Shown here: positions 1 through 62,567 of the stretch, in pieces
How the letters are laid out: every line of letters begins with the position of its first letter
Position numbering within the stretch: position 1 is the first letter of the stretch
Source: SAR202 cluster bacterium bin22
Lineage (GTDB): Bacteria; Chloroflexota; Dehalococcoidia; Lucifugimonadales; UBA3495
NCBI GenBank assembly: GCA_002238505.1
Contig: MPMM01000020.1
Location: 1-62,567 of the forward strand
Length of the DNA: 62,567 bases
Direction of reading: 5' to 3'
Program-made: the position numbers and the translations under genes
The notes under the pieces: generated by a model
Told to the model about the DNA's origin: nothing
Database searches by the model: none
The model's input: only the letters and a program-made list of their open reading frames with translations

Positions 1-5
1 GCGGG

Positions 6-2612
6 ATGGACTTTATGATTGGTCAGGAGAGCAAGGTTAACATGGCTGAACGCGAAGTAATGCCCCGTCTGCCCACCAGTGGCCAGATAATTGGAGCCCT
101 GGTTGCGAAACTGGACATTAAACACCCCATGCTACGGAACAAAACGGCACGCCGGTATTTCTCCGGCAATACTGAACACCTGGTGAAGGACTCCACCAGG
201 GAAAATATCATCGGGGCCATAGCAGAGGTGCTGACCGCGTCCGGATTCATTAAGTCGCCGCAGGCAGGGGAGGACAGCTACCAGTCGGCGCCTGCTTTGG
301 CATCAATGTTGCAGTGGCACGCGGACAACTGGGACCTGCAGCGGTCCTTCCTGCGTCGAAGGATGACAAAGGTCCTGCCCAGCAAACTGCCCAAGGTTTG
401 GGAAGCCTACGTAAGACTTGCAGTCATCGACCTGTCCCTCAGGGTAGCGGCTCACCTGCATCTTTCCGGATCGTCGCCAGCAGTGCTCAATTTACTCAAC
501 TGGGCGAGCCGTAAGGGTAGAGGAGATTTTCTCAACGGGAAGCGCCAGAATGCATCCCTGTCGCTAGAGGACCTGGCGGAGGCGGTGGGTGTGTACGACA
601 ACACCGTGGACGCTTGGATGTACCACGGTGCACGTCCTTCTAACGACAACCTCGCGAAATTAGCGGAGACGTTGGCTGTCAAAATTGAAGGCTCAAACCC
701 ATCGGACATCAGCCTTGAACTAAGGGCCCTCTACTGGATCAGCGACGTTGCCGGTCTCCTGGCCGAGCACGCAGGCGCCGAGGCCGTGGACGACGCCATC
801 GGTCGACTGCACCGGTACGCCGTTGCAGCCTACCACATAATCGAAGACCAGTTCTCTGCCGAAGACCGTGTAATGAATCTCACCGTGCTGGCCGACCTGG
901 GCGTTGGCGCCCGCCTTGCGGAACCCCTGCTGACAGCCCTGATTAACGAGGAACCGGATGAAGCTTGGCGGGAGGACCTGCGTCCCACCGGCATAGGCTG
1001 GGTTAGGCGCGTTCTCTCAGCTAACCTCAATGCGCTTCTTGCCGAAGTTGACGACCTTCTCGAGAAGGTGGAAGGGCACATACTTGAGGACTGGGATGTG
1101 AACAACGCTGAAGCTTTTGCCCACTACCGGCGCTCCCTGGAACTCGAGATGCAGGGTAAATTACCTGAAGCCCTGGCCGAGTTGGAGACGGCGGCCCGAC
1201 TCGATCCATTGGAACCGGTGAGCCACTTTGCACTGGGGTCGATGAAAACCGGCCTTGGCATCGGGCGTGACGATAAGGCCCTTGTGCAACAGGGGTTGGA
1301 AGCGCTGTGGCTGGCGGTGTCATTGAACCCTCAATGGATTCTCCCCTGGACTGAAATCGGCTCCACCCTCCTCCACACCGAAAGACCGTCGGAGGCAGTC
1401 GACCATCTTCTGGACCTGAAGCCGGAATGTGGCCCCAGGGACCACCATTACTACAGCACCTTAGGGGCGGCATTCTGGAGAGTGGACAGGATGCACGAGG
1501 CCCTGGAAGCGTTCGAGGCGGCGCTCGAACTGGACCCTGAGGAGACGGCCAATCTATTGGCGGCTTCCGAACTCGCCATGTTGACCGGCGATAACGACAA
1601 ACAGAGGCGGTACCTCCGTCGGGCCCGTCATTTCGGCGCCGAAGAGGAAACAGAAGAGCTGTGGAAACTTCTGCGGGAACTTGGCAAGAAGGATCAGGAC
1701 AATGCGGACACTGCCGAGCACGACCGGACGATATCGGTGATGAATGCAGTCATCAGACTCAATCCGGAAGATGAATACGCCTACTTGAAGAGGGGTCTGG
1801 CATATTACTCCAAGGGGGAGGACGACCCAGCTCTGTCGGACCTGGACACAGTCCTGGACTTGAACCCCGACAACGCGGGCGCCTATTGGTTTCGGGGCAA
1901 TATATTTGCATGCCGTCAGCAGTGGGACCGGTTAATTGCCGATATGAACGAACACATACGCATCCGGCCTGACTATGCGATGGCCTACTATGAGCGGGGC
2001 CTGGCCTATGGGAAGCAGAACCTCTTTGATGAAGCGATGACCGATCTGTGCGAGGCCATCCGGCTCGACCCCAATCACGCCGGTGCTTACCGTAGCCGTG
2101 GCGAAGGCCATCGCCACAGGGGCGAGTACGATAGCGCGATCAGGGACTTCGACACCGCACTTCAGCTTGACCCAGAGAATGCCACCGCCCATCTGGGTCG
2201 GGGGGCAACATACCGAATAATGGGTGATCCCGAGCGTGCCATAGCCGATTACAGTTGTGCGATCCGACTCAGCCCGGGAGATGCCTTGGCCTACCGTTTC
2301 CGCGGCGATGCCCAGATCGCCAAAGGGGATTACGAACGGGCAATTGCGGACTTCAACAGGGCGTTGAATATCAACCCTAAGGATTCGATAGCTTATTTCC
2401 AACGCGCCAATGCCCACCTATTCAGCGAAGACCCCGACCAGGCACTGGCGGACTTCAATGAAGCGCTTAAACTCGACCCCGGCAGCGGCCGAGCCACCTA
2501 TGGCCATGGCTTGGTCCGCGAGTGGTTGGGGGATGCAGAAGGCGCTGCAGGGGACTACCAGAGGGCCAGAGAATTGGGATTCGACGACCAGGATGTCGAT
2601 TGCGAGTCGTGA
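6..2612 (+). CDS. HTH + tetratricopeptide-repeat protein
   Basis: An 868-residue protein. The N-terminal third has no domain I recognise except a stretch at about residues 183-225 (LSLEDLAEAVGV, then ARPSNDNLAKLAETL) that reads like an Xre-type helix-turn-helix. From about residue 375 to the end there are consecutive 34-residue TPR units with the usual A-YxxRGxAY and ALxLDPxN signatures (about a dozen). TPR arrays mediate protein-protein contacts, so a scaffold or sensor role is inferred, not shown. A second ATG at position 42 follows an AGGAGA and may be the true start, because the upstream ribosome site is cut off by the window edge. No operon partner is visible downstream: over 500 bases without a gene follow. 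Confidence 0.8.
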   Translation: MDFMIGQESKVNMAEREVMPRLPTSGQIIGALVAKLDIKHPMLRNKTARRYFSGNTEHLVKDSTRENIIGAIAEVLTASGFIKSPQAGEDSYQSAPALASMLQWHADNWDLQRSFLRRRMTKVLPSKLPKVWEAYVRLAVIDLSLRVAAHLHLSGSSPAVLNLLNWASRKGRGDFLNGKRQNASLSLEDLAEAVGVYDNTVDAWMYHGARPSNDNLAKLAETLAVKIEGSNPSDISLELRALYWISDVAGLLAEHAGAEAVDDAIGRLHRYAVAAYHIIEDQFSAEDRVMNLTVLADLGVGARLAEPLLTALINEEPDEAWREDLRPTGIGWVRRVLSANLNALLAEVDDLLEKVEGHILEDWDVNNAEAFAHYRRSLELEMQGKLPEALAELETAARLDPLEPVSHFALGSMKTGLGIGRDDKALVQQGLEALWLAVSLNPQWILPWTEIGSTLLHTERPSEAVDHLLDLKPECGPRDHHYYSTLGAAFWRVDRMHEALEAFEAALELDPEETANLLAASELAMLTGDNDKQRRYLRRARHFGAEEETEELWKLLRELGKKDQDNADTAEHDRTISVMNAVIRLNPEDEYAYLKRGLAYYSKGEDDPALSDLDTVLDLNPDNAGAYWFRGNIFACRQQWDRLIADMNEHIRIRPDYAMAYYERGLAYGKQNLFDEAMTDLCEAIRLDPNHAGAYRSRGEGHRHRGEYDSAIRDFDTALQLDPENATAHLGRGATYRIMGDPERAIADYSCAIRLSPGDALAYRFRGDAQIAKGDYERAIADFNRALNINPKDSIAYFQRANAHLFSEDPDQALADFNEALKLDPGSGRATYGHGLVREWLGDAEGAAGDYQRARELGFDDQDVDCES

Positions 2613-3144
2613 GCCGGCGGTGTTTGTCACAATCGTCCGATGCGTTCACTTCCGAGAGTAGCGTGCTCTGAAGATCTACCAGCCTAAAGCGTTAGCGCCA
2701 ATGCAAAAATGCGCGACATCGCCAGGATGCAATTGACCCGCCTGAAAGCTGCGGCATCATGTACGCGAAGTCCGTGGAGACGCCGTGGAGAGATCGTCAA
2801 GGGTGGGAGAAGTGAATGAGATTCACGACACGAACGGAGCGGGCTGTTCTACCAGGGAGCCTGATCCTCTTCTTCTGTTAGGATCTAATTTTGCACGGGG
2901 CGAGACGCCGCAAGTGGCGTTCCGATTTAGGTGGTTTCACTTCTGAGACCAGGGCAGACACATAGGTCTGCCCCTACCGTTCCGATTGTCCATACCACCT
3001 GAAACGAAACCTTACCGACGCCGCAACTCCGATTGACGGCAGGCGCTGGTTATGATAGCCTTCCGGGCACCACCCCTGTCGCTTCGCCGGTAGGGTCGAG
3101 GCCGCCCGCAAAGGCGGTCTCTGTCTTTGTCCGGGAGCGGGCGA
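2613..3144. other. Non-coding gap with a short palindrome
   Basis: No convincing gene. The only structure seen is an inverted repeat at 2952-2973 (GGGCAGAC, six-base loop, GTCTGCCC), which looks like an extragenic palindromic repeat or a weak terminator-like hairpin without a clean T-run. Confidence 0.4.
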
Positions 3145-3774
3145 TTGATCACCAACGTCTACATCGACGGCTTCAATCTCTACTACCGAGCCCTCAAGGA
3201 CACGTCCTTCAGGTGGCTGGACCTGTGGCAACTGGCTGAGACTCTCTTTCCCCAGGACACCATCAACCGGGTCTGCTATTTCACCGCGCTCCTTGACACC
3301 CGTCCCGACAACCCCCTTCAACCCCGCAGACAACTGGTGTATCTGAGAGCCCTGGCGACGCTGCCAGGCCTGGAAATCCACTACGGCCGGTTTCGGTCCG
3401 GCACCAAGCGCCGCCCGCTGGCCAATCCCGCCCCGGGACTGCCTACCAGTATGTTATTCCGGGACTCAGAGGAGAAAGGGTCCGACGTGAACTTGGCAAC
3501 TCGCCTCTTGGTCGACGGCTTCAACGGGGAATATGAGCAGGCGGCGATCGTGTCCAACGACGCCGACCTCGCTGGCGCTATGCGCTACGTGAGGGATGGT
3601 CTGGGCCGCCGCGTGGCGGTAGTCAACCCCGACTCCAGAAACACCAGCCCACGGGACCTGGCTGCCGCCGCCACCTACGTGAAACGCCTGTGGAAAAGCC
3701 ATCTGCGACGGAGCCAATTTCCCGACACGCTGACCGACGAGGTTGGCGTCATCTCCAAGCCCAACGGTTGGTAA
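3145..3774 (+). CDS. NYN-domain (LabA/DUF88-type) putative RNase
   Basis: About 209 residues. The N-terminal strand NVYIDGFNLYY carries the first acidic residue of the NYN/PIN-like fold. KGSDVNLATRLL (around residue 115) gives the internal K..D pair, and IVSNDADLAGAM (around residue 140) the distal acidic cluster, so the metal-binding Asp residues of the family appear present. NYN proteins are predicted metal-dependent ribonucleases; the substrate here is unknown. The start is chosen at a TTG (3145) behind GGGAGCGGG; another in-frame TTG lies six codons upstream at 3127. The length fits LabA-like single-domain proteins. It stands alone on the plus strand between the TPR and SWIM genes. Confidence 0.85.
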   Translation: MITNVYIDGFNLYYRALKDTSFRWLDLWQLAETLFPQDTINRVCYFTALLDTRPDNPLQPRRQLVYLRALATLPGLEIHYGRFRSGTKRRPLANPAPGLPTSMLFRDSEEKGSDVNLATRLLVDGFNGEYEQAAIVSNDADLAGAMRYVRDGLGRRVAVVNPDSRNTSPRDLAAAATYVKRLWKSHLRRSQFPDTLTDEVGVISKPNGW

Positions 3775-4065
3775 ACCAAATGAGGATAATCTCCCATGTG
3801 ATTTACCGTGGTCTGGGGACTTGGAGCATAATCGCCTCGGTCGACGAATTGGTGGCGCTGGTTTCTCCGGCTTCCAAGATGAGGTAGGAGACTAAACTGG
3901 TTGTGCTGTCCAACACCGGCAGGTGTTCTGAAAACGGGGGATTGTTTCCACGGGGAAATCAACCCGGGGTTTAACTGTGGCAAACTAGCTCCAAGGGCCC
4001 TGGCCTGCTCCGTCACTGGGCAACTACGGCAGATCCCAGGCCAACGACTGGACCGCAGGAGAATC

Positions 4066-5814
4066 ATGTCAGATACCATCCCAGCAACAGGCGAAAGGCC
4101 CATATCGGACTGGGTTGGCCCACGGAATCTCCAACTCGGTCGTAGCTATTTCGAGAGTGATGCAATCATAGACCCTCGCCGCCAGGGCAACGCCGTCAAG
4201 GGCTGGTGCCAGGGCTCCATGCACCAGCCCTACAGCTTGCACGTCGCCTTCGGCGCCAACGGAATCGCTGAGGCTCACTGTTCCTGTCCGGTAGGCGGCG
4301 GCGGGCGTTGCAAGCACGTCGGAGCCCTTCTGCTTGCCTGGTTGGAGCGGCCCGACGCCTTCCGTGTGGTGGAGGAACTGGAAACCGTATTGCAGCAGCG
4401 CAGCAAATCCGAGCTGGTTGACCTGATCAAGCGGATGTTGCAGCTTGAACCCGACCTCGAAACCCTGCTGGAGACGGCTCTGCCGGATGAGAACCGAGGG
4501 AGCACTCCGGTCAACCCGGAAGCCTACCGGCGCCAGGTATCCTCTGCCTTTCGACTCGGTGGCGATGACTGGATTGCGTCGCAGAGAGTTGCCAGGGACA
4601 TCGGTGTTACCCTGGACTCCGGCGACCGCTTTCTGGCCCTGGCCGACCACGCCGGCGCCGGAATCGTGTACCGGGCAGTGGCTCAGGGGATACTGGAACA
4701 CTACGAGACGATGCCGGACGAAGGCGGGCAACTGGCAGATGTAGTGGACCGGTGCGTCGAAGGGCTGGGGAACTGCCTGGCCGGAGGGGGAGGCGATGCC
4801 GTGGTCAGGGAAAACTGCCTGCAGACCCTCTTCGACATATATCGCTTTGACGTGGACTTCGGAGGAGTCGGCCTGGGAGAGGCCGCGCCGGACCTCATGC
4901 TGGAACACGCTACGGAAGAGGAGAAGGGCGCCATAGCCGGCTGGGTGCGGGCCGCCATGCCCCGAGGCGATAGCTGGAGTGACGGCTATCATCGCAGGGC
5001 ATATGGCCGCTTTCTATTGGACCTTGAAATGTCCCACTTGAACGACGACTCATTCCTGGGGATCTGTCGTGAGTGTGGTCTTCTGTCCGAACTGGTTGAC
5101 CGCCTGCTGTCGCTGGGGAGGTTGGACGATGCGGTAACCGAGGCCGATATGGGAGGGGACTACGACCTGCTGACACTGGCGGACATCTTCCGTAAACACG
5201 GCCGCGCCCGAATGGTAGAGCCATTGCTGGAGAAAAGGATTGAAACCAGCCGGGACAATCGCCTGGCGGAGTGGCTCAAGGAACGGTACAGGGAAAGAGG
5301 GGAACTGGCTGAAGCCCTGGACTTAGCCAGCCGGATGCTTGAACGACGTCCCCATCTCGCCGGTTATCTGGAGGTGCGGGACTTATCCCGGGCTCTTGGC
5401 GTATGGCAGGATTCGCGTCCGCAGTTACTGGATCGATGGTCCGCCGCCGGTGAATACGGCCTGTTGACCGATGTATACCTGGAGGAAGGCGAGATAGACC
5501 TGTCCCTGGAGTCGGTGAACCTGAGAAGGCCCGGGTCCTTTTATGACGTGGACCAGCTGATCCGGGTGGCCCAGGCTGCCTCAGAGACACATCCCCAGGC
5601 TGCCCTCCACATCTACCGGCAGCAGGCGGAGAGCTTGATCGAGGCCCGTGGGCGCGACAACTACCGGCAGGCGTGTGCGTACCTGACCAGAGTGCGAGAC
5701 CTGTACCGGCGGCTGTCCCAGGAATCGGTGTGGGCCGAAATCATCGCCGGAGTGCGGGAACGTCATCGCCGGTTGCCCGCACTGAAGGAAGAGTTGAACC
5801 AGGCCGGGCTTTAG
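4066..5814 (+). CDS. SWIM zinc-finger protein
   Basis: A 582-residue protein. Residues about 72-90 carry a SWIM zinc ligand set (CSCP...GRCKHVGALLL, the CxC...CxH pattern). The remainder is a long alpha-helical region with repeated leucine-rich helices, typical of the large SWIM proteins of Chloroflexota and Actinobacteria. SWIM domains bind DNA or protein in other systems; no specific role can be given here. The start at 4066 is chosen because GCAGGAGA lies just upstream and the protein from there begins naturally; the open frame extends back to 3901 without a credible ribosome site. A helicase partner, common beside SWIM genes, is not present in this window. Confidence 0.8.
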   Translation: MSDTIPATGERPISDWVGPRNLQLGRSYFESDAIIDPRRQGNAVKGWCQGSMHQPYSLHVAFGANGIAEAHCSCPVGGGGRCKHVGALLLAWLERPDAFRVVEELETVLQQRSKSELVDLIKRMLQLEPDLETLLETALPDENRGSTPVNPEAYRRQVSSAFRLGGDDWIASQRVARDIGVTLDSGDRFLALADHAGAGIVYRAVAQGILEHYETMPDEGGQLADVVDRCVEGLGNCLAGGGGDAVVRENCLQTLFDIYRFDVDFGGVGLGEAAPDLMLEHATEEEKGAIAGWVRAAMPRGDSWSDGYHRRAYGRFLLDLEMSHLNDDSFLGICRECGLLSELVDRLLSLGRLDDAVTEADMGGDYDLLTLADIFRKHGRARMVEPLLEKRIETSRDNRLAEWLKERYRERGELAEALDLASRMLERRPHLAGYLEVRDLSRALGVWQDSRPQLLDRWSAAGEYGLLTDVYLEEGEIDLSLESVNLRRPGSFYDVDQLIRVAQAASETHPQAALHIYRQQAESLIEARGRDNYRQACAYLTRVRDLYRRLSQESVWAEIIAGVRERHRRLPALKEELNQAGL

Positions 5815-6079
5815 GCCCGAGCCAGTGGTGGAAAATTCGCGGCTTGGCTGCCCTCCTGAGAATTGGAGGGATTTCCCTGGGTCTGAACGTGGGGCAAGGG
5901 ACAGCCATAAGGTGGCGACGAGGTGCGCCAAGTATTCGGAGACCTGGTAGTGGTAGCCGATATTGGGGCGGGACTGGGCAGCACATCCAGAAGGCCATGG
6001 TCCCGGAAACGGACTTTAAGCGGTGAGCGTGGCTGCGACACAGGGTCGGTGGTGTCCTGAGGTGCTACAGGAACGGAAT

Positions 6080-6256
6080 GTCGCGCAGGGCTGTTCCGGC
6101 GATGACCGGGGCGACGTAGGTACCCGTACTCGGCGATGGCTCGCAGGTGGTCGTGGAGGGAGTGGCGACTGAGCGCCGGACCTTGGCGCACCACCCCGAA
6201 GCTGCGCCCGTCGTGGAGGGTGATCACCGCGTCGAACCGGCCCCGGCGGCAAAAGT
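6080..6256 (-). pseudogene. Possible replication-relaxation-type protein relic
   Basis: On the minus strand the segment reads FDAVITLHDGRSFGVVRQGP followed by LHDHLRAIAEYGYLRRPG. It resembles from memory the middle of replication-relaxation family proteins of plasmids and integrative elements. Its upstream part is missing exactly where the Tn3-type terminal repeat begins (6257), and the downstream part loses coherence. It is therefore best read as a fragment truncated by the neighbouring element. The family assignment is tentative. Confidence 0.3.
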
Positions 6257-6687
6257 CGGGTTGATTCCGATAGGGGGCAGAATCGTACGCTAAGGCCGTT
6301 ATCCACGTTTTGGCCACCGGTATTCGCCGGTGAGCAGGATGTGGGCCCACCCGAGAGGTGAGATGTGGGCCAGGAACTCGGGCTCGATGGTCAGTCCGGC
6401 GTGTTCCCGTTGTCCGACCGCTTCGCCGAGATGGGCGGTATTCCAGTAAATGATGATGGCGGCAAGCACGTTGAGCCCGGCCGAGCGGTAGTGCTGACCT
6501 TCGCTGGAGCGGTCGCGGATTTCGCCCTGGCGCCCGATGCGGAGCGCGTTCTTGAGTGCGTGATGAGCCTCGCCTTTGTTGCGATCTCGCCGAGCCCTTC
6601 TCCGTCTCAAGACCAACCGTCTATCGCACACTCAACCGACGCCACTCCTCTTAGCGTACGATTCTGCCCCCTACCGGAATCGACCCC
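6257..6687. mobile_element. Tn3-family mini-element with 38-bp terminal inverted repeats
   Basis: Two inverted repeats bound a 431-bp unit. The left end (6257-6294) ends GGCAGAATCGTACGCTAAG and the right end (6650-6687) is its near-perfect inverse, ending GGAATCGACCCC. These are typical Tn3-family ends. Inside lies the last 110 codons of a Tn3 transposase, whose stop sits beside the left end as in full elements. Most of the transposon, including resolvase and cargo, is gone. The five bases outside the two ends (AAAGT and TGTGA) do not match, so no target duplication survives. Confidence 0.8.
6299..6631 (-). pseudogene. Tn3 transposase C-terminal relic (tnpA')
   Basis: The minus-strand reading contains ALKNALRIGRQGEIRDRSSE, GLNVLAAIIIYWNT and AHISPLGWAHILLTGEYRWP. 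This is the conserved tail of Tn3-family DDE transposases (usual length about 960-1000 residues). Only about the last tenth remains, so it is non-functional. The reading frame is still open, suggesting a fairly recent deletion. Confidence 0.8.
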
Positions 6688-6759
6688 TGTGATGCAGACT
6701 GGAGGCGGACTTTCCGCTACGAAGCAATACCCAGTACGAAGCAATACCCAGCTCAGGAT

Positions 6760-7008
6760 GTGACGCTGGTAGATGACCCGCTATTCTTGGTGGGTGGGGA
6801 TCACATACTGTTCTTGGAGTCGGTCTCTGGAGATACAGTACATGCTCCGAGCCGCCAACTCTATCGAATTGTCAATCCCGCGGGCAGATATGACGTAGAC
6901 GGTGAAAGCGTGACTACTCATACTGAGTTCAATGCAGAGTTGCTACCCAAAAGCCTCGACGACTTGATAGATCAAATTGAGCGGGAGACCACTTCAAACC
7001 AAGAGTAG
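6760..7008 (+). pseudogene. C-terminal fragment of a hypothetical protein
   Basis: Opens at a GTG with no clear ribosome site, about 70 bases after the Tn3 right end. The 82 residues (GGDHILFLESV, then YRIVNPAGRYDVDGE, then LPKSLDDLIDQI) look like the beta-rich C-terminal end common to many secreted hypothetical proteins of this lineage. It is probably the 3' remainder of a gene truncated by the mobile element, retaining its stop. It sits five bases from the next gene and may have been co-transcribed with it. No function can be assigned. Confidence 0.45.
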
Positions 7009-7013
7009 GCGCC

Positions 7014-7511
7014 ATGCCGAACATTCAACGTCCGCAATTAGTGATTATGCATTTCGGTGCAGTCTTACCGATGCTAATCCTATGTTTTGCCGCTGGAGCG
7101 ATCATTATCCTCTTATCGAGCCTTGTAATTTCCGGGAGCATCGATAAGACTGGTGCTGGCACCGACCCCACCTCAGTTTTAACTCTGCTGCAAGATCATG
7201 GCATCAAGCTCGTCTCGACAGGTCCGAGTCGCGCAGAGCTTCTATATCCTGCTCCTGGTCATGCCTATCAGCTTAATCCGGCTCACTCTGATCTGGAATG
7301 GCTGCACATTCATGTGTACCCCAGCGAGGAAGCAGCCCGGACCCGGGCCGCTGAGATTCGGAATGACCAACGGGTACATGGCATGATTGATTGGATTGCG
7401 CCGGCGCATTTTTTCCGTTGCGGAGATTTGATCGCTCTCTATTTGGGTTATGACGAGCAAGTCACAAGGGCACTTGGTACAATGTATGGCTATCCGTTCT
7501 CAGAAAGCTAG
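7014..7511 (+). CDS. Hypothetical membrane-anchored protein
   Basis: 165 residues with one N-terminal hydrophobic segment (about residues 14-41, LPMLILCFAAGAIIILLSSL), so it is probably a signal anchor with the remaining 120 residues outside the membrane. The soluble part (LEWLHIHVYPSEEAARTRAAEI) looks like a small alpha/beta domain of the kind found in many lipoprotein-like Chloroflexota proteins. The frame stays open for about 40 codons past the TAG (to 7634), with plausible composition (HLAAISRLNLENM), which may be a decayed extension. Confidence 0.6.
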   Translation: MPNIQRPQLVIMHFGAVLPMLILCFAAGAIIILLSSLVISGSIDKTGAGTDPTSVLTLLQDHGIKLVSTGPSRAELLYPAPGHAYQLNPAHSDLEWLHIHVYPSEEAARTRAAEIRNDQRVHGMIDWIAPAHFFRCGDLIALYLGYDEQVTRALGTMYGYPFSES

Positions 7512-7798
7512 GCGAACAATGCCATTCAGGATCACCTGGCGGCGATCAGTCGGCTGAACCTGGAGAACATGGTTTATCAACTGAGATCTGGTGAATTGTC
7601 CGAGGAGGAAGCGCCAGTAGAGGCAACGGTCTAAACCTGAATGTGCCAACTCCCATAACCTGGACGGGCGGGGCAGTTCCCCGCCCGTTTCACTTCAGGT
7701 TCGCACAACTGATTCTTATGTGAGCTCCTGAAGGGTTACCTCGGTCGCTTAACCACCATTTTGGGAAGGCCCCCACCCCCCGGGCACTGAGAGGTTAA

Positions 7799-8857
7799 TT
7801 GAAGAACGTACTGATGGCTTTTTGCATCCTTGCCTTTCTTGCTTCCACCGCTACCGCCTGTGTGTCGCCGGAAGCTCCCGCAACGCAGGTCCCTACGCCC
7901 ATACCAACGGTGACGCCCGTTCCCACTCCAACGCCGCGACCAACGCCTATGCCAACGCCAACGCCGACGGAATTGCCTACCGCCACGGCTATCCCCACGC
8001 CCACGCCCACTCTGGCAACGGAGCCAATACCTGACGTGCCGGCACCTCTTTCCTCGGATGACCTGGCCGCGCTACTGGGAAGTTTGCCGACGAACCGGAG
8101 GAGCGTCGCGTATGTTGACCACCGGGCGACGTCGCAGCGTCCCGGCTATGAAATCGGTACAGGAGGTCCGGAGGCGGCGCTCCTCACCCATTACACGAAC
8201 GGTATACTGGACGACCAGCTTGTGCGGGACGCGGACATCCAGAGTGCGGTCTTCAGCATTAATAGCTGGTCGACGGGAGCAGCCATTCTGCTGGGAGACT
8301 TCAGTTCCTTCCCCGTGGCCCTCCATGCAGCTGTGGAGGCCGGAGAGGTGTCCCACAGGTCGTTTCGCGGCGTAGACGTATTCACTGTCCTGAAATATCA
8401 CGACCTGTACCTGGCGCTGCCGGACCCCGGAACTCTGGTGGCAGCCATGGGAGAGGAGGACGTGAGCCAAAGATTGCTGGAGGAGACTGTGGGCCTCAGG
8501 CTGGATGGCCCGAACCCGTTGGACTCCTCGCTCGCAGCGATGCTTAGGGCTGTCGGCCCGGTCCACTTCCTCTCCGTCCGGTATGTGAGCGAGGGCGGGT
8601 CCCCTGAGATGGCCTTCTTCGGCGGGGCTGGGACGCTGAACGCAGACGACACCGTGGACCTGGCCATCTACTCCGAATGGGTGGACGAAGAGGAAGCTCA
8701 ACAGGTGGAAGCCACGTTGGCCGACTACCCGCTGTACGGTTACAACAGCGGGGAGCGTTATCCCTACACCAACGTGAACCTGGACGGAACAAGTATTGTG
8801 GCGCGAGCGGAATCCGTGCTGGACGAGGATGTTGGGGGCATACTGTTGGGGAACTGA
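7799..8857 (+). CDS. Pro/Thr-rich secreted protein or lipoprotein
   Basis: 352 residues from a TTG start (7799); an ATG five codons in is the alternative. Residues 1-21 form a signal peptide ending in STATAC, a plausible though imperfect lipobox cysteine. Residues about 30-75 are a low-complexity linker of PTPTP/PTPMP units, probably a spacer that holds the domain away from the membrane. The C-terminal domain of about 270 residues is unassigned (SAVFSINSW, GDFSSFPVAL, YGYNSGERYPYTNVNL). Such lipoprotein-linker-domain proteins are common in Dehalococcoidia-like genomes. It stands alone. Confidence 0.75.
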   Translation: MKNVLMAFCILAFLASTATACVSPEAPATQVPTPIPTVTPVPTPTPRPTPMPTPTPTELPTATAIPTPTPTLATEPIPDVPAPLSSDDLAALLGSLPTNRRSVAYVDHRATSQRPGYEIGTGGPEAALLTHYTNGILDDQLVRDADIQSAVFSINSWSTGAAILLGDFSSFPVALHAAVEAGEVSHRSFRGVDVFTVLKYHDLYLALPDPGTLVAAMGEEDVSQRLLEETVGLRLDGPNPLDSSLAAMLRAVGPVHFLSVRYVSEGGSPEMAFFGGAGTLNADDTVDLAIYSEWVDEEEAQQVEATLADYPLYGYNSGERYPYTNVNLDGTSIVARAESVLDEDVGGILLGN

Positions 8858-8971
8858 ACTAAGGATACAGCAGCATGTGCATTTGGGTTATGGCGGAGCC
8901 GGTCGGCGAGTCTCGCAGGAGGGCTTGGGCCCTTGACCGCACTAACGTCCTGCAGCGCCGTCTCGCTACGA

Positions 8972-8997
8972 AACTAAAGCCAAGGTGGGATGTGCAT
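8972..8997. repeat. Solo IS630-family terminal repeat
   Basis: The sequence CTAAAGCCAAGGTGGGATGT continues to GCAT. The same segment occurs at 52551-52579 and inverted at 56629-56659, where it forms the right end of an IS630-type transposase gene and encodes its last residues (AHPxLALV). It is a footprint of that element family with no transposase left beside it. Confidence 0.6.
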
Positions 8998-9150
8998 TTG
9001 GCCGAGTCCCGCAGATTTAGGATTATCTGAAGTACATCTGCCTAGGTATTTTGGCGGGTCGGAATATACTCGGTCGCGAGTATCGGGCAATTGACCCCTC
9101 CGAGCCTGGCCTCCATGAGGCAACATCTTCGAACAAGAGGGAACAAGGAC

Positions 9151-9762
9151 ATGCACCCGAAGTACTTCGGCGAATCCCATGACATGGCGAAACGGCAAGT
9201 CATGGAGTGGCTGGCTCCAAAAGGACCCTGGGCAGTCCACTTGATGTGGTTCAACCATCAGCGTGAAGACCCGCCCTATCCCAACTTCCCACAGGAGTAT
9301 GAGAGGGCACTGGGTGTGAATCACTTGGGCGCTGACGCCCAAGACCGGGGCGCCTTCCTTGAAGCAGCCCAAAACTGTGGGGAACACCTGCTGCTAGACC
9401 CCGATACCGGTCTGTGGACGCCTGGAAACAATAGACACGTGACCTTCGAACAGTTCGTCCAGATCGTGGGCAGCGACAACCGACAAGGAAAACTAACTCT
9501 CATATACGACCAGAGTTACCTGCGCGACGGTCGGAACGTCTGGGAACAAACTCAGGCAAAACTGTGGAGCCTGCGCGGATTAAATTTGAAAATCCACGCG
9601 GCTGCATACGTCCTCCATGCAGGGACGTTCGTCAGATTGATCTGGGCCTCCACGGACTGCATGCTCATCACCCGGGCCACCCAGAGAATGCAGGAAGAGT
9701 CCGGTTACCCCTTCTGCCGGTTTGTGGACGACGGATGCGGCCACGTGGGCAACAATGAATAA
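9151..9762 (+). CDS. Hypothetical protein
   Basis: About 203 residues from the ATG at 9151; the frame also allows starts at 9115 (ATG) and 9091 (TTG). The ribosome site is not decisive (AAGAGG and AAGG lie upstream of 9151). The protein is soluble and Trp/His-rich (MEWLAPKGPWAVHLMWFNHQ; NVWEQTQAKLWSLRGLNLKI; FVDDGCGHVGNN). It has a codon pattern like real genes here, but no family that I recognise. The two conserved-looking blocks could be catalytic, but nothing further can be supported. Confidence 0.5.
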   Translation: MHPKYFGESHDMAKRQVMEWLAPKGPWAVHLMWFNHQREDPPYPNFPQEYERALGVNHLGADAQDRGAFLEAAQNCGEHLLLDPDTGLWTPGNNRHVTFEQFVQIVGSDNRQGKLTLIYDQSYLRDGRNVWEQTQAKLWSLRGLNLKIHAAAYVLHAGTFVRLIWASTDCMLITRATQRMQEESGYPFCRFVDDGCGHVGNNE

Positions 9763-10618
9763 ATGCAGCAGGCCCCTCGGACCATAACCCTGATGTCCCT
9801 CCACCCAGAAACATAACACGCCGCCATCACTTCTACTGACATGAGCAGCACCTGTCGTTTTCAGTTGTCGAGATCGCTTGGATCCCGCCTGGCAACATGT
9901 CCTATAAATGGACCTTATAGGACATGTTGCCCGGCGTGTTTCAAGGGATAATTGTCAGCATTGTTCTCTCACATCCGGGCTGATCTTCAGTCGGAGGGCG
10001 CCGCCGGCCACTGCGCCGGCTGTCAGTGGGAAGGACCCTCCTCGTCTGCCCCTTGGGCAGGGGCTTGGTGGCAGGAGATCCCCATCTGTTTGGGGATGAC
10101 CAAGATGCCGTCATCAGGCTGGAGCCCGACAACGTCGTCGCCCCCCCACAGTCGGGGCGCTCACTCAGCCACCCAGACCGAGGCTGGCCTACGATTTCGC
10201 TGGACATGGACACCAAATCAGTGGGCTTCTTTTGTAGGCTTTCCCCAGATTACTGTCCAGCAGTTCTCAAGAATCTGTAATGACTCATGCTTCTTCGTAG
10301 TTAAAGGCGAACAGAATCTAAAGACGTACGCAAAAGTTGGAACTTCGACTACGCAAAAAGGTTGGATCGCCTGCGGCGGGTACGTCACACTCTGGTTATT
10401 GGTCTCATCTGCCCACATGGAATTCATATATTGCCAATGGAGATGTCCTGCAGGGACTGATATCATTGGGCTTGTAGTCACACAATCGTCATAGTCAAGA
10501 TGGAAACTACCACTGTGGATTCAATCCTGCTTACTCGGCCCATCGTCAGAAACTCGTCGGCCATCTTTCGTTTCGAATTGATACGTCGTAACCCATAATG
10601 CCCCTTTTGGAGACAGCG
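9763..10618. other. Gene-poor stretch of about 850 bases
   Basis: Several overlapping open frames exist on both strands but none has a ribosome site, a recognisable domain or consistent codon use. The only distinct structure is the perfect 17-bp hairpin at 9891-9931 listed separately. Promoter elements for the operon starting near 10600 should lie at its right end, but I see no clear -35/-10 pair. Confidence 0.4.
9891..9931. repeat. Perfect 17-bp inverted repeat
   Basis: Left arm 9891-9907 (GGCAACATGTCCTATAA), seven-base loop, right arm 9915-9931 (TTATAGGACATGTTGCC). The arms are perfectly complementary. There is no T-run after it, so it is not a standard terminator. It could be a transposon hairpin end, an operator, or the fused ends of a lost element. 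Confidence 0.55.
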
Positions 10619-11479
10619 ATGACCACACAGTCACGTAACGGCAGCGCTGAAGAACTGCTATCCAGGGTTGTTCAGGAGGTAGCCCAGCAATCCCAAACCC
10701 TGGGATTGCACATCAAACAACACGATGACCTCAACGCCCCGGCGCAAGAGCAGGTCCAGAGGTCCATTCAAGAAGCCAAGGCCGCACTAGAAGAAGCCTC
10801 ACAGGACTCCTTCGCCGCTGGCGCCCTACAGCTGGAAGCTGGCAGGGCCGAGATTCTGGAGCAGTTCAAGATCGCCACCGAAGCTATTCACCGGGAGGCC
10901 ACCTCCAATCTGACTCGCATGGAGGAGCAGCACCGGCGCCAGGCCGAACAACTGACTGCCGCAATTGCCCGCGACCGGGCGGTTTGCGAAACCCTACTGG
11001 AAACGATGCGGGATGCTGTCGCGGCTACCCAGGAGCAACTTGCCGAAGAACGGGTCCGCTTGCGCGAGGACTATGACCGGGCAATAAAGAACCTGACACG
11101 CTTGCAGGAGGAACTTCAACGCAACGCCGACGAACAGAGGCGGACCCTTTACCGAGAGTACGAATCTGCATTGGAAGCATCACTCGCCGCCAACCGGCGC
11201 CAGCGGGAGGAACAGAGCAACGAGTTTGAGCAGCTACGCAGTCGGACACTGGCCGAGCTAAGCGCAGAACTGGAAGGTGCTTTGGAAGCCGGCGCCAACG
11301 CCAACAGGACCGCCATGGCTGAGGCTGCCAACGGCCTCAATGTTGAACACCAGCGCCACACCGATGCCGCCATTGACGGCATCAACACCGCATGGACCAA
11401 GTTTTCCCGCATTCTCATCGGGGTTTCTGTTACCAGCGCCGCCGCGGCCGCCGTCGCCATAGTGATGTCACTGATATGA
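10619..11479 (+). CDS. Coiled-coil protein with C-terminal membrane anchor
   Basis: 286 residues (an ATG at 10598 would add seven). Residues about 20-255 are an almost unbroken charged heptad region rich in E, Q, R and A (EQVQRSIQEAKAALEEA; RREEQ-type repeats), predicted as a long coiled coil. The last 20 or so residues (ILIGVSVTSAAAAAVAIVMSL) form one transmembrane helix ending at the stop, a tail-anchored layout that places the rod in the cytoplasm. It overlaps the next gene by four bases (ATGA), so the three genes 10619-15427 are translationally coupled. Its role is inferred to be a membrane partner or spacer for the dynamin-like GTPases. No close family is recognised. Confidence 0.75.
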   Translation: MTTQSRNGSAEELLSRVVQEVAQQSQTLGLHIKQHDDLNAPAQEQVQRSIQEAKAALEEASQDSFAAGALQLEAGRAEILEQFKIATEAIHREATSNLTRMEEQHRRQAEQLTAAIARDRAVCETLLETMRDAVAATQEQLAEERVRLREDYDRAIKNLTRLQEELQRNADEQRRTLYREYESALEASLAANRRQREEQSNEFEQLRSRTLAELSAELEGALEAGANANRTAMAEAANGLNVEHQRHTDAAIDGINTAWTKFSRILIGVSVTSAAAAAVAIVMSLI

Positions 11480-13695
11480 GCACCGCTAACCAATTCACCA
11501 TAGCCGAACTCCTGGCTCTCCTGGATGACGGACATCGGCTGCTTGACGAAGCCACATCTATTGAGCGGGACAAGCGCCGGCGCAATGTTTCGGAACGCCT
11601 AGAAATCGCCCTGGCGGGTTGCAGTCAAGCTGCCAGGGAGGGCCACCAAAGGGCAACTGAACACCTGAAAAAGACGCTCGCCGTAATTGAACAAACCCAA
11701 GACCGAATATCCCGTGCTGACCGTGCCGCCAAAACGGGGCAGGGGACAGATACAATACTGGAAAGCTTGGATCATGCAATCCAGGAACTCAGGGCACACC
11801 ATGATGGAATGCGCGAAGAGATCGATACGAAGCTTCAGCAATTGGGTACCTTCAATATCACCCTTTTCGGGCGGACCATGTCGGGCAAGTCCACGCTGAT
11901 GGAGATTCTGACCAAGGGCGACGGCGAGTCCATCGGCCAGGGGGCCCAGAGGACCACGCGGGATGTGCGGAGGTATGAGTGGCAGGGCCTAACCGTAACC
12001 GACGTGCCCGGCATCGCGGCGTTTGGGGGACAGATCGATGAGGAAACGGCATACAAGGCAGCTGACCAGGCCGACCTGGTGCTGTTCCTGACGACCGACG
12101 ACGCCCCGCAGCCGGTTGAAGCCGAGCATCTGGCCAGCCTCCGGCAACGGGGCAAGCACGTGATGGGCATCCGCAACGTCAAGGAACATCTCGGTGATGA
12201 GGTCGCCATTCGACGGTTCATCCGCGATCACTGGCACAAACATTTTGACCTCAAACGCCTGGAACAACTCAGTCTTACGTTTGACGAAATGGCGGACCTG
12301 CACACACCAGGCAGGACACTGGAACTGGTCAATGTCCATCTCCTGGCAAAGTACCTCGCCGACCGTGCGGAAAATAGGGACAAGCCCTGGCGGGACGACC
12401 TCGACAGGGCTAGTCGCTTCTTCGACGTGGAAGACCGTATTCTTGACGAGGTCGCCACCAATGGCATCTTCCTGCGGATGCGCAGTTTCCTTGACTCTGC
12501 CGCTGCAACCGAATCGCGTACCTTCGAGGCTATGCTGAAGAGCGCAGAACTCTCCGCACAAATGGGCCGCCGCCTCTCCGACCGGACCCGGGAACTCCAC
12601 GCCTGGCGCGAATCATTCATCCGAGGCGCCAACCAGGAGTTTGACCGGCTGATTCATGAGACTGCCGGCGGTCTGCGCCGCCAGGTACCTGCTTTCGCCG
12701 AAGATCACTGTGAGGACGGGCAGTTGTCCAGCAAGTGGAATTCGCGGGTTCAGGCAGCGAACATAGAAGGGAAGATGCGGGAAACACAGGAGAAGCTGGC
12801 CAAGGCGTGCATTGAATATTTTGAAACTCTGGTCGAGGACATACGGGAGGAAATCAGGCTGATAGACCTGCAATTCCAGACCATTTCTCTCGAAACTGGT
12901 AGGCTTCGGGACTTCCGCCGTATGTGGAACTGGGGCACAGCAGGGATATCCGGAACCGCGACTGTGGGTCTGGGAATAGCGGCCCTCACGAACTTCTGGA
13001 ACCCTGTTGGGTGGGTAGCCGCAGCTTCGCTTGCGGGATTGGCCGTATTCAGTGCGGCCAGTTTTTTGGTAGGCCGACGTTTCAAGAGCCGTGACCAGCA
13101 GCGGCGCGAAGCCATTGCCAAGATAACTTCGGAGATCGGTCAGCAACTGAAAGACATGGAGGAACAAATCCGAGTCAATATGCAGCAGTGGCTGGATCAA
13201 TTCACTGGGCTACATCTCAACGGTGCAACAGGGCATTTGAATAATCTGGCGCAACAATACGGGCAGACTGCTGCCTTCATGCGAGAAACTGCACGGAGTC
13301 AGCGAGACAGCCTGCTGGACATCAACCGGCAGACCATCGAGCTGGCTCTTGAACACCTCGGCCATCACGACGCAATTCCAAACGTCGCCAGGGTTGCCCG
13401 AATCCCGGGCCAGGGCATGGTCCTGACCACCACCAGCTTCCCGTTGCCCGATTCCACAGTGGATGCAATAGGGAACTTGTTCAACGAAGCCGTGGTTCAA
13501 ATACCCGAGGGGTTAGATGCACGGCAAATTATCGAAGAATTGACTGACTGTCGCTGGGATGGGGCTGTTTATGTTGATGAAGCCTCAAAGACCGCCCGCA
13601 TGGCGTTCGACCCAGACAACCGTGAAGCGCAGGTCGAAATCCGGCTGGCCAGCCAACTCACCGGATACCACATCACTAACGGCATGGGAGAATAG
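11476..13695 (+). CDS. Dynamin-like GTPase, first of a pair
   Basis: 739 residues. Coiled-coil N-terminus, then a GTPase domain: G1 GRTMSGKST at about residues 131-139, an RTTRDV switch I, G3 DVPG at about 176, and G4 reading NVKE at about 234 instead of the usual (N/T)KxD. The long helical stalk is interrupted at about 487-533 by two hydrophobic helices (GTATVGLGIAALTNF; GWVAAASLAGLAVFSAA), likely a membrane paddle. This layout matches bacterial dynamin-like proteins that bind and remodel membranes on GTP hydrolysis. Start chosen at the ATG overlapping the TGA of the upstream gene; the frame's earlier ATG (11392) would overlap it by 88 bases. The next gene begins five bases after its stop. 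Confidence 0.85.
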   Translation: MSTANQFTIAELLALLDDGHRLLDEATSIERDKRRRNVSERLEIALAGCSQAAREGHQRATEHLKKTLAVIEQTQDRISRADRAAKTGQGTDTILESLDHAIQELRAHHDGMREEIDTKLQQLGTFNITLFGRTMSGKSTLMEILTKGDGESIGQGAQRTTRDVRRYEWQGLTVTDVPGIAAFGGQIDEETAYKAADQADLVLFLTTDDAPQPVEAEHLASLRQRGKHVMGIRNVKEHLGDEVAIRRFIRDHWHKHFDLKRLEQLSLTFDEMADLHTPGRTLELVNVHLLAKYLADRAENRDKPWRDDLDRASRFFDVEDRILDEVATNGIFLRMRSFLDSAAATESRTFEAMLKSAELSAQMGRRLSDRTRELHAWRESFIRGANQEFDRLIHETAGGLRRQVPAFAEDHCEDGQLSSKWNSRVQAANIEGKMRETQEKLAKACIEYFETLVEDIREEIRLIDLQFQTISLETGRLRDFRRMWNWGTAGISGTATVGLGIAALTNFWNPVGWVAAASLAGLAVFSAASFLVGRRFKSRDQQRREAIAKITSEIGQQLKDMEEQIRVNMQQWLDQFTGLHLNGATGHLNNLAQQYGQTAAFMRETARSQRDSLLDINRQTIELALEHLGHHDAIPNVARVARIPGQGMVLTTTSFPLPDSTVDAIGNLFNEAVVQIPEGLDARQIIEELTDCRWDGAVYVDEASKTARMAFDPDNREAQVEIRLASQLTGYHITNGMGE

Positions 13696-13699
13696 CGTT

Positions 13700-15427
13700 A
13701 TGACCCAACTTCAAACTCACCTGTGGGCGCAGGAGACTGAGGTCGTCCTCAATCAGGCCCGTCGTGCCATCACCGAATCCCGCACCGAATCCGTTGTTCT
13801 CCTGGCTGAGAAGTTGCCTAAATTGGGCAACAACTCCAGCGCCCCCATCAGCCTGGCCTTCGCCGGCCAATACAGCGCCGGCAAATCCACCATCATCAGG
13901 GCACTTACCGGACGCGACGACATCGCCACCGGCGCCGGCATCACCACCGAGACAACCCAGCATTACGCCTGGCATGACGTGACGGTCATTGACACACCGG
14001 GGATACATACCTCCCTTCGTCCAGACCACGATCACACCGCTTATTCCGCCATCAGCAAATCCGACCTGCTGGTCTTCGTCATCACCAACGAACTGCTCGA
14101 TAGCCATATTGCCGAGTACTACCGCAAACTGACCATCGACCGGGAAAAGGGGCACGAGGCCATTCTCGTTGTCAATAAAATGGGGCGCCACGCCGTTGGC
14201 AACACCCCCGAAAGCAGGTCCGTGATTACCGAAAACCTGCGGGAACCATTGCAGCCATTCACTCCGGAAGACCTCCGCATCACCTTTACTGACGCCGCCA
14301 GCACGCTGGAAGCCGTGGAGGAAACCGACCCGGAGTTCCGGGCAATGCTGTTGCGACAGGGCAACCTCGATGAGTTGGTCGACAATCTCAACGCCCTGGT
14401 AGCTGAAAAGGGGCTGAACGCCCGCCACACCACCGCCCTCTACGCCATAGACGAGGTTTTGCAAACCGCAATCCAAATGGAACCCACCGATGACCCTGAA
14501 GCCGACGCCCTGGCACTGATCTACAACCAGAATATTCGCGCCATCAACGAAACGAGGCAGCAGCTCCACTTGGCAGTCAGCACTGTCATCGCGCAGGGTA
14601 CGGACCAGATACGAACCGTCGGCGCAGACCTCGCCGAGCAATTCTACCCGGACGTCAAGCGGGACCAGATGGAACGCGCTGAACTGGAAGCGCAAAGCCG
14701 GGTTGAGGAGGTCGCCAGGGAAATTGTGGCCAAGACCGAACAACTGGCTGCTGAAATGCTGCCCACCCTGAGGCAGCGATTGGAGGACTTGCAGGCCACT
14801 AACTTGCACAGGGATACTTTCGACGCTATCAACGCCCGAATGGAGGGGCGTGATTTGGAACCGGCTATTCGCGGAGCAGCCTCAGGCGTGGCCAAACTGG
14901 GGGAACTGGCTCGCGGGTTGGCCTTCAATTCCGGGGCCGTGGCGCGGGGAGCGTCAGGACTTGCTCAATATTCGGGTAGCTCCGCCCATGGCGCGATACT
15001 CAATGTGGGCCACTTCCTGGGCCATTCATTCCGACCTTGGGAGGCCGTCAAGATGGCGAGCTTCATCGGACGCGCCGCTCCGTTCCTTACCATAGCCGGG
15101 GCCGTTCTTTCCGTCGGCGCCCAAGCGTATGCCGACCACCAGGAAGACAAACACAGCCGGGAAATGCAGAGAATACGGCAGGATATTCGCGCACAATTCG
15201 TGACCGTTAGCACTGAAATCACGGACGAGTTTACCATCCAGTGGAAAACGATTATGAGGGAACTGTTGGACGACCCGCTGGAACAGATTATCCAACAACG
15301 CGACGAACTCAACCGGTTGCGTGAGGAGCAGAACGCGCACTTGGCGCATCTGAACGCCGCCAGCACCGCCGCCAACAAGCTGATTCATCGAATCCACTCC
15401 GAGCCAGCGCGTGAAACTGACGAATAG
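13700..15427 (+). CDS. Dynamin-like GTPase, second of a pair
   Basis: 575 residues. G1 GQYSAGKST at about residues 55-63, switch I with TTETT, G3 DTPG at about 98-101, G4 NKMG at about 159. An EAQSRVEEVA-type helical stalk follows, then a hydrophobic helix at about 452-480 (FLTIAGAVLSVGAQAYA) and a C-terminal coiled coil. It is clearly a different subfamily from its neighbour, so the pair probably forms a hetero-oligomer, as paired bacterial dynamins do (known for LeoB/LeoC-type and DynA/DynB-type proteins). Start ATG at 13700, four bases after the preceding stop; the frame runs back to 13559 inside the upstream gene, which is rejected. In a defence-rich island the trio is a candidate membrane-surveillance or abortive system; this is inference. 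Confidence 0.85.
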   Translation: MTQLQTHLWAQETEVVLNQARRAITESRTESVVLLAEKLPKLGNNSSAPISLAFAGQYSAGKSTIIRALTGRDDIATGAGITTETTQHYAWHDVTVIDTPGIHTSLRPDHDHTAYSAISKSDLLVFVITNELLDSHIAEYYRKLTIDREKGHEAILVVNKMGRHAVGNTPESRSVITENLREPLQPFTPEDLRITFTDAASTLEAVEETDPEFRAMLLRQGNLDELVDNLNALVAEKGLNARHTTALYAIDEVLQTAIQMEPTDDPEADALALIYNQNIRAINETRQQLHLAVSTVIAQGTDQIRTVGADLAEQFYPDVKRDQMERAELEAQSRVEEVAREIVAKTEQLAAEMLPTLRQRLEDLQATNLHRDTFDAINARMEGRDLEPAIRGAASGVAKLGELARGLAFNSGAVARGASGLAQYSGSSAHGAILNVGHFLGHSFRPWEAVKMASFIGRAAPFLTIAGAVLSVGAQAYADHQEDKHSREMQRIRQDIRAQFVTVSTEITDEFTIQWKTIMRELLDDPLEQIIQQRDELNRLREEQNAHLAHLNAASTAANKLIHRIHSEPARETDE

Positions 15428-15566
15428 ACGATACTCTCCCCCAGAGAGATGAGTCCGTCATGCTGGGAAGGGAATCGGCTACGTGTGAGCCAGAGAGCCT
15501 CCAGTCGGGCTTCATGGTAGCAGCACTTGGGAACCTGGGACCAGCAACTGCACGACACCATCACCA

Positions 15567-15600
15567 CCCGGGCGGCCAGGGCAGGCCTCAGCCGCCCGGG
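15567..15600 (+). terminator. GC-rich hairpin after the dynamin operon
   Basis: CCCGGGCGGC (15567-15576), 14-base loop, GCCGCCCGGG (15591-15600), followed by TTTCCTACATCTTCTC. A strong 10-bp stem with a poor T-tract, so an imperfect intrinsic terminator or attenuator. Confidence 0.4.
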
Positions 15601-15637
15601 TTTCCTACATCTTCTCAGGAGCAAGTCCGACACCATC

Positions 15638-15760
15638 ATGACCTGGACGCCTCACCAGCCAAAGCCCTGGTGGAAGTTCTGGCTCAAGGATAACGAGGAA
15701 CACCAACCGGTGCTCTCCGCCGTTGTGGAGGCAGAATCTCGCCTCCAGTTGCCCGGGTGA
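15638..15760 (+). CDS. Small Trp-rich ORF, possibly truncated
   Basis: A 40-residue frame beginning MTWTPHQPKPWWKFWLKDNE, located 38 bases after a GC-rich hairpin and ending 32 bases before the Tn3-type terminal repeat at 15792. Charge and Trp content look like the N-terminus of a real membrane-proximal protein, possibly one cut by the Tn3 insertion. No ribosome site stands out beyond AGGAGC about 20 bases upstream. Confidence 0.25.
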   Translation: MTWTPHQPKPWWKFWLKDNEEHQPVLSAVVEAESRLQLPG

Positions 15761-15791
15761 ACCGGCTGACCTCGCAGGCGATCGACAACCT

Positions 15792-15975
15792 CGGGTCGAT
15801 TCCGGCAAGGGGCAGAATCGTACGCTAAAGTTGCTATTGGTGTTTTGGCCACCGGAATTCGTCGGTGACCTGAATCTGGGCCCACCCAAGGGATAAAATG
15901 TGGGCCAGGAGCCCGGGCTCACCGGTGAGCCCGACGGGTTTCCGCTGTCTGCACCTTCGCCGAGTTCGAAGCTGA
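15792..15975. mobile_element. Second Tn3-family end with decayed transposase tail
   Basis: 15792-15829 is nearly identical to the Tn3-type end at 6257 (GGGTCGATTCC through ATCGTACGCTAA). Immediately inside, the minus strand reads EPGLLAHI, then LSLGWAQIQVTDEFRWPKHQ and a stop, the same transposase tail as at 6299 but diverged and frameshifted about 100 bases in. Only one end was found; the opposite inverted repeat is not visible to the right, so this is a broken copy. Confidence 0.65.
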
Positions 15976-16273
15976 TCTCACCCTTATGCACACCTTCGAG
16001 GGCATGGCCATCGCCAGCGCCAGGGGAAAATGCAAGGCACGCAGCCAAAACTCACGGACAGACAACAGCGGGAACTCTGCCGCATGTCTGCAAGTAGTAC
16101 AATACCACCGCATCACCTGTTCACGCAGGTGGCGCCGCGGCCCGGGATGTTTGCAGCATTGCCGGGCCGACCTGTTACCTGCATGATACCGCGATTGGCA
16201 GCGCGGCTTCACAAGAGCACTTCAAGCTGATCCGTTCACTTTGGGACCTGACCCTTAAAGGACGAGGCTGCCA
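15976..16273. other. Intergenic DNA with no recognised gene
   Basis: No open frame with a ribosome site or known domain. It separates the Tn3 relic from the minus-strand HEPN-like gene and shows no clear terminator for it. Confidence 0.3.
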
Positions 16274-17617
16274 TCAACCACCGCCAAGCACGAGTTCGTT
16301 CCAGTCCGGGATTCTGCCATCCCGCAACACCTGGATGATAGAACGCTGACAGAGATGTTGGGCCAATTCCAGCCGCTCTCTTGTAACCTTACCCGCACTT
16401 CCGGTGTGTACGGCGCCAGACGCATGGTCATATACATCCATGAACTCCCGCCGCAACGACATCCGCTCTTCCAGGTCCGCCCCCAAATGCCAAGCTCCAC
16501 GGACGCCCAACCGGAACCGGAACTCACCTCCGCTTCTAATATCGGAAAGGTAGAGAGACTCCAGAGCGATCCTCAGGTCAATGAACGCATCGGCGACATT
16601 TCGAGTGGACACCGATTGCGTCCACCTATCTATGGGAGTCCTCAGGCGTTCGGCGTCGTTGCCGTTGAGGTCATCCCACAAATGGTAGAGGGACAGGGCC
16701 TCCCGTACGCGCCCGCCATCAATCTCAACCGGACGAGGGCGGTCACTGTAAAGTGCCTGTCGGATGTATCCGCCGGAGGACGGTATGCCTCCTTGGACCG
16801 CGTACACCTCGCTTTCGTGAAACTTCGACCACCACCACGAAGACTGAACCGGACTGCCGGTGGCCAGCGACAACGCGCCAAGGAACCTGGGGATGTCGAA
16901 CTCTGGGTAATCGGCGGATGCGTACCGGCGCTGGAACACGCGGAAAACGCCCTGCCCCCCGGTTTCTTCAAGAATTTGCAGCTCGTCGGCATTCGCGAAC
17001 GTTGGGGAGACTATTTCATCAATTGCCAGAAGAGTCATGCCAAAGAAGGTCGTTGGGTCGGTTGACCCAATCAGTCTGTCAGGGAAATAGGGTGTCATCT
17101 CGGCACTGTCGTTTGGGACCGGAATCAACCTGATCCCGTCGCCAATCTCCAACGTCCGCTGCGCTTGGACCCCGCTGAGCAAGACGTAATACAGGAGGGG
17201 CACGCTCCCTCTGGGCTCATGTTCGTAAAATGAGCAAGCGGCGTGTCCGGAGCCGCGCAGAATGGCGACCTTCACCATATGCGCCAGGAGATCATCCACG
17301 TTGGGGCCCGGTATACTACCTCCTGCGACTATGGTCGCCGTTTGCAACGTATCCTCACGGATGTACCCGTGCAGGTGGCTCCGGATAATCCGGACCAGTT
17401 GCTCGCGCAGCATGGAGTCTTGGATCTCCGGTTCGAATGCTGTGAAGGTGCTGAGGCCCTCAACCATGGTGCGAGGCGGCCGTTGCCGGTCTGCCTCACA
17501 CCATCGCCTGAAGCTCGCCACATCAACGAAATAGTCCCCGCGTAGGCTCCTCATAACCGTGCTGGATATTGCGCTCCCCAACAGAGCGGCTAACGTCTCA
17601 ACTTCGGTGTCAGGCAT
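16274..17617 (-). CDS. Apea/HEPN-like protein
   Basis: 447 residues. The first 300 have no family I recognise (an alpha/beta region with IRLIPVPNDSAEMTPYFPDR and SPVQSSWWWSKFHESEVYAV). The C-terminal 130 residues (DAFIDLRIALESLYL, then FRFRLGVRGAWHLG, then FMDVYDHASGAVHTG) match the pattern of Apea-like HEPN domains: paired helices with a DLRIALE helix and the late YDxxSxxVH motif. HEPN domains are frequent RNases or toxin cores in anti-phage systems. The start at 17617 overlaps by eight bases the end of a small upstream ORF, pointing to translational coupling. With the DUF1016 gene just upstream on the same strand it may belong to one defence operon. Confidence 0.65.
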   Translation of the reverse strand: MPDTEVETLAALLGSAISSTVMRSLRGDYFVDVASFRRWCEADRQRPPRTMVEGLSTFTAFEPEIQDSMLREQLVRIIRSHLHGYIREDTLQTATIVAGGSIPGPNVDDLLAHMVKVAILRGSGHAACSFYEHEPRGSVPLLYYVLLSGVQAQRTLEIGDGIRLIPVPNDSAEMTPYFPDRLIGSTDPTTFFGMTLLAIDEIVSPTFANADELQILEETGGQGVFRVFQRRYASADYPEFDIPRFLGALSLATGSPVQSSWWWSKFHESEVYAVQGGIPSSGGYIRQALYSDRPRPVEIDGGRVREALSLYHLWDDLNGNDAERLRTPIDRWTQSVSTRNVADAFIDLRIALESLYLSDIRSGGEFRFRLGVRGAWHLGADLEERMSLRREFMDVYDHASGAVHTGSAGKVTRERLELAQHLCQRSIIQVLRDGRIPDWNELVLGGG

Positions 17618-17825
17618 ACGTTCGTTCCTCCTGGGTTAGGTCCGTTGCAGCCTGGCGGACGAATAAGCCAGCGCAAAAGGACTCATCCGCCACGATCACC
17701 TGTGCTATCTTGCAGGCCCCGGAGTGGAACGAATCCCGCCAAGCCATCTTGTCGCATGGAGAGATCTCATCGGCACAGATTCCCAACAGTGCTGCCTTTG
17801 CTGCTCCTCGCGTCGCCTTGTTCAT
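17610..17825 (-). CDS. Small protein coupled to the HEPN gene
   Basis: 71 residues (begins MNKATRGAAKAALLGICADE). GGAGAA lies about 12 bases before the ATG, and its TGA overlaps the start of the downstream HEPN-like gene. Its size, position and coupling are those of an antitoxin or small regulatory partner, but no antitoxin fold is recognisable. It starts 47 bases after the (interrupted) DUF1016 gene ends. Confidence 0.45.
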   Translation of the reverse strand: MNKATRGAAKAALLGICADEISPCDKMAWRDSFHSGACKIAQVIVADESFCAGLFVRQAATDLTQEERTYA

Positions 17826-17872
17826 TCTTGTGGATTCTCCACCGATAGGGTTCCGCTGGCGGTCAGGAACCC

Positions 17873-18007
17873 CTAAGTTGCCGAGCCGCGCAGTTCAATC
17901 GCCTGTCTCGTCCGGCCAAGCTCCGCAGCCAGTAGTTCTTCGTCGGGCAGGGTGATCCGGTACTCCGCAGCCATCACATTGTTCGACAGCCCCTCAAGGG
18001 CATAGTG
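17873..18007 (-). pseudogene. 3' end of the interrupted DUF1016 gene
   Basis: The minus strand reads AHYALEGLSNNVMAAEYRIT, then LPDEELLAAELGRTRQ and a stop at 17873, the characteristic C-terminus of DUF1016 (YhcG-like) proteins. The 5' part of the same gene lies at 20228-21301. Its last native residues are AHYA, the same four encoded by the 9-bp duplication plus flank. Removing 18008-20254 restores one continuous frame. Confidence 0.85.
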
Positions 18008-18121
18008 GGCTTTGCACAAAAACCGCTCGTTGCACGAAAAGTCAAAATAATAAGCCGTGAAGGCAGCTTTCCAGGGCAGGACCTTCACGGCTCAATAGGC
18101 GGGGATCGCTTCTGCTTTCCC

Positions 18122-19915
18122 CTAGAAATCCGGCCGGAAAGCCCTGTTTGGGGAGATGTATTTCACTAATGGGGTCGGCGTAAGCAAGGCCGGTATCAAG
18201 ATTTGACCGAACCGCCCAATTAGGAAATCAAGGGCGGATGGGTTGACAGCTGTACCGGGATCGCCGCAGTTGCTGGAGCCGCCGCCGGTTCTGCTCGACA
18301 TACCGAGTTTCCCCGCCACCAGGGTCAGGTTGGCTACCGTGGCCGCCAGGTACAGCTGGAATTTCGTCTTGGTCCGTCCGAAATAGCGGGACTGGCGGAT
18401 GCCCAGGTGGACCAGTCGGGCCAACCGGTGTTCCACCACCACTCGACGAACTCGATACTCGTCGTACCCAGAGCTCTGTTGCAAGGCCCGGGCCTGCTGC
18501 AACAGGGCTTCTTGGGGATGGATCATCACCCATCGTCCCTTCCTGCCCTTGGGCGAGATGCACTGGGGCCGCAGTGCACAGGTCATACATTGGGACCCGT
18601 CGAACTGGAAGGCCCGCAAGCGGTGGACTCGACCCGCGGCATCCGTACGATTTCCCGCGGGCACGATGGCGTGGGTGACCTGCCCCGCCGGACAGGTGCA
18701 ACTGCCCGCCGCCAGGTCGATGACAAAGTCATCCTTGGGAAAGCGCTGCCGGTCGGGGCGGCCTGGCACCCGGGCTACCAGCTTACGCCCCGCATCGGCG
18801 AAGGCCTGGCGGGTCTCGCCGTAGCCATAGGCGGCATCGCCCATGGCCTCCTGCACCGGCAGACCGGCGCTGGCCTCGCTCTCCTCCACAAGTTCCAGGG
18901 CCCCCAGATTGTCCGGAGCGTTGCCCGGCAATACGTCTACCGCGGTGATCAGTTGGGTGTCGGTGTCCACGACGATGGCCGCCTTGTGTCCGTCGAAGCG
19001 TCTCCTGCTGCTCTTGTGCCCGTGGCGCATCTCCGGGTCATGCACCGACACCATCCGGTCCTTGCTCACCCCACCCTTGAGGCTCACGCCGTCGCCGTCG
19101 GCATAGTCGTCGCTCTTGCGCTCAATGTCCTGGAGCAGCAACTGCGCCAGCATCTCTGCGCCAGCAACTATCCGCTGGCGCTCTATGCTGTCCTCCGGCA
19201 ACTCCCCCCGGGCCTGCCGCGCCAGCTCCAGCAGCCGGTCCGCGTCGGCCACAATCCCAGCCAGCAGGGCCTGCCGCGCCCGTTTGTCCGACCAGTCGAT
19301 GGCCGCCTCGCCCTTGATGCTGGAGGCCAGGTACCGGTCATATCCCCGGGCCTGGGCCCATTCCTTGATGCCAGACTGCTCCACGTCTGCCAGCGCCCGC
19401 ATCAATTTGACCACCCCGTCGGCCAACAAATTATAGGTGTCCTTCACCGCGCCCCGGCCCAGGATATTGGTCGTGTCCAGCGCCACCCTCATGCTCCGCC
19501 TTTTCAGGTAGCCCGACTCCCGGGCCAGCCGCAAGCTGGACTCGAATACCTCCCGCACCTTGTCGTGCAGAATCAACTGGGCGCGGAACACCTGCAATGT
19601 GCTCTTGGCGAAGGGCCTGTCCTCTACCTCAATCCCCAGGGCCACCTTCCAACGGAGGTCGAAGTCAGCCCGGGCCTTGGCCTCGGCGTCGCTGACCTTG
19701 TCGTGTACTTGTAACAGCAGGGCCGTGGCCAGCAGGCTGGGCGGCACGCTGTCCCGCCCGTTGTCGGCACAGTAGAACTCGGCGAAGTCGGCGTCCCGGA
19801 ACAGTCGGCCCCGCAACGAGGCCAGCAGACCATAGAAGGTGTCCCGCCCCACGTGGTCCAGGTACAATCGGTCCGCCTCCCACAACCCCCTCTGGTCCGA
19901 CCGCTCTCCCAGCAT
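18122..19915 (-). CDS. IS1182-family transposase
   Basis: 597 residues on the minus strand, full length for the family. An N-terminal DUF772-like block (LLASLRGRLFRDADFAEFYC, then SLLATALLLQVHDKVSDAEA) is followed by the DDE core (VALDTTNILGRGAVKDTYNL; GHKSSRRRFDGHKAAIVVDT; MGDAAYGYGETRQ), a Cys cluster (SCTCPAGQ, then CMTCALRPQC) and the C-terminal VVVEHRLARLVHLGIRQSRY block that carries the catalytic Glu. The stop codon TAG is supplied by the target CTAG, so the gene reaches the extreme end of the element. Apparently intact and possibly active. Confidence 0.92.
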   Translation of the reverse strand: MLGERSDQRGLWEADRLYLDHVGRDTFYGLLASLRGRLFRDADFAEFYCADNGRDSVPPSLLATALLLQVHDKVSDAEAKARADFDLRWKVALGIEVEDRPFAKSTLQVFRAQLILHDKVREVFESSLRLARESGYLKRRSMRVALDTTNILGRGAVKDTYNLLADGVVKLMRALADVEQSGIKEWAQARGYDRYLASSIKGEAAIDWSDKRARQALLAGIVADADRLLELARQARGELPEDSIERQRIVAGAEMLAQLLLQDIERKSDDYADGDGVSLKGGVSKDRMVSVHDPEMRHGHKSSRRRFDGHKAAIVVDTDTQLITAVDVLPGNAPDNLGALELVEESEASAGLPVQEAMGDAAYGYGETRQAFADAGRKLVARVPGRPDRQRFPKDDFVIDLAAGSCTCPAGQVTHAIVPAGNRTDAAGRVHRLRAFQFDGSQCMTCALRPQCISPKGRKGRWVMIHPQEALLQQARALQQSSGYDEYRVRRVVVEHRLARLVHLGIRQSRYFGRTKTKFQLYLAATVANLTLVAGKLGMSSRTGGGSSNCGDPGTAVNPSALDFLIGRFGQILIPALLTPTPLVKYISPNRAFRPDF

Positions 19916-19989
19916 CGTCTCGCTCCGCTAACTCAGTTCGCCCGGAGTATAACCCACTGCCCAGTCAACCGGGGTTTTCGGCCAGATTT
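18126..19989. mobile_element. IS1182-family insertion sequence
   Basis: 1864 bp bounded by imperfect inverted repeats (AAATCCGGCCGGAAAGCCC on the left; its counterpart GGGTTTTCGGCCAGATTT on the right). CTAG lies on both sides (18122-18125 and 19990-19993), consistent with a 4-bp target duplication. It carries one transposase on the minus strand and interrupts the outer element 18008-20245. Confidence 0.85.
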
Positions 19990-20227
19990 CTAGGAGTGGA
20001 TGACAGCTTTGGTACTGTTACCTATACGAGGGAACGTATAAGTACAACCTCTACACACCCACTGCCTCTATGGTAGGTGTAAAGCTAAACACAATGCAAT
20101 CCTGAAGCCTTTTAGCAACTAATACACAGGAGGAACCCAAGATGTCATTGCATCCCCAGGCTTAACGGTTTGAATAATACCTATCACAAGAAAGTCTCCG
20201 CTTGCATAAAAAAGCCTGCCGAAATCA

Positions 20228-21301
20228 CTATTCTTGTGCAAAGCCGGCATAGTGGGCGAGGGCCTCATCCTTTTCGGAGCAGAGAATCAGTCCGACGGGC
20301 GGGTTCTCTCCCTCTTGGACCCAGTGGTCCCGTGCATAGTTCAGGTAGAAGTGCATCTGCCCGGCGTCGGCGTGGGTGAAAGCCCCGATCTTCAGGTCGA
20401 TGACCACGAGGCATCTCAGGCGGCGGTGAAAGAACAGCAGGTCCACCCGGTACCACTGGCTGCCGACGCGCAACCGCCTCTGCCTCCCGACGAAGCAGAA
20501 GTCGTCTCCCAACTCCAGGAGGAAGGTCTCCAGGTGCTGGATAAGCGCTTCTTCGAGGTCGCTCTCGGAATACTCGTCCTTCAGGTCGAGGAATTCGAGG
20601 ACGAAGGGGTCTTTGATCGCTTCCTCGGGACGAACGACGTCTTCGGGTTGTTGCCTTTGCCCGCTCCTCAGCATGGCGGCTTTGTTCCTCGAGAGCGCGG
20701 TGCGCTCATAGAACTGGGAGTTGATCTGCCGGTTGAGCTGGCGGACCGACCATCCTCCTCGCAGAGCCTCGGCTTCATAGAAATCGCGGGCGTGGGCATT
20801 CGTGACCGACAGCAGCCGGACGTAGGCGGACCAGGGCAGCGGAAAGGCCATTGGAAGGTCTGCCAGGGGCGCATCGATGGAAGCGGCGTCGAATTCGCCA
20901 GACGGCGTCTGGCGAATGGGCAGCTGAGGGGGGCGATCCAATTTGCCAGACAGTGTCTGGCAAATCTTGTCGGGAGAGTAGGAGAGGTAGAACAGGCGCA
21001 TGTGCTGGATGTTCTGGCGAGAAAAGCCGCGTCCAAATCTCTTGGTCAGGTCCGCCGCCAACCGCTCCATTAACGCAGCGCCGTACTCGGCCCGTTCCTC
21101 CCCCGATTGCTCGAACTCAACAATGCAATGGCCTACCAGCCAGGACGCGGCGGTCATGGCCGCGTTCACCGAGCGGACTGCCGATTCCCTGGCGGAGTCG
21201 ATGATCCTCGACACGTCTCCGAAAACGGCTTGATAAGGAACCTCATGCTTGGCTGCTTGGACTGTCTCCTCTGCGCCCGGTTCCCCGGGTTTTTCCGGCA
21301 T
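20228..21301 (-). CDS. DUF1016 (YhcG-like) nuclease, 3' end displaced by insertion
   Basis: 357 residues remain in frame. N-terminal DUF1016 helical domain (YQAVFGDVSRIIDSARES; AASWLVGHCIVEFEQ; KRFGRGFSRQNIQHMRLFYL), then the PD-(D/E)XK domain (QRRLRVGSQWYRVDLLFFHR, then LVVIDLKIGAF, with D, D and K in place). DUF1016 proteins are predicted DNA nucleases often found with restriction and defence genes. The start at 21301 is chosen for the GAGGAGGG just upstream; an ATG at 21337 is less likely. The native reading stops at AHYA (20246); the final GFAQE comes from the inserted element. About 40 native C-terminal residues are displaced to 17873-18007, but the catalytic domain is nearly complete, so residual activity is possible. 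Confidence 0.88.
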   Translation of the reverse strand: MPEKPGEPGAEETVQAAKHEVPYQAVFGDVSRIIDSARESAVRSVNAAMTAASWLVGHCIVEFEQSGEERAEYGAALMERLAADLTKRFGRGFSRQNIQHMRLFYLSYSPDKICQTLSGKLDRPPQLPIRQTPSGEFDAASIDAPLADLPMAFPLPWSAYVRLLSVTNAHARDFYEAEALRGGWSVRQLNRQINSQFYERTALSRNKAAMLRSGQRQQPEDVVRPEEAIKDPFVLEFLDLKDEYSESDLEEALIQHLETFLLELGDDFCFVGRQRRLRVGSQWYRVDLLFFHRRLRCLVVIDLKIGAFTHADAGQMHFYLNYARDHWVQEGENPPVGLILCSEKDEALAHYAGFAQE

Positions 21302-21519
21302 AACGCCCTCCTCTTGATAAGTAAAAAATACGCCCATCGCAGCACCGTGGTCAATGCGAGCCTCTCGGAGGCTGCCAGACTTCGACGCCTATTACGGCGG
21401 CTTCCGTTCGGGGGGCAAGCGGCGCTCGTATCACGCCTCCCCCTCGGTGGGGTCATCAGCGGGCTGGGCGTCAGCGGACGAATCCCACTCCGTCTCGTCC
21501 TGCCCAAACGATCCACGGA

Positions 21520-22072
21520 ACTGGCCTCTGCCGGTCTCACGGTCCAGGACCAGTGCCGGATACAGGAGACTCTGGAGAGTTCCACATCGGCCAACACCCG
21601 CCGTGCCTACAACCAGGCCTGGCGGCGCTGGCAGGGGAGGGCAAGTCGGTGGCCACCTTCCGGCTCACCAATTCCGCCTTGGCGGCGGTCCACCGGTAGA
21701 CCGGTTACCAGGACCCCACCGATAACGAAGCGGTGAGAAAGGTCATGGCCGGCATTGCCCGGGTCAACGGACGTCCCCAGCGCCAGGATAAGCCGTTAAC
21801 CGAGACAGCGCTCGCAGAGGCCAAGGCTACCGCGCCATGCAACCCGGAGACACCAGGGCAGGGCCGTCAGGGCGACAACGCCTGGGCAGCCCGATGTCGG
21901 GGACAGATGGACGTCGCCCTGTCTCCGTACTCAGGGGCGGCTTGATCCGCCTGTCGGAAGCCACGGAGCTCCGCTGGGGCGACGTGGAGCTGCAGGAGGA
22001 CGGCAAGGGCAAACGACGGACCGGGGCGCGGTGGTCGTGTATTAACGAAAGCGCAAGGATCAGGGATTCGTA
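21520..22072 (+). pseudogene. Tyrosine recombinase relic 1
   Basis: Fragments in shifting frames: SSTSANTRRAYNQAWRRWQ (core-binding domain), LTNSALAAVHR, then NEAVRKVMAGIARVNGRPQR and KPLTETALAEAKA, then LIRLSEATELRWGDVELQED, which holds the catalytic box I region. At least two frameshifts and an in-frame stop break it, and the C-terminal half with HxxR and the active-site Tyr is missing. It belongs to the same family as the relics at 23060, 52170 and 58510. Confidence 0.75.
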
Positions 22073-22116
22073 GCAACAATGGAATTACCCAGAGGAAGAT
22101 TTTCCGAAATGATTCT

Positions 22117-22725
22117 TTAAACCAGTCCTCCTGGGGATACGGCTGACGAGGCCAGCGCCTTCTTCGCCGTGGCAGGCGAGCAGCCCAGCACCCGGGCAAT
22201 CTGCCTCAACCCCGCTCCGTCCTCCGCCATACGCCGACACTGCTCCAGTTTTTCACCGCCCAGAGCCGGTGGCCGGCCCACCCGTTTCCCCTCCGCCCGG
22301 GCCCGCTCCAGCCCCAACTTGATCCGCTCGCTGGCCGAGTCCACCTGGTAGGCTCCCTGGGCCAGCATGGACCGCCGGAAAAACTTGGCCGCGGCGCTCC
22401 CCTCTCTCGTGTCTATGTTCTCCCTGATGGCTACGATGCCGATGTCCTGGCGGGTCAGGTCCGCCTGGATCCTCACCCCCTCCTGGAAGTTCCGGCTGAA
22501 CCGGTCCAGGAAGGCCACCACTACCGTGTCTCCAGGCTGCACAACCGCCATCAATGCCTGCCAGCCAGGGCGCTGCAGGGAGCGGCCGCTGGCCACGTCG
22601 GTGAAGACTAGGTGGTCGCGGATGCCGTTCTCGGCCAGGATGCGCAGCTGGGTGTCCAGGTTCTTCGAGTCGTCGTCTGCCTTGCTGACCCGGGCGTAAC
22701 CGTAGATCACAGGGAGTGTGCTCAT
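22117..22725 (-). CDS. Serine recombinase (resolvase/invertase family)
   Basis: 202 residues. YGYARVSKADDD carries the catalytic Ser (about residue 14), followed by IRDHLVFTDVASGRSLQRPG and VVVAFLDRFSRN (the conserved Arg pair and LDRxxR helix), the E-helix region, and a C-terminal HTH (KLEQCRRMAEDGAGLRQIARVLGC). Length and order match Tn3-type resolvases and Hin-like invertases. The start at 22725 is favoured over 22740 because TTGGAGACC is correctly spaced before it. Upstream DNA (22735-22885) carries clustered inverted and direct repeats that could be its recombination site. No transposase partner is nearby except Tn3 relics more than 6 kb away. Confidence 0.9.
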   Translation of the reverse strand: MSTLPVIYGYARVSKADDDSKNLDTQLRILAENGIRDHLVFTDVASGRSLQRPGWQALMAVVQPGDTVVVAFLDRFSRNFQEGVRIQADLTRQDIGIVAIRENIDTREGSAAAKFFRRSMLAQGAYQVDSASERIKLGLERARAEGKRVGRPPALGGEKLEQCRRMAEDGAGLRQIARVLGCSPATAKKALASSAVSPGGLV

Positions 22726-22734
22726 GAAGGTCTC

Positions 22735-22885
22735 CAACATTGTTGAAGTGGAAGAATGACACCTGCGCGGGTGTTCAGAAAACGGGCGTTTTTGAACACC
22801 CTCTTCTTGACCTACCCGTCAGCTTTGCGCAGGTGTTCAATAAACCTGTTCAACAATAACTAGCGTTCAACAATACCGTCAAGGG
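22735..22885. promoter_or_regulatory. Repeat cluster, candidate res site of the serine recombinase
   Basis: Contains the palindrome CAACATTGTTG (22735-22745), the inverted pair GGGTGTTCA (22769-22777) and TGAACACCC (22793-22801), and the direct repeat GTTCAACAATA starting near 22848 and again near 22865. TGTTCA occurs repeatedly in both orientations. The position directly upstream of the recombinase gene fits a resolvase binding region or an autoregulatory operator. Confidence 0.5.
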
Positions 22886-23059
22886 TTTGTTGGACAGGCC
22901 CGAATGCTTAAGGAACTCTGTCACGGAATGCCATGAAACGTGAAAGGACTTGCTAATTCACAGGCCAGAGGTCATAGAAAGGGAAAATCCCCGACCTGTG
23001 CCAGGATGCCCTGCCGCCCAGAGGTCAGCATGGCAGGCTTTTTCCGGCACCGTGCAGAA

Positions 23060-23160
23060 GTGTCGTCGTTGTCGGTGCTGGTGCTGAAAGACGGCCTGTT
23101 GCGCCATTCCGAAGCCACCTGATTGGTTAAGGGCGACATCGAATTCAGAGACGACGGGAC
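23060..23160 (+). pseudogene. Tyrosine recombinase relic 2 (box I only)
   Basis: Reads LSVLVLKDGLLRHSEAT, stop, then KGDIEFRDDG, equivalent to the SVLRDGLLRRSEA...WGDVELRDNG segment of the relic at 58510. It is a short decayed piece directly left of the CRISPR-Cas locus. Confidence 0.6.
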
Positions 23161-23294
23161 ACAGCCTTGATTAGGCACATCGTCCAACTTAGCCCCCCGT
23201 GGCCGAGGAAACAATCCACCACATCCCTAACAGGCTGGAGAACCAGCTAAAATATAACCACCCTGATGGATCAGGAAAGCACGGGAGAGATTGA

Positions 23295-25925
23295 ATGACG
23301 ATGTTATCCACAAATGTAAACGATCAGATTCGCCGCGAGTACTGGGCAAAATACTGCCAAGCCACTGGCGAAATACATCGACTTGAGCATCACCTAGCCG
23401 ACGTCGGCGCCGTCATGGAGACGTTGCTTGAGATCCCAAGCATCAAGCAGGCTGCAGCGACGGCTGGATATCTGGCCGAACTCGATCCCGTAATCGCGGC
23501 CCGCATGTGCGTTTTCGCTGCCCTACATGACATCGGAAAAACGAACTTGCGCTTTCAAGCCAAGGCAAATCCGTCGCGGGGTGACGGACCCACCGCCAGC
23601 CATACTAAGGACATCATGCAGCTGCTTAATGGGCAGGACATTGACAACCAAGAACGCCTCATGGAAGCCGTACCTTGGCTAACTGACGCCATGGCACATT
23701 GGGACCGGAACGAAGGAGGAACCGTGTGTGGCCTGATTATCGCCATGTTGTCCCACCACGGCCAGCCCGAGCAACTCCATAACGGGCATCAGCCTCGTTC
23801 CAGCCATTGGGTAGATCAGCTTGCCGATTTCAGACAGCAACCATTCGACAAGATCCATGAGATAGCCTCACAAGTCAAACAATGGTTCCCCAAGGCTTTC
23901 AGCCAATCGGGGAATAGATTGCCAGCAAACCCTGAGTTCCAGCACTATTTCCTGGGCCTGTTGATGCTGGCCGACTGGGTCGGGTCGGACATCCGATGGT
24001 TCCCATTCCAAACGGAACCCGACCCGGGGTACATCGAAACGGCCCGGCGGCGCGCCAGGAAAGCGGTGGCAGACATTGGGATGGACACCCGGGGACAGCC
24101 GGTTCCTGATTTTCCTGCTACCCTGGCAATGATCTCGGGCAAACCCCATGCTCAACCCAACGCCACGCAATCAGCGATTATCGAGGTGGACCCAAGGGCA
24201 CAGCTCGTCGTTCTCGAATCGGAGACCGGATCTGGTAAGACGGAAGCGGCCCTGCTGCATTTCCAGCGATTGAAAAGAGAAGGCTGGGTGGACGGACTAT
24301 ACTTCGCGCTGCCGACCCGGGCGGCCGCAACCCAGATTCACCTCCGGGTCGTCAACGCAATCCGTCAGATCATGCCCGACGCAGGAATTGAGCCAGTGCT
24401 GGCAGTGCCTGGATATATCAGGGCCGGTGAACATGAGGGCACAACCCTGGAACGCTACCGTGTTCACTGGGAGGATGGTGCCGACGACGGCAACCGTTGG
24501 TCGGCCGAGGGCTCAAAGCGTTTCCTGACCGCCCAGGTCGCGGTGGGAACCATTGACCAGGCCATGCTGTCAGTGTTGCAGACCAAGCACGCTCACATGC
24601 GCGCCGCCAGCCTGGCCCGCAATCTCCTGGTTATTGACGAGGTGCACGCCTCCGACACCTACATGAGAGGCATCACCCAGGCGCTGGTCCAGAGACATAG
24701 GCTTTTGGGCGGACACACCCTGATGATGTCGGCCACCCTAGGGGCAGTGGCGCGTTCCACCTATCTGGGACATAACATTCCTGACTTCGAAACCTCAAAG
24801 GCTACGCCGTATCCATGCATCACGACCGGCGCCGGCACCCTCCATGTTGAACATGGGGGGCGCCAAAAGCACGTCAACGTACAGACCATGCCCGTGGGGG
24901 AAAAGCCTAGAGACGTGGCAAAAGCTGCCCATGCTGCCCAGCAGGCAGGAGCAAGGGTTCTGGTAATCCGTAACACCGTCAGATTGGCCATTGAGACCGT
25001 CGCAGCACTGGAAGAACAGGCAACTACTCCTTCCGACGCAGTGCTGACTGTTAACGGGAAACCAGTCCCCCATCACAGCCGTTTCGCGCCCGAGGACCGG
25101 AAACTTATGGACCTAGCCGCTGAGGAGGCTCTGGCTGCAGGCAAAGCCCGGCGCGGCATCATCGTAGTGGGCACACAGACCCTGGAGCAATCCCTGGACA
25201 TAGACGCCGATTACCTGATCACCGATCTCTGCCCCATGGACGTGCTGCTGCAACGCATTGGGCGTCTTCATCGCAGACAGGGAATGCACAGACCAGAAGG
25301 ATTCCAGGAGGCTATGTGCATGGTGCTATTGCCCGAGGAAGAGATCGTCGAAATAATTAGCAAAGGCTCCACCACTGGGCTGGGACCTAGAGGGCGGGTC
25401 TACCAAGACTTAAGAGTGATTGAAGCCACCAAGAGGCAAATCACCAGTGGCCAAGTATGGGCAATACCATTAATGAACCGGGAACTCGTCGAAAAATCAA
25501 CCCACCCAGAGAGGCTGAACTCCATAGTGCGCGAATCACCTCAAACCTGGACGGTACATCATAACCAGATGGAGGGCTCGGCCTACGCGGATGCCATAAC
25601 CGCTGACAACATTCTGGTGGACTGGCAGGCGCCGTTCTATGACCCCGCCACCGGCTCAAACGACGAGGTCATATTCAAGGCGAACAACGTGATGACCAGG
25701 CTGGCAGAGCCCAGCATTGACATCGACTTCCCACCCGGAACCATCGGGCCTTTCGGAAACGAAATCAGCAAGATCAGCATTCCCTACTGGATGATAGGCG
25801 AAGGCGCTGCTGACGTACAGGACGCAGTCGCGGAGCTGATAGATTCTGGGCCAGAGAGCTTCTCGTTCCAAGTTCCCACAGGGCAGCGATTCCATTACGC
25901 GCGGCAGGGGCTTCAGCGATATTGA
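23295..25925 (+). CDS. cas3: Cas3 HD nuclease-helicase (type I-E)
   Basis: 876 residues. Degrades target DNA once Cascade has formed an R-loop. N-terminal HD nuclease with HHLADV at about residue 32 and LHDIGKT at about 77, plus downstream HHG (about 154). The superfamily 2 helicase follows: Walker A ETGSGKTEAAL (about 308), DEVHASD (about 447), SATLG (about 479), VGTQTLEQSLDID and QRIGRLHRR (about 653). All key residues look intact. Ribosome site GGGAGAG is six bases before the ATG. A possible -10 (TATAAC, 23253-23258) lies upstream. Its last codons overlap the promoter of the downstream cas8e unit. Confidence 0.95.
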   Translation: MTMLSTNVNDQIRREYWAKYCQATGEIHRLEHHLADVGAVMETLLEIPSIKQAAATAGYLAELDPVIAARMCVFAALHDIGKTNLRFQAKANPSRGDGPTASHTKDIMQLLNGQDIDNQERLMEAVPWLTDAMAHWDRNEGGTVCGLIIAMLSHHGQPEQLHNGHQPRSSHWVDQLADFRQQPFDKIHEIASQVKQWFPKAFSQSGNRLPANPEFQHYFLGLLMLADWVGSDIRWFPFQTEPDPGYIETARRRARKAVADIGMDTRGQPVPDFPATLAMISGKPHAQPNATQSAIIEVDPRAQLVVLESETGSGKTEAALLHFQRLKREGWVDGLYFALPTRAAATQIHLRVVNAIRQIMPDAGIEPVLAVPGYIRAGEHEGTTLERYRVHWEDGADDGNRWSAEGSKRFLTAQVAVGTIDQAMLSVLQTKHAHMRAASLARNLLVIDEVHASDTYMRGITQALVQRHRLLGGHTLMMSATLGAVARSTYLGHNIPDFETSKATPYPCITTGAGTLHVEHGGRQKHVNVQTMPVGEKPRDVAKAAHAAQQAGARVLVIRNTVRLAIETVAALEEQATTPSDAVLTVNGKPVPHHSRFAPEDRKLMDLAAEEALAAGKARRGIIVVGTQTLEQSLDIDADYLITDLCPMDVLLQRIGRLHRRQGMHRPEGFQEAMCMVLLPEEEIVEIISKGSTTGLGPRGRVYQDLRVIEATKRQITSGQVWAIPLMNRELVEKSTHPERLNSIVRESPQTWTVHHNQMEGSAYADAITADNILVDWQAPFYDPATGSNDEVIFKANNVMTRLAEPSIDIDFPPGTIGPFGNEISKISIPYWMIGEGAADVQDAVAELIDSGPESFSFQVPTGQRFHYARQGLQRY

Positions 25926-25951
25926 CAGTGATAGAAATAACAGTTTATGAT
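25922..25951 (+). promoter_or_regulatory. Promoter of the cas8e-cas2 unit
   Basis: A perfect -35 TTGACA (25922-25927, overlapping the cas3 stop), 18-base spacer, and -10 TATGAT (25946-25951, one mismatch to consensus), giving a start near 25958. The region from -10 to the start site is the apparent target of the pseudo-crRNA encoded just downstream. Confidence 0.7.
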
Positions 25952-25963
25952 GTCTCCAGAGTT
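25944..25963 (-). promoter_or_regulatory. Predicted pseudo-crRNA target in the cas8e promoter
   Basis: Read on the minus strand from 25960 down, TCTGGAGACATCATAAA matches the pseudo-spacer TCTGGAGTCATGATAAA at 15 of 17 positions. The first seven are perfect, and mismatches fall at positions 8 and 12. Position 12 is one of the every-sixth bases left unpaired by type I-E Cascade. The adjacent bases (25963-25961) read AAC. An AA at the two outer PAM positions fits type I-E systems, in which the third base is taken up as the variable base after the repeat. Confidence 0.65.
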
Positions 25964-26000
25964 GATATAAAGGCGTTGCCGCCAGTGACGTCTTTAGCTC

Positions 26001-26076
26001 AACTCCCCCGCGAAAGTGGGGATGACCCGTCTGGAGTCATGATAAAGAGCTTGCCCCGTAGTTGCGGGGATCTGTA
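26001..26076 (+). ncRNA. Degenerate mini-CRISPR, crRNA-like regulatory RNA (CreR/CreA type)
   Basis: Two repeat-like units lie in the 5' leader of cas8e. Unit 1 (26001-26028) keeps the CCCC/GGGG stem and ends GGGGATGACCC, against GGGGATGTCCC in the main array. Unit 2 (26049-26076) contains TTGCCCCGTAG and TGCGGGGAT exactly as in the array and diverges only in its last bases. Between them is a pseudo-spacer of only 20 bases starting GTCTGGAG. Unit 1 would give a near-normal 5' handle and unit 2 a Cas6e hairpin. The pseudo-spacer matches the upstream promoter (see that entry). The architecture equals that of known Cas-regulating crRNA-like RNAs. Unit 2 ends 19 bases before the cas8e ATG, so Cas6e cleavage would also cut the mRNA leader. 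Confidence 0.75.
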
Positions 26077-26095
26077 CCTTCAAAGGGAAAACAAT

Positions 26096-27697
26096 ATGAG
26101 CACAAGGGTACCCAAAGTCTTGACGCCGGATCAAGCCCCAATAGGTGAATCAGACGCAGCAGAGGCCAAACGCTTCTGCTTACTTTACCACGAAATCATC
26201 AGCATCAATTACCAGGGTGAAACACGTTTGATGTCGCTCCCAGAGGCATACGCCGCGTTGGCTGAGAACCAGGTTGACGATTTCCCGGGACTCCGGCCCC
26301 ACCAGAAGCACTTCTGGCACGCCACTCTCTGCCAGATAGGCGCTATTGCCATGGTCAACGAGGGAATCGACGACCCTCCGGTGGAACCAGAGGTCTGGCT
26401 GCAAATAATACGCAACCTCACAGTGGGAGAATTTCCGGACGACGAGCCCTGGCACCTCTCCGTTGAAGACTACACCAAGCCGGCTTTCCTGCAACCCGCT
26501 GTGAGTTCCGCTGAGAAAAGGGCCGACTACAAGGGTGAAATATTTACTCCGGACGAAATGGACCTCCCGGTGGGGTCAAAACACCATGATATTCGGAACA
26601 ACAATATGCGGAACGCTACGGCGGAACAGTGGTTATTTGCGCTGGTCGCAAAGCAGACCGGCGGTGGTTACGACGGGAATCGGCTCTTCGGCTCCTCTCG
26701 CATGAACAGCGGGTCTGGCAACCGCCACGGATTCAGCCTTACCCCTTCCACCCGATGGGGCGCCCACGTAAGCAGGGACCTGCAGGTGCTGGTGAACCAG
26801 CACCGTGGGAAGGACGTGAACCACCTCCTGCTTTGGACCAGGCCCTGGGACGGCGGAAGGGACGAGTCCCTCCCTCTACAGCAGCTGGCTCCTCTGCCCC
26901 TTTACGTTGAGGTGTCACGACGGATCCGGCTGGAAGCCGATAGCAAAGGGAGCCTCAAGGGCCGTTATGCAACGAGCCGGGCGCCACGTATCCACGCCAA
27001 GGAAGCCAACGGGATGACACATGACCCCTGGACAATTACCGAAACGGAAAAATCAGTAACTGTCAGCAATGCGGGTTTCGACTACCGGCAAACTTCGCGC
27101 TACCTGGATCCCACGCGGTTCACCCTGCCGTCCCTGGCTAGGCACGTGCCAACGGTAGACGGTGACAACCAAATGCACCTGGTGGCAAGAGCCATTGTGA
27201 GGGGCCAGGGCAAGACAGAGGGTTACCACGAGCGCACCATACCCCTAGGGCGCGGGGCTGCGAGAATGTTCGGCTCAATTTCGGAACAGGCCAGACTTCA
27301 CAGAGCGGCACAGGAGAGATTGAACATCATCGCCGAAGTGCAGAGTATTCTGAGCCACGCAGTAAAAACGTACCTCCAGGATGGAGTAAGCGACGGCAAG
27401 ACTAAGGCGGAACACCAGAAGCTCATCGCCGGCGCCCGCCGTCGAGTGGATCAAGCCATGGACCCCGGGTTCTGGACAGACTTGCAGGAAGAACTGGAAA
27501 GCGCGGACCCGCAACGAACCAAGGCCGAGTGGTGTCACCAAATATTGGTAAAACAGGCCAGGGACATATTGAATGATGTGGTCCGATCCGGACTGTGCCA
27601 CGGCAAGGAGCAATACCGCGCGACTGCCGAAGCGAATGATCTGTTTGGACGCAGGGTAAGCAACAGTTCCAAACTGCCAGAAATACCGGAGGGTTAA
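26096..27697 (+). CDS. cas8e: Cas8e (Cse1/CasA), Cascade large subunit
   Basis: 533 residues. Recognises the PAM and starts R-loop formation. The sequence is divergent from the E. coli protein but has the family order: N-terminal block (RLMSLPEAYAAL), a central Gly/Asn-rich segment (KQTGGGYDGNRLFGSSRMN; RWGAHVSRDLQVLV), RPWDGG, and a C-terminal helical bundle. Its position directly before cse2 is diagnostic. The frame extends 58 codons further back to 25922, across the promoter and mini-CRISPR. The ATG at 26096 is chosen because AAAGGGA precedes it and the extension encodes repeat DNA. The three-base gap to cse2 indicates coupling. Confidence 0.9.
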   Translation: MSTRVPKVLTPDQAPIGESDAAEAKRFCLLYHEIISINYQGETRLMSLPEAYAALAENQVDDFPGLRPHQKHFWHATLCQIGAIAMVNEGIDDPPVEPEVWLQIIRNLTVGEFPDDEPWHLSVEDYTKPAFLQPAVSSAEKRADYKGEIFTPDEMDLPVGSKHHDIRNNNMRNATAEQWLFALVAKQTGGGYDGNRLFGSSRMNSGSGNRHGFSLTPSTRWGAHVSRDLQVLVNQHRGKDVNHLLLWTRPWDGGRDESLPLQQLAPLPLYVEVSRRIRLEADSKGSLKGRYATSRAPRIHAKEANGMTHDPWTITETEKSVTVSNAGFDYRQTSRYLDPTRFTLPSLARHVPTVDGDNQMHLVARAIVRGQGKTEGYHERTIPLGRGAARMFGSISEQARLHRAAQERLNIIAEVQSILSHAVKTYLQDGVSDGKTKAEHQKLIAGARRRVDQAMDPGFWTDLQEELESADPQRTKAEWCHQILVKQARDILNDVVRSGLCHGKEQYRATAEANDLFGRRVSNSSKLPEIPEG

Positions 27698-27699
27698 AT

Positions 27700-28251
27700 A
27701 TGACGGCCACCTATCAGCAGGATGCCGAGTTGCATCCTGGAGACCCACGACACGCTGCCAGGATTGCCGACAGGTTGACAAGGAGGGACGTAACTCCCGG
27801 AGACATGGCGGCACTCAGAAGACTCAACGAAAAAAGGCCGACCACGGCCATTTTCTGGAAAGTCTGCAATGAACTGGGCATTGAATCGGCCCCGTGGGAT
27901 TTGCTCGAGTCCTGGGCTGCAGTCTTCCGCATGATTGCCATAGGCACAAAGGTGGGTGAAACCCAAACCACCGGTCCCCATGATGGCAACGTACCGCTTG
28001 GCCGGGCTCTAGCGCTGAGCGGCTACAGCCAGAATCGGATGAAGACCTTGTTGGACGCCGATCCGGCAGTGCTGCCGGCCATTGTGGAACGAATGGCCAG
28101 CTACCTGAATGCCAAGAACCAGAAGTTCAACTGGAACGACGGCGCTCGCATCATGCTGACCGGGCGCCGAACTTTCGAACAAAGAGACCTCGACAGAACA
28201 CGCCTAGCGCGGGATTTTTACCGGCAGTTGCGCCAACAGGAAAGACAATAA
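27700..28251 (+). CDS. cse2: Cse2 (CasB/Cas11), Cascade small subunit
   Basis: 183 residues, all helical, with RNEKRP-like and LLESWAAVFRMIAIG blocks followed by LGRALALSGYSQNRMKTLL and a basic C-terminus (RTRLARDFYRQLRQQ). Two copies normally line the R-loop and stabilise the non-target strand. The ATG is two bases after the cas8e stop, so they are translated together. Length is normal for Cse2. Confidence 0.9.
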   Translation: MTATYQQDAELHPGDPRHAARIADRLTRRDVTPGDMAALRRLNEKRPTTAIFWKVCNELGIESAPWDLLESWAAVFRMIAIGTKVGETQTTGPHDGNVPLGRALALSGYSQNRMKTLLDADPAVLPAIVERMASYLNAKNQKFNWNDGARIMLTGRRTFEQRDLDRTRLARDFYRQLRQQERQ

Positions 28252-28274
28252 CCCGGCAGCATAAAGGAGCGAAT

Positions 28275-29420
28275 ATGTTTACCCCGAGATTTATCCAGAT
28301 CCACGCGTTGCAGAACTACACTGGTACGCTTCTCAATCGAGACGACACTGGACTGGCCAAGACCATGCCATACGGCGGCGTGCCGCGCACTCGCATCTCC
28401 TCCCAATGCCTGAAGCGTCACTGGAGGAAGTCCGAAGGTGAATACGCCCTTACCGGCATAGCCCCAGACCCGGTACGTACCAAGGAACTGGCCGACTTGG
28501 CCATCCTGAAACGCGTCCGGGAACTTACTCCGGGCCTGAACGAAGACCTGGCAATGCGCGCATTGCAAGCGCTCAACACCGGCCTCTACGGGGACAAGGG
28601 TAATGACTCCAACAGCCGACAACCCCTGCTATTCGGCCAGAATGAAATTGATTACCTGAGCATCAAGACCTCCGATATCCTTAGGGATAACAGTGAACCT
28701 GAGCAAGTAGCTGCCGCAGTGAACAAACTGTTGGAAAAGAAGTCCGAAGGTGACAACTTTCAGGCTTTCCGGCTGAGCCAATCCATGCCGGCCGGCATCA
28801 TCGGAGCTATGTTCGGGCGCATGATGACCAGCGACCCCAACGCCAACATTGACGCAGCGGTGCATGTGGCGCACGCTTTCACCACTCACGGTGAGGAAAA
28901 AGAGATCGACTACTTCACGGCAATGGAGGAACTCTCCCCAGACCCCGGTGCTGGACACATCGGAGACACGGAGATCAACTCTGGCATCTACTATGTCTAC
29001 GTGTGCGTGGACGTAAGAGGCCTCACGGCCAACACCATCGGTTGTCCTCCCGAAAAGTGGCTGGATAACAACCGGGACATTGCAGCAGAAGCCGTCTCAA
29101 AGCTGGTCGGGCTGGTGGCCACAGTATCTCCAGGAGCCAAGAAAGGTTCGACAGCGCCCTACGGGTACGCCAAGGCCCTGCTGGTGGAAGCTGGCGAAAG
29201 ACAGCCCCGAAGCCTCTCAGGCGCCTACCGGCAACCATCCAGACCGGATTTCCAGGATGCCGTCGAGCACCTCAATCTGGAAGTCGAATCCCACGACCAA
29301 GTGTACGGCTCCCATGAGGCCCGCAAGATGTTCGTCAACCTGGGTCCCGAGCCTGACTGTACGCTGAAGGACATCACGGAATGGGTCAGCCAGGTGGTCC
29401 TCTATGGAGACGCCCAATGA
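28275..29420 (+). CDS. cas7: Cas7e (Cse4/CasC), Cascade backbone
   Basis: 381 residues. Typical Cas7e features: FIQIHALQNYTGTLLNRDDT at the start, then AKTMPYGGVPRTRISSQCLK, VDAAVHVAHAFTTH-like helix and NTIGCPPEKW. Six copies form the crRNA-binding spine of Cascade. Ribosome site AAGGAG lies before the ATG. Its TGA overlaps the cas5 start. Confidence 0.95.
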   Translation: MFTPRFIQIHALQNYTGTLLNRDDTGLAKTMPYGGVPRTRISSQCLKRHWRKSEGEYALTGIAPDPVRTKELADLAILKRVRELTPGLNEDLAMRALQALNTGLYGDKGNDSNSRQPLLFGQNEIDYLSIKTSDILRDNSEPEQVAAAVNKLLEKKSEGDNFQAFRLSQSMPAGIIGAMFGRMMTSDPNANIDAAVHVAHAFTTHGEEKEIDYFTAMEELSPDPGAGHIGDTEINSGIYYVYVCVDVRGLTANTIGCPPEKWLDNNRDIAAEAVSKLVGLVATVSPGAKKGSTAPYGYAKALLVEAGERQPRSLSGAYRQPSRPDFQDAVEHLNLEVESHDQVYGSHEARKMFVNLGPEPDCTLKDITEWVSQVVLYGDAQ

Positions 29421-30160
29421 CCAACTCTTACTTGATACTCATATTGCAGGCACCCCTGGTCGCCTACGGCAACGAAGCAGTTGACCGAAAACGGCCGACC
29501 GATTTAATGCCGGGCAGATCCATGCTGACCGGATTGCTCGGGAACGCCATCGGGTACAGCCGGCGGGATGCTGCCGAATTGGACAGCCTGCAAAAACGGT
29601 TAAGATACGCCGCCCGAACGGAACAATTCGGGCATCTCCGAAACCTCAGGGACTTCCATACGGCGCAACTAAGCGCGGACGATGTGGCTTGGACCACATA
29701 CGGGGTCCCCGAAGGCCGCTCCGGCAGTCCGGACACCTACAGGAGCCCAGAAATACGCGAGGTCGATTACCTGACAGAATCGCGAACCGTCGTCGCCATT
29801 ACATTGGACGACACGGCAGAAGGCCCCACCTTGGGCGAAATAGCCGCGGCCGTACAAAAGCCAGCCCGTCCGCTATTCATCGGCAGGAAGTGTTGCCTGC
29901 CGGAACGTCCCATTTTTGAGGCAGTGCTGGATGCTGCCGACGAAACGGAGGCGTTATATTTGGTACCAAATGCGCCTGAAATAATGGAAGCTCAGGCCCA
30001 ATGGGATGGACCGCATCACCACAACAGTATCAGGAAGGACAGAGAGGTTTGGGTCAGCGACCTGAAGGACTGGCACAACGGAGTCCACGTCGGTCGCCGG
30101 ATGGTCAACCGAGGGCAGCAACGATTCAAAGAGACGCTGGCTGACATACCAGGAGTTTAG
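29417..30160 (+). CDS. cas5e: Cas5e (CasD), crRNA 5'-handle binder
   Basis: 247 residues, opening SYLILILQAPLVAYGNEAVD, the RAMP-fold beta strand typical of Cas5e, followed by MPGRSMLTGLLGNAIGYSRR and the late RPLFIGRKCCLP block. It caps the Cascade spine and holds the 5' handle. Start ATG at 29417 overlaps the cas7 stop (ATGA); the earlier in-frame codon at 29381 would overlap cas7 by 40 bases. Confidence 0.93.
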   Translation: MTNSYLILILQAPLVAYGNEAVDRKRPTDLMPGRSMLTGLLGNAIGYSRRDAAELDSLQKRLRYAARTEQFGHLRNLRDFHTAQLSADDVAWTTYGVPEGRSGSPDTYRSPEIREVDYLTESRTVVAITLDDTAEGPTLGEIAAAVQKPARPLFIGRKCCLPERPIFEAVLDAADETEALYLVPNAPEIMEAQAQWDGPHHHNSIRKDREVWVSDLKDWHNGVHVGRRMVNRGQQRFKETLADIPGV

Positions 30161-30162
30161 AA

Positions 30163-30885
30163 ATGTCAAAGCTATACCTCATGAAAGCCGATCTCGATAT
30201 GGTGAATCTGGCCAAGTACGCTGCGGAGCAACACCATAGCGACCCGGACCGCACCGCCCACTGTCTCGTCACTGAGTCATTCGGAAGAGCTCAGATGCCA
30301 AAGCCCTTTGTCATAAAGACACGGGTAACTGATGGAGCGCTAAAGGGCACGATCTTAGCATATACCCCACTGAGCACTGAGGAATTGAGAGCCATTGCGC
30401 ATCACAACCAAAGATTGGCTCACTCAGCCGTGTTGGATCCCTCCACCATCAACACCGTTGGAGTACCGGACCAGTGGGTTGAAGGACAATCCATACATTT
30501 CGAGGTTAGAGTACGACCGACCAAGCGCACCTCCAGTCGCGAACCCCAAAACCCCAACACAGAACAAGACATCTACCTGGGCTCAACGGAAAACTCCAGC
30601 AGGGCAGAGACATACTGTCAGTGGCTATCGCAACTTATGCAAAGGCAGGGGGGATTGCAGCCGATACCAGAGACAATGGCAATGATTCATTTCGCCAGGA
30701 GACGCGTCCGGCGACAAAACACGTCGAAATGGACCGCTGGGCCGGACGCAACCATTTCCGGAGTGGGTACCGTCATCAACCCGGACCGGATGAAGTTAGC
30801 ACTAGCCGAAGGACTTGGCCGACATAAAGGGTATGGGTATGGAATGTTGCTGCTCCGGCCAAGTGCCCGCCCAGGGAACCTGTAG
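30163..30885 (+). CDS. cas6e: Cas6e (CasE), pre-crRNA endoribonuclease
   Basis: 240 residues. Cuts the repeat hairpins of the pre-crRNA and stays bound to the 3' hairpin. RAMP fold with the diagnostic C-terminal Gly-rich loop GLGRHKGYGYGMLLLRP; a His in the N-terminal region (EQHHSD) is a candidate catalytic residue. AGGAG overlaps the end of cas5 before the ATG, two bases after the cas5 stop. It should also process the two degenerate repeats upstream of cas8e. Confidence 0.94.
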   Translation: MSKLYLMKADLDMVNLAKYAAEQHHSDPDRTAHCLVTESFGRAQMPKPFVIKTRVTDGALKGTILAYTPLSTEELRAIAHHNQRLAHSAVLDPSTINTVGVPDQWVEGQSIHFEVRVRPTKRTSSREPQNPNTEQDIYLGSTENSSRAETYCQWLSQLMQRQGGLQPIPETMAMIHFARRRVRRQNTSKWTAGPDATISGVGTVINPDRMKLALAEGLGRHKGYGYGMLLLRPSARPGNL

Positions 30886-30951
30886 ACGACTCTTCGAGTA
30901 AATAAAACTGACCGCACCTGGGAACTCCAGAGGTCGCGACGAGGCATTTGA

Positions 30952-31902
30952 ATGCTACGAGGGAGACTGGGGCTTGAAACAGCACGAATCCCCCATTCCG
31001 ACCGGCATGGGCTATTGTGGCTCTCGCGGGGCGCTCTGACAGTCCGGGACGGCACATTACGCTTCGAACGCCATGTTGGCATGGACTCTGACAGCCCCTT
31101 GGAAGCAGGCGAGTACGGCATACCGTTTCAGAGTCTGTCGATGATATTGCTGGGCCCAGGCTCAACTGTAAGTCACGATGCACTCCGACTCATGGCGCGA
31201 CACGGCACCGGATTGGTGGCCGTCGGCGAGGACGGGGTGAGATGCTACACAGCACCTCCCCTAATGCCAGACACCTCCGACATCGCCCGCCAACAGATGC
31301 GAGCCTGGGGAGACCCTGAGGGTGGTCGCATCACCATTGCACGCAAGATGTACGCCCTCCGATTGGGTGAGGTGCCGCCACAAACCGACATCAACGCGTT
31401 GCGCGGCATGGAGGGCGCCAGAATGCGGCGAACCTACCGAAACTTGGCGCAGCAGTATGGCATCGATTGGAAAGGAAGGAGGTACGACAGGGCCGACCCG
31501 ACATGGGCAGATATTCCCAACCAGGCGGTTAACCATGCCTCGGTAGCTGTCACGTCCGCAGCAGTGATAGCGGTAACCGCTGTTGGCGCAATTCCACAGC
31601 TGGGATTTATCCATGAACACAGTGGCGACGCATTTGCGTTAGATATCGCGGATCTTTTTCGCGACACAGTGCTCTTGCCTGCTGCCTTCAAGTCGGCCAA
31701 AGAAGTGATCGATAACCCAAGGCTTGAAATCGAACGCCACACCAGGAAAACCACAGGAGAAATGCTACGAACGGAGCGGGTCATCTCCAAGATGATTGAT
31801 CGAATCAAGACTTTGTTCCAAGACGTTCCTCCTTTGGAACCATTGTCAACAACCTCATGGGACATGGATGACCCTGACAATGGAGAACGAGTCCGAGAAT
31901 GA
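30952..31902 (+). CDS. cas1: Cas1e integrase
   Basis: 316 residues. Inserts new spacers with Cas2. The catalytic residues are visible: Glu in LRGMEGARMR (about residue 153), His in GFIHEHSGDAFALDIADL (about 220), and the acidic pair in the same block. The 66 bases before it make it the first gene after a small gap in the operon. Its last codons overlap cas2 (ATGA). Confidence 0.96.
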   Translation: MLRGRLGLETARIPHSDRHGLLWLSRGALTVRDGTLRFERHVGMDSDSPLEAGEYGIPFQSLSMILLGPGSTVSHDALRLMARHGTGLVAVGEDGVRCYTAPPLMPDTSDIARQQMRAWGDPEGGRITIARKMYALRLGEVPPQTDINALRGMEGARMRRTYRNLAQQYGIDWKGRRYDRADPTWADIPNQAVNHASVAVTSAAVIAVTAVGAIPQLGFIHEHSGDAFALDIADLFRDTVLLPAAFKSAKEVIDNPRLEIERHTRKTTGEMLRTERVISKMIDRIKTLFQDVPPLEPLSTTSWDMDDPDNGERVRE

Positions 31903-32186
31903 CGGTAGTAGTTACCATTAATGTGGAGGGACGCTACCGCGGGTTTCTTGCATCGGCAATGCTGGAGATTGCGCCGGGGGTATACACGTCGCCTGCAATG
32001 ACTGCGGGAATCCGCGATCGCATCTGGGATGTACTGACTGGCTGGCACAACCAATTGGGCAACGGCACGATTGTCATGACTTGGCGAGACCCCACCGCAG
32101 TGGGAGAGCAGCACGTACGTACGTTGGGAGAACCGCCAAAACAGATCGTGGACGCCGACGGCGTGCATTTGGTCAAGTACCGGTAA
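31899..32186 (+). CDS. cas2: Cas2e
   Basis: 95 residues, the CasB-adjacent I-E type: MTVVVTINVEGRYRGFLAS, APGVYTSPAMTAGIRDRIW, and the C-terminal VHLVKYR strand. Forms the central dimer of the Cas1-Cas2 integrase. It overlaps cas1 by four bases and is followed after 63 bases by the first CRISPR repeat. Confidence 0.96.
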   Translation: MTVVVTINVEGRYRGFLASAMLEIAPGVYTSPAMTAGIRDRIWDVLTGWHNQLGNGTIVMTWRDPTAVGEQHVRTLGEPPKQIVDADGVHLVKYR

Positions 32187-32249
32187 GAAATTCATTCTCG
32201 ATTTGGCCCTTTACCAGCATATCTCGATAAATATTATCAACCATTAAGG
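32187..32249 (+). promoter_or_regulatory. CRISPR leader and pre-crRNA promoter
   Basis: A 63-base AT-rich stretch between cas2 and repeat 1. TTTACC (32210-32215), 16 bases, then TATTAT (32232-32237) makes a plausible promoter with a start just before repeat 1. The degenerate repeat at the opposite end (39945) confirms that this is the leader side. Confidence 0.65.
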
Positions 32250-35200
32250 GGTTGCCCCGTAGGTGCGGGGATGTCCCCGGGCAAGGCAATCGTTGTAAAC
32301 AGGAGTCGGCGGTTGCCCCGTAGGTGCGGGGATGTCCCCATCAATGAAAACTTGGGTTTCGTTTAGACAAAGGTTGCCCCGTAGGTGCGGGGATGTCCCT
32401 CCGACAATGGCGATATGCGCCGGTTTGCGGAAGGTTGCCCCGTAGGTGCGGGGATGTCCCCAATATCCGGCACTCCGGTCGCAACCGGAGTACGGTTGCC
32501 CCGTAGGTGCGGGGATGTCCCTCCTACCTCTGCTTTCGGAAAATCTCGGCTCCTGGTTGCCCCGTAGGTGCGGGGATGTCCCGGTAAAGCGGATAGGATG
32601 GAGTATCAGATATGGGGTTGCCCCGTAGGTGCGGGGATGTCCCTCCGAGCAGGCCGGAGTGATCGATGTGGTCCTTGGTTGCCCCGTAGGTGCGGGGATG
32701 TCCCGAAAGCCCGGGGACAGCACGGATGGAAGGTCAAGGTTGCCCCGTAGGTGCGGGGATGTCCCCCAGAAGTCCGCAACCCTGGCCGCCGAGTTTGCGG
32801 TTGCCCCGTAGGTGCGGGGATGTCCCTTTGGTCGGTAGTGTTAGGAATAGGGTAAACAGGGTTGCCCCGTAGGTGCGGGGATGTCCCTGGTCAAGAGCAG
32901 CACAGGGACTTTGAGCAGCGGGTTGCCCCGTAGGTGCGGGGATGTCCCTGCCGCTGCCCAGGCTGCGACCAGGGAGGAAACACAGGCCCAGGTTGCCCCG
33001 TAGGTGCGGGGATGTCCCTTTGCCAAGAGCCTGGACACCGACCCCGAGACTGGTTGCCCCGTAGGTGCGGGGATGTCCCTTCACGCCTTGGACGTGCGTA
33101 TAGCTCGATTAGGGTTGCCCCGTAGGTGCGGGGATGTCCCGTAGGTATTACGGGCCGCGACGCAAGCCGCAAGGGTTGCCCCGTAGGTGCGGGGATGTCC
33201 CGCTGCCCAGCAGTTTGCCACGCTGACCGATGAGGGTTGCCCCGTAGGTGCGGGGATGTCCCCTGCCTGGACAAAGGCGTCCAGTGGTGGGAACTGGTTG
33301 CCCCGTAGGTGCGGGGATGTCCCCTCAGTATGGCTTGTGTCCAGGATGAGCGACACGGTTGCCCCGTAGGTGCGGGGATGTCCCGGTAACTACCGAAATA
33401 CGCAGGGGCAGGGAATCGGTTGCCCCGTAGGTGCGGGGATGTCCCGACGTCCGTGTGTAAGATCTGCGATTGGGAATTGGTTGCCCCGTAGGTGCGGGGA
33501 TGTCCCGACTGACTACATTGCGAATACCATCGCCCTGGAGGTTGCCCCGTAGGTGCGGGGATGTCCCGATCACGGTGGTTACGGCCAGCATCGCCATCCA
33601 GGTTGCCCCGTAGGTGCGGGGATGTCCCGTAGTCATGGCCGGTCCACAGGTTAGCGCGCCGGGTTGCCCCGTAGGTGCGGGGATGTCCCTCTGGCGGCTC
33701 TCTGTCAGAAGTGCCACAATGGGGTTGCCCCGTAGGTGCGGGGATGTCCCGTAGACAAGATGTGGCCGCAGCCGGACGCCGATGGTTGCCCCGTAGGTGC
33801 GGGGATGTCCCTCTTCCGGCCCCTCAAGAGGCAAGCATAGTCCTGGTTGCCCCGTAGGTGCGGGGATGTCCCCCGCAGGTTCTGGATGCCGAAGAACATG
33901 AACAGGGTTGCCCCGTAGGTGCGGGGATGTCCCTCCTGGGCTGGCCCTTCGAAGACGAAATGGACCGGTTGCCCCGTAGGTGCGGGGATGTCCCTTTCAT
34001 TGTCCTACCGTGTATGGGTAAGGCGTGGGTTGCCCCGTAGGTGCGGGGATGTCCCTCCGGGAGTGCAGCCGGCGGATCTCAACGCCTAGGTTGCCCCGTA
34101 GGTGCGGGGATGTCCCGTTGCACCGGCCGGACCGGTCATCATAACTGGAGGTTGCCCCGTAGGTGCGGGGATGTCCCGTCCGCCGCCGCCCGGATCGTAT
34201 TCAATTGCGCGGTTGCCCCGTAGGTGCGGGGATGTCCCCGCTTGGGGAAGCGGTTGACGCTGCCCGGATGTGGTTGCCCCGTAGGTGCGGGGATGTCCCC
34301 GCGCGAAAGACACGTCGAACATATGGAAGGCGGGTTGCCCCGTAGGTGCGGGGATGTCCCTCACTCCCCCAGCGCACCACGACGCCGCTACCTGGTTGCC
34401 CCGTAGGTGCGGGGATGTCCCGGCGCACGACCGGAAGCGGCGCTGGGAGGGCGCGGTTGCCCCGTAGGTGCGGGGATGTCCCCCATGAGGAATGCCAAGA
34501 GGCAGACATGGCCCGGGTTGCCCCGTAGGTGCGGGGATGTCCCCAGGACCTGCCCGGGGTCACAGTCCGGCGGCGCGGTTGCCCCGTAGGTGCGGGGATG
34601 TCCCGCTCGCGGTTGAGGTTATCGAGGTTTCGGGCTGGGTTGCCCCGTAGGTGCGGGGATGTCCCGGTCAAGGGTATTCTGCGATGCCGGGCCTACAGGG
34701 TTGCCCCGTAGGTGCGGGGATGTCCCGCAGAATCGATCTGTGCGTCCTGCAACTCGACGGGTTGCCCCGTAGGTGCGGGGATGTCCCGGACGAGTAATGC
34801 CTTTTGAGATTAAGCACACTGGTTGCCCCGTAGGTGCGGGGATGTCCCCTATGTACTCGCCAACGAAGACCAGGCCGAGGAGGTTGCCCCGTAGGTGCGG
34901 GGATGTCCCTTTCTACGGGGTATCAGGGTCCGGTGGCCTGGGGGTTGCCCCGTAGGTGCGGGGATGTCCCCACGATCCACCAGGCCCCGCCCACGTGATA
35001 CCGGGTTGCCCCGTAGGTGCGGGGATGTCCCCTACCGGCAGCAGGCGACACTTTGGGCAGCTCGGGTTGCCCCGTAGGTGCGGGGATGTCCCCGCGTACC
35101 GGTGGGCAGGCGAGTAAATCTTGACGGTTGCCCCGTAGGTGCGGGGATGTCCCGGATGGCCCGGAGCGTGAAGGCCCCCTGCTCGGGGTTGCCCCGTAGG

Positions 35201-38200
35201 TGCGGGGATGTCCCTGGAAAACCCAATGGCCGAAGTCCCGGACTATCGGTTGCCCCGTAGGTGCGGGGATGTCCCGGCGTCTCTACTGTCCGTTCCAGGG
35301 TAATAGCGGGTTGCCCCGTAGGTGCGGGGATGTCCCGGGTACTGGCCAAGCCTACGGCCAATGGGTGCGGGTTGCCCCGTAGGTGCGGGGATGTCCCCAG
35401 GCGATGAAGTCCGGCCGCTTGCACGGCACCGGTTGCCCCGTAGGTGCGGGGATGTCCCTCCGCCTTGACCAAAGGGCGGGCGCGGAAGCCGGGTTGCCCC
35501 GTAGGTGCGGGGATGTCCCCCCCCGAAGGTGTTGAGGAGGGCCATGCCGATGGGTTGCCCCGTAGGTGCGGGGATGTCCCGTCTCGTTTTGATGATGATT
35601 CAGTCTCTGAATCGGTTGCCCCGTAGGTGCGGGGATGTCCCTCAGGCGGCCGCCCCGGGCGCGGACCTCCACGTGGTTGCCCCGTAGGTGCGGGGATGTC
35701 CCCCCATTGCCTGTAGCTCTGGCCTAATTCGGTCGGGTTGCCCCGTAGGTGCGGGGATGTCCCCGGTGAGCGTCGCGCGGGTACTGGTGCGGGTGGGGTT
35801 GCCCCGTAGGTGCGGGGATGTCCCCCCCATGGGGTCGGTCGCCGTTAGCGTCAGGGTGGTTGCCCCGTAGGTGCGGGGATGTCCCTTCGTAGCTGGTAAC
35901 GAATACCAGGTTGGAAACGGTTGCCCCGTAGGTGCGGGGATGTCCCGTAGTCCGCCTCCAAAGGCAGGACGTAGGAGACGGTTGCCCCGTAGGTGCGGGG
36001 ATGTCCCGGCTTCCGGCGATTCATCGGCAGTTTCGCCTTCGGTTGCCCCGTAGGTGCGGGGATGTCCCCATGCCAAAGCCTACGACCCCGGCGCGGTCAC
36101 CGGTTGCCCCGTAGGTGCGGGGATGTCCCCTGGACTTGGTACGTTTTGGAACTCGACCCGGAGGTTGCCCCGTAGGTGCGGGGATGTCCCTTTCAGCCTC
36201 GGCCAGCTGCACCGCCTCCCACTGGTTGCCCCGTAGGTGCGGGGATGTCCCGAAGACCAGGGAAAGGACGGCAATCAAGGTCACGGTTGCCCCGTAGGTG
36301 CGGGGATGTCCCCGTAGTACTTAACCGTGCCCTTGATCGCAAAGAGGTTGCCCCGTAGGTGCGGGGATGTCCCCTGCCCCGGCATACCCCATATTTTCCA
36401 GGACCTGGTTGCCCCGTAGGTGCGGGGATGTCCCCCCGCAGGATACCGGGGAGTATGCGGAATTTGTGGTTGCCCCGTAGGTGCGGGGATGTCCCGTTTA
36501 CAGGCAAGGGTCAATGCCCTACAAGCGGGGTTGCCCCGTAGGTGCGGGGATGTCCCTATCGTGGGGGAGTTAACCAGAAAATCCCGTCAGGTTGCCCCGT
36601 AGGTGCGGGGATGTCCCCAGTTACCGAGGCTATCACCTATGAACGCAACCGGTTGCCCCGTAGGTGCGGGGATGTCCCGTCCTGGACCACGCCGCCGCCG
36701 GTGGCCTGGTCGGTTGCCCCGTAGGTGCGGGGATGTCCCGGCATGACCCTGGCGGAGCCGGAGCCGGTCAGCGGTTGCCCCGTAGGTGCGGGGATGTCCC
36801 CGGGATAAGCGCAAGGCCAGGGAGAGACGGTTTGGTTGCCCCGTAGGTGCGGGGATGTCCCCCATATAGCCCGGTTCGCCATAGGGCGGGCGATGGTTGC
36901 CCCGTAGGTGCGGGGATGTCCCCAGTTGGCTATTCCCCGCCCAAAGATCGCCGCCGGTTGCCCCGTAGGTGCGGGGATGTCCCCGCGGCGCATTTGTATG
37001 TATGCTGGCAAGGCGGGGTTGCCCCGTAGGTGCGGGGATGTCCCCCTTTACGGTTCCGGCGGGAGTTTGGGTTATCCGGTTGCCCCGTAGGTGCGGGGAT
37101 GTCCCTTGGTATATGATCCCCGGAAAAATGCCTACGTTGGTTGCCCCGTAGGTGCGGGGATGTCCCCGGGCGTGTAAGGTGGGAATCCAGGTTTTCAACG
37201 GTTGCCCCGTAGGTGCGGGGATGTCCCTTGACATGATAGGGCGGATTCGCCCTAACGCCCGGTTGCCCCGTAGGTGCGGGGATGTCCCGTCTTGGCTATC
37301 CAAGTCTTCTTTCCGATCTTCGGTTGCCCCGTAGGTGCGGGGATGTCCCCCGGATACCTTTGGCGGAGTATGAAGCCATTCGGGTTGCCCCGTAGGTGCG
37401 GGGATGTCCCGGGGTCATATACCAAATGCCGGGGTTGTTGGTCGGTTGCCCCGTAGGTGCGGGGATGTCCCTTTCCCAACCCTGTTTCCTTTTGGGAGTA
37501 AGATGGTTGCCCCGTAGGTGCGGGGATGTCCCCCGCTTTCGGGGTTATCGGGGTTACGCGAATTGGGTTGCCCCGTAGGTGCGGGGATGTCCCCAAAAAT
37601 AGTGAAGGGCGGCAACTTCTCCCGCCGGTTGCCCCGTAGGTGCGGGGATGTCCCGGGGTTCCGGTTATCTGACCGGGTTGGGCGGGAGGTTGCCCCGTAG
37701 GTGCGGGGATGTCCCTGAAAAGGAAACGGCGGGAGACGGTTGTTATTTGGTTGCCCCGTAGGTGCGGGGATGTCCCCTATGATTGGGAATGTTGGCTTTC
37801 CTTCTCCCCGGTTGCCCCGTAGGTGCGGGGATGTCCCCTACTAATGAATAGTTTATACGGGAAATTCGCGGGTTGCCCCGTAGGTGCGGGGATGTCCCGA
37901 GAGGCCCCGGCCCAATGCTCGCCAGCAAATCGGTTGCCCCGTAGGTGCGGGGATGTCCCCCAGGCATACCCGCAGACTACATAGTCCGCAACGGTTGCCC
38001 CGTAGGTGCGGGGATGTCCCGTCTTGCAAAGGGGTGGCGACCATGCCAATCGGGGTTGCCCCGTAGGTGCGGGGATGTCCCGACTCTCAAGGATTTGTAA
38101 CCGGAGAGACTGCCGGTTGCCCCGTAGGTGCGGGGATGTCCCCTGGCCCAGGGCTACCGGGTAGGGAAAGCCGTAGGTTGCCCCGTAGGTGCGGGGATGT

Positions 38201-39972
38201 CCCCAACGATCTTGCATTGGCGGAACGGTTTAGCGGGGTTGCCCCGTAGGTGCGGGGATGTCCCTTCGTGATATTCGTTGCCGCTAACCGGGTCAAGGGT
38301 TGCCCCGTAGGTGCGGGGATGTCCCTTCGTGATATTCGTTGCCGCTAACCGGGTCAAGGGTTGCCCCGTAGGTGCGGGGATGTCCCCTGGCCCAGGGCTA
38401 CCGGGTAGGGAAAGCCGTAGGTTGCCCCGTAGGTGCGGGGATGTCCCCAACGATCTTGCATTGGCGGAACGGTTTAGCGGGGTTGCCCCGTAGGTGCGGG
38501 GATGTCCCTTCGTGATATTCGTTGCCGCTAACCGGGTCAAGGGTTGCCCCGTAGGTGCGGGGATGTCCCCTGTTGCGCGGTTGTCATTCTCCCGTCTGAC
38601 AAGGTTGCCCCGTAGGTGCGGGGATGTCCCTTTCGTAACAGGTTGCACGAAGGTTTCCCCGGGGGTTGCCCCGTAGGTGCGGGGATGTCCCCTGGCAGGT
38701 TTCGTGAAGGGCTATCGCCTTGCGGGTTGCCCCGTAGGTGCGGGGATGTCCCTCGGAATTCTACTATGGCGATTCCTGGCATTGCGGTTGCCCCGTAGGT
38801 GCGGGGATGTCCCTGCGGCCAGGCGCCAGCTCCAAAACAGCGCGGCGGTTGCCCCGTAGGTGCGGGGATGTCCCTGACCCCGCCTACTTCCCGCGCACCG
38901 CTCCAGGGGTTGCCCCGTAGGTGCGGGGATGTCCCGCAAAGTTGCTCCGGGGAGAACTGGAGCAATGGGGTTGCCCCGTAGGTGCGGGGATGTCCCGACG
39001 ACTTTCCCATTCCCCCCGGGTGGACTGCCGGTTGCCCCGTAGGTGCGGGGATGTCCCGTTCTTGACGATCTGGTCGACCTTGGCCTGGTCGGTTGCCCCG
39101 TAGGTGCGGGGATGTCCCTCGTCGCTACCTTCCTTGATTTCCTTCATTTGGGGTTGCCCCGTAGGTGCGGGGATGTCCCGCTGCAACCAGGGATGACAAG
39201 CTGGTCATAATGGGTTGCCCCGTAGGTGCGGGGATGTCGACCCTGGGCTCTCGCTGTCTGAGTCCCTGCCCTGGGTTGCCCCGTAGGTGCGGGGATGTCC
39301 CCTTGTGGTACTTGACCTCGACCTTGCTGAAATCGGTTGCCCCGTAGGTGCGGGGATGTCCCTCACCGGAATCGCAGGAATACTCCCCGCCTTGCGGTTG
39401 CCCCGTAGGTGCGGGGATGTCCCCGCAGTAGGTGGAAATAAACGCCGCCTTGTACTGGTTGCCCCGTAGGTGCGGGGATGTCCCGCGCCGGATGGCGCTT
39501 TTCGTCTTTATGGCCGCGGTTGCCCCGTAGGTGCGGGGATGTCCCCTAACACTGGATCAATCTATGGTCTCCTCTCCCGGTTGCCCCGTAGGTGCGGGGA
39601 TGTCCCTGTCTTGTCAAGCCAAAGTTACCGGGCCACCGAGGTTGCCCCGTAGGTGCGGGGATGTCCCCTGAGCGTAATCACCGGCAGATGCAGAAGTTAT
39701 GGTTGCCCCGTAGGTGCGGGGATGTCCCCGGCTATGGCCTGGTCAATGTCCAGGTGCTCACGGTTGCCCCGTAGGTGCGGGGATGTCCCCTCTACACCAC
39801 CCTGGAGCACCTTACCGAGTCGGGTTGCCCCGTAGGTGCGGGGATGTCCCCTGGAGCGCCGGCGACACCGTCATTGCGGAACCGGTTGCCCCGTAGGTGC
39901 GGGGATGTCCCCTTGCCGTCAGGACCGCGCCGGACATTGCGGACGGTTGCCCCGTAGCTGCGGGGATGTCCC
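32250..39972 (+). CRISPR. Type I-E CRISPR array, about 127 repeats
   Basis: 28-bp repeat beginning GGTTGCCCCG and ending CGGGGATGTCCC, with a CCCCG/CGGGG stem. Spacers are 33 bases (61-bp period) with one exception of 42 bases (32949-32990). Start-to-start arithmetic (7695 = 126 x 61 + 9) gives 127 repeats and 126 spacers. The last repeat (39945-39972) has GCT for GGT in the loop. The repeat at 39213-39240 ends GTCGA instead of GTCCC. The base after each repeat varies, so either the 29th base is PAM-derived and unfixed or spacers are 33 long. Three spacers recur as a duplicated block at 38143-38541. All repeats are otherwise near-identical, so the array looks active. Confidence 0.98.
38143..38541 (+). 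repeat. Duplicated spacer block (A-B-C-C-A-B-C)
   Basis: Spacer A (starts CTGGCCCAGGGC) at 38143 and 38387; B (starts CAACGATCTTGC) at 38204 and 38448; C (starts TTCGTGATATTC) at 38265, 38326 and 38509. Copies are identical, so a recent internal duplication through the repeats is likely. Confidence 0.92.
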
Positions 39973-40008
39973 TTCGTCTGTCATTTACGGGTTTAAACTG
40001 AGCCAAAA

Positions 40009-40167
40009 TCATGTCGATGTCCAGCGAAAATGTCCGGTTAAGTGCTCAGGGAAAATGACAATGCAGTCAATATCGTCAGGATCCGTGGTGTAAGAGTCGC
40101 CGGCCAGCTCGCCCAAGTAAGGGCCGCAGACTACGGTCTCATCGTTAACAGTCAGGTGCCTGGGCAT
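40009..40167 (-). CDS. Small hypothetical protein beside the array
   Basis: 52 residues (MPRHLTVNDETVVCGPY, then GDSYTTDPDDIDCIVIFPE). A good ribosome site, AAAGGGAG, lies seven bases before the ATG at 40167. Acidic and soluble; no family recognised. It runs towards the distal end of the array and stops 36 bases from the last repeat. Confidence 0.5.
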   Translation of the reverse strand: MPRHLTVNDETVVCGPYLGELAGDSYTTDPDDIDCIVIFPEHLTGHFRWTST

Positions 40168-40289
40168 GGTTAAACTCCCTTTTCTGCACACGGTCGGACA
40201 CGCCAACCCGCCAGAAAGGAAAACTTTCCAGTTATTACGTCCAGATATTACCAGCCGTCAAGAAAAGAGAAGAGGAGTTTCTGCACAAC

Positions 40290-40742
40290 ATGACAACCGT
40301 TGAAACCGAAAACGGGAGCCTCGACTACCATGAGATGGCCAACGGCCTGAACATCGTCATCAAACGCTACGGCTTGGTCTACGCCGGCGCCGTCTTCGCC
40401 GCCCACGGCCAGCGGCCCCACAAGTGGATACGCAGCCGCAGCATGTTCTCCCTCCGGAACGAGCTCCGCGAGATCGCCGCCAGGACGGCGCTCGACACCC
40501 TGCTCGTCAAGAAGGACCTGGCCACCTGCAGCTGGCTCAACCCGCACGTCAAGTTCGGCATGCACCCGGCCAACGCCCTCCGGCCGCTGGACCGGTACAT
40601 CGTCCTGGAAAACAGTCCCGAAAACGGACGCTGGCATATAGAAATGGAAGACCACCGACCTGGAGGGCGCCCTCATCCAGCTCAAGCGCATCTCCATAGA
40701 GAACGCCACGCTGCGGAGAAAGAGGCGCGCGTAAAAAGATGA
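40290..40742 (+). pseudogene. Hypothetical gene with a late frameshift
   Basis: Starts at ATG 40290 behind GAAGAGGAG. About 120 residues (YHEMANGLNIVIKRYGLVYA; FGMHPANALRPLDRYIVLE; GRWHIEME) read well, then the frame turns into His/Arg/Pro-rich noise. In the next frame, from about 40650, the sequence continues naturally as TTDLEGALIQLKRISIENAT and stops at 40732-40734. One extra base near 40648 explains both. It is a recently frameshifted gene or a sequencing error. No family recognised. Confidence 0.5.
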
Positions 40743-40865
40743 TGTCGCCCAGGGTGACCCCACTCCAAGCAACATCATTTTTATACGGATCCGACTCTAT
40801 AAAACAATCGTTCCCGAGTCAACCCTGACAGGAGGTTTCCATCGACCACGACGCCCGCAGCCCTC

Positions 40866-41314
40866 ATGCCGGCGCCAGGGCCGAAGTACGATTCCATGGT
40901 CATGCGCCATGCCATGGAAACCACCGGCCTGCCGCCGGAAACCGGCCATATCTACGCGCACATCGCCAGCAATTTCTCCTGCGACGGTGAATGGAGCCAC
41001 ATCAACCAGCGCCAGATAGCTGGCGACACCGGCGGCACATCAAGGAGATAAACGAGGCCGTTCGGCACCTCTGCCTCTTGAACATCATCGAGTCCAGGCG
41101 GACAACCAACCCGCAGCGGAGCAAAAGCAACGAGTACCGCCTCACCGCGGGGTTTGACGCCGGCTGGGAACCACTAGCCCTGCGGGAGGTGGCCAGCCTG
41201 CAGGTCCTGCTACAAAGGCAAAATTTCCAACCAGCGATGGAACTACTCAGAAATCTCAAAGCGGCCGTCCGAAAGGTGGATCCGACCAATCTACTCCTCC
41301 AGGAACCACTTTGA
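40866..41314 (+). pseudogene. Winged-helix/HTH protein, frameshifted
   Basis: First part in one frame (YDSMVMRHAMETTGLPPETG, HIYAHIASNFSC, WSHINQRQIAGDTGG), second in another (HIKEINEAVRHLCLLNIIES, RRTTNPQRSKSNEYRLT). Joined near 41036 they form a clear HTH: a Q-R-Q-I-A-x-D-T-G recognition helix followed by a wing. A strong AGGAGG at 40830-40836 has no ATG, GTG or TTG at the right distance, so the original start may also be lost. It resembles replication-initiation or plasmid-type HTH proteins. Confidence 0.5.
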
Positions 41315-41537
41315 CTTAGTAGTAGGTATCTCGTCGATTTACACTTGGCCCACTACCATCGGCGCCACATGGACCTGGATTACGGCCGATCCGGGTGGCG
41401 TATTCCAAGAAGGAAACGCGGGTAGTAGAAAGGGCCACTGTGGTAACATACTGGCTATCGTGCTGATTCCCGTCCAACCAGCAATGGTCCTCGTTGCAGC
41501 GACGGTAGTAACACCAACCCCTCAACAGCAAAGGCAC

Positions 41538-42200
41538 ATGGGAAGGCCCGAACAGCTAAACCTCTTCCTGGGATTCGACCCAGGTGGCCGACATAGATTC
41601 GGGTGGAGCATTTGCATGGAGGCGGGTGGCCTCCTGCAGCCGTGCCCCATAACCGGATTAGCGGATGACGCCTGGGACGCAATAAGCCAGGTTAGAGACG
41701 CAGTCGAGACCTTTTATCCACATGCAAATTCATGCGTCCGAGCCGCAGGCATTGATTCCCCATTGTTGTGGAACAAGAGAGGAAACAATGCCGGATTCAG
41801 ACGCGTCGACTGTTTACTCAAAGAGGCACTGGAAGCCCGTGGCCTGCCGGTCACTTGCGTCGTGTCCACCAATAGTTTAGTTGGAGCGGTCATAGTACAA
41901 GGGGCCCTGTTGGTCAAACATCTCTGTGAGACCTGGGACCTGGCGATCTCTGAGTCCCACCCCAGTGCATTGAACCATCTTGTAAACAGAATAGGACCGG
42001 ATCAAACGGTTCGAATGGTCCAAAACCTGACGTGGGGCCTCGTCGCAGATGAACGGGACGCCACGCTATCCGCAATTTCGGCATGGGCGTCTATTCAGAA
42101 ACCGCCCCAGTGGCAAAACCTCTATGACCATGACCTCGGTTTATTCAACCCATCCCAAATGCCGGCCGGCTACTGGATGCCTATCCCCTATGAGCTTTAA
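41538..42200 (+). CDS. DUF429-type predicted nuclease
   Basis: 220 residues. LFLGFDPGGRHRFGWSIC opens an RNase H-like fold with the first acidic residue; AAGIDSPLLWN gives the second motif and VADERDATLSAISAWA the third, the usual DUF429 layout. DUF429 proteins are predicted metal-dependent nucleases of unknown target and are frequent in defence islands. ATG at 41538 is chosen as the first Met next to the conserved fold; the frame runs back to 41460. It precedes McrBC by 400 bases on the same strand. Confidence 0.65.
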   Translation: MGRPEQLNLFLGFDPGGRHRFGWSICMEAGGLLQPCPITGLADDAWDAISQVRDAVETFYPHANSCVRAAGIDSPLLWNKRGNNAGFRRVDCLLKEALEARGLPVTCVVSTNSLVGAVIVQGALLVKHLCETWDLAISESHPSALNHLVNRIGPDQTVRMVQNLTWGLVADERDATLSAISAWASIQKPPQWQNLYDHDLGLFNPSQMPAGYWMPIPYEL

Positions 42201-42599
42201 GACGGCAGATCCATTGCGGTCTCTTTGGACTGGACCAGTAAGCTGGTTCACGCAACGCCGGCGGAGCACAACGACTGGCAGCAGATTGGCGTTGACCAGG
42301 GGATTCACTGACCGGCCTCGACGAATATCCCACCGTGGAAGGTTTGCTGGCTGGCCCTCCGGCGGGAGGCTGTTGTCTTTTGAACGCTCCCTGGAGACGA
42401 AGGAAGCAAGCACGGCTTGAGCTTGCCGTGTGCTGTCAAGGGTTAGGGAGGCGGTTTGACGTGGGGAGGTCGACCGTTGACAGGTAGTGTGGGTGTGAGG
42501 GAGCCAATTACAATGTTCTTGTCTAGCCAATGGGACTATGCCGGACTATCAGACGCTTCCAATAAGTTTTGGAAGCCATCTCCATGCCGAGGGAAACTA
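42201..42599. other. Intergenic DNA without a gene
   Basis: No supported gene. A partial inverted repeat (GCACGGC, then GCCGTGT near 42410-42440) may terminate the upstream gene. The McrB frame is open from 42456, but the ribosome site GAGGGA lies before 42600. Confidence 0.3.
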
Positions 42600-44759
42600 A
42601 TGACAGTTTGGGTGGTACGTGGCGCCGGAATCAGTGAAGAGGCAGCCCTAGCAACAGGCATACTGTCCATTCATTTCAGCGAAGCCAGAGATCTGGCCAA
42701 TGTGCAAACTCTTGAAGATATGCGGGAAATGCGTGTCGAGTCGCATCCCGAAGAGACAACTGCAAAGGTCAATAACGCAGCTGGACAGTTGTGGTCCTTT
42801 AAAGGGCTCATTAGCGTCGGTGACCTGATTGTCATGCCCTGCAAGAAGCAGCCAACTGTTGCCATTGGGCGAATGGCGGGGGACTATAAGTATCGTGCCG
42901 AAGCACCTGAAGGCTGGGTACACAGCAGAGAGGTCACATGGATAAATACGGCAGTCCTGAGGGCTTCTTTGGACCCTGACTTGCAGAAAGAAATGACATA
43001 TCGACCGACCATATACCGTCTCAAGAGCCAAGATGCAGAAAAACGACTGCTCGCCTTTGCTGGCACAGGCCGAAACAAGGGTCCAGGTTTCGGGGACGCC
43101 AGCGACTATCTGTGGGATGCCTTCATAGGTTGGGCCAAGAGATTTTATGAATGGGACCAGTTTAACGAGAGGGAGCGGGACTATAAACTAACAGCCGGCG
43201 CGAAGCTTGCGGGCGTCAAGCAAGCTCTCTGGGATGACAGTCCAGATTGGGAAAACCTGCTGGGAACCACCTTGCGTAATCCCGACTGCTTCGGGAGGGA
43301 CTGGCGCACCTGGGAACCGTTCCTGAAACTGGACCATTCCCTTATTGAGGCGGCATTGCGCCTTATATGGGCCATTGGAAGCGCCGACACGCTGGAGGAA
43401 AGAGTGCGCCGTTTCCAGGAATTGGGTGCTTTTGGTACACCTGGGCTTTTGGTCTCGATCATCCTTGTGGGTCATGACCCGACGCAGTACCCAATGTACA
43501 GGTATGCATCGCTAAAGCAGGCGTATCGATTGACTGGGTTTCCGTCAGCTCAGAATGATTCCCCTGATGCCTGGATTCGCTATGAGCACTCACTTAAATT
43601 CTATGATGAGTTCATCACACAGGCGTCCTGCCGGGGCCTACAAATACGTGACGCGCTCGATGCCCAATCGCTGGTATGGTGCGTGACCCAATACGGCCCA
43701 GACAATATGCCAGAGGATTGGTCAAAGGATGTAAAAGGCAGGCTCATTGCGTACAGGGCAGGAAATGACATGGAGGGTCCCTCTTCAAACCAATCAACGG
43801 ATAATGAGGGCAATCAGGCGGACACCGATGGAAATAGTTGGGGCAGTCCCACCGTTGAGCCGGTTTCGCCATATTCGCTTGAGGATATAGTCAAGGATGG
43901 CTGCTTCCTGGAAAGAGAGCAATTGGTTACTATTCTGGGGCGATTGCAGAGCAAGAAGAACCTCATTCTGCAGGGACCTCCTGGCACTGGCAAAACCTGG
44001 TTGGCAAAGAGGCTGGCATTCGCCCTTATTGGTGGGAAATCAGAAAGGCAGGTGCGTCCCTTTCAATTCCACCCGAACCTGTCATATGAGGATTTCGTGC
44101 GCGGCTGGCGACCCGCGGGAGACGGTAAGTTGGATCTGGTCGATGGCCCTTTCCTGAATATGATAGGTGACGCATCAGCTGATCAGTCCAGCGACTACGT
44201 GGTCGTTATCGAAGAGATTAATCGGGGCAATCCCGCCCAGATTTTCGGTGAGATGCTGACATTGCTGGAAACCGATAAGAGAACCCCGGCAGACGCGCTG
44301 GCGCTCAGCTATCCCAGGATTCCGCAGGAACGGGTATACATTCCACCCAACCTTTACGTGATCGGTACGATGAACGTAGCCGATCGCTCCCTCGCCCTGG
44401 TTGACCTGGCACTGCGTCGCCGTTTCGCCTTCATTGACCTTGAACCCACCTTCGGTGACCGGTGGCGCGAATGGGTCCGCGAGAACCACAGCATCGACGT
44501 TGCCTTTCTTTCTGAAATTGAGGGACGGCTGACGTTGCTGAACCAAAAGATAGCCGGAGACGCCTCCCTGGGTCCCCAGTTCCGGATAGGCCATAGCGTG
44601 GTTACTCCAGTTCCTTCGAGTCAGATCAACAATCAGCGGAAATGGTTCAGGGACCTGGTGCAATCCGAAATCGGACCTCTCTTAGACGAATACTGGTTCG
44701 ACAATCTCGATACGTCCCGTATCGAAAAAGAGAAACTGCTCAATGGCATCGAGCCATGA
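42600..44759 (+). CDS. mcrB: McrB-like AAA+ GTPase of a McrBC system
   Basis: 719 residues. N-terminal 430 residues: a VWVVRGAG...GQLWSFKGLISVGDLIVMP block like the EVE/restriction-sensor domains fused to McrB proteins, probably reading modified DNA. The C-terminal McrB motor has Walker A GPPGTGKT (about 458), FHPNLSYEDFVRGWRP, Walker B VVVIEEINRGNP (about 535), the GTP-specific MNVADRSLALVD (canonical MNTADRS) and LRRRF. Powers translocation on modified invader DNA. GAGGGA precedes the ATG at 42600. Overlaps mcrC by four bases. Confidence 0.9.
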   Translation: MTVWVVRGAGISEEAALATGILSIHFSEARDLANVQTLEDMREMRVESHPEETTAKVNNAAGQLWSFKGLISVGDLIVMPCKKQPTVAIGRMAGDYKYRAEAPEGWVHSREVTWINTAVLRASLDPDLQKEMTYRPTIYRLKSQDAEKRLLAFAGTGRNKGPGFGDASDYLWDAFIGWAKRFYEWDQFNERERDYKLTAGAKLAGVKQALWDDSPDWENLLGTTLRNPDCFGRDWRTWEPFLKLDHSLIEAALRLIWAIGSADTLEERVRRFQELGAFGTPGLLVSIILVGHDPTQYPMYRYASLKQAYRLTGFPSAQNDSPDAWIRYEHSLKFYDEFITQASCRGLQIRDALDAQSLVWCVTQYGPDNMPEDWSKDVKGRLIAYRAGNDMEGPSSNQSTDNEGNQADTDGNSWGSPTVEPVSPYSLEDIVKDGCFLEREQLVTILGRLQSKKNLILQGPPGTGKTWLAKRLAFALIGGKSERQVRPFQFHPNLSYEDFVRGWRPAGDGKLDLVDGPFLNMIGDASADQSSDYVVVIEEINRGNPAQIFGEMLTLLETDKRTPADALALSYPRIPQERVYIPPNLYVIGTMNVADRSLALVDLALRRRFAFIDLEPTFGDRWREWVRENHSIDVAFLSEIEGRLTLLNQKIAGDASLGPQFRIGHSVVTPVPSSQINNQRKWFRDLVQSEIGPLLDEYWFDNLDTSRIEKEKLLNGIEP

Positions 44760-45898
44760 CCTGGAGGCCTGCTTCCGCCGGATTAATTGGGAGAATTCCA
44801 GTCCGGAATATCTGGCTCCTGATGCTCTACGCATCGCGCCTGTACCGAGAGATCCCCACCAACCGAAGAGTCGCTGTTGAAGATAATCCGGACGAGATAC
44901 CGAATCTCGTTGCCGAGATTCTGGCGCTGGCCGTGGAACGCCGCTTGCGACGCAACCTCAGCGCTGATTTCCACCGAAGGCAGGCAGACTTGAACCGAGT
45001 GCGGGGACGGATAAACCTCTTGCGGACCGAACGCCGCCATCTGTTGGAAAAGGGCAAAATTGCCTGTTCCTTCGAAGAACTGACGACCAACACGCAACTC
45101 AACCAGTTCGTCAAAGCGGCTCTGCAAGAACTGCCCAAGACCCTTAAAGACAGAGACTTGGCAAGGCGATGCCGCATCGCTGCTACAGCCATGGAAAGAG
45201 CTGGTGTCAGTAACGGACTGGCCTCAATACGATGGTTAGGCAGTGCTCTTGAGCGGTCAGCAGCTGGAAGAACCAGTTCGGAAGACCTCCGTATGCTGGC
45301 TGCGGCTCGGCTGGCCTTCAGTCTGGATCTGCCGACGGAAGACCCAGGATCCTCTCGTCTTCCAACACCGGACAGGGACAATTTGTGGGCGAGAAGGCTG
45401 TTCGAGGCCGCCATAGGAGGCTTCTACGACACCTTGCTTTCACCTCTGGGCTGGTTAGTCAAGACGGGTAGCTGGATCGACTGGCAGACTGAAGATACAA
45501 CCCCGGGCATGGCTGCCATCCTGCCCTCCATGCAAACCGATATCGTCCTCGAACGGCCCGCAGACTGTGGCCAAGGCAGCAGGACCCGCACTGTCATCGA
45601 CACCAAATTCAACCACATTCTGGGCGAAGGGCAGTACGGAAATCACAGGATACGGAGCGGCTACCTCTACCAGATATATGCCTACCTGAGGTCGCAGGAA
45701 ACAGACAGCGATCCCCTGTCTCTGAACGCCTCAGGCTTACTACTCCACCCATCAGTAGACGGGGAAATCGATGAAACAGCGACAATACAGGGACATCTAA
45801 TCCGGTTCGCCACGGTGGACCTCACTGCTGGAAGCCAAGTTATCAGGAGCAGATTACTAACCTTGGCCCAAACCGGCCAAGCGGCCGTCAAACTGTGA
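44756..45898 (+). CDS. mcrC: McrC nuclease subunit
   Basis: 380 residues. N-terminal McrC block (IPVRNIWLLMLYASRLYREI, LVAEILALAVERRLRR), then a PD-(D/E)XK core: Asp in MQTDIVLE (about 261) and D-T-K in TVIDTKFNHI (about 280-285), which cleaves DNA when activated by McrB. Start ATG overlaps the mcrB TGA. The pair is complete and looks functional. Confidence 0.9.
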   Translation: MTWRPASAGLIGRIPVRNIWLLMLYASRLYREIPTNRRVAVEDNPDEIPNLVAEILALAVERRLRRNLSADFHRRQADLNRVRGRINLLRTERRHLLEKGKIACSFEELTTNTQLNQFVKAALQELPKTLKDRDLARRCRIAATAMERAGVSNGLASIRWLGSALERSAAGRTSSEDLRMLAAARLAFSLDLPTEDPGSSRLPTPDRDNLWARRLFEAAIGGFYDTLLSPLGWLVKTGSWIDWQTEDTTPGMAAILPSMQTDIVLERPADCGQGSRTRTVIDTKFNHILGEGQYGNHRIRSGYLYQIYAYLRSQETDSDPLSLNASGLLLHPSVDGEIDETATIQGHLIRFATVDLTAGSQVIRSRLLTLAQTGQAAVKL

Positions 45899-46446
45899 CC
45901 TAATTGTGTATCTGCAGCCCCGGCAAGCTTCGCCATTTACCAAACTGGATCGCTAGCCTCAGTCGGTCCTGCCCGGTTTTTCAGCCATTACGAAAGGAGA
46001 TTCGGATGTGAAGGAGTCGGGATTTGGCGCGGGCGAAGACGTTTCCGAGAGCAGTATGTTTGATGCTTCGCAGGAGGCGGAAAGCCGCTAGAATTACTGC
46101 CTGGAAACAGGTTTCGTAACTCACGAAAGCCTCGGGACTCTCCACACTGTGTCGTAGAATGATGGACCTGTTACACTGCGGAGGCATGGCAGAGCGCACC
46201 GCTCTAGATGATGAATTTCGCCCGTGGCGGTAGCGATAGAATTGTAGTTTCGCTTCGCGATCATACCAGGGAGAACACCTTCGAAGCCAGGCGCTTCCTC
46301 TGATTGGGAGCCGTCTGTGCCGGTTTGATGCAGACTGAGCCCATAGGACTGCGGAATGATGACAACTCTGGCTGGCAAGGTCGGCAGCTGTCCATGCATG
46401 GTCGACGCTCCTGCTTTTGTCCATCTCTACGATCGTTGGCTTCAGG
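45899..46446. other. About 550 bases without a recognised gene
   Basis: Overlapping minus-strand frames exist (one reads GLSLHQTGTDGSQSEEAPGF, then GMIAKRNYNSIATATGEIHH). None has a ribosome site, and no single frame stays coherent. It may be a decayed gene downstream of the Abi gene. Confidence 0.3.
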
Positions 46447-47358
46447 TCATCCTTGCCAGATGGCCAGGTCCTGCCAGTCTGAAATAAAGCCCATTCTATC
46501 TTGGGGGATATTGGGGAACTGGTTCATGAGAGCCAGTAGGCTTCGTGACCAATCTGTTGTGGCGGTGATGGCTTGGGTCAAATACGCGATTACCACCAGG
46601 GTGTTGTAGAGCTTGCCGGTTTCGGTTTCGTTAAAGAATGTCCGTGGAGCCGGAAATGCACCCATCCGTGTCGGCAATTTGAACGGCGATGCGATTGTCC
46701 TGTCCCACAGCAGCTCATGGTGTGCACAAAAGTTCCGGACCAATGTCAGAGGATGCAAAAGAGACCTAACCACCCGGTGGTGAAGCTGATAGTGCCTGGC
46801 AATTGATTTCTTTATGTCCAAGCCTGTGTCGTTGTGCCATCGGGACAGCTGGCCAAAAGACATTATTTCTGAGATGACCCATATAGGGCACGCCTGGAAA
46901 TCGTAATGGTGTAGCTTTTTGCCACGATCACGGTAATCCTCCTTCAAAGTGGCTAGATTTTCACCGTAGTGGCTACCGAACAGGTTTGGGTTCAGGTGCG
47001 CATGTTTTCCCCCGCCTTGACTGTAAGCCAGGCCGTAGGTCCATTGAGTACGTATTGACACCTCAATGTGACTGAACGCCTCCATCAATAACGTGCGGAG
47101 GTGCATGTCAAAGATGTACCGCTCAACTGCTGCGTCGAAGGTCGTGCCCGCCAGAAAGGGCCGGATACTGTTCCTCGTTGGCTTTTCTATAAATGGTTCC
47201 AGATAGCCGCGGAACCGGTAGTAGTTCACATTGCTGAGGAACCAAATGGCAGCATCCTGGTCCTGGATTAACATCCCGCGCTGGAGGAGCCGGTTGAGTT
47301 GCTCTTCAGGAGAGGTGGGAGGCCCAGCAGGGGTGGGATTTGTTTGAGAGGAAGACAT
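46447..47358 (-). CDS. Abi_2 family (AbiD/AbiF-like) abortive-infection protein
   Basis: 303 residues. LNRLLQRGMLIQDQDAAIWF, VNYYRFRGYLEPF, FDMHLRTLLMEAFSHIEVSI and RNFCAHHELLWDRT are the hallmark blocks of the Abi_2/Abi-like C-terminal family. The RxxxxH-type motif (RNFCAH) is the proposed HEPN ribonuclease site. Abi_2 proteins stop phage growth, probably by cleaving RNA. Single gene on the minus strand, next to and convergent with the McrBC operon. Its start (MSSSQTNPTPAG) has no strong ribosome site, so a slightly shorter form is possible. Confidence 0.85.
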   Translation of the reverse strand: MSSSQTNPTPAGPPTSPEEQLNRLLQRGMLIQDQDAAIWFLSNVNYYRFRGYLEPFIEKPTRNSIRPFLAGTTFDAAVERYIFDMHLRTLLMEAFSHIEVSIRTQWTYGLAYSQGGGKHAHLNPNLFGSHYGENLATLKEDYRDRGKKLHHYDFQACPIWVISEIMSFGQLSRWHNDTGLDIKKSIARHYQLHHRVVRSLLHPLTLVRNFCAHHELLWDRTIASPFKLPTRMGAFPAPRTFFNETETGKLYNTLVVIAYLTQAITATTDWSRSLLALMNQFPNIPQDRMGFISDWQDLAIWQG

Positions 47359-47686
47359 TTCCTACAGGCTCAAAAAATAAACCTCTCTGGTGCGCCCTCC
47401 GAAGAGGAGCGTGAGAGGCTTGGTCAACACAACAGTAATCTAGACTAAGTTAATTGTCAACAGCGGGTCGATTCAGGGCAATCGCGTTTTGATGATAGAC
47501 TTGGCGGGTAAGGGAATGTGGGAGGAAGAGGGGAGCTACCGTCTTACGTTTTAGAGGTTGTCCCGCCAACAGCTTTCATTACTGACATCGGGTGGATGCG
47601 AGGCCATACAAAAGGCGATAGAATTCTGGGGCCCGGCGTAGCCGGAGCCGCATGTACCCAACCATCCCATCCAGGAACGGACTGTC

Positions 47687-48970
47687 ATGCCCACCATCCG
47701 CTTCATTCACGCCGCCGACCTTCACCTGGACAGCCCCTTCCGGGGTATCAGGAGTGAGGCCCCAGCCCACATCGCCCAGGCGATGGGCAGCGCCACCTTC
47801 CACGCCTACCGGAACATCATCGACCTCTGCAAACAAGAAGAGGTGAACGCCCTGCTGGTGGCCGGAGACATTTACGACGGGGCAGATCGGAGTCTGCGGG
47901 CCCAGTTGCGTTTTATGGACGGCCTGGCCCAACTGAGCCAGGCCGGCATACGTTCCTTCATCTGCCACGGCAACCACGACCCCCTGGACGGTTGGGAGGC
48001 CCGCCTGGACCTGCCCGAGGGCTGCGTCCGCTTTGGGGCCCAGGTCGAGGGCTTTCCCCTAGTCCCCGACGAGCCGGGGAGGGGAGCGGTCTATGGCATC
48101 AGCTACCCCACCAGGGACGTGAGGGACAACCTGGCTCCCCACTTTGCCGCAGCCGTCTCCCGGGACCAGGGGTACAGCATAGGGCTGCTCCATGCCAACG
48201 TGGGAGGCAACCAGGACCACGACTCCTATGCTCCCTGCTCACTGAGCGACCTGGCCGACGCCGGTTTCAACTACTGGGCCCTGGGCCACGTCCACACGCG
48301 CCAGGTCCTCCGGACGGGGGACCCGACAGTCGCCTATCCCGGCAACCCGCAGGGGCGCCACCCCAACGAACCGGGGGCCCGCGGCGTCTATCTCATTGAG
48401 GTGGACGACCATGGTGGAATACAACTGACCTTCCGCCCCGTGGACGTGGTGCGCTGGGAAACGCTGACCCTGGACATCGGCCCCCTGGAAACGGAGCAGG
48501 CCCTGCTGGACAGGATGGACGACCTGGCGAGTGTGACTCTGGACTCCGCCGAAGGCAGGTCTGTAGTTGCCAGGCTGGAAATGACCGGGCGGGGCCCCCT
48601 GCACCGGTGGCTGAGCAGCCCGGGCACGGCTGAAGAGGTGAGGGAAAGGCTCAACGAGAATCATGCCAACCAGGACACCTGGCTCTGGTGCGAGGGAATC
48701 AGGCTCGCCACCGCCTCCCCGGTGGACCGGGAGGCGGCCCTGGGCCGGGAGGATTTCGTCGGAGACCTGCTGAGGCTGAGTTCCGAGCTTCGCGCCGGGG
48801 AAGACACCCCGTCCGAGTTGAGGGAACTGCTTCAGCCCCTGTACGGGCGCAGGGAGGTGCGGGACCTACTGCGGGATCATGCGCCCACCGATGGAGACCT
48901 GCGGGAACTGCTGGCCCTGGCCGAGGAGGAGTGCCTGGCGGCGCTGGCCGAGGAGGACGAAACCCCATGA
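47687..48970 (+). CDS. SbcD/YhaO-type metallophosphoesterase exonuclease
   Basis: 427 residues. All phosphoesterase motifs are present: IHAADLHLDSPF, AGDIYDGADRS, CHGNHDPLDGWE, LLHANVGG and LGHVHTRQ, which bind two metals. The C-terminal capping region is about 200 residues, closer to YhaO than to classical SbcD. With its partner it forms a Mre11/Rad50-like complex that trims DNA ends. A Cas1-like or restriction link is not implied. It ends ATGA with the next gene. Confidence 0.9.
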   Translation: MPTIRFIHAADLHLDSPFRGIRSEAPAHIAQAMGSATFHAYRNIIDLCKQEEVNALLVAGDIYDGADRSLRAQLRFMDGLAQLSQAGIRSFICHGNHDPLDGWEARLDLPEGCVRFGAQVEGFPLVPDEPGRGAVYGISYPTRDVRDNLAPHFAAAVSRDQGYSIGLLHANVGGNQDHDSYAPCSLSDLADAGFNYWALGHVHTRQVLRTGDPTVAYPGNPQGRHPNEPGARGVYLIEVDDHGGIQLTFRPVDVVRWETLTLDIGPLETEQALLDRMDDLASVTLDSAEGRSVVARLEMTGRGPLHRWLSSPGTAEEVRERLNENHANQDTWLWCEGIRLATASPVDREAALGREDFVGDLLRLSSELRAGEDTPSELRELLQPLYGRREVRDLLRDHAPTDGDLRELLALAEEECLAALAEEDETP

Positions 48971-51900
48971 GGCTTGAGGAGCTTTACCTGGACGGCTTCG
49001 GCCACTTCTTCCAGCGCACCTTCACCCTGGGCGGTGGCGGGATCACCGTGTTCCACGGGCCCAACGAGGCGGGGAAGAGCACCCTGCTGGCCTTCATCCG
49101 CACCGTCCTGTTCGGGTTTCCCAGCAGGAACCGGGGCGACCACTTTGCCCCCCTGGCCGGGGGCCGCCACGGCGGGCGCATCAAGCTGACCACCGACGGC
49201 GGGGAGCGCCACACTCTCGAGCGTTACGCCGGCCCCAGGGGTGGGCCGATAACCCTGGTGGACGCCGCCGGAATGCCCCTGGACGCCGGCCTGATGCTGC
49301 CCCGCATAACCGGTCAGTCCACCCCGGCCGTGTTCAGCAATGTCTTCGCGTTCAGCATCGATGAACTGCAGCAGATGGGGCTCCTGGACGACGCCTCGAT
49401 CAGTGATGCCATCTACAGCGCCGGCCAGGGCGTCCCCGGCCTCGCCGGATTCAGCCGGAGCCTGGCCTCCCGTCAGGAAAGGATATTCCTGGCCACGGGA
49501 CGGGCCCAGGAGGTCCCCAACCTGGCCAGGGCCATTCGGGAGGTGGACGAACAGCTGAAGGCCGTCGCTGGCAATGCCGGCCGCTATGGAAGCCTGACCG
49601 CCCGCCGGTCCGAAATAGACGCCGGACTGGCGGCCCTGGACATGGACCGGTCACGACTTAACGTCAAGTCGGCCGAACTCCGGAACCTGCTGGAGGCCTG
49701 GGATGACTGGGTGGAGTTCCATGACTGCAGTGCCCGGCTGGAGTCCCTTCCCCGTTACGCGCAGTTTCCAGTAGATGCCATACCCAGGCTGGAGGCATTC
49801 CAGGATGGAGTGAAACGCACCACCGGCGATCTGGACGAGGCCGGTGAACAGCTCCGGTTGGCCACCGAGGCTGCCAGCATCCCCATACCCGACGAAGCCC
49901 TTCTGGAAGCTGCGGCCCAGGTTGAGGAGATTCGCAGGTTCCGGGCCGGTTTCGACAGTTCAGTCCACGACCTGCCCGAGCGGCAGGGTGAACTGCGGGA
50001 GCTGGAAGCCGGCTTCTCGTCGCGGATGTCGGACCTGGGACGTCCCTGGGGTGAGGCCGAACTGGATGCCTTCGACAGTTCCCTGACGGTCCGCGACCAG
50101 GTGGGCACCTGGCGGGAACAGATGGAAGGGACGGAAGAAACCCTCCGGCAGGCCGGTCTCCGCCTGGAGCAGGAGAACCAGGCGTTGCTGGAGCGCCAGC
50201 TGGAAACACGGGAGGCCCGGGAGCAGTTGCCACCGGAGCCACCGAGTATGGATGCGACGGTTCTCGCCGAGAGGCAGGACGCGCTGCGCGCCGCCAGGGG
50301 CTGCCTGGCGGAATACGAGCGGCAGCGGCAGAACCACCAGAACCTGCAGGGTCAGCTGAACGCCCTGGCCACGGCCTCCGGCGCAGCCGCCGGCCCCGCA
50401 CCGGTGCCGCTGTTCCTGCTGGGCATGCTCCTTGTGGCCGCCGTCGCACTGAGCACGGCCGGCGCCGTGCTGGGCGGACCCGGCCTGCCTGTGGGAATTG
50501 CCGGGGGCATCCTCCTCGTGGCCGTAGCTGTATTCCTCTGGGCCAGGGGCAGGTCCGGCGGCGGACGGGACGCAGGGCCGGTGGCTTCGCCTCTTCGCCA
50601 ACAGGCCGCCGATGCGGAGACTGCCATGGAGCAGGCGCGACAGGCATTGGTGGCGGCGGGAGCTCTTCTGGACCTGCAGGACCAACCCGACGGGGCAGCC
50701 CTGGATTCCACGGAGGTCCGGCTGGTTGCAATTCGCGCTGAAATAGACGCCCGGAATACCGCCAGCGACCGTGTAGAAGGGCTATTGAGGAGGGAGCATT
50801 CCCAGGAACTGAGGGCGGCCCGCGCCGTCGAGGCCCGCGCCGCGGCCACCGCCGCCCACCAGGAGCTGCAGGACCGGTGGCGCCAGTGGCTGCGGGAACG
50901 AAATCTGGATGAGACCCTCACCCCGGAGGGCATGGCCATCTTCCTGAGCGGCATCGAAACGGCCCGGGGGCTCCTGGCGGAAACCCGCCGGATGCGGGGG
51001 CGGGTGGCCGCCATCGAGAAGGATATCGAGGAATTTCGGGAGAAGGTGGAACCGCTGGCCACGGCCCATTCCATTCCCATGGAAACCGGTAATCATGGCC
51101 AGTTGGCGGCGGCGGCCGACGCCCTGATCAGCCGTCTCGAGGCGGCCAGAGTGGCCCAGTCCCAGCAGCAGGGAGCCCTGGAACGGCAGGAGACGGCCAG
51201 CAGGCTGCTGGCAGACCGCCAGCAACGTCAGGCCGCGGCCCGGCAGGAACTGGCAGACTTCATGGGCCTGGGTGAGACCGATGACCCCGAGGAGTTCCGC
51301 AGGAGGGCTGCTGACAACGACTCCCGCCAGGAGTCGGAGCGCAGGCAGCAGCAATTGCGGAGCGCCCTGGAGCGGCGCAGCGGACCAGGGGAGCAGTTTG
51401 ACTCCTTCCTGGAACGCCTGGCATCCACCGACCAGGTCCTGCTCAACGAGGAGTCCAGCCAGCTGGCGGACAAACTCCAGGCGACCGACGAGAAACACAA
51501 CGTCCTGCTGGAGGAGCGCGGGCGCGTGGAAAGCGAACTGGACGGCCTCACCGGGGAGGAGGAGTCGTCCCAACTGAGGGTCCGGCGGGAGACCCTGGTG
51601 GAACAGCTGAGGGAATGCGCCAGGGAATGGTCCAGGCTAACCCTCGCCCGGGAACTGCTGGAGCGCACCCGTCAGAAGTTCGAGGCGGAGCGGCAGCCCA
51701 GGGTGGTCCAGCACGCCCGGGACTTCTTCGCCCACATCACAGACCAGCGGTACGACCGGCTATACGTGCCCATGGGGGAGCGCACGGTAACCGTCGAGGA
51801 ACACACCGGGGCTCGGAAGCTGCCCGGCCAGCTGAGCCGGGGCACCCGGGAGCAGCTCTACCTGGCTCTCCGCTTCGGCCTGGTGCGGGAGTTCGGAGAG

Positions 51901-52098
51901 CACGCGGAGCGCCTGCCTGTGGTGGTGGACGAGGTGCTGGTCAATTTCGATCCCGAGAGGGCCCGGCTGGCCGCCGAGTGCTTTGCCCAGCTTTCTGAAA
52001 CCAATCAGGTGCTGGTATTCACCTGCCATCCGGCCATGGTGGATCTCTTCGCTAATTTGCCTGGAACCCAGGTCGTCGACGTGGACGTAGCCGGCTAG
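48967..52098 (+). CDS. YhaN-type SMC-like AAA ATPase
   Basis: 1043 residues. Walker A GPNEAGKST at residues 31-39, two long coiled-coil arms rich in E/R/A, and Walker B LPVVVDEVLVNFD at about 983-995. About 476-530 shows two hydrophobic segments (LFLLGMLLVAAVALSTAGAV; GIAGGILLVAVAVFLWARG), the membrane insertion known for YhaN-type proteins in place of a zinc hook. It probably anchors the Mre11-like partner to the membrane for DNA-end processing. Start ATG at 48967 overlaps the stop of the nuclease gene. The longer frame back to 48688 is rejected. Confidence 0.9.
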   Translation: MRLEELYLDGFGHFFQRTFTLGGGGITVFHGPNEAGKSTLLAFIRTVLFGFPSRNRGDHFAPLAGGRHGGRIKLTTDGGERHTLERYAGPRGGPITLVDAAGMPLDAGLMLPRITGQSTPAVFSNVFAFSIDELQQMGLLDDASISDAIYSAGQGVPGLAGFSRSLASRQERIFLATGRAQEVPNLARAIREVDEQLKAVAGNAGRYGSLTARRSEIDAGLAALDMDRSRLNVKSAELRNLLEAWDDWVEFHDCSARLESLPRYAQFPVDAIPRLEAFQDGVKRTTGDLDEAGEQLRLATEAASIPIPDEALLEAAAQVEEIRRFRAGFDSSVHDLPERQGELRELEAGFSSRMSDLGRPWGEAELDAFDSSLTVRDQVGTWREQMEGTEETLRQAGLRLEQENQALLERQLETREAREQLPPEPPSMDATVLAERQDALRAARGCLAEYERQRQNHQNLQGQLNALATASGAAAGPAPVPLFLLGMLLVAAVALSTAGAVLGGPGLPVGIAGGILLVAVAVFLWARGRSGGGRDAGPVASPLRQQAADAETAMEQARQALVAAGALLDLQDQPDGAALDSTEVRLVAIRAEIDARNTASDRVEGLLRREHSQELRAARAVEARAAATAAHQELQDRWRQWLRERNLDETLTPEGMAIFLSGIETARGLLAETRRMRGRVAAIEKDIEEFREKVEPLATAHSIPMETGNHGQLAAAADALISRLEAARVAQSQQQGALERQETASRLLADRQQRQAAARQELADFMGLGETDDPEEFRRRAADNDSRQESERRQQQLRSALERRSGPGEQFDSFLERLASTDQVLLNEESSQLADKLQATDEKHNVLLEERGRVESELDGLTGEEESSQLRVRRETLVEQLRECAREWSRLTLARELLERTRQKFEAERQPRVVQHARDFFAHITDQRYDRLYVPMGERTVTVEEHTGARKLPGQLSRGTREQLYLALRFGLVREFGEHAERLPVVVDEVLVNFDPERARLAAECFAQLSETNQVLVFTCHPAMVDLFANLPGTQVVDVDVAG

Positions 52099-52169
52099 GC
52101 CACCACAGACATCCGAGGCTGGAGAGTCTATTGACCGGTAATTCGGTAAATGGGCCAACAAGCCGAAGA

Positions 52170-52378
52170 GCCAAAGCCATCGTCGCGGGCCTGAGCGAAG
52201 GCCACAGGCCACAGCGGCCGCATGGGCATGGCCCAGGAGCTGGCCAAGCCCGTTGCCGAGCTTGCGGCGCTCATGACCACAGGCCGGTTGAAGAGTTCAA
52301 CAATGCCGGCCCGGCATGCTGAAAGGCAAGCCACAGACAGGGGAGCGGTGGCTAGGTATTACCAGAGGAGAGGCGGCT
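52170..52378 (+). pseudogene. Tyrosine recombinase relic 3 (C-terminal tail)
   Basis: Reads GHSGRMGMAQELAKPVAELA, then ALMTTGRLKSSTMPARHAER, then AVARYYQRRGG and stop. This is the C-terminus of the same recombinase family as at 58510. HxxR is intact, but the catalytic Tyr of the ARYTER motif is His. A frameshift lies just before the motif. It begins soon after the YhaN gene ends. Confidence 0.7.
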
Positions 52379-52550
52379 AACCTGATAAGCCTTCTTGGTA
52401 CTATTGGAACTAAGGGTTAATGGAACACTTCCGTGAAGGTGGTCGCGGGAGAAATATACCACTCAATAACGGTGTCTTTTTGAAGCACGAAGTAAAAGAG
52501 AAATAAGGTTCTTATCGACATGTCAACCATCGGTAGCCTACGACGACGAA

Positions 52551-52688
52551 CTAAACTAAAGCCAAAGTGGGATGTGCATTTCGCCCTGACCTTCGCAGCC
52601 ACTTGCCCCATACATACTTGGGATATGGAAGCGTTCCTATGCGGTTTGCTCGTCTCCCAATGTAGTTTTCACCTTGGCTTTGGTTTAG
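52551..52688. mobile_element. IS630-derived mini-element (MITE-like)
   Basis: Left end CTAAACTAAAGCCAAAGTG (52551-52569), right end inverted CACCTTGGCTTTGGTTTAG (52670-52688), 17 of 19 matches. The ends are those of the IS630-type relic at 55921-56660. Only 138 bases long, no transposase. Confidence 0.6.
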
Positions 52689-52810
52689 GACTTTGCAATC
52701 AAGGGGGAAGGAGAGCAGGTGAAGATGTGGCCTTGGCTTATCCAATAGCTGGTCGGCGGCGCTCTGTGGCTGCTGGTGGTCGGGGGATTCACTTTGTGGT
52801 TGATTCTTAG

Positions 52811-54024
52811 GGATACTCTGAACAAGGCCCATCGGGGCCTGAATTGCGTCTGACCGATGGGTAAGGGGCGATATTCACCTTCCCTGAGTTATTTGATTTG
52901 GTCCAAACCCCGGCATTTCGCCCCCTATTCGGGGCAGTTGGGAGCTTGTCAGGGGGTTTAAGGCCGGTGAAGGTTGCCCCTGGGACCACTACCCCCTCAG
53001 TCCCCTCGGTTGACCCGCTGCAATCAACAGGTTTCCCAGCCCGAACAGCAATGCCAGCCGCTCCGTGTTCTTCGCCAGTCCCCGGTAGCGTACTTTCCAA
53101 TACCCGAACTGGCGCTTCAGTCTCTGGAAGGGATGCTCTACTTTGGCTCGCACCGATGCCTTCGCCTTCTCCACCAGAGCCTCTTCGCTCTCAGGCTCCA
53201 GTTTCCGGCGCCTCCCCGGACGCATCGCCACCCGCCATTCCACCTCCAACCCTAAGTTCTCCTCCCGCTTGTGGACCCCCTGATACCCAGCGTCGCCCCA
53301 CACCACCTCTTCCTTCCCGTGCAGCAGATGGTGCGTCTCGGTCACGTCATGGGCGTTGGCCGCTGTGGTAGTCATGCTGTGGACTATCCCCGTATCGGCG
53401 TCCACGTCGATGTGGGCCTTCATTCCGAAGTGCCACTGATTCCCCTTCCTGGTCTGGTGCATCTCCGGGTCCCGCTCCTGGTTCCGGTTTTTGGTGGAGG
53501 ACGGCGCCTCAATGATGGTGGCGTCCACGATGGTTCCCTCCCTGAGCTTCAGTCCCTGGCTTTCCAGGTGGGCATTGATCTCCTTCAGGAGGCCCTGCCC
53601 CAGGTTGTGCTGCTCCAACAAGTGGCGGAAGTTGAGAATGGTGGTCTCGTCGGGCAGGGGGCCGGTGAGCTTCAGCCCCACGAACCGCCGCACCGGGTCG
53701 GACTCGTAGAGCAAGTCCTCCATGCCCGGGTCGCTGAGGTTGTAGAACAGTTGCACGCAGTGAATGCGCAGCATGGCCGGAAGGGGATAGGGATGGCGGC
53801 CCCGCCCAGCCTTGGGGTAGAAGGGATTGATGCGGCCTTCCAGCTTCTGCCACGGGATCAGGCCATCCATCCGCTCCAGGAACACCTCCCGGCGGGTCCT
53901 GCGCTTCTTGCCCTGATATTCCAGATCGGAAAAAGTGGGTTGCTCCATCCCAATTCACCTCTCTATTGGCTTGGCCTGCCTCCCCCTACTATGCCATAAT
54001 CAGCCAGACTTGTTCAGAGTATCC
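52811..54024. mobile_element. IS5-family insertion sequence
   Basis: 1214 bp with ends GGATACTCTGAACAAG and its inverse CTTGTTCAGAGTATCC. TTAG flanks both sides (52807-52810, 54025-54028), the YTAR-type duplication of this group. It carries one intact transposase on the minus strand, so it is a recent insertion. Confidence 0.92.
52989..53948 (-). CDS. IS5-family transposase
   Basis: 319 residues. An N-terminal DUF772 block (LIPWQKLEGRINPFYPKAGR; YPLPAMLRIHCVQLFYNLSD) precedes the DDE core: GTIVDATIIEAPSS, VVWGDAGYQGV and RAKVEHPFQRLKRQFG supply D, D and E. Full length, no frameshift. The start MEQPTFSD is 76 bases inside the right end of the element. Confidence 0.95.
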   Translation of the reverse strand: MEQPTFSDLEYQGKKRRTRREVFLERMDGLIPWQKLEGRINPFYPKAGRGRHPYPLPAMLRIHCVQLFYNLSDPGMEDLLYESDPVRRFVGLKLTGPLPDETTILNFRHLLEQHNLGQGLLKEINAHLESQGLKLREGTIVDATIIEAPSSTKNRNQERDPEMHQTRKGNQWHFGMKAHIDVDADTGIVHSMTTTAANAHDVTETHHLLHGKEEVVWGDAGYQGVHKREENLGLEVEWRVAMRPGRRRKLEPESEEALVEKAKASVRAKVEHPFQRLKRQFGYWKVRYRGLAKNTERLALLFGLGNLLIAAGQPRGLRG

Positions 54025-54033
54025 TTAGCTGAA

Positions 54034-54372
54034 ATGTTAATTGTGTTCAGTTACGGGATAGCGTCGGCCATCACAACAGCGTTGCTGGGGAGCATCCCGA
54101 GCAAGAGCTTTCGGTTCCGTTTTGTTCTTACATCTTTAACCTTGCTGCTCGGCATCTCTGCCGCCTGGATAACGGACACGGTCGCAAACAGAACGCTGTA
54201 TCCGGTTGTAACGCATGACGACGAACTTGCTTATGAGACAATAATGTGGCAGTTGAATTTGATAGCTTGTCTGCAACTGGTAGTGCTGTTAGTGATGGTA
54301 GGGGTTGCTTGGAGTATAAGAGAGTTCTTGTTGGTCCCAAGAATGCATCAGATATTCAAGCAGGATGAATGA
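54034..54372 (+). CDS. Hypothetical membrane protein next to IS5
   Basis: 112 residues from the ATG at 54034, five bases after the IS5 target duplication. About three hydrophobic segments (LIVFSYGIASAITTALLGSI; FVLTSLTLLLGISAAWITDT; LIACLQLVVLLVMVGVAWSI). Any original upstream sequence and promoter were replaced by the IS5 copy, so it may be 5'-truncated or now driven from the IS. No family recognised. Confidence 0.5.
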   Translation: MLIVFSYGIASAITTALLGSIPSKSFRFRFVLTSLTLLLGISAAWITDTVANRTLYPVVTHDDELAYETIMWQLNLIACLQLVVLLVMVGVAWSIREFLLVPRMHQIFKQDE

Positions 54373-54412
54373 TGCTCCATCCTGTTTGAGGGCGTCTAAA
54401 GGGCAAGGTTTG

Positions 54413-54649
54413 TTAGTCGATAAACAGCGGCTCCTGCGGTGAGTCCACGTTTACCTCGTTAATGGTGATGAAGGGCATGCTTAAGGGAATGCCCTTCTTA
54501 TCATCGGCATAGATGTAATTAAATTCCCCATCCCAGAACTGCCAACCTGAGGCGTTGGTTACGTATTCCTGCCGGAAGCACAATTTAGCTGATGTGCTTG
54601 CGCTTACAGGATTATCCCCGAAGGCCTCGATCGCCATATCCATAGGCAA
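54413..54649 (-). CDS. Small hypothetical protein (weak)
   Basis: 78-residue frame from a TTG with no ribosome site; the best part is WQFWDGEFNYIYADDKKGIP. The composition looks protein-like, but it lies antisense in the leader of the next gene and may be a remnant. Confidence 0.25.
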   Translation of the reverse strand: MPMDMAIEAFGDNPVSASTSAKLCFRQEYVTNASGWQFWDGEFNYIYADDKKGIPLSMPFITINEVNVDSPQEPLFID

Positions 54650-54670
54650 CGGATCGAAGAAGGAGGTGGA

Positions 54671-55312
54671 ATGATGAAGCGAACATTGCTATTCGTAACT
54701 GCCTTTGCCGTCTTTGCTCTAGTTGCCGGGGCAGCAATTGCAGGGACTACCCTGGCTCAAAAGGGTAAGCTCGAGCACATCGAGGCTCAAGCAAAAGGGG
54801 ACTCCAAAGTAGTCGCAATTGTTCAGGGCAAGGACCTGACCCAAGGAGCCGTAAGGAAACCAACTCAACTGTTCCGTGCCCACAACAAGAGCCTTACCGA
54901 AGATGAAGCTACTAAACTTATGATTGTTCAGGTAGTGGACAATTTGATAGTAGCTGCCGAGGTCGAGCGCCGGAAGCTTACTCCTTCAGACGTAGAGGTC
55001 AGAAAGTACATGGCCCCTCACAAAGAGGCTTGTCTGGGGCCTCATGGGGCAGATTGCAGAGAGTCCATAGAAGACCGGGGATACTCGGTGAAGGACTTTT
55101 GGGATATTGCCTTTGACGACTACAAAAGCTCTTTGGGGAGCATCAAATTGACCCAGGCGGTGTTCGCGGAGCAAAGCTTGACTAACGCGGACAACAAAGA
55201 GCGGGTAGACGCCTCTGAAGACCTCAAATTGAAGCTGCGGAGGGAAGCCAAGATTGAGTGGAAAGACGACAATATCCGCAGGCTATACCAACAGGCTCTG
55301 ACCGAAGATTAA
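54671..55312 (+). CDS. Secreted SurA-like N-terminal domain protein
   Basis: 213 residues. Signal peptide at residues 1-29 (LLFVTAFAVFALVAGAAIAG). The mature part (VAIVQGKDLTQGAVRKPTQL; LMIVQVVDNLIVAAEVERRK; VRKYMAPHKEACLGPHGADC) resembles the helical N-terminal chaperone region of SurA/PpiD-type proteins, without the proline-isomerase domain. Two Cys residues flank a short loop and could pair outside the cytoplasm. AAGGAGGTGGA precedes the ATG, one of the best ribosome sites in the window. A strong terminator follows. Confidence 0.75.
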   Translation: MMKRTLLFVTAFAVFALVAGAAIAGTTLAQKGKLEHIEAQAKGDSKVVAIVQGKDLTQGAVRKPTQLFRAHNKSLTEDEATKLMIVQVVDNLIVAAEVERRKLTPSDVEVRKYMAPHKEACLGPHGADCRESIEDRGYSVKDFWDIAFDDYKSSLGSIKLTQAVFAEQSLTNADNKERVDASEDLKLKLRREAKIEWKDDNIRRLYQQALTED

Positions 55313-55345
55313 AGGCAAACTTACTGATCGGTAAAGACCTGGTTC

Positions 55346-55380
55346 GGCCCGGCGGGGGTTCCCGCCGGGCCTCGGTTTTT
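55346..55380 (+). terminator. Intrinsic terminator
   Basis: GGCCCGGCGGG (55346-55356), four-base loop, CCCGCCGGGCC (55361-55371), then TCGGTTTTT. Confidence 0.9.
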
Positions 55381-55412
55381 ATATCAATTCATCGTCAAAT
55401 AGGAGCGCTACG

Positions 55413-55745
55413 ATGCATAAAAGGCATTACCAATGGCCCTGGCTGGCAAGACTATCTGTCCCTCTGATCTTGCCCGCAGCCTTGTCTATTCCAATAGCGT
55501 TATCGTGTGGCAGGGATTGGGCCGATTGCCTTATAGAGATTCTTATTGACTTCCGTGAGTTGGCTACTTGGCTCAATTACTCCTTTTTGTTGCTGGGGTT
55601 CATCTTCCAGTGCGGTTTGTGGCGATATGTCAACAAGCCGAGGGCAGAAACCGAGCTAGGCGAGTTTGGGTGGTCGGTTGGATTTTATTTCGCAGTGGTC
55701 TTGATTATGTACATTACAATCGTCGTCTTCGCAAGAGGAGACTAA
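55413..55745 (+). CDS. Small hypothetical membrane protein
   Basis: 110 residues, three predicted membrane helices (LSVPLILPAALSIPIALSC; WLNYSFLLLGFIFQCGLWRY; VGFYFAVVLIMYITIVVFA). AGGAGCG lies before the ATG and a terminator follows its stop, so it is probably a single-gene unit. No family recognised. Confidence 0.65.
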   Translation: MHKRHYQWPWLARLSVPLILPAALSIPIALSCGRDWADCLIEILIDFRELATWLNYSFLLLGFIFQCGLWRYVNKPRAETELGEFGWSVGFYFAVVLIMYITIVVFARGD

Positions 55746-55770
55746 TTTAGCGCAATGCCATCCACAGAGA

Positions 55771-55798
55771 GCCCCAGGGCAACCGCCTTGGGGCTTTT
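55771..55798 (+). terminator. Intrinsic terminator
   Basis: GCCCCAGGGC (55771-55780), AACC loop, GCCTTGGGGC (55785-55794), then TTTTGCTTT; one stem mismatch. Confidence 0.8.
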
Positions 55799-55920
55799 GC
55801 TTTGTCCTGAGAGTTGCTTTGGCTATCGTATACCTCCTCTTTGGTCATCACGCCCTATTCTATCAACATTTCCGCCAACATCCCTACAAGTAGCAAGCCG
55901 CAGTAATCCCTACCTATCAT

Positions 55921-56660
55921 TTGCATTTCATTGTCATCCATAATTCCCCCAGTACGTTGCTACTGCCGCAAGAATCTATCCGGCACAGTCAAGAACGGCA
56001 ACCTACCCGGCCTCGGGTACACCTTCCTGCTGAAGGAGACCCAAGGGACGGGGGCAGAATATTCTTTGTGGATGAGGCCCATTTCCGGGCGGATGCCGAA
56101 TTGCGGGAGAAATGGGTGCTAAAGGGAGAACCGGCCCCGGTAGATTCAGCTAGTCCCAAGTACAGGGAGAAAGCCAGCTATTATTCAGCGGTGTGTCTGG
56201 AGACAGGCGAGGTGGAATGGATGGGACGGGAGGGCAACAGCAACAGTGAGACCTGGGTTGCCTTCCTGAAGCAGCTTAAGGAGAAGCACTCTGGGCCCTT
56301 GAAGGTGATCTGGGACAACGCTCCAGCCCATCGCGGGGAGGCTATGCGGGAATACCTAGGGACGCCTGGCTTGGAGTTGCAGTTGATGAACCTGCCGGGC
56401 TACAGCCCGGACTTCAATGCCGACGAGGCTATCTGGCGTTGGGCCAGAGAGGAAACCACGGGCAACCAGTGCTTGGGGAGCAGGGCAGCGGTGCAGCAGA
56501 AGGTCCGCTAGTTCTTGGCTGGGCTGACCCACCGGAAAGAACAGGTGAGACGGCGCTGCCGGACAGTTCTGCAAGCCAGGGCGGGGGCATTACCGCAAAA
56601 CTCCCACCCCCATCTTCGTTGTACAACAGATGCACATCCCGCCTTGGCTTTGGTTTAGTA
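55921..56660 (+). pseudogene. IS630-family transposase relic
   Basis: DDE half of an IS630 transposase: IFFVDEAHFRADAELREKWV, KVIWDNAPAHRGEAMREYL and NLPGYSPDFNADEAIWRWAR give the three acidic residues. The N-terminal part is frameshifted or missing. An in-frame TAG at 56509-56511 precedes the tail FLAGLTHRKEQVRRRCRTVL. The tail ends AHPALALV inside the right terminal repeat (56629-56659), so the end of the element is known. The left end is not found. Confidence 0.8.
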
Positions 56661-57076
56661 GAACATTCATACGGTTAGGAAAAGGGTTCCTATACCTCTG
56701 CCTATTGGGGGCGGTATGGTTCACGTTCGACGGAGTCTTTTTGGTTGGGGAGTGGTTGTTGGAACCGTTACCGTTGTCCATGGGAGAAGCCTTGGGCGCC
56801 TTCAGCATTTGGCTGACTTTAGGCTTAGTCCTTGCCCAGAACAGACGCCTAGAGGACTCCGTGTGGACCCACGCCAAACGGCGGTGGAGGGCCGGTTTCT
56901 TTCTCTCTTTGGTAACATTGATGGTCGTCGTTATGTTGTTTGACCCTCAAGTCAACTGCGACACTCCGCAGGTAAAGAATTGCGTCGATGCCAGTCGAGC
57001 GTTGTTGGGATTCTTGACGCTACAAGCTGTAGCCATAACAACAGGTTTTACCGTAGGAATCATCGAGCACGACTAA
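56630..57076 (+). CDS. Membrane protein with IS-derived start
   Basis: 148 residues, four hydrophobic segments (FLYLCLLGAVWFTFDGVFLV; GAFSIWLTLGLVLAQ; AGFFLSLVTLMVVVMLF; LGFLTLQAVAITTGFTVGII). The ATG and first ten codons (MHIPPWLWFS) lie within the IS630 terminal repeat, so the native N-terminus was probably cut and replaced by IS sequence. Function unknown; NCDTPQVKNCVDAS has a Cys pair on a loop. Confidence 0.45.
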   Translation: MHIPPWLWFSRTFIRLGKGFLYLCLLGAVWFTFDGVFLVGEWLLEPLPLSMGEALGAFSIWLTLGLVLAQNRRLEDSVWTHAKRRWRAGFFLSLVTLMVVVMLFDPQVNCDTPQVKNCVDASRALLGFLTLQAVAITTGFTVGIIEHD

Positions 57077-57088
57077 GCCTGGCACAAT

Positions 57089-57526
57089 CTAGCTGACAGA
57101 ACGGGGCCAGCGGCAGTCTATAAGTGGATTGAATTCAGAAAGGCCCCGGGATGCCGGGATTCGAACGTCAGGCAATATAAGGAGCAGCACGGCCCTGCCC
57201 CGGTCCGGTAATTGCGACAGATACTTATTGGGCTGACTGTCGGTCAAAGCAGCCCAAAACTTGGCCTCTGCAATTACCCTCTTATCGCCAGCACCGTCCA
57301 AACCAACGAGGTCGGGGCGGCTGCCATCCGCCGCACTTGCCTGGGTTTCTACTTTCAGGACTTCAGCGACTGGATGCCCGACGGTCTCAACCACCGGAGC
57401 ATTGAATGCAGTCATAGATGCGCTGGACTTGTTGAGTATATAAGCCAGAGACTCCACTGCGGCATTCTCGTTGGACACCGGCAGGTTTGGAATCAAATGG
57501 CCCAGCAGGGTACTTTCATCTAGCAT
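57089..57526 (-). CDS. Truncated PD-(D/E)XK nuclease-like protein
   Basis: 145 residues. LLGHLIPNLPVSNENAAVES is followed by the nuclease core RPDLVGLDGAG, then VIAEAKFWAAL with the D...ExK pattern. Proteins of this type are usually two to three times longer; here the sequence loses character after LLLILPD, so the 3' part is probably deleted. GAGGGAAA precedes the ATG at 57526. A small ORF upstream overlaps it by 11 bases. Confidence 0.55.
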   Translation of the reverse strand: MLDESTLLGHLIPNLPVSNENAAVESLAYILNKSSASMTAFNAPVVETVGHPVAEVLKVETQASAADGSRPDLVGLDGAGDKRVIAEAKFWAALTDSQPNKYLSQLPDRGRAVLLLILPDVRIPASRGLSEFNPLIDCRWPRSVS

Positions 57527-57686
57527 TTTCCCTCGCAACTGCCCGGTAAGGTTCATTGATCCCGCCGGTCCAGTGGGCCCAACAAGGAGGGTCCGGGTGC
57601 TTGTAGCCGCTCCAGCCCTCCATGTGCTGGCGCAACTCTCCGGCGAATGACCTCCGTGCCGACCCGACCGGACTTTCCACAGTCAT
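57516..57686 (-). CDS. Small protein overlapping the nuclease gene
   Basis: 56 residues (MTVESPVGSARRSFAGELRQ, then GYKHPDPPCWAHWTGGI). GAGAGGGA before the ATG at 57686. The overlap with the next start suggests coupling. No family recognised. Confidence 0.4.
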   Translation of the reverse strand: MTVESPVGSARRSFAGELRQHMEGWSGYKHPDPPCWAHWTGGINEPYRAVARENAR

Positions 57687-57874
57687 CGCTTTCCCTCTCA
57701 AACTCCCGGGTTAGCTGCCTCAAACTGCCTGTATGGATTCTACACACCATGAGACGACGCAGGGGCGACGTTCCGGGCATTTGCGGTTGCAATTTGGCCA
57801 CATTTGCGTATATTTGGCAAGGTCGGCCAGCAGTATGGGGCGCCCAGCGCAGGGGAAGGATGGAGGGATCAGGT

Positions 57875-58084
57875 ATGCAGTCGAGGTCGGTCAGTGCGAG
57901 GCGGGCACACACCGATGGGTTTGTCACCGGCGAGAGGGACGGACTCCTGGACGCCGTATCCGGCTGTCCCGAGGCGGACTTCGCCATGGCCGCCGATTCC
58001 CTGGACTCCTGGGGCCGGGGTTACACCCAGGGGTATCGCCAGGGCTACGCCCAGGGCCTTCAGCAGCTGGAGGCCGGAAACTAG
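57875..58084 (+). CDS. Small hypothetical protein with YxQGY repeats
   Basis: 69 residues from ATG 57875 behind GGAGGGATCAGG. Acidic first half (FVTGERDGLLDAVSG), then a short tandem of GYTQGYRQGYAQGLQQ. Function unknown; the repeated G-Y-x-Q-G pattern is the only distinctive feature. Confidence 0.5.
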   Translation: MQSRSVSARRAHTDGFVTGERDGLLDAVSGCPEADFAMAADSLDSWGRGYTQGYRQGYAQGLQQLEAGN

Positions 58085-58200
58085 CCGGGCGGCAGGACCA
58101 GCCCCGTTGAAACCTTTTCCGCCCCTTTGTGGAATAAGCTTCCTACCAACCGGCCCGTCAGCTCACTCCTGCTCCGGCTGGACGAGGAGAAAGTTGAGAC

Positions 58201-58434
58201 ATGAGCAGTGGGGAGGCGGCTCAAATACTGCGCCGCAGGTATGACGAGGGGTGGCGTACCCAGCAGGCGTGGGCATCCATCGTCCTGTTCTGCATCCCAT
58301 ACGCTGACGAACTGTCCAATCTTTCATTTCGTGAAGTCCTGGAGGAGGCAGGAATATCCGGCAACTACGCCAATTGCCAGTCACTGGGGGCCAAGCTGGC
58401 TGGGTACGTTACCGTGACACGCGACTTCCCGTAA
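58201..58434 (+). CDS. Small hypothetical protein
   Basis: 77 residues (EAAQILRRRYDEGWRTQQAW, then FREVLEEAGISGNYANCQSL), mostly helical. GAGGAGAAAG precedes the ATG at a usable distance. No family recognised; an HTH cannot be excluded. It lies just upstream of an integrase relic. Confidence 0.5.
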   Translation: MSSGEAAQILRRRYDEGWRTQQAWASIVLFCIPYADELSNLSFREVLEEAGISGNYANCQSLGAKLAGYVTVTRDFP

Positions 58435-58509
58435 ACGTATAGACCAGTTCTCTCAACCTTGTGGCCTTGGAGAAAGGGAAGGTGCAGCAAACCGTGGCGA
58501 GGGTCTCCT

Positions 58510-58985
58510 GGGGGATAAGTGTGAAGCTCTGTCCCTGCTGTCAGTCTTGAGAGACGGCCTCTTGCGCCGCTCAGAGGCCGCAGGGCTCACCTGGGGCGAC
58601 GTGGAGCTGCGCGACAATGGGACCACCCCGATTAACGTCCGGCGGTCCAAGTGCGACCCTGAAGCCGGGGGCGTAGAGCCCCAAGCCGGCTAGGCCCATC
58701 AGGCCAGCCCTGGAGCTAATGGACCGGAACACCTCGGTCTTCGGGCTCTTACCTCGCCAGATCGGACCCAGAGTCAGTGCCGCAACCAAGGCCTGCGGCC
58801 TTGGCGAGGGCTTCACTGGCCACATAGGCCCCGTCGGCATGGCCAAGGACCTGGTCAAGAGCGGCGTGGAGCTGCACGCCCTGATGACCGCGGGCCGGCG
58901 GAAGAGTTCAAAGATGCCGGCTCGATACACCGAGCGGCAGGCGGCCGACCGGGGGGTGGCCAGGTATTACCAGGAGAGCGGAGTC
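58510..58985 (+). pseudogene. Tyrosine recombinase relic 4 (both conserved halves)
   Basis: First frame: LLSVLRDGLLRRSEAAGLTW, GDVELRDNGTTPINVRRSK with box I, ending in a stop near 58690. Second frame: ACGLGEGFTGHIGPVGMAKD, LMTAGRRKSSKMPARYTERQ, then ARYYQE. The HxxR motif has become HIGP (Arg lost), while the catalytic Tyr (ARYTER) remains. Overlaps the 3' flank of the histidine kinase gene. Dead by frameshift and by loss of the Arg. Confidence 0.75.
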
Positions 58986-58987
58986 GC

Positions 58988-61435
58988 CTACGATTCCCCA
59001 GTTTCCACCGTCTGGCTCTTCGGCATGCGGTAGCCGACGCGGGGCTCGGTGAAGATGTAAGTGGGGTTTGCTGCGTCGTCGCCCAGCTTGCGACGCAGCT
59101 TGCGCACGATGGTGCGCATGGGCCGCAGGTCGCCGCCGCCCCTCTCCCCCCACACCCGGTCCAGGAGATACTCGTAGGTCAGCACCCGTCCGGCACTGGC
59201 TGAGAGCTCGGTCAGCAACCGGTACTCCATCGGGAGCAGATGTACCAGCCGGCCAGTGAGGGCCACTCTGCGTTCGGCATAGTCGATGGTCAGGTCACCC
59301 ACCATGTACGGTCCCTGTGATTCAGGGACCTCCCGCCGGCGCAAGGCCGCCGCGATCCTCGCTGAAAGCTCTGTCGGCGAGAAGGGTTTGCCCACGTAAT
59401 CGGCGGCGCCCATGTTGAGGGCCCTGGCAATGAGTTCGTCCCGGCCGTAGGCGGAGAGGAAGATCACCGGTACATCCGCCACCTCCAGCATGTCCCCCAT
59501 CAACTCGATGCCGTCGGTCCCGGGAAGCATGATGTCCAGCAGGACGAGATGGGGCCGCTCCTCCTCCATGAAACGGAGCGCCTCCTCCGGGTCCCCCGTC
59601 ACCGTGGGAACGTAGCCCGACTGCACGAGGGTGTCCCTAACGTAGCGAAGGTCCTGGGGGTCGTCGGCCAATGCCAGCACCCGCACCTGTTCTCCCGTCG
59701 CTTCCCGCCCTTGCCGCAGGGAGCGCGCCGGGGCCCGCGAGTGTCCACTTCTCACGGCACTCGCTGCGTCATCGACCGTGGGCAGAGTGAAGGTGAAGCG
59801 GGCTCCGAGTCCCGGCCCGTCGCTCTCCGCCCAGATACGGCCACCGTGGGACTCCACTATCCCCTTGCAGATGGCTAGGCCCAGGCCCGTGTCTTCTCTC
59901 TGTTTCTCGGACTGCACACCGGAGAACTTGCGAAACAGGTGGGGCAGGCTCTCAGCCGGGATGCCCCGTCCTTCGTCGGCCACGGAGACCACCACATGAA
60001 CGCCATCCTCTACGGCGCTCACCCGTATCACCGACGACCCCGGACCCCCCTCCTCTCCCGCGCTCCCCCGTGTCACCGCCGAGCCGGGAGGGGGGCGGGC
60101 CGCGTTGGACAGCAGGCTGCCCAGCACCTGGACGATGTGCCGCCGATCCGCCAGTACCAGGGGCAGGTCGGGAGCGATGTCGACTTCGAGACGGTTCCGG
60201 CCCCCGGTGCTTGCGAAGGCGCTTCTCGCCCGGCCCACCAGCGCGGCCACCTCCGCCGGTTCGGGACTTATCGCCAGCGTACCCGTCTCGATGCGGGCCA
60301 CGTCGAGGAGGTCGGAGACCAGACGGTGCATGTGGTCAGCTTGGTCCCCTATGATGCGGAAGAACTGGCGCAACACCGCGGGATCGATGTCGAGGGCCGA
60401 GTCCAGCACCGTGGCGGCGGAGCCCTTGATGGAGGTCAGCGGCGCCCGGAGTTCGTGGCTCACCATGCCCAGGAACTCGGCCCGCACCCGCTCCTGCTCC
60501 TCCAGGGGCGCCATGTCCTGCATGGAGACCACCACCGACTCCACCTCCCCGTCGTCGGAGCGGATGGGCGTGGCGTTGAGCAGCACGGTAACGCTGCGCC
60601 CGTCGGGCACCCCCATGACGATCTCCTCGGCCCGCACCGTCTCGCTGGAGACCAGCACCCGGGCCAGGGGGAACTCCCGCAGCGACACCTCACTCCCGTC
60701 GGCCCGGCGCACGCTCAGCAGCCCCAGCAGGTCCTCCGGCGCCTGGCCCTCATCCCGCAGGGAGTCCACGATACGGCGGGCCTCCCGGTTGAAGGACGCC
60801 GGCGCTCCCGTCCTCACGTCGAAGACCACCACGCCCACCGGCGAGGTGTCGATCAGGGTCTCCAGGCCGGCACGGGCCCGCCGCTCCTCCCGGTGCGTGC
60901 TGGCGTTGGCGATGACCAGCGCCGCCTGGGCGGCGAACATCGCCAGGATCTCCTCGTCCTCCCGGGTGAACTCCTCTCCGTCCTCCCGGTCCCCCACGAA
61001 GACGTGGCCCACCCGGGCGCCCCGGTGGAGCATGGGCGAAGCCATGAACCGGAAGACCGCCACCGGCAGGGGGATGCTGAACTCCGTAAAGCCCAGGGCG
61101 CGGACGTGCTCCACCAGGTCGGGCACCCGCACGGGCTCGGAGATGCCGGTCAGGGACTCGAAGAGCTCCCACCGGTCCGGGGTGAGCCACAGTTGCCCGG
61201 CCTCCTCGCCCGTCATCCCGGAAGAGAGGAAGTGCTGGACACCGCCCGCTTCGTCGAGCAGGGTCATCACCCCGTAGCGGGCTGCCGTCAGGGACCGGGC
61301 GGAGTCGAGGACCCCCTGGAGCACGGTGTCGAAGTCCAGGCTCTCGTTGATGCGCAGGCTGGCCGCGCTCAGGCGGGACAGGCGGTCTCCCGCGGGGTCC
61401 GTGCCACTGGCCGGCGGGCCGTTGTTTTCCAGCAT
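58988..61435 (-). CDS. Hybrid histidine kinase with receiver and winged-helix output
   Basis: 815 residues, one polypeptide carrying a whole two-component pathway. GAF domain (about 25-180), PAS-like (about 190-310), HisKA with phospho-accepting His327 in VSHELR, HATPase (GRGIPAES, then DTGLGLAICKGIVESHGG), receiver (phospho-acceptor Asp in LVLLDIMLPGTDG) and an OmpR-type winged helix (PMEYRLLTELSASAGRVLTY, then VWGERGGGD, RTIVRKLRRKLGD). It is probably cytoplasmic, as no membrane helix is seen. The fused DNA-binding output is unusual outside Chloroflexota and relatives. The start MLENNGPP has GGGAGGC-like sequence upstream. Confidence 0.9.
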   Translation of the reverse strand: MLENNGPPASGTDPAGDRLSRLSAASLRINESLDFDTVLQGVLDSARSLTAARYGVMTLLDEAGGVQHFLSSGMTGEEAGQLWLTPDRWELFESLTGISEPVRVPDLVEHVRALGFTEFSIPLPVAVFRFMASPMLHRGARVGHVFVGDREDGEEFTREDEEILAMFAAQAALVIANASTHREERRARAGLETLIDTSPVGVVVFDVRTGAPASFNREARRIVDSLRDEGQAPEDLLGLLSVRRADGSEVSLREFPLARVLVSSETVRAEEIVMGVPDGRSVTVLLNATPIRSDDGEVESVVVSMQDMAPLEEQERVRAEFLGMVSHELRAPLTSIKGSAATVLDSALDIDPAVLRQFFRIIGDQADHMHRLVSDLLDVARIETGTLAISPEPAEVAALVGRARSAFASTGGRNRLEVDIAPDLPLVLADRRHIVQVLGSLLSNAARPPPGSAVTRGSAGEEGGPGSSVIRVSAVEDGVHVVVSVADEGRGIPAESLPHLFRKFSGVQSEKQREDTGLGLAICKGIVESHGGRIWAESDGPGLGARFTFTLPTVDDAASAVRSGHSRAPARSLRQGREATGEQVRVLALADDPQDLRYVRDTLVQSGYVPTVTGDPEEALRFMEEERPHLVLLDIMLPGTDGIELMGDMLEVADVPVIFLSAYGRDELIARALNMGAADYVGKPFSPTELSARIAAALRRREVPESQGPYMVGDLTIDYAERRVALTGRLVHLLPMEYRLLTELSASAGRVLTYEYLLDRVWGERGGGDLRPMRTIVRKLRRKLGDDAANPTYIFTEPRVGYRMPKSQTVETGES

Positions 61436-61731
61436 TTCGCCTCCCTGAAGGCCCTGGAGAATCGGGCTGAAACGGGCCTGTCGGGGTCAATCTTACCAAA
61501 TTGGGCCAAAGTTTAGCCACGCTTCATCATACTGGGAATGGCCTTTACCCCCAATTTATTTACGAATCTTTATAATTTGCGGAGGGTATTTGCACCTCTT
61601 GTCTCACTGGGCCAGACCCGGTGCGGGCAGGCGCAGCCCGCCCAAAGAGAGCAACAACGGCGTCGCCGGAGTTCTCGTCCCTTAGAACCGGACGGGAAGG
61701 CGCAACGCAGTTGAGAGGAGAGCAGAGAGCC

Positions 61732-61869
61732 ATGTCCAACGCCAGCAGCAAGATCAGGAAAGCGGGCCGCCTGCTGCGGGCAGCCATGCCCGTTACCCTC
61801 CCCCGGATAACTGTTCTAATCACGCATGCCGGCCCTCAGCCTCTGAACATGGCGGGAGGGCCGCCATGA
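61732..61869 (+). CDS. Small basic ORF overlapping the secreted gene
   Basis: 45 residues (MSNASSKIRKAGRLLRAAMP) with AGGAG upstream; its TGA overlaps the next ATG (ATGA). It may be a translational-coupling leader peptide. Confidence 0.35.
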   Translation: MSNASSKIRKAGRLLRAAMPVTLPRITVLITHAGPQPLNMAGGPP

Positions 61870-62567
61870 TGCGCGCCTCCTCCCTCCGCCGCCTCTTCCC
61901 TCTCCTGGCCCTCGCGCTGCTGCTCGGCGCGCTGTCCCTGTTCGACGCCGCGCAGGCGCAGAGCAGCGTGCTGGTCAGCAACATCGGGCAGGCGGACTTA
62001 ACAGGCACAAACGCAACCAGTATCAGTTTTTCTGACACCCACGCACAGCGGTTTACCACGGGAAGCAATCCCGCCGGCTATGTGCTGGGAAGTATCGAGA
62101 TGCACCTGTCGGGCACCATTAGCGCGCAACAGATTGCGGGATTGCGCGCGGAGTTGTGGTCAAACAGCGTCACATCCCCGGATGCGAAAATCGTTAGCCT
62201 GACGGCGCCATCGTCTCTCACGAACGGAATCGCGACGTTCACGGCGCCAAGCAACACGGCGCTCTCGGCGAGCACCCACTATTTCGTGGTCTTGTATTCC
62301 ACCGCCGGAACTTCAGGCCGGCCGTCCACGACCTCATCCAGTGGACTGGACGCCGGCGGGGCCAGCGGCTGGACAATTGGAGGATGGAGTCGCTATGCCT
62401 CCGGTGTGCAAGATCCGGCGGGGGCAACCTGGACAAGGGACAATGTGCGGAAATACCGCATCCGGGTCAACGGCTCGGCGGTGCCGGCGAGCGCCGACGC
62501 GGACCTGTCCGGCCTGACGGCGAGCACGAGCGCGAGCGCGTCGGGGACGTTCAGCGCGCTGACGCTG
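61866..62567 (+). CDS. Secreted cadherin-like/adhesion protein, partial
   Basis: 234 codons, still open at the window edge. Signal peptide ending ...LGALSLFDAAQAQ. Then a beta-rich domain (SISFSDTHAQRFTTGSNPAG; YVLGSIEMHLSG; HYFVVLYSTAG; YRIRVNGSAV) like choice-of-anchor modules. The last residues ADLSGLTASTSASASG look like the start of a cadherin-like beta-sandwich repeat, usually present in tandem, so the full protein is probably large. GGGAGGG precedes the paired ATGs at 61866 and 61869. Confidence 0.75.
   Translation, partial: MMRASSLRRLFPLLALALLLGALSLFDAAQAQSSVLVSNIGQADLTGTNATSISFSDTHAQRFTTGSNPAGYVLGSIEMHLSGTISAQQIAGLRAELWSNSVTSPDAKIVSLTAPSSLTNGIATFTAPSNTALSASTHYFVVLYSTAGTSGRPSTTSSSGLDAGGASGWTIGGWSRYASGVQDPAGATWTRDNVRKYRIRVNGSAVPASADADLSGLTASTSASASGTFSALTL

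What the first reader, a model, noticed from the sequence alone, without database searches (positions are those of the whole stretch)
25922..26096. A crRNA-like mini-CRISPR in the cas8e leader appears to target its own promoter
Seen directly: a consensus-like promoter (TTGACA, 18 bases, TATGAT) overlaps the cas3 stop. Behind it lie two degenerate copies of the array repeat (26001-26028 and 26049-26076) around a 20-base pseudo-spacer. From 26030 the pseudo-spacer reads TCTGGAGTCATGATAAA. The minus strand of the promoter from 25960 reads TCTGGAGACATCATAAA: perfect over the first seven bases, 15 of 17 overall. Mismatches fall at 8 and 12, and 12 is a flipped-out position in type I-E. The bases beside it are AAC, compatible with an AAN PAM. 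The target covers the -10 box and start site. Known family: CreR/CreA crRNA-like RNAs repress cas or toxin promoters through partial matches that allow binding but not cleavage. Inference: Cascade loaded with this RNA represses cas8e-cas2 and reports crRNA or Cascade shortage. Because the second pseudo-repeat sits 19 bases before the cas8e ATG, Cas6e cutting would also trim the mRNA.
Basis: partly seen in the sequence, partly recalled or inferred. Interest (0 to 1): 0.95.

Follow-up and report, generated by a model that had tools for sequence, protein, structure and literature searches.

The report
Self-regulating CRISPR RNA in cas8e leader
A tiny two-repeat CRISPR sits in the untranslated start of the messenger for a bacterium's own CRISPR genes and makes a guide RNA that very probably switches that messenger's promoter down; this is a new, unusually well supported example of a known type of CRISPR self-control (CreR), not a new kind of system.

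Summary
Two degenerate repeats (26001-26028, 26049-26076) flank a 20-nt pseudo-spacer in the 5' leader of a type I-E cas8e-cas2 operon. Its guide matches the minus strand of the only consensus promoter there at 15/17 positions, beside AAC. Chance is excluded: none of 123 array spacers and 1 of 5000 shuffled guides does as well. The decisive test was comparative. Sixteen of 20 type I-E loci in this order carry a mini-CRISPR whose different guide matches a nearby upstream site (cas8e promoter or small-gene promoter) with PAM AAB. In 14 scored loci, mismatches are 0/70 at positions 1-5, 0/14 at 7 and 11, but 10/14 at both 6 and 12, the bases flipped out in Cascade. The same-genus relative has a new guide and a matching new promoter site. 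This is Cascade-guided autorepression, published as CreR for I-B, I-E and V-A. Repression and RNA processing remain unshown. Two points go beyond the finding: a conserved 12-bp leader hairpin between promoter and mini-CRISPR, possibly a CreT-like toxin RNA; and relatives whose mini-CRISPR targets a promoter in front of a small CxxC protein gene. New member of a known kind.

The parts
23295..25925 (+). cas3 (HD nuclease-helicase); its stop overlaps the -35 box
   Evidence: PRK09694 E 1e-91, cas3_core E 7.6e-51
25922..25951 (+). sigma-70-like promoter, TTGACA-18-TATGAT, predicted start near 25957-25959
   Evidence: only promoter-like site in 25700-26200, 11 of 12
25944..25960 (-). protospacer-like target of the guide, covering the -10 box to the predicted start site
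   Evidence: 15 of 17 identical to the guide; best site in 1.1 kb
25961..25963 (-). PAM AAC
   Evidence: same AAB motif at 16 of 16 loci; array first spacer base is never A (0/123)
25959..26005 (+). leader RNA hairpin (12 bp + 7 bp, 5-nt loop CGCCA), function unknown
   Evidence: -22.8 kcal/mol, z -5.7; L030 has a 12-bp, 5-nt-loop (AGCCA) hairpin at the same place with 10 of 12 pairs changed on both sides
26001..26028 (+). pseudo-repeat 1: hairpin CCCCGC-GAAA-GUGGGG plus 5' handle ATGACCCG (26022-26029)
   Evidence: folds at -12 kcal/mol like the array repeat; handle 6/7 to window array, 7/7 to L030 array
26029..26048 (+). 20-nt pseudo-spacer; guide TCTGGAGTCATGATAAA(GA) from 26030
26049..26076 (+). 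pseudo-repeat 2: array-like stem CCCCGTAGTTGCGGGG (26054-26069), 3' handle lost
26022..26069 (+). predicted mature CreR RNA (48 nt) after Cas6e cuts at 26021|26022 and 26069|26070; second cut leaves a 26-nt cas8e leader
   Evidence: inference from the type I-E cut site 3' of the stem
26096..27697 (+). cas8e (cse1)
   Evidence: PF09481 E 2.9e-7
27700..28251 (+). presumed cas11 (cse2)
   Evidence: position only; no family match
28275..29420 (+). cas7 (cse4)
   Evidence: TIGR01869 E 1.6e-79
29381..30160 (+). cas5e
   Evidence: TIGR01868 E 2.7e-46
30163..30885 (+). cas6e (cse3), the predicted processing enzyme
   Evidence: PF08798 E 1.2e-23; TIGR01907 E 8.1e-11, just below its cut-off
30952..31902 (+). 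cas1e
   Evidence: TIGR03638 E 1.6e-83
31899..32186 (+). cas2e
   Evidence: TIGR01873 E 4.9e-29
32250..39973 (+). canonical type I-E array, 125 exact repeats plus variant copies, 33-nt spacers

Best explanation
It is a CreR: a mini-CRISPR whose transcript is cut by Cas6e at both degenerate repeats into a crRNA-like RNA (handle AUGACCCG, guide of about 19 nt, 3' stem-loop). Loaded into Cascade, it binds the cas8e promoter next to the AAC PAM by pairing at guide positions 1-7, 9-11 and 13-17. It covers the -10 box and start site and blocks RNA polymerase; the pairing is too short and imperfect for Cas3 destruction. Because the mini-CRISPR is read from the promoter it represses (or by read-through from cas3), this is a negative feedback loop on cas8e-cas2. 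It would relax when normal crRNAs or inhibitors take Cascade away from CreR. Shown here: anatomy, match, PAM consistency, covariation across 16 loci and the Cascade-specific mismatch pattern. Inferred: transcription, processing, repression and sensing. Also inferred: Cas6e cutting at repeat 2 separates CreR from a cas8e mRNA with a 26-nt leader.
For: Exact anatomy. Match beyond chance. Covariation of guide and target in the same-genus relative with the same PAM. Sixteen of 20 type I-E loci of the order have mini-CRISPR, matching site and AAB PAM. Mismatches over 14 loci: 0/70 at positions 1-5, 0/14 at 7 and 11, 10/14 at 6 and 12; the sites are top-ranked with an unbiased 17-nt score in 13 of 14. 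Published CreA pairing is also 1-5 and 7-11, with 6 and 12 free (PMC8501985). The array's first spacer base is never A in 123 (C 51, G 37, T 35), agreeing with AAB. Pseudo-repeat 1 keeps stem and 5' handle while pseudo-repeat 2 keeps the stem and loses the handle in the window and in L030, as expected if only the RNA between them is used.
Against: No RNA or expression data. The window's mismatch at position 8 lies in the seed that was essential in the published CreA cases, though 8, 9 or 10 is mismatched in seven of the 14 scored loci. The relative's promoter is less consensus-like and was not found by the scan (TTGACA present, -10 at an unusual spacing). In most relatives the targeted promoter lies before a small gene, not directly before cas8e, so regulation of a leader product is possible here too. 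PAM use is inferred; no protospacer was found.
Confidence: 0.86

Rival explanations
1. It is a CreTA-type addiction module: the repressed promoter first makes a short toxic structured RNA (the leader hairpin 25959-26005), and the mini-CRISPR is its antitoxin CreA; control of cas8e is a by-product or a second function of the same promoter.
For: A strong leader hairpin lies between promoter and pseudo-repeat 1 (z -5.7). The same-genus relative has a hairpin of the same dimensions and NGCCA loop with 10 of 12 pairs replaced on both sides. The published CreT of H. hubeiense has a 12-nt inverted repeat and lies just upstream of the cas operon (PMC8501985). An Acinetobacter I-F CreTA sits in the cas3-cas8 gap with a 20-nt pseudo-spacer and a toxic hairpin RNA (PMC10097628).
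Against: No Shine-Dalgarno site, start codon and rare-codon mini-ORF as in the tRNA-sequestering CreTs was seen in either leader by inspection. No terminator separates the hairpin from cas8e. Only two leaders are available.
Confidence: 0.1
2. The similarity of pseudo-spacer and promoter is an operator pair: two inverted half-sites for a protein regulator, unrelated to Cascade.
For: In 15 of the 16 loci the two copies are in inverted orientation; the window is a promoter region.
Against: Position 6 and 12 mismatches in an otherwise matched 1-14 block, the AAB motif on one copy only, the fixed offset of the other copy (eight bases after a repeat stem), and different sequences in each species fit no protein operator. 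L058 has the copies in direct orientation.
Confidence: 0.02
3. It is a decayed remnant of an array with an accidental self-targeting spacer, without function.
For: Repeats are degenerate; self spacers are known to be acquired.
Against: Sixteen of 20 loci with different guides retain the match to their own upstream site. Complementarity stops at about 17 nt in nearly all instead of running through 33. Stem pairing is kept in pseudo-repeat 1 while its sequence drifts.
Confidence: 0.01
4. The pseudo-repeats act mainly in cis: Cas6e binds or cuts the cas8e leader and adjusts its translation or stability; the guide match is secondary.
For: Pseudo-repeat 2 is a near-perfect Cas6e hairpin close to the cas8e start, with 26 nt (window) or 22 nt (L030) from cut to ATG.
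Against: Does not explain guide-target covariation, PAM, or the fact that in most of the order's loci the mini-CRISPR is on the other strand.
Confidence: 0.01

Closest known systems
CreR, cas-regulating RNA from modulatory mini-CRISPRs (types I-B, I-E, V-A; named in PMC13131331 and PMC12737573; primary paper not held here)
   Same: Degenerate mini-CRISPR beside cas genes, partial match to a cas promoter, predicted autorepression through the cell's own effector; type I-E is one of the reported types.
   Different: Here the mini-CRISPR lies in the 5' leader of cas8e, downstream of the promoter it targets, has a 20-nt spacer, and is preceded by a conserved hairpin. Whether published CreRs share this layout could not be checked.
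CreTA (Haloarcula type I-B; Acinetobacter type I-F)
   Same: Two degenerate repeats, the first more diverged (PMC9458426), pairing at 1-5 and 7-11 with 6 and 12 free (PMC8501985), own-promoter layout promoter-hairpin-creA-cas operon as in H. hubeiense, cas3-cas8 gap and 20-nt spacer as in Acinetobacter (PMC10097628).
   Different: No recognisable toxin mini-ORF; cas8e follows on the same transcript without a terminator.
CrePA (KilA-N protein toxin repressed by CreA; PMC12737573)
   Same: Resembles the relatives in which the targeted promoter lies in front of a small protein gene.
   Different: The window has no such gene; the relatives' small proteins are CxxC proteins, an HNH-like and an RHH-like protein, not KilA-N.

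Membership tests
CreR | mini-CRISPR with degenerate repeats of the resident array, next to cas genes | tested here: met
CreR | pseudo-spacer partially complementary to the promoter of the cas operon, with a PAM | tested here: met
   15 of 17 at the only consensus promoter before cas8e, AAC; AAB supported by array statistics
CreR | complementarity limited to the PAM-proximal part, too little for cleavage | tested here: met
   match ends at position 17; position 8 mismatched; absence of cleavage itself not testable
CreR | RNA processed by Cas6 and bound by Cascade | not testable with these tools
   hairpins predicted only
CreR | represses cas transcription | not testable with these tools
   needs a reporter assay
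CreR | not coupled to a toxin gene | tested here: inconclusive
   no protein gene between target and cas8e, but a conserved leader hairpin of unknown role
CreTA | creA with pseudo-repeats and partial match to the promoter upstream | tested here: met
CreTA | toxic RNA between promoter and creA, with mini-ORF and stem-loop | tested here: inconclusive
   stem-loop present and structurally conserved in two species; no recognisable mini-ORF with Shine-Dalgarno site; toxicity not testable
CrePA | protein toxin gene under the targeted promoter | tested here: not met
   no separate open reading frame downstream of the target and before cas8e on the + strand

The most novel reading that the evidence does not exclude
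One promoter of this genus drives, in order, a structured RNA (possibly a CreT-like toxin or a sensor), the guide RNA that shuts the promoter, and the cas operon itself. The CRISPR system would then be both self-regulated and guarded against loss by one and the same transcript, a fusion of CreR and CreTA.
Probability: 0.12. Interest if true: 0.75.

Novelty: new member of a known kind. Interest (0 to 1): 0.5.

Why it matters
The locus shows, by sequence alone, that Cascade-guided promoter recognition is under selection across a whole bacterial order: guides and sites have changed together many times while the seed pairs, the two flipped-out positions and the PAM stayed. That supports CreR as a general layer of type I-E control. 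It gives pairs that can be swapped between species, and it points to an unexplained leader RNA and to small CxxC proteins that may be new partners of CRISPR-regulated modules.

Tried and rejected
Protospacers of the array in phage records and relatives, to fix the PAM directly: none in phage records; relatives gave only array-like matches. PAM was then inferred from the first spacer base, assuming as in E. coli that this base comes from the PAM. Rfam search of the leader: only chance matches. Further close relatives of cas8e: one distant Acidobacteria hit in genome contigs; in the class outside the order seven cas8e loci were checked, six without a detectable pair and one (L067) with a weak candidate (12 of 15, AAT). 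A first pass mis-oriented minus-strand loci and was repeated. A tRNA relic suspected in L059: ARAGORN finds no tRNA. An AUG-AUA and an AUG-AGA inside the two pseudo-spacers were considered as CreT-like rare-codon starts and set aside: they lie in the guide itself and only one is in frame with cas8e. The CreR primary paper is not held, so details of published CreR layouts could not be compared.
Full report
WHAT IS THERE. The window holds a complete type I-E system: cas3, cas8e, a presumed cas11, cas7, cas5, cas6e, cas1, cas2 and an array with 33-nt spacers and the repeat GGTTGCCCCGTAGGTGCGGGGATGTCCC. The TTGACA-18-TATGAT promoter is the only promoter-like site in 25700-26200, with 11 of 12 consensus bases. 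Both pseudo-repeats fold like the array repeat (-12.0 and -11.2 against -12.3 kcal/mol). The first keeps the 5' handle (ATGACCC for ATGTCCC); the second keeps the stem and has lost the handle. This pattern is expected if only the RNA between them is used.

CHANCE. On the 15 guide positions that are not flipped out in Cascade, the promoter site scores 14 and the next best site in 1.1 kb scores 10. One of 5000 shuffled guides does as well anywhere in 1.1 kb. Of 123 real spacers of the array none passes 12, and the two that reach 12 lie beside TAC and ATC.

THE COMPARATIVE TEST. All 250 genomes held for the order were searched with cas8e and 20 loci with an upstream region were examined. In the same-genus relative L030 (cas8e 57% identical) a two-repeat mini-CRISPR also lies between promoter and cas8e. 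Its guide TTTGCCAGCCATGAGAA and the site TTTGCTAGACAGGAGAA differ from the window's, but match each other and have the same AAC. In the order, 14 loci were scored in detail, and two more were found with a wider handle pattern (L034, L056): 16 of 20 in all. The PAM is AAC in nine, AAT in six and AAG in one. Mismatches by guide position in the 14: none at 1-5, 10 at 6, none at 7, 2 at 8, 4 at 9, 1 at 10, none at 11, 10 at 12, then 1, 1, 4, 3, 2 for 13-17. Beyond 17 the match is mostly lost. The score used to find sites ignores 6 and 12, so an unbiased 17-nt score was also run: the same site ranks first in 13 of 14 loci and second in L061, the weakest case. This periodic pattern is the known footprint of Cascade R-loops and of published CreA RNAs, where 1-5 and 7-11 are needed and 6 and 12 are free (PMC8501985). 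It is not what a protein operator or a decayed spacer would give.

PAM. The first base of the 33-nt spacers is C 51, G 37, T 35, A 0. In E. coli type I-E this base comes from the PAM (established knowledge). Taken so, the PAM of this system ends in C, G or T, in agreement with the AAB seen beside all targets. A direct protospacer was not found.

SPACER LENGTH. From handle to the next stem there are 45 nt in the array and 32 in the window; relatives lie near 45, 39 and 33. Type I-E Cas7 covers 6 nt, so the window's Cascade would hold about two Cas7 fewer. The clustering near steps of six is suggestive only. The Acinetobacter CreA also has a 20-nt pseudo-spacer (PMC10097628).

HOW IT MOST LIKELY WORKS. 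Promoter 25922-25951 transcribes leader, mini-CRISPR and cas8e onward. Cas6e releases a crRNA-like RNA; Cascade carries it to 25944-25960, over the -10 box and start site, and blocks initiation. CreR is made from the promoter that it closes, with read-through from cas3 as a possible second source. Shown: anatomy, match, covariation, mismatch pattern. Inferred: every step in the cell. The claim of CreR membership rests on reviews naming CreR in types I-B, I-E and V-A (PMC13131331; PMC12737573); the primary paper is not held.

(a) Between the predicted start and pseudo-repeat 1 the leader folds into a 12-bp hairpin with loop CGCCA and an outer 7-bp stem (z -5.7). L030 has a 12-bp hairpin with loop AGCCA at the same place; 10 of the 12 pairs differ on both sides and one on one side, all still paired. 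Such 12-bp, 5-nt-loop hairpins occur only three times on the + strand of the whole window. Published CreT toxins need a stem-loop but also a strong start signal, which is not apparent here. Role unknown. (b) In most other loci of the order the mini-CRISPR is on the opposite strand and its site lies upstream of a small gene placed before cas8e, often a 55-70-aa protein with seven invariant cysteines, in others an HNH-like or RHH-like protein. These look more like CreTA or CrePA arrangements. The window, L030, L031 and L033 have no separate gene between target and cas8e and are CreR-like.

VERDICT. Confirmed observation, supported interpretation, known kind of regulator, very good comparative evidence, one unexplained conserved leader RNA.

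Noticed in passing
L051, L053, L057, L059, L035, L060 (upstream of cas8e, on the coding side of the mini-CRISPR target): A small protein of about 55-70 aa with seven invariant cysteines (B-box/FYVE-like weak matches below cut-off) sits between the site targeted by the mini-CRISPR and cas8e; it may be a new CRISPR-regulated small protein. No match in the window genome or in G003.
   Followed up: partly
L054 and L052, upstream of cas8e: In the same slot L054 has a 165-aa protein with an HNH match (PF13392, E 4e-8) and L052 a small RHH-like protein.
   Followed up: partly
L058, about 190 bases upstream of cas8e: The targeted site lies before a small gene on the opposite strand, and guide and site are in direct orientation, a CreTA-like layout.
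   Followed up: partly
window 25959-26005; L030 at the corresponding place: Structurally conserved 12-bp leader hairpin with NGCCA loop, sequence almost completely changed.
   Followed up: partly
window 38300-38700 (array): A block of three spacers is repeated within the array (CTGGCCCAGGG..., CAACGATCTTG..., TTCGTGATATT..., the last one three times), a recent internal duplication.
   Followed up: no
window 32950-32990: One array spacer of 42 nt among 33-nt ones.
   Followed up: no
L067 (same class, other order): Two repeat-like hairpins upstream of cas8e with a weak candidate target (12 of 15, mismatches include 6 and 12, PAM AAT); a possible CreR outside the order.
   Followed up: partly
window 13559-22740 and 42456-45898: Neighbourhood looks like a defence island: DUF1016/YhcG nuclease 20228-21337, serine resolvase 22117-22740, IS transposase 18122-19915, dynamin-like GTPase 13559-15427, McrB-like AAA 42456-44759 and McrC-like 44642-45898.
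   Followed up: no
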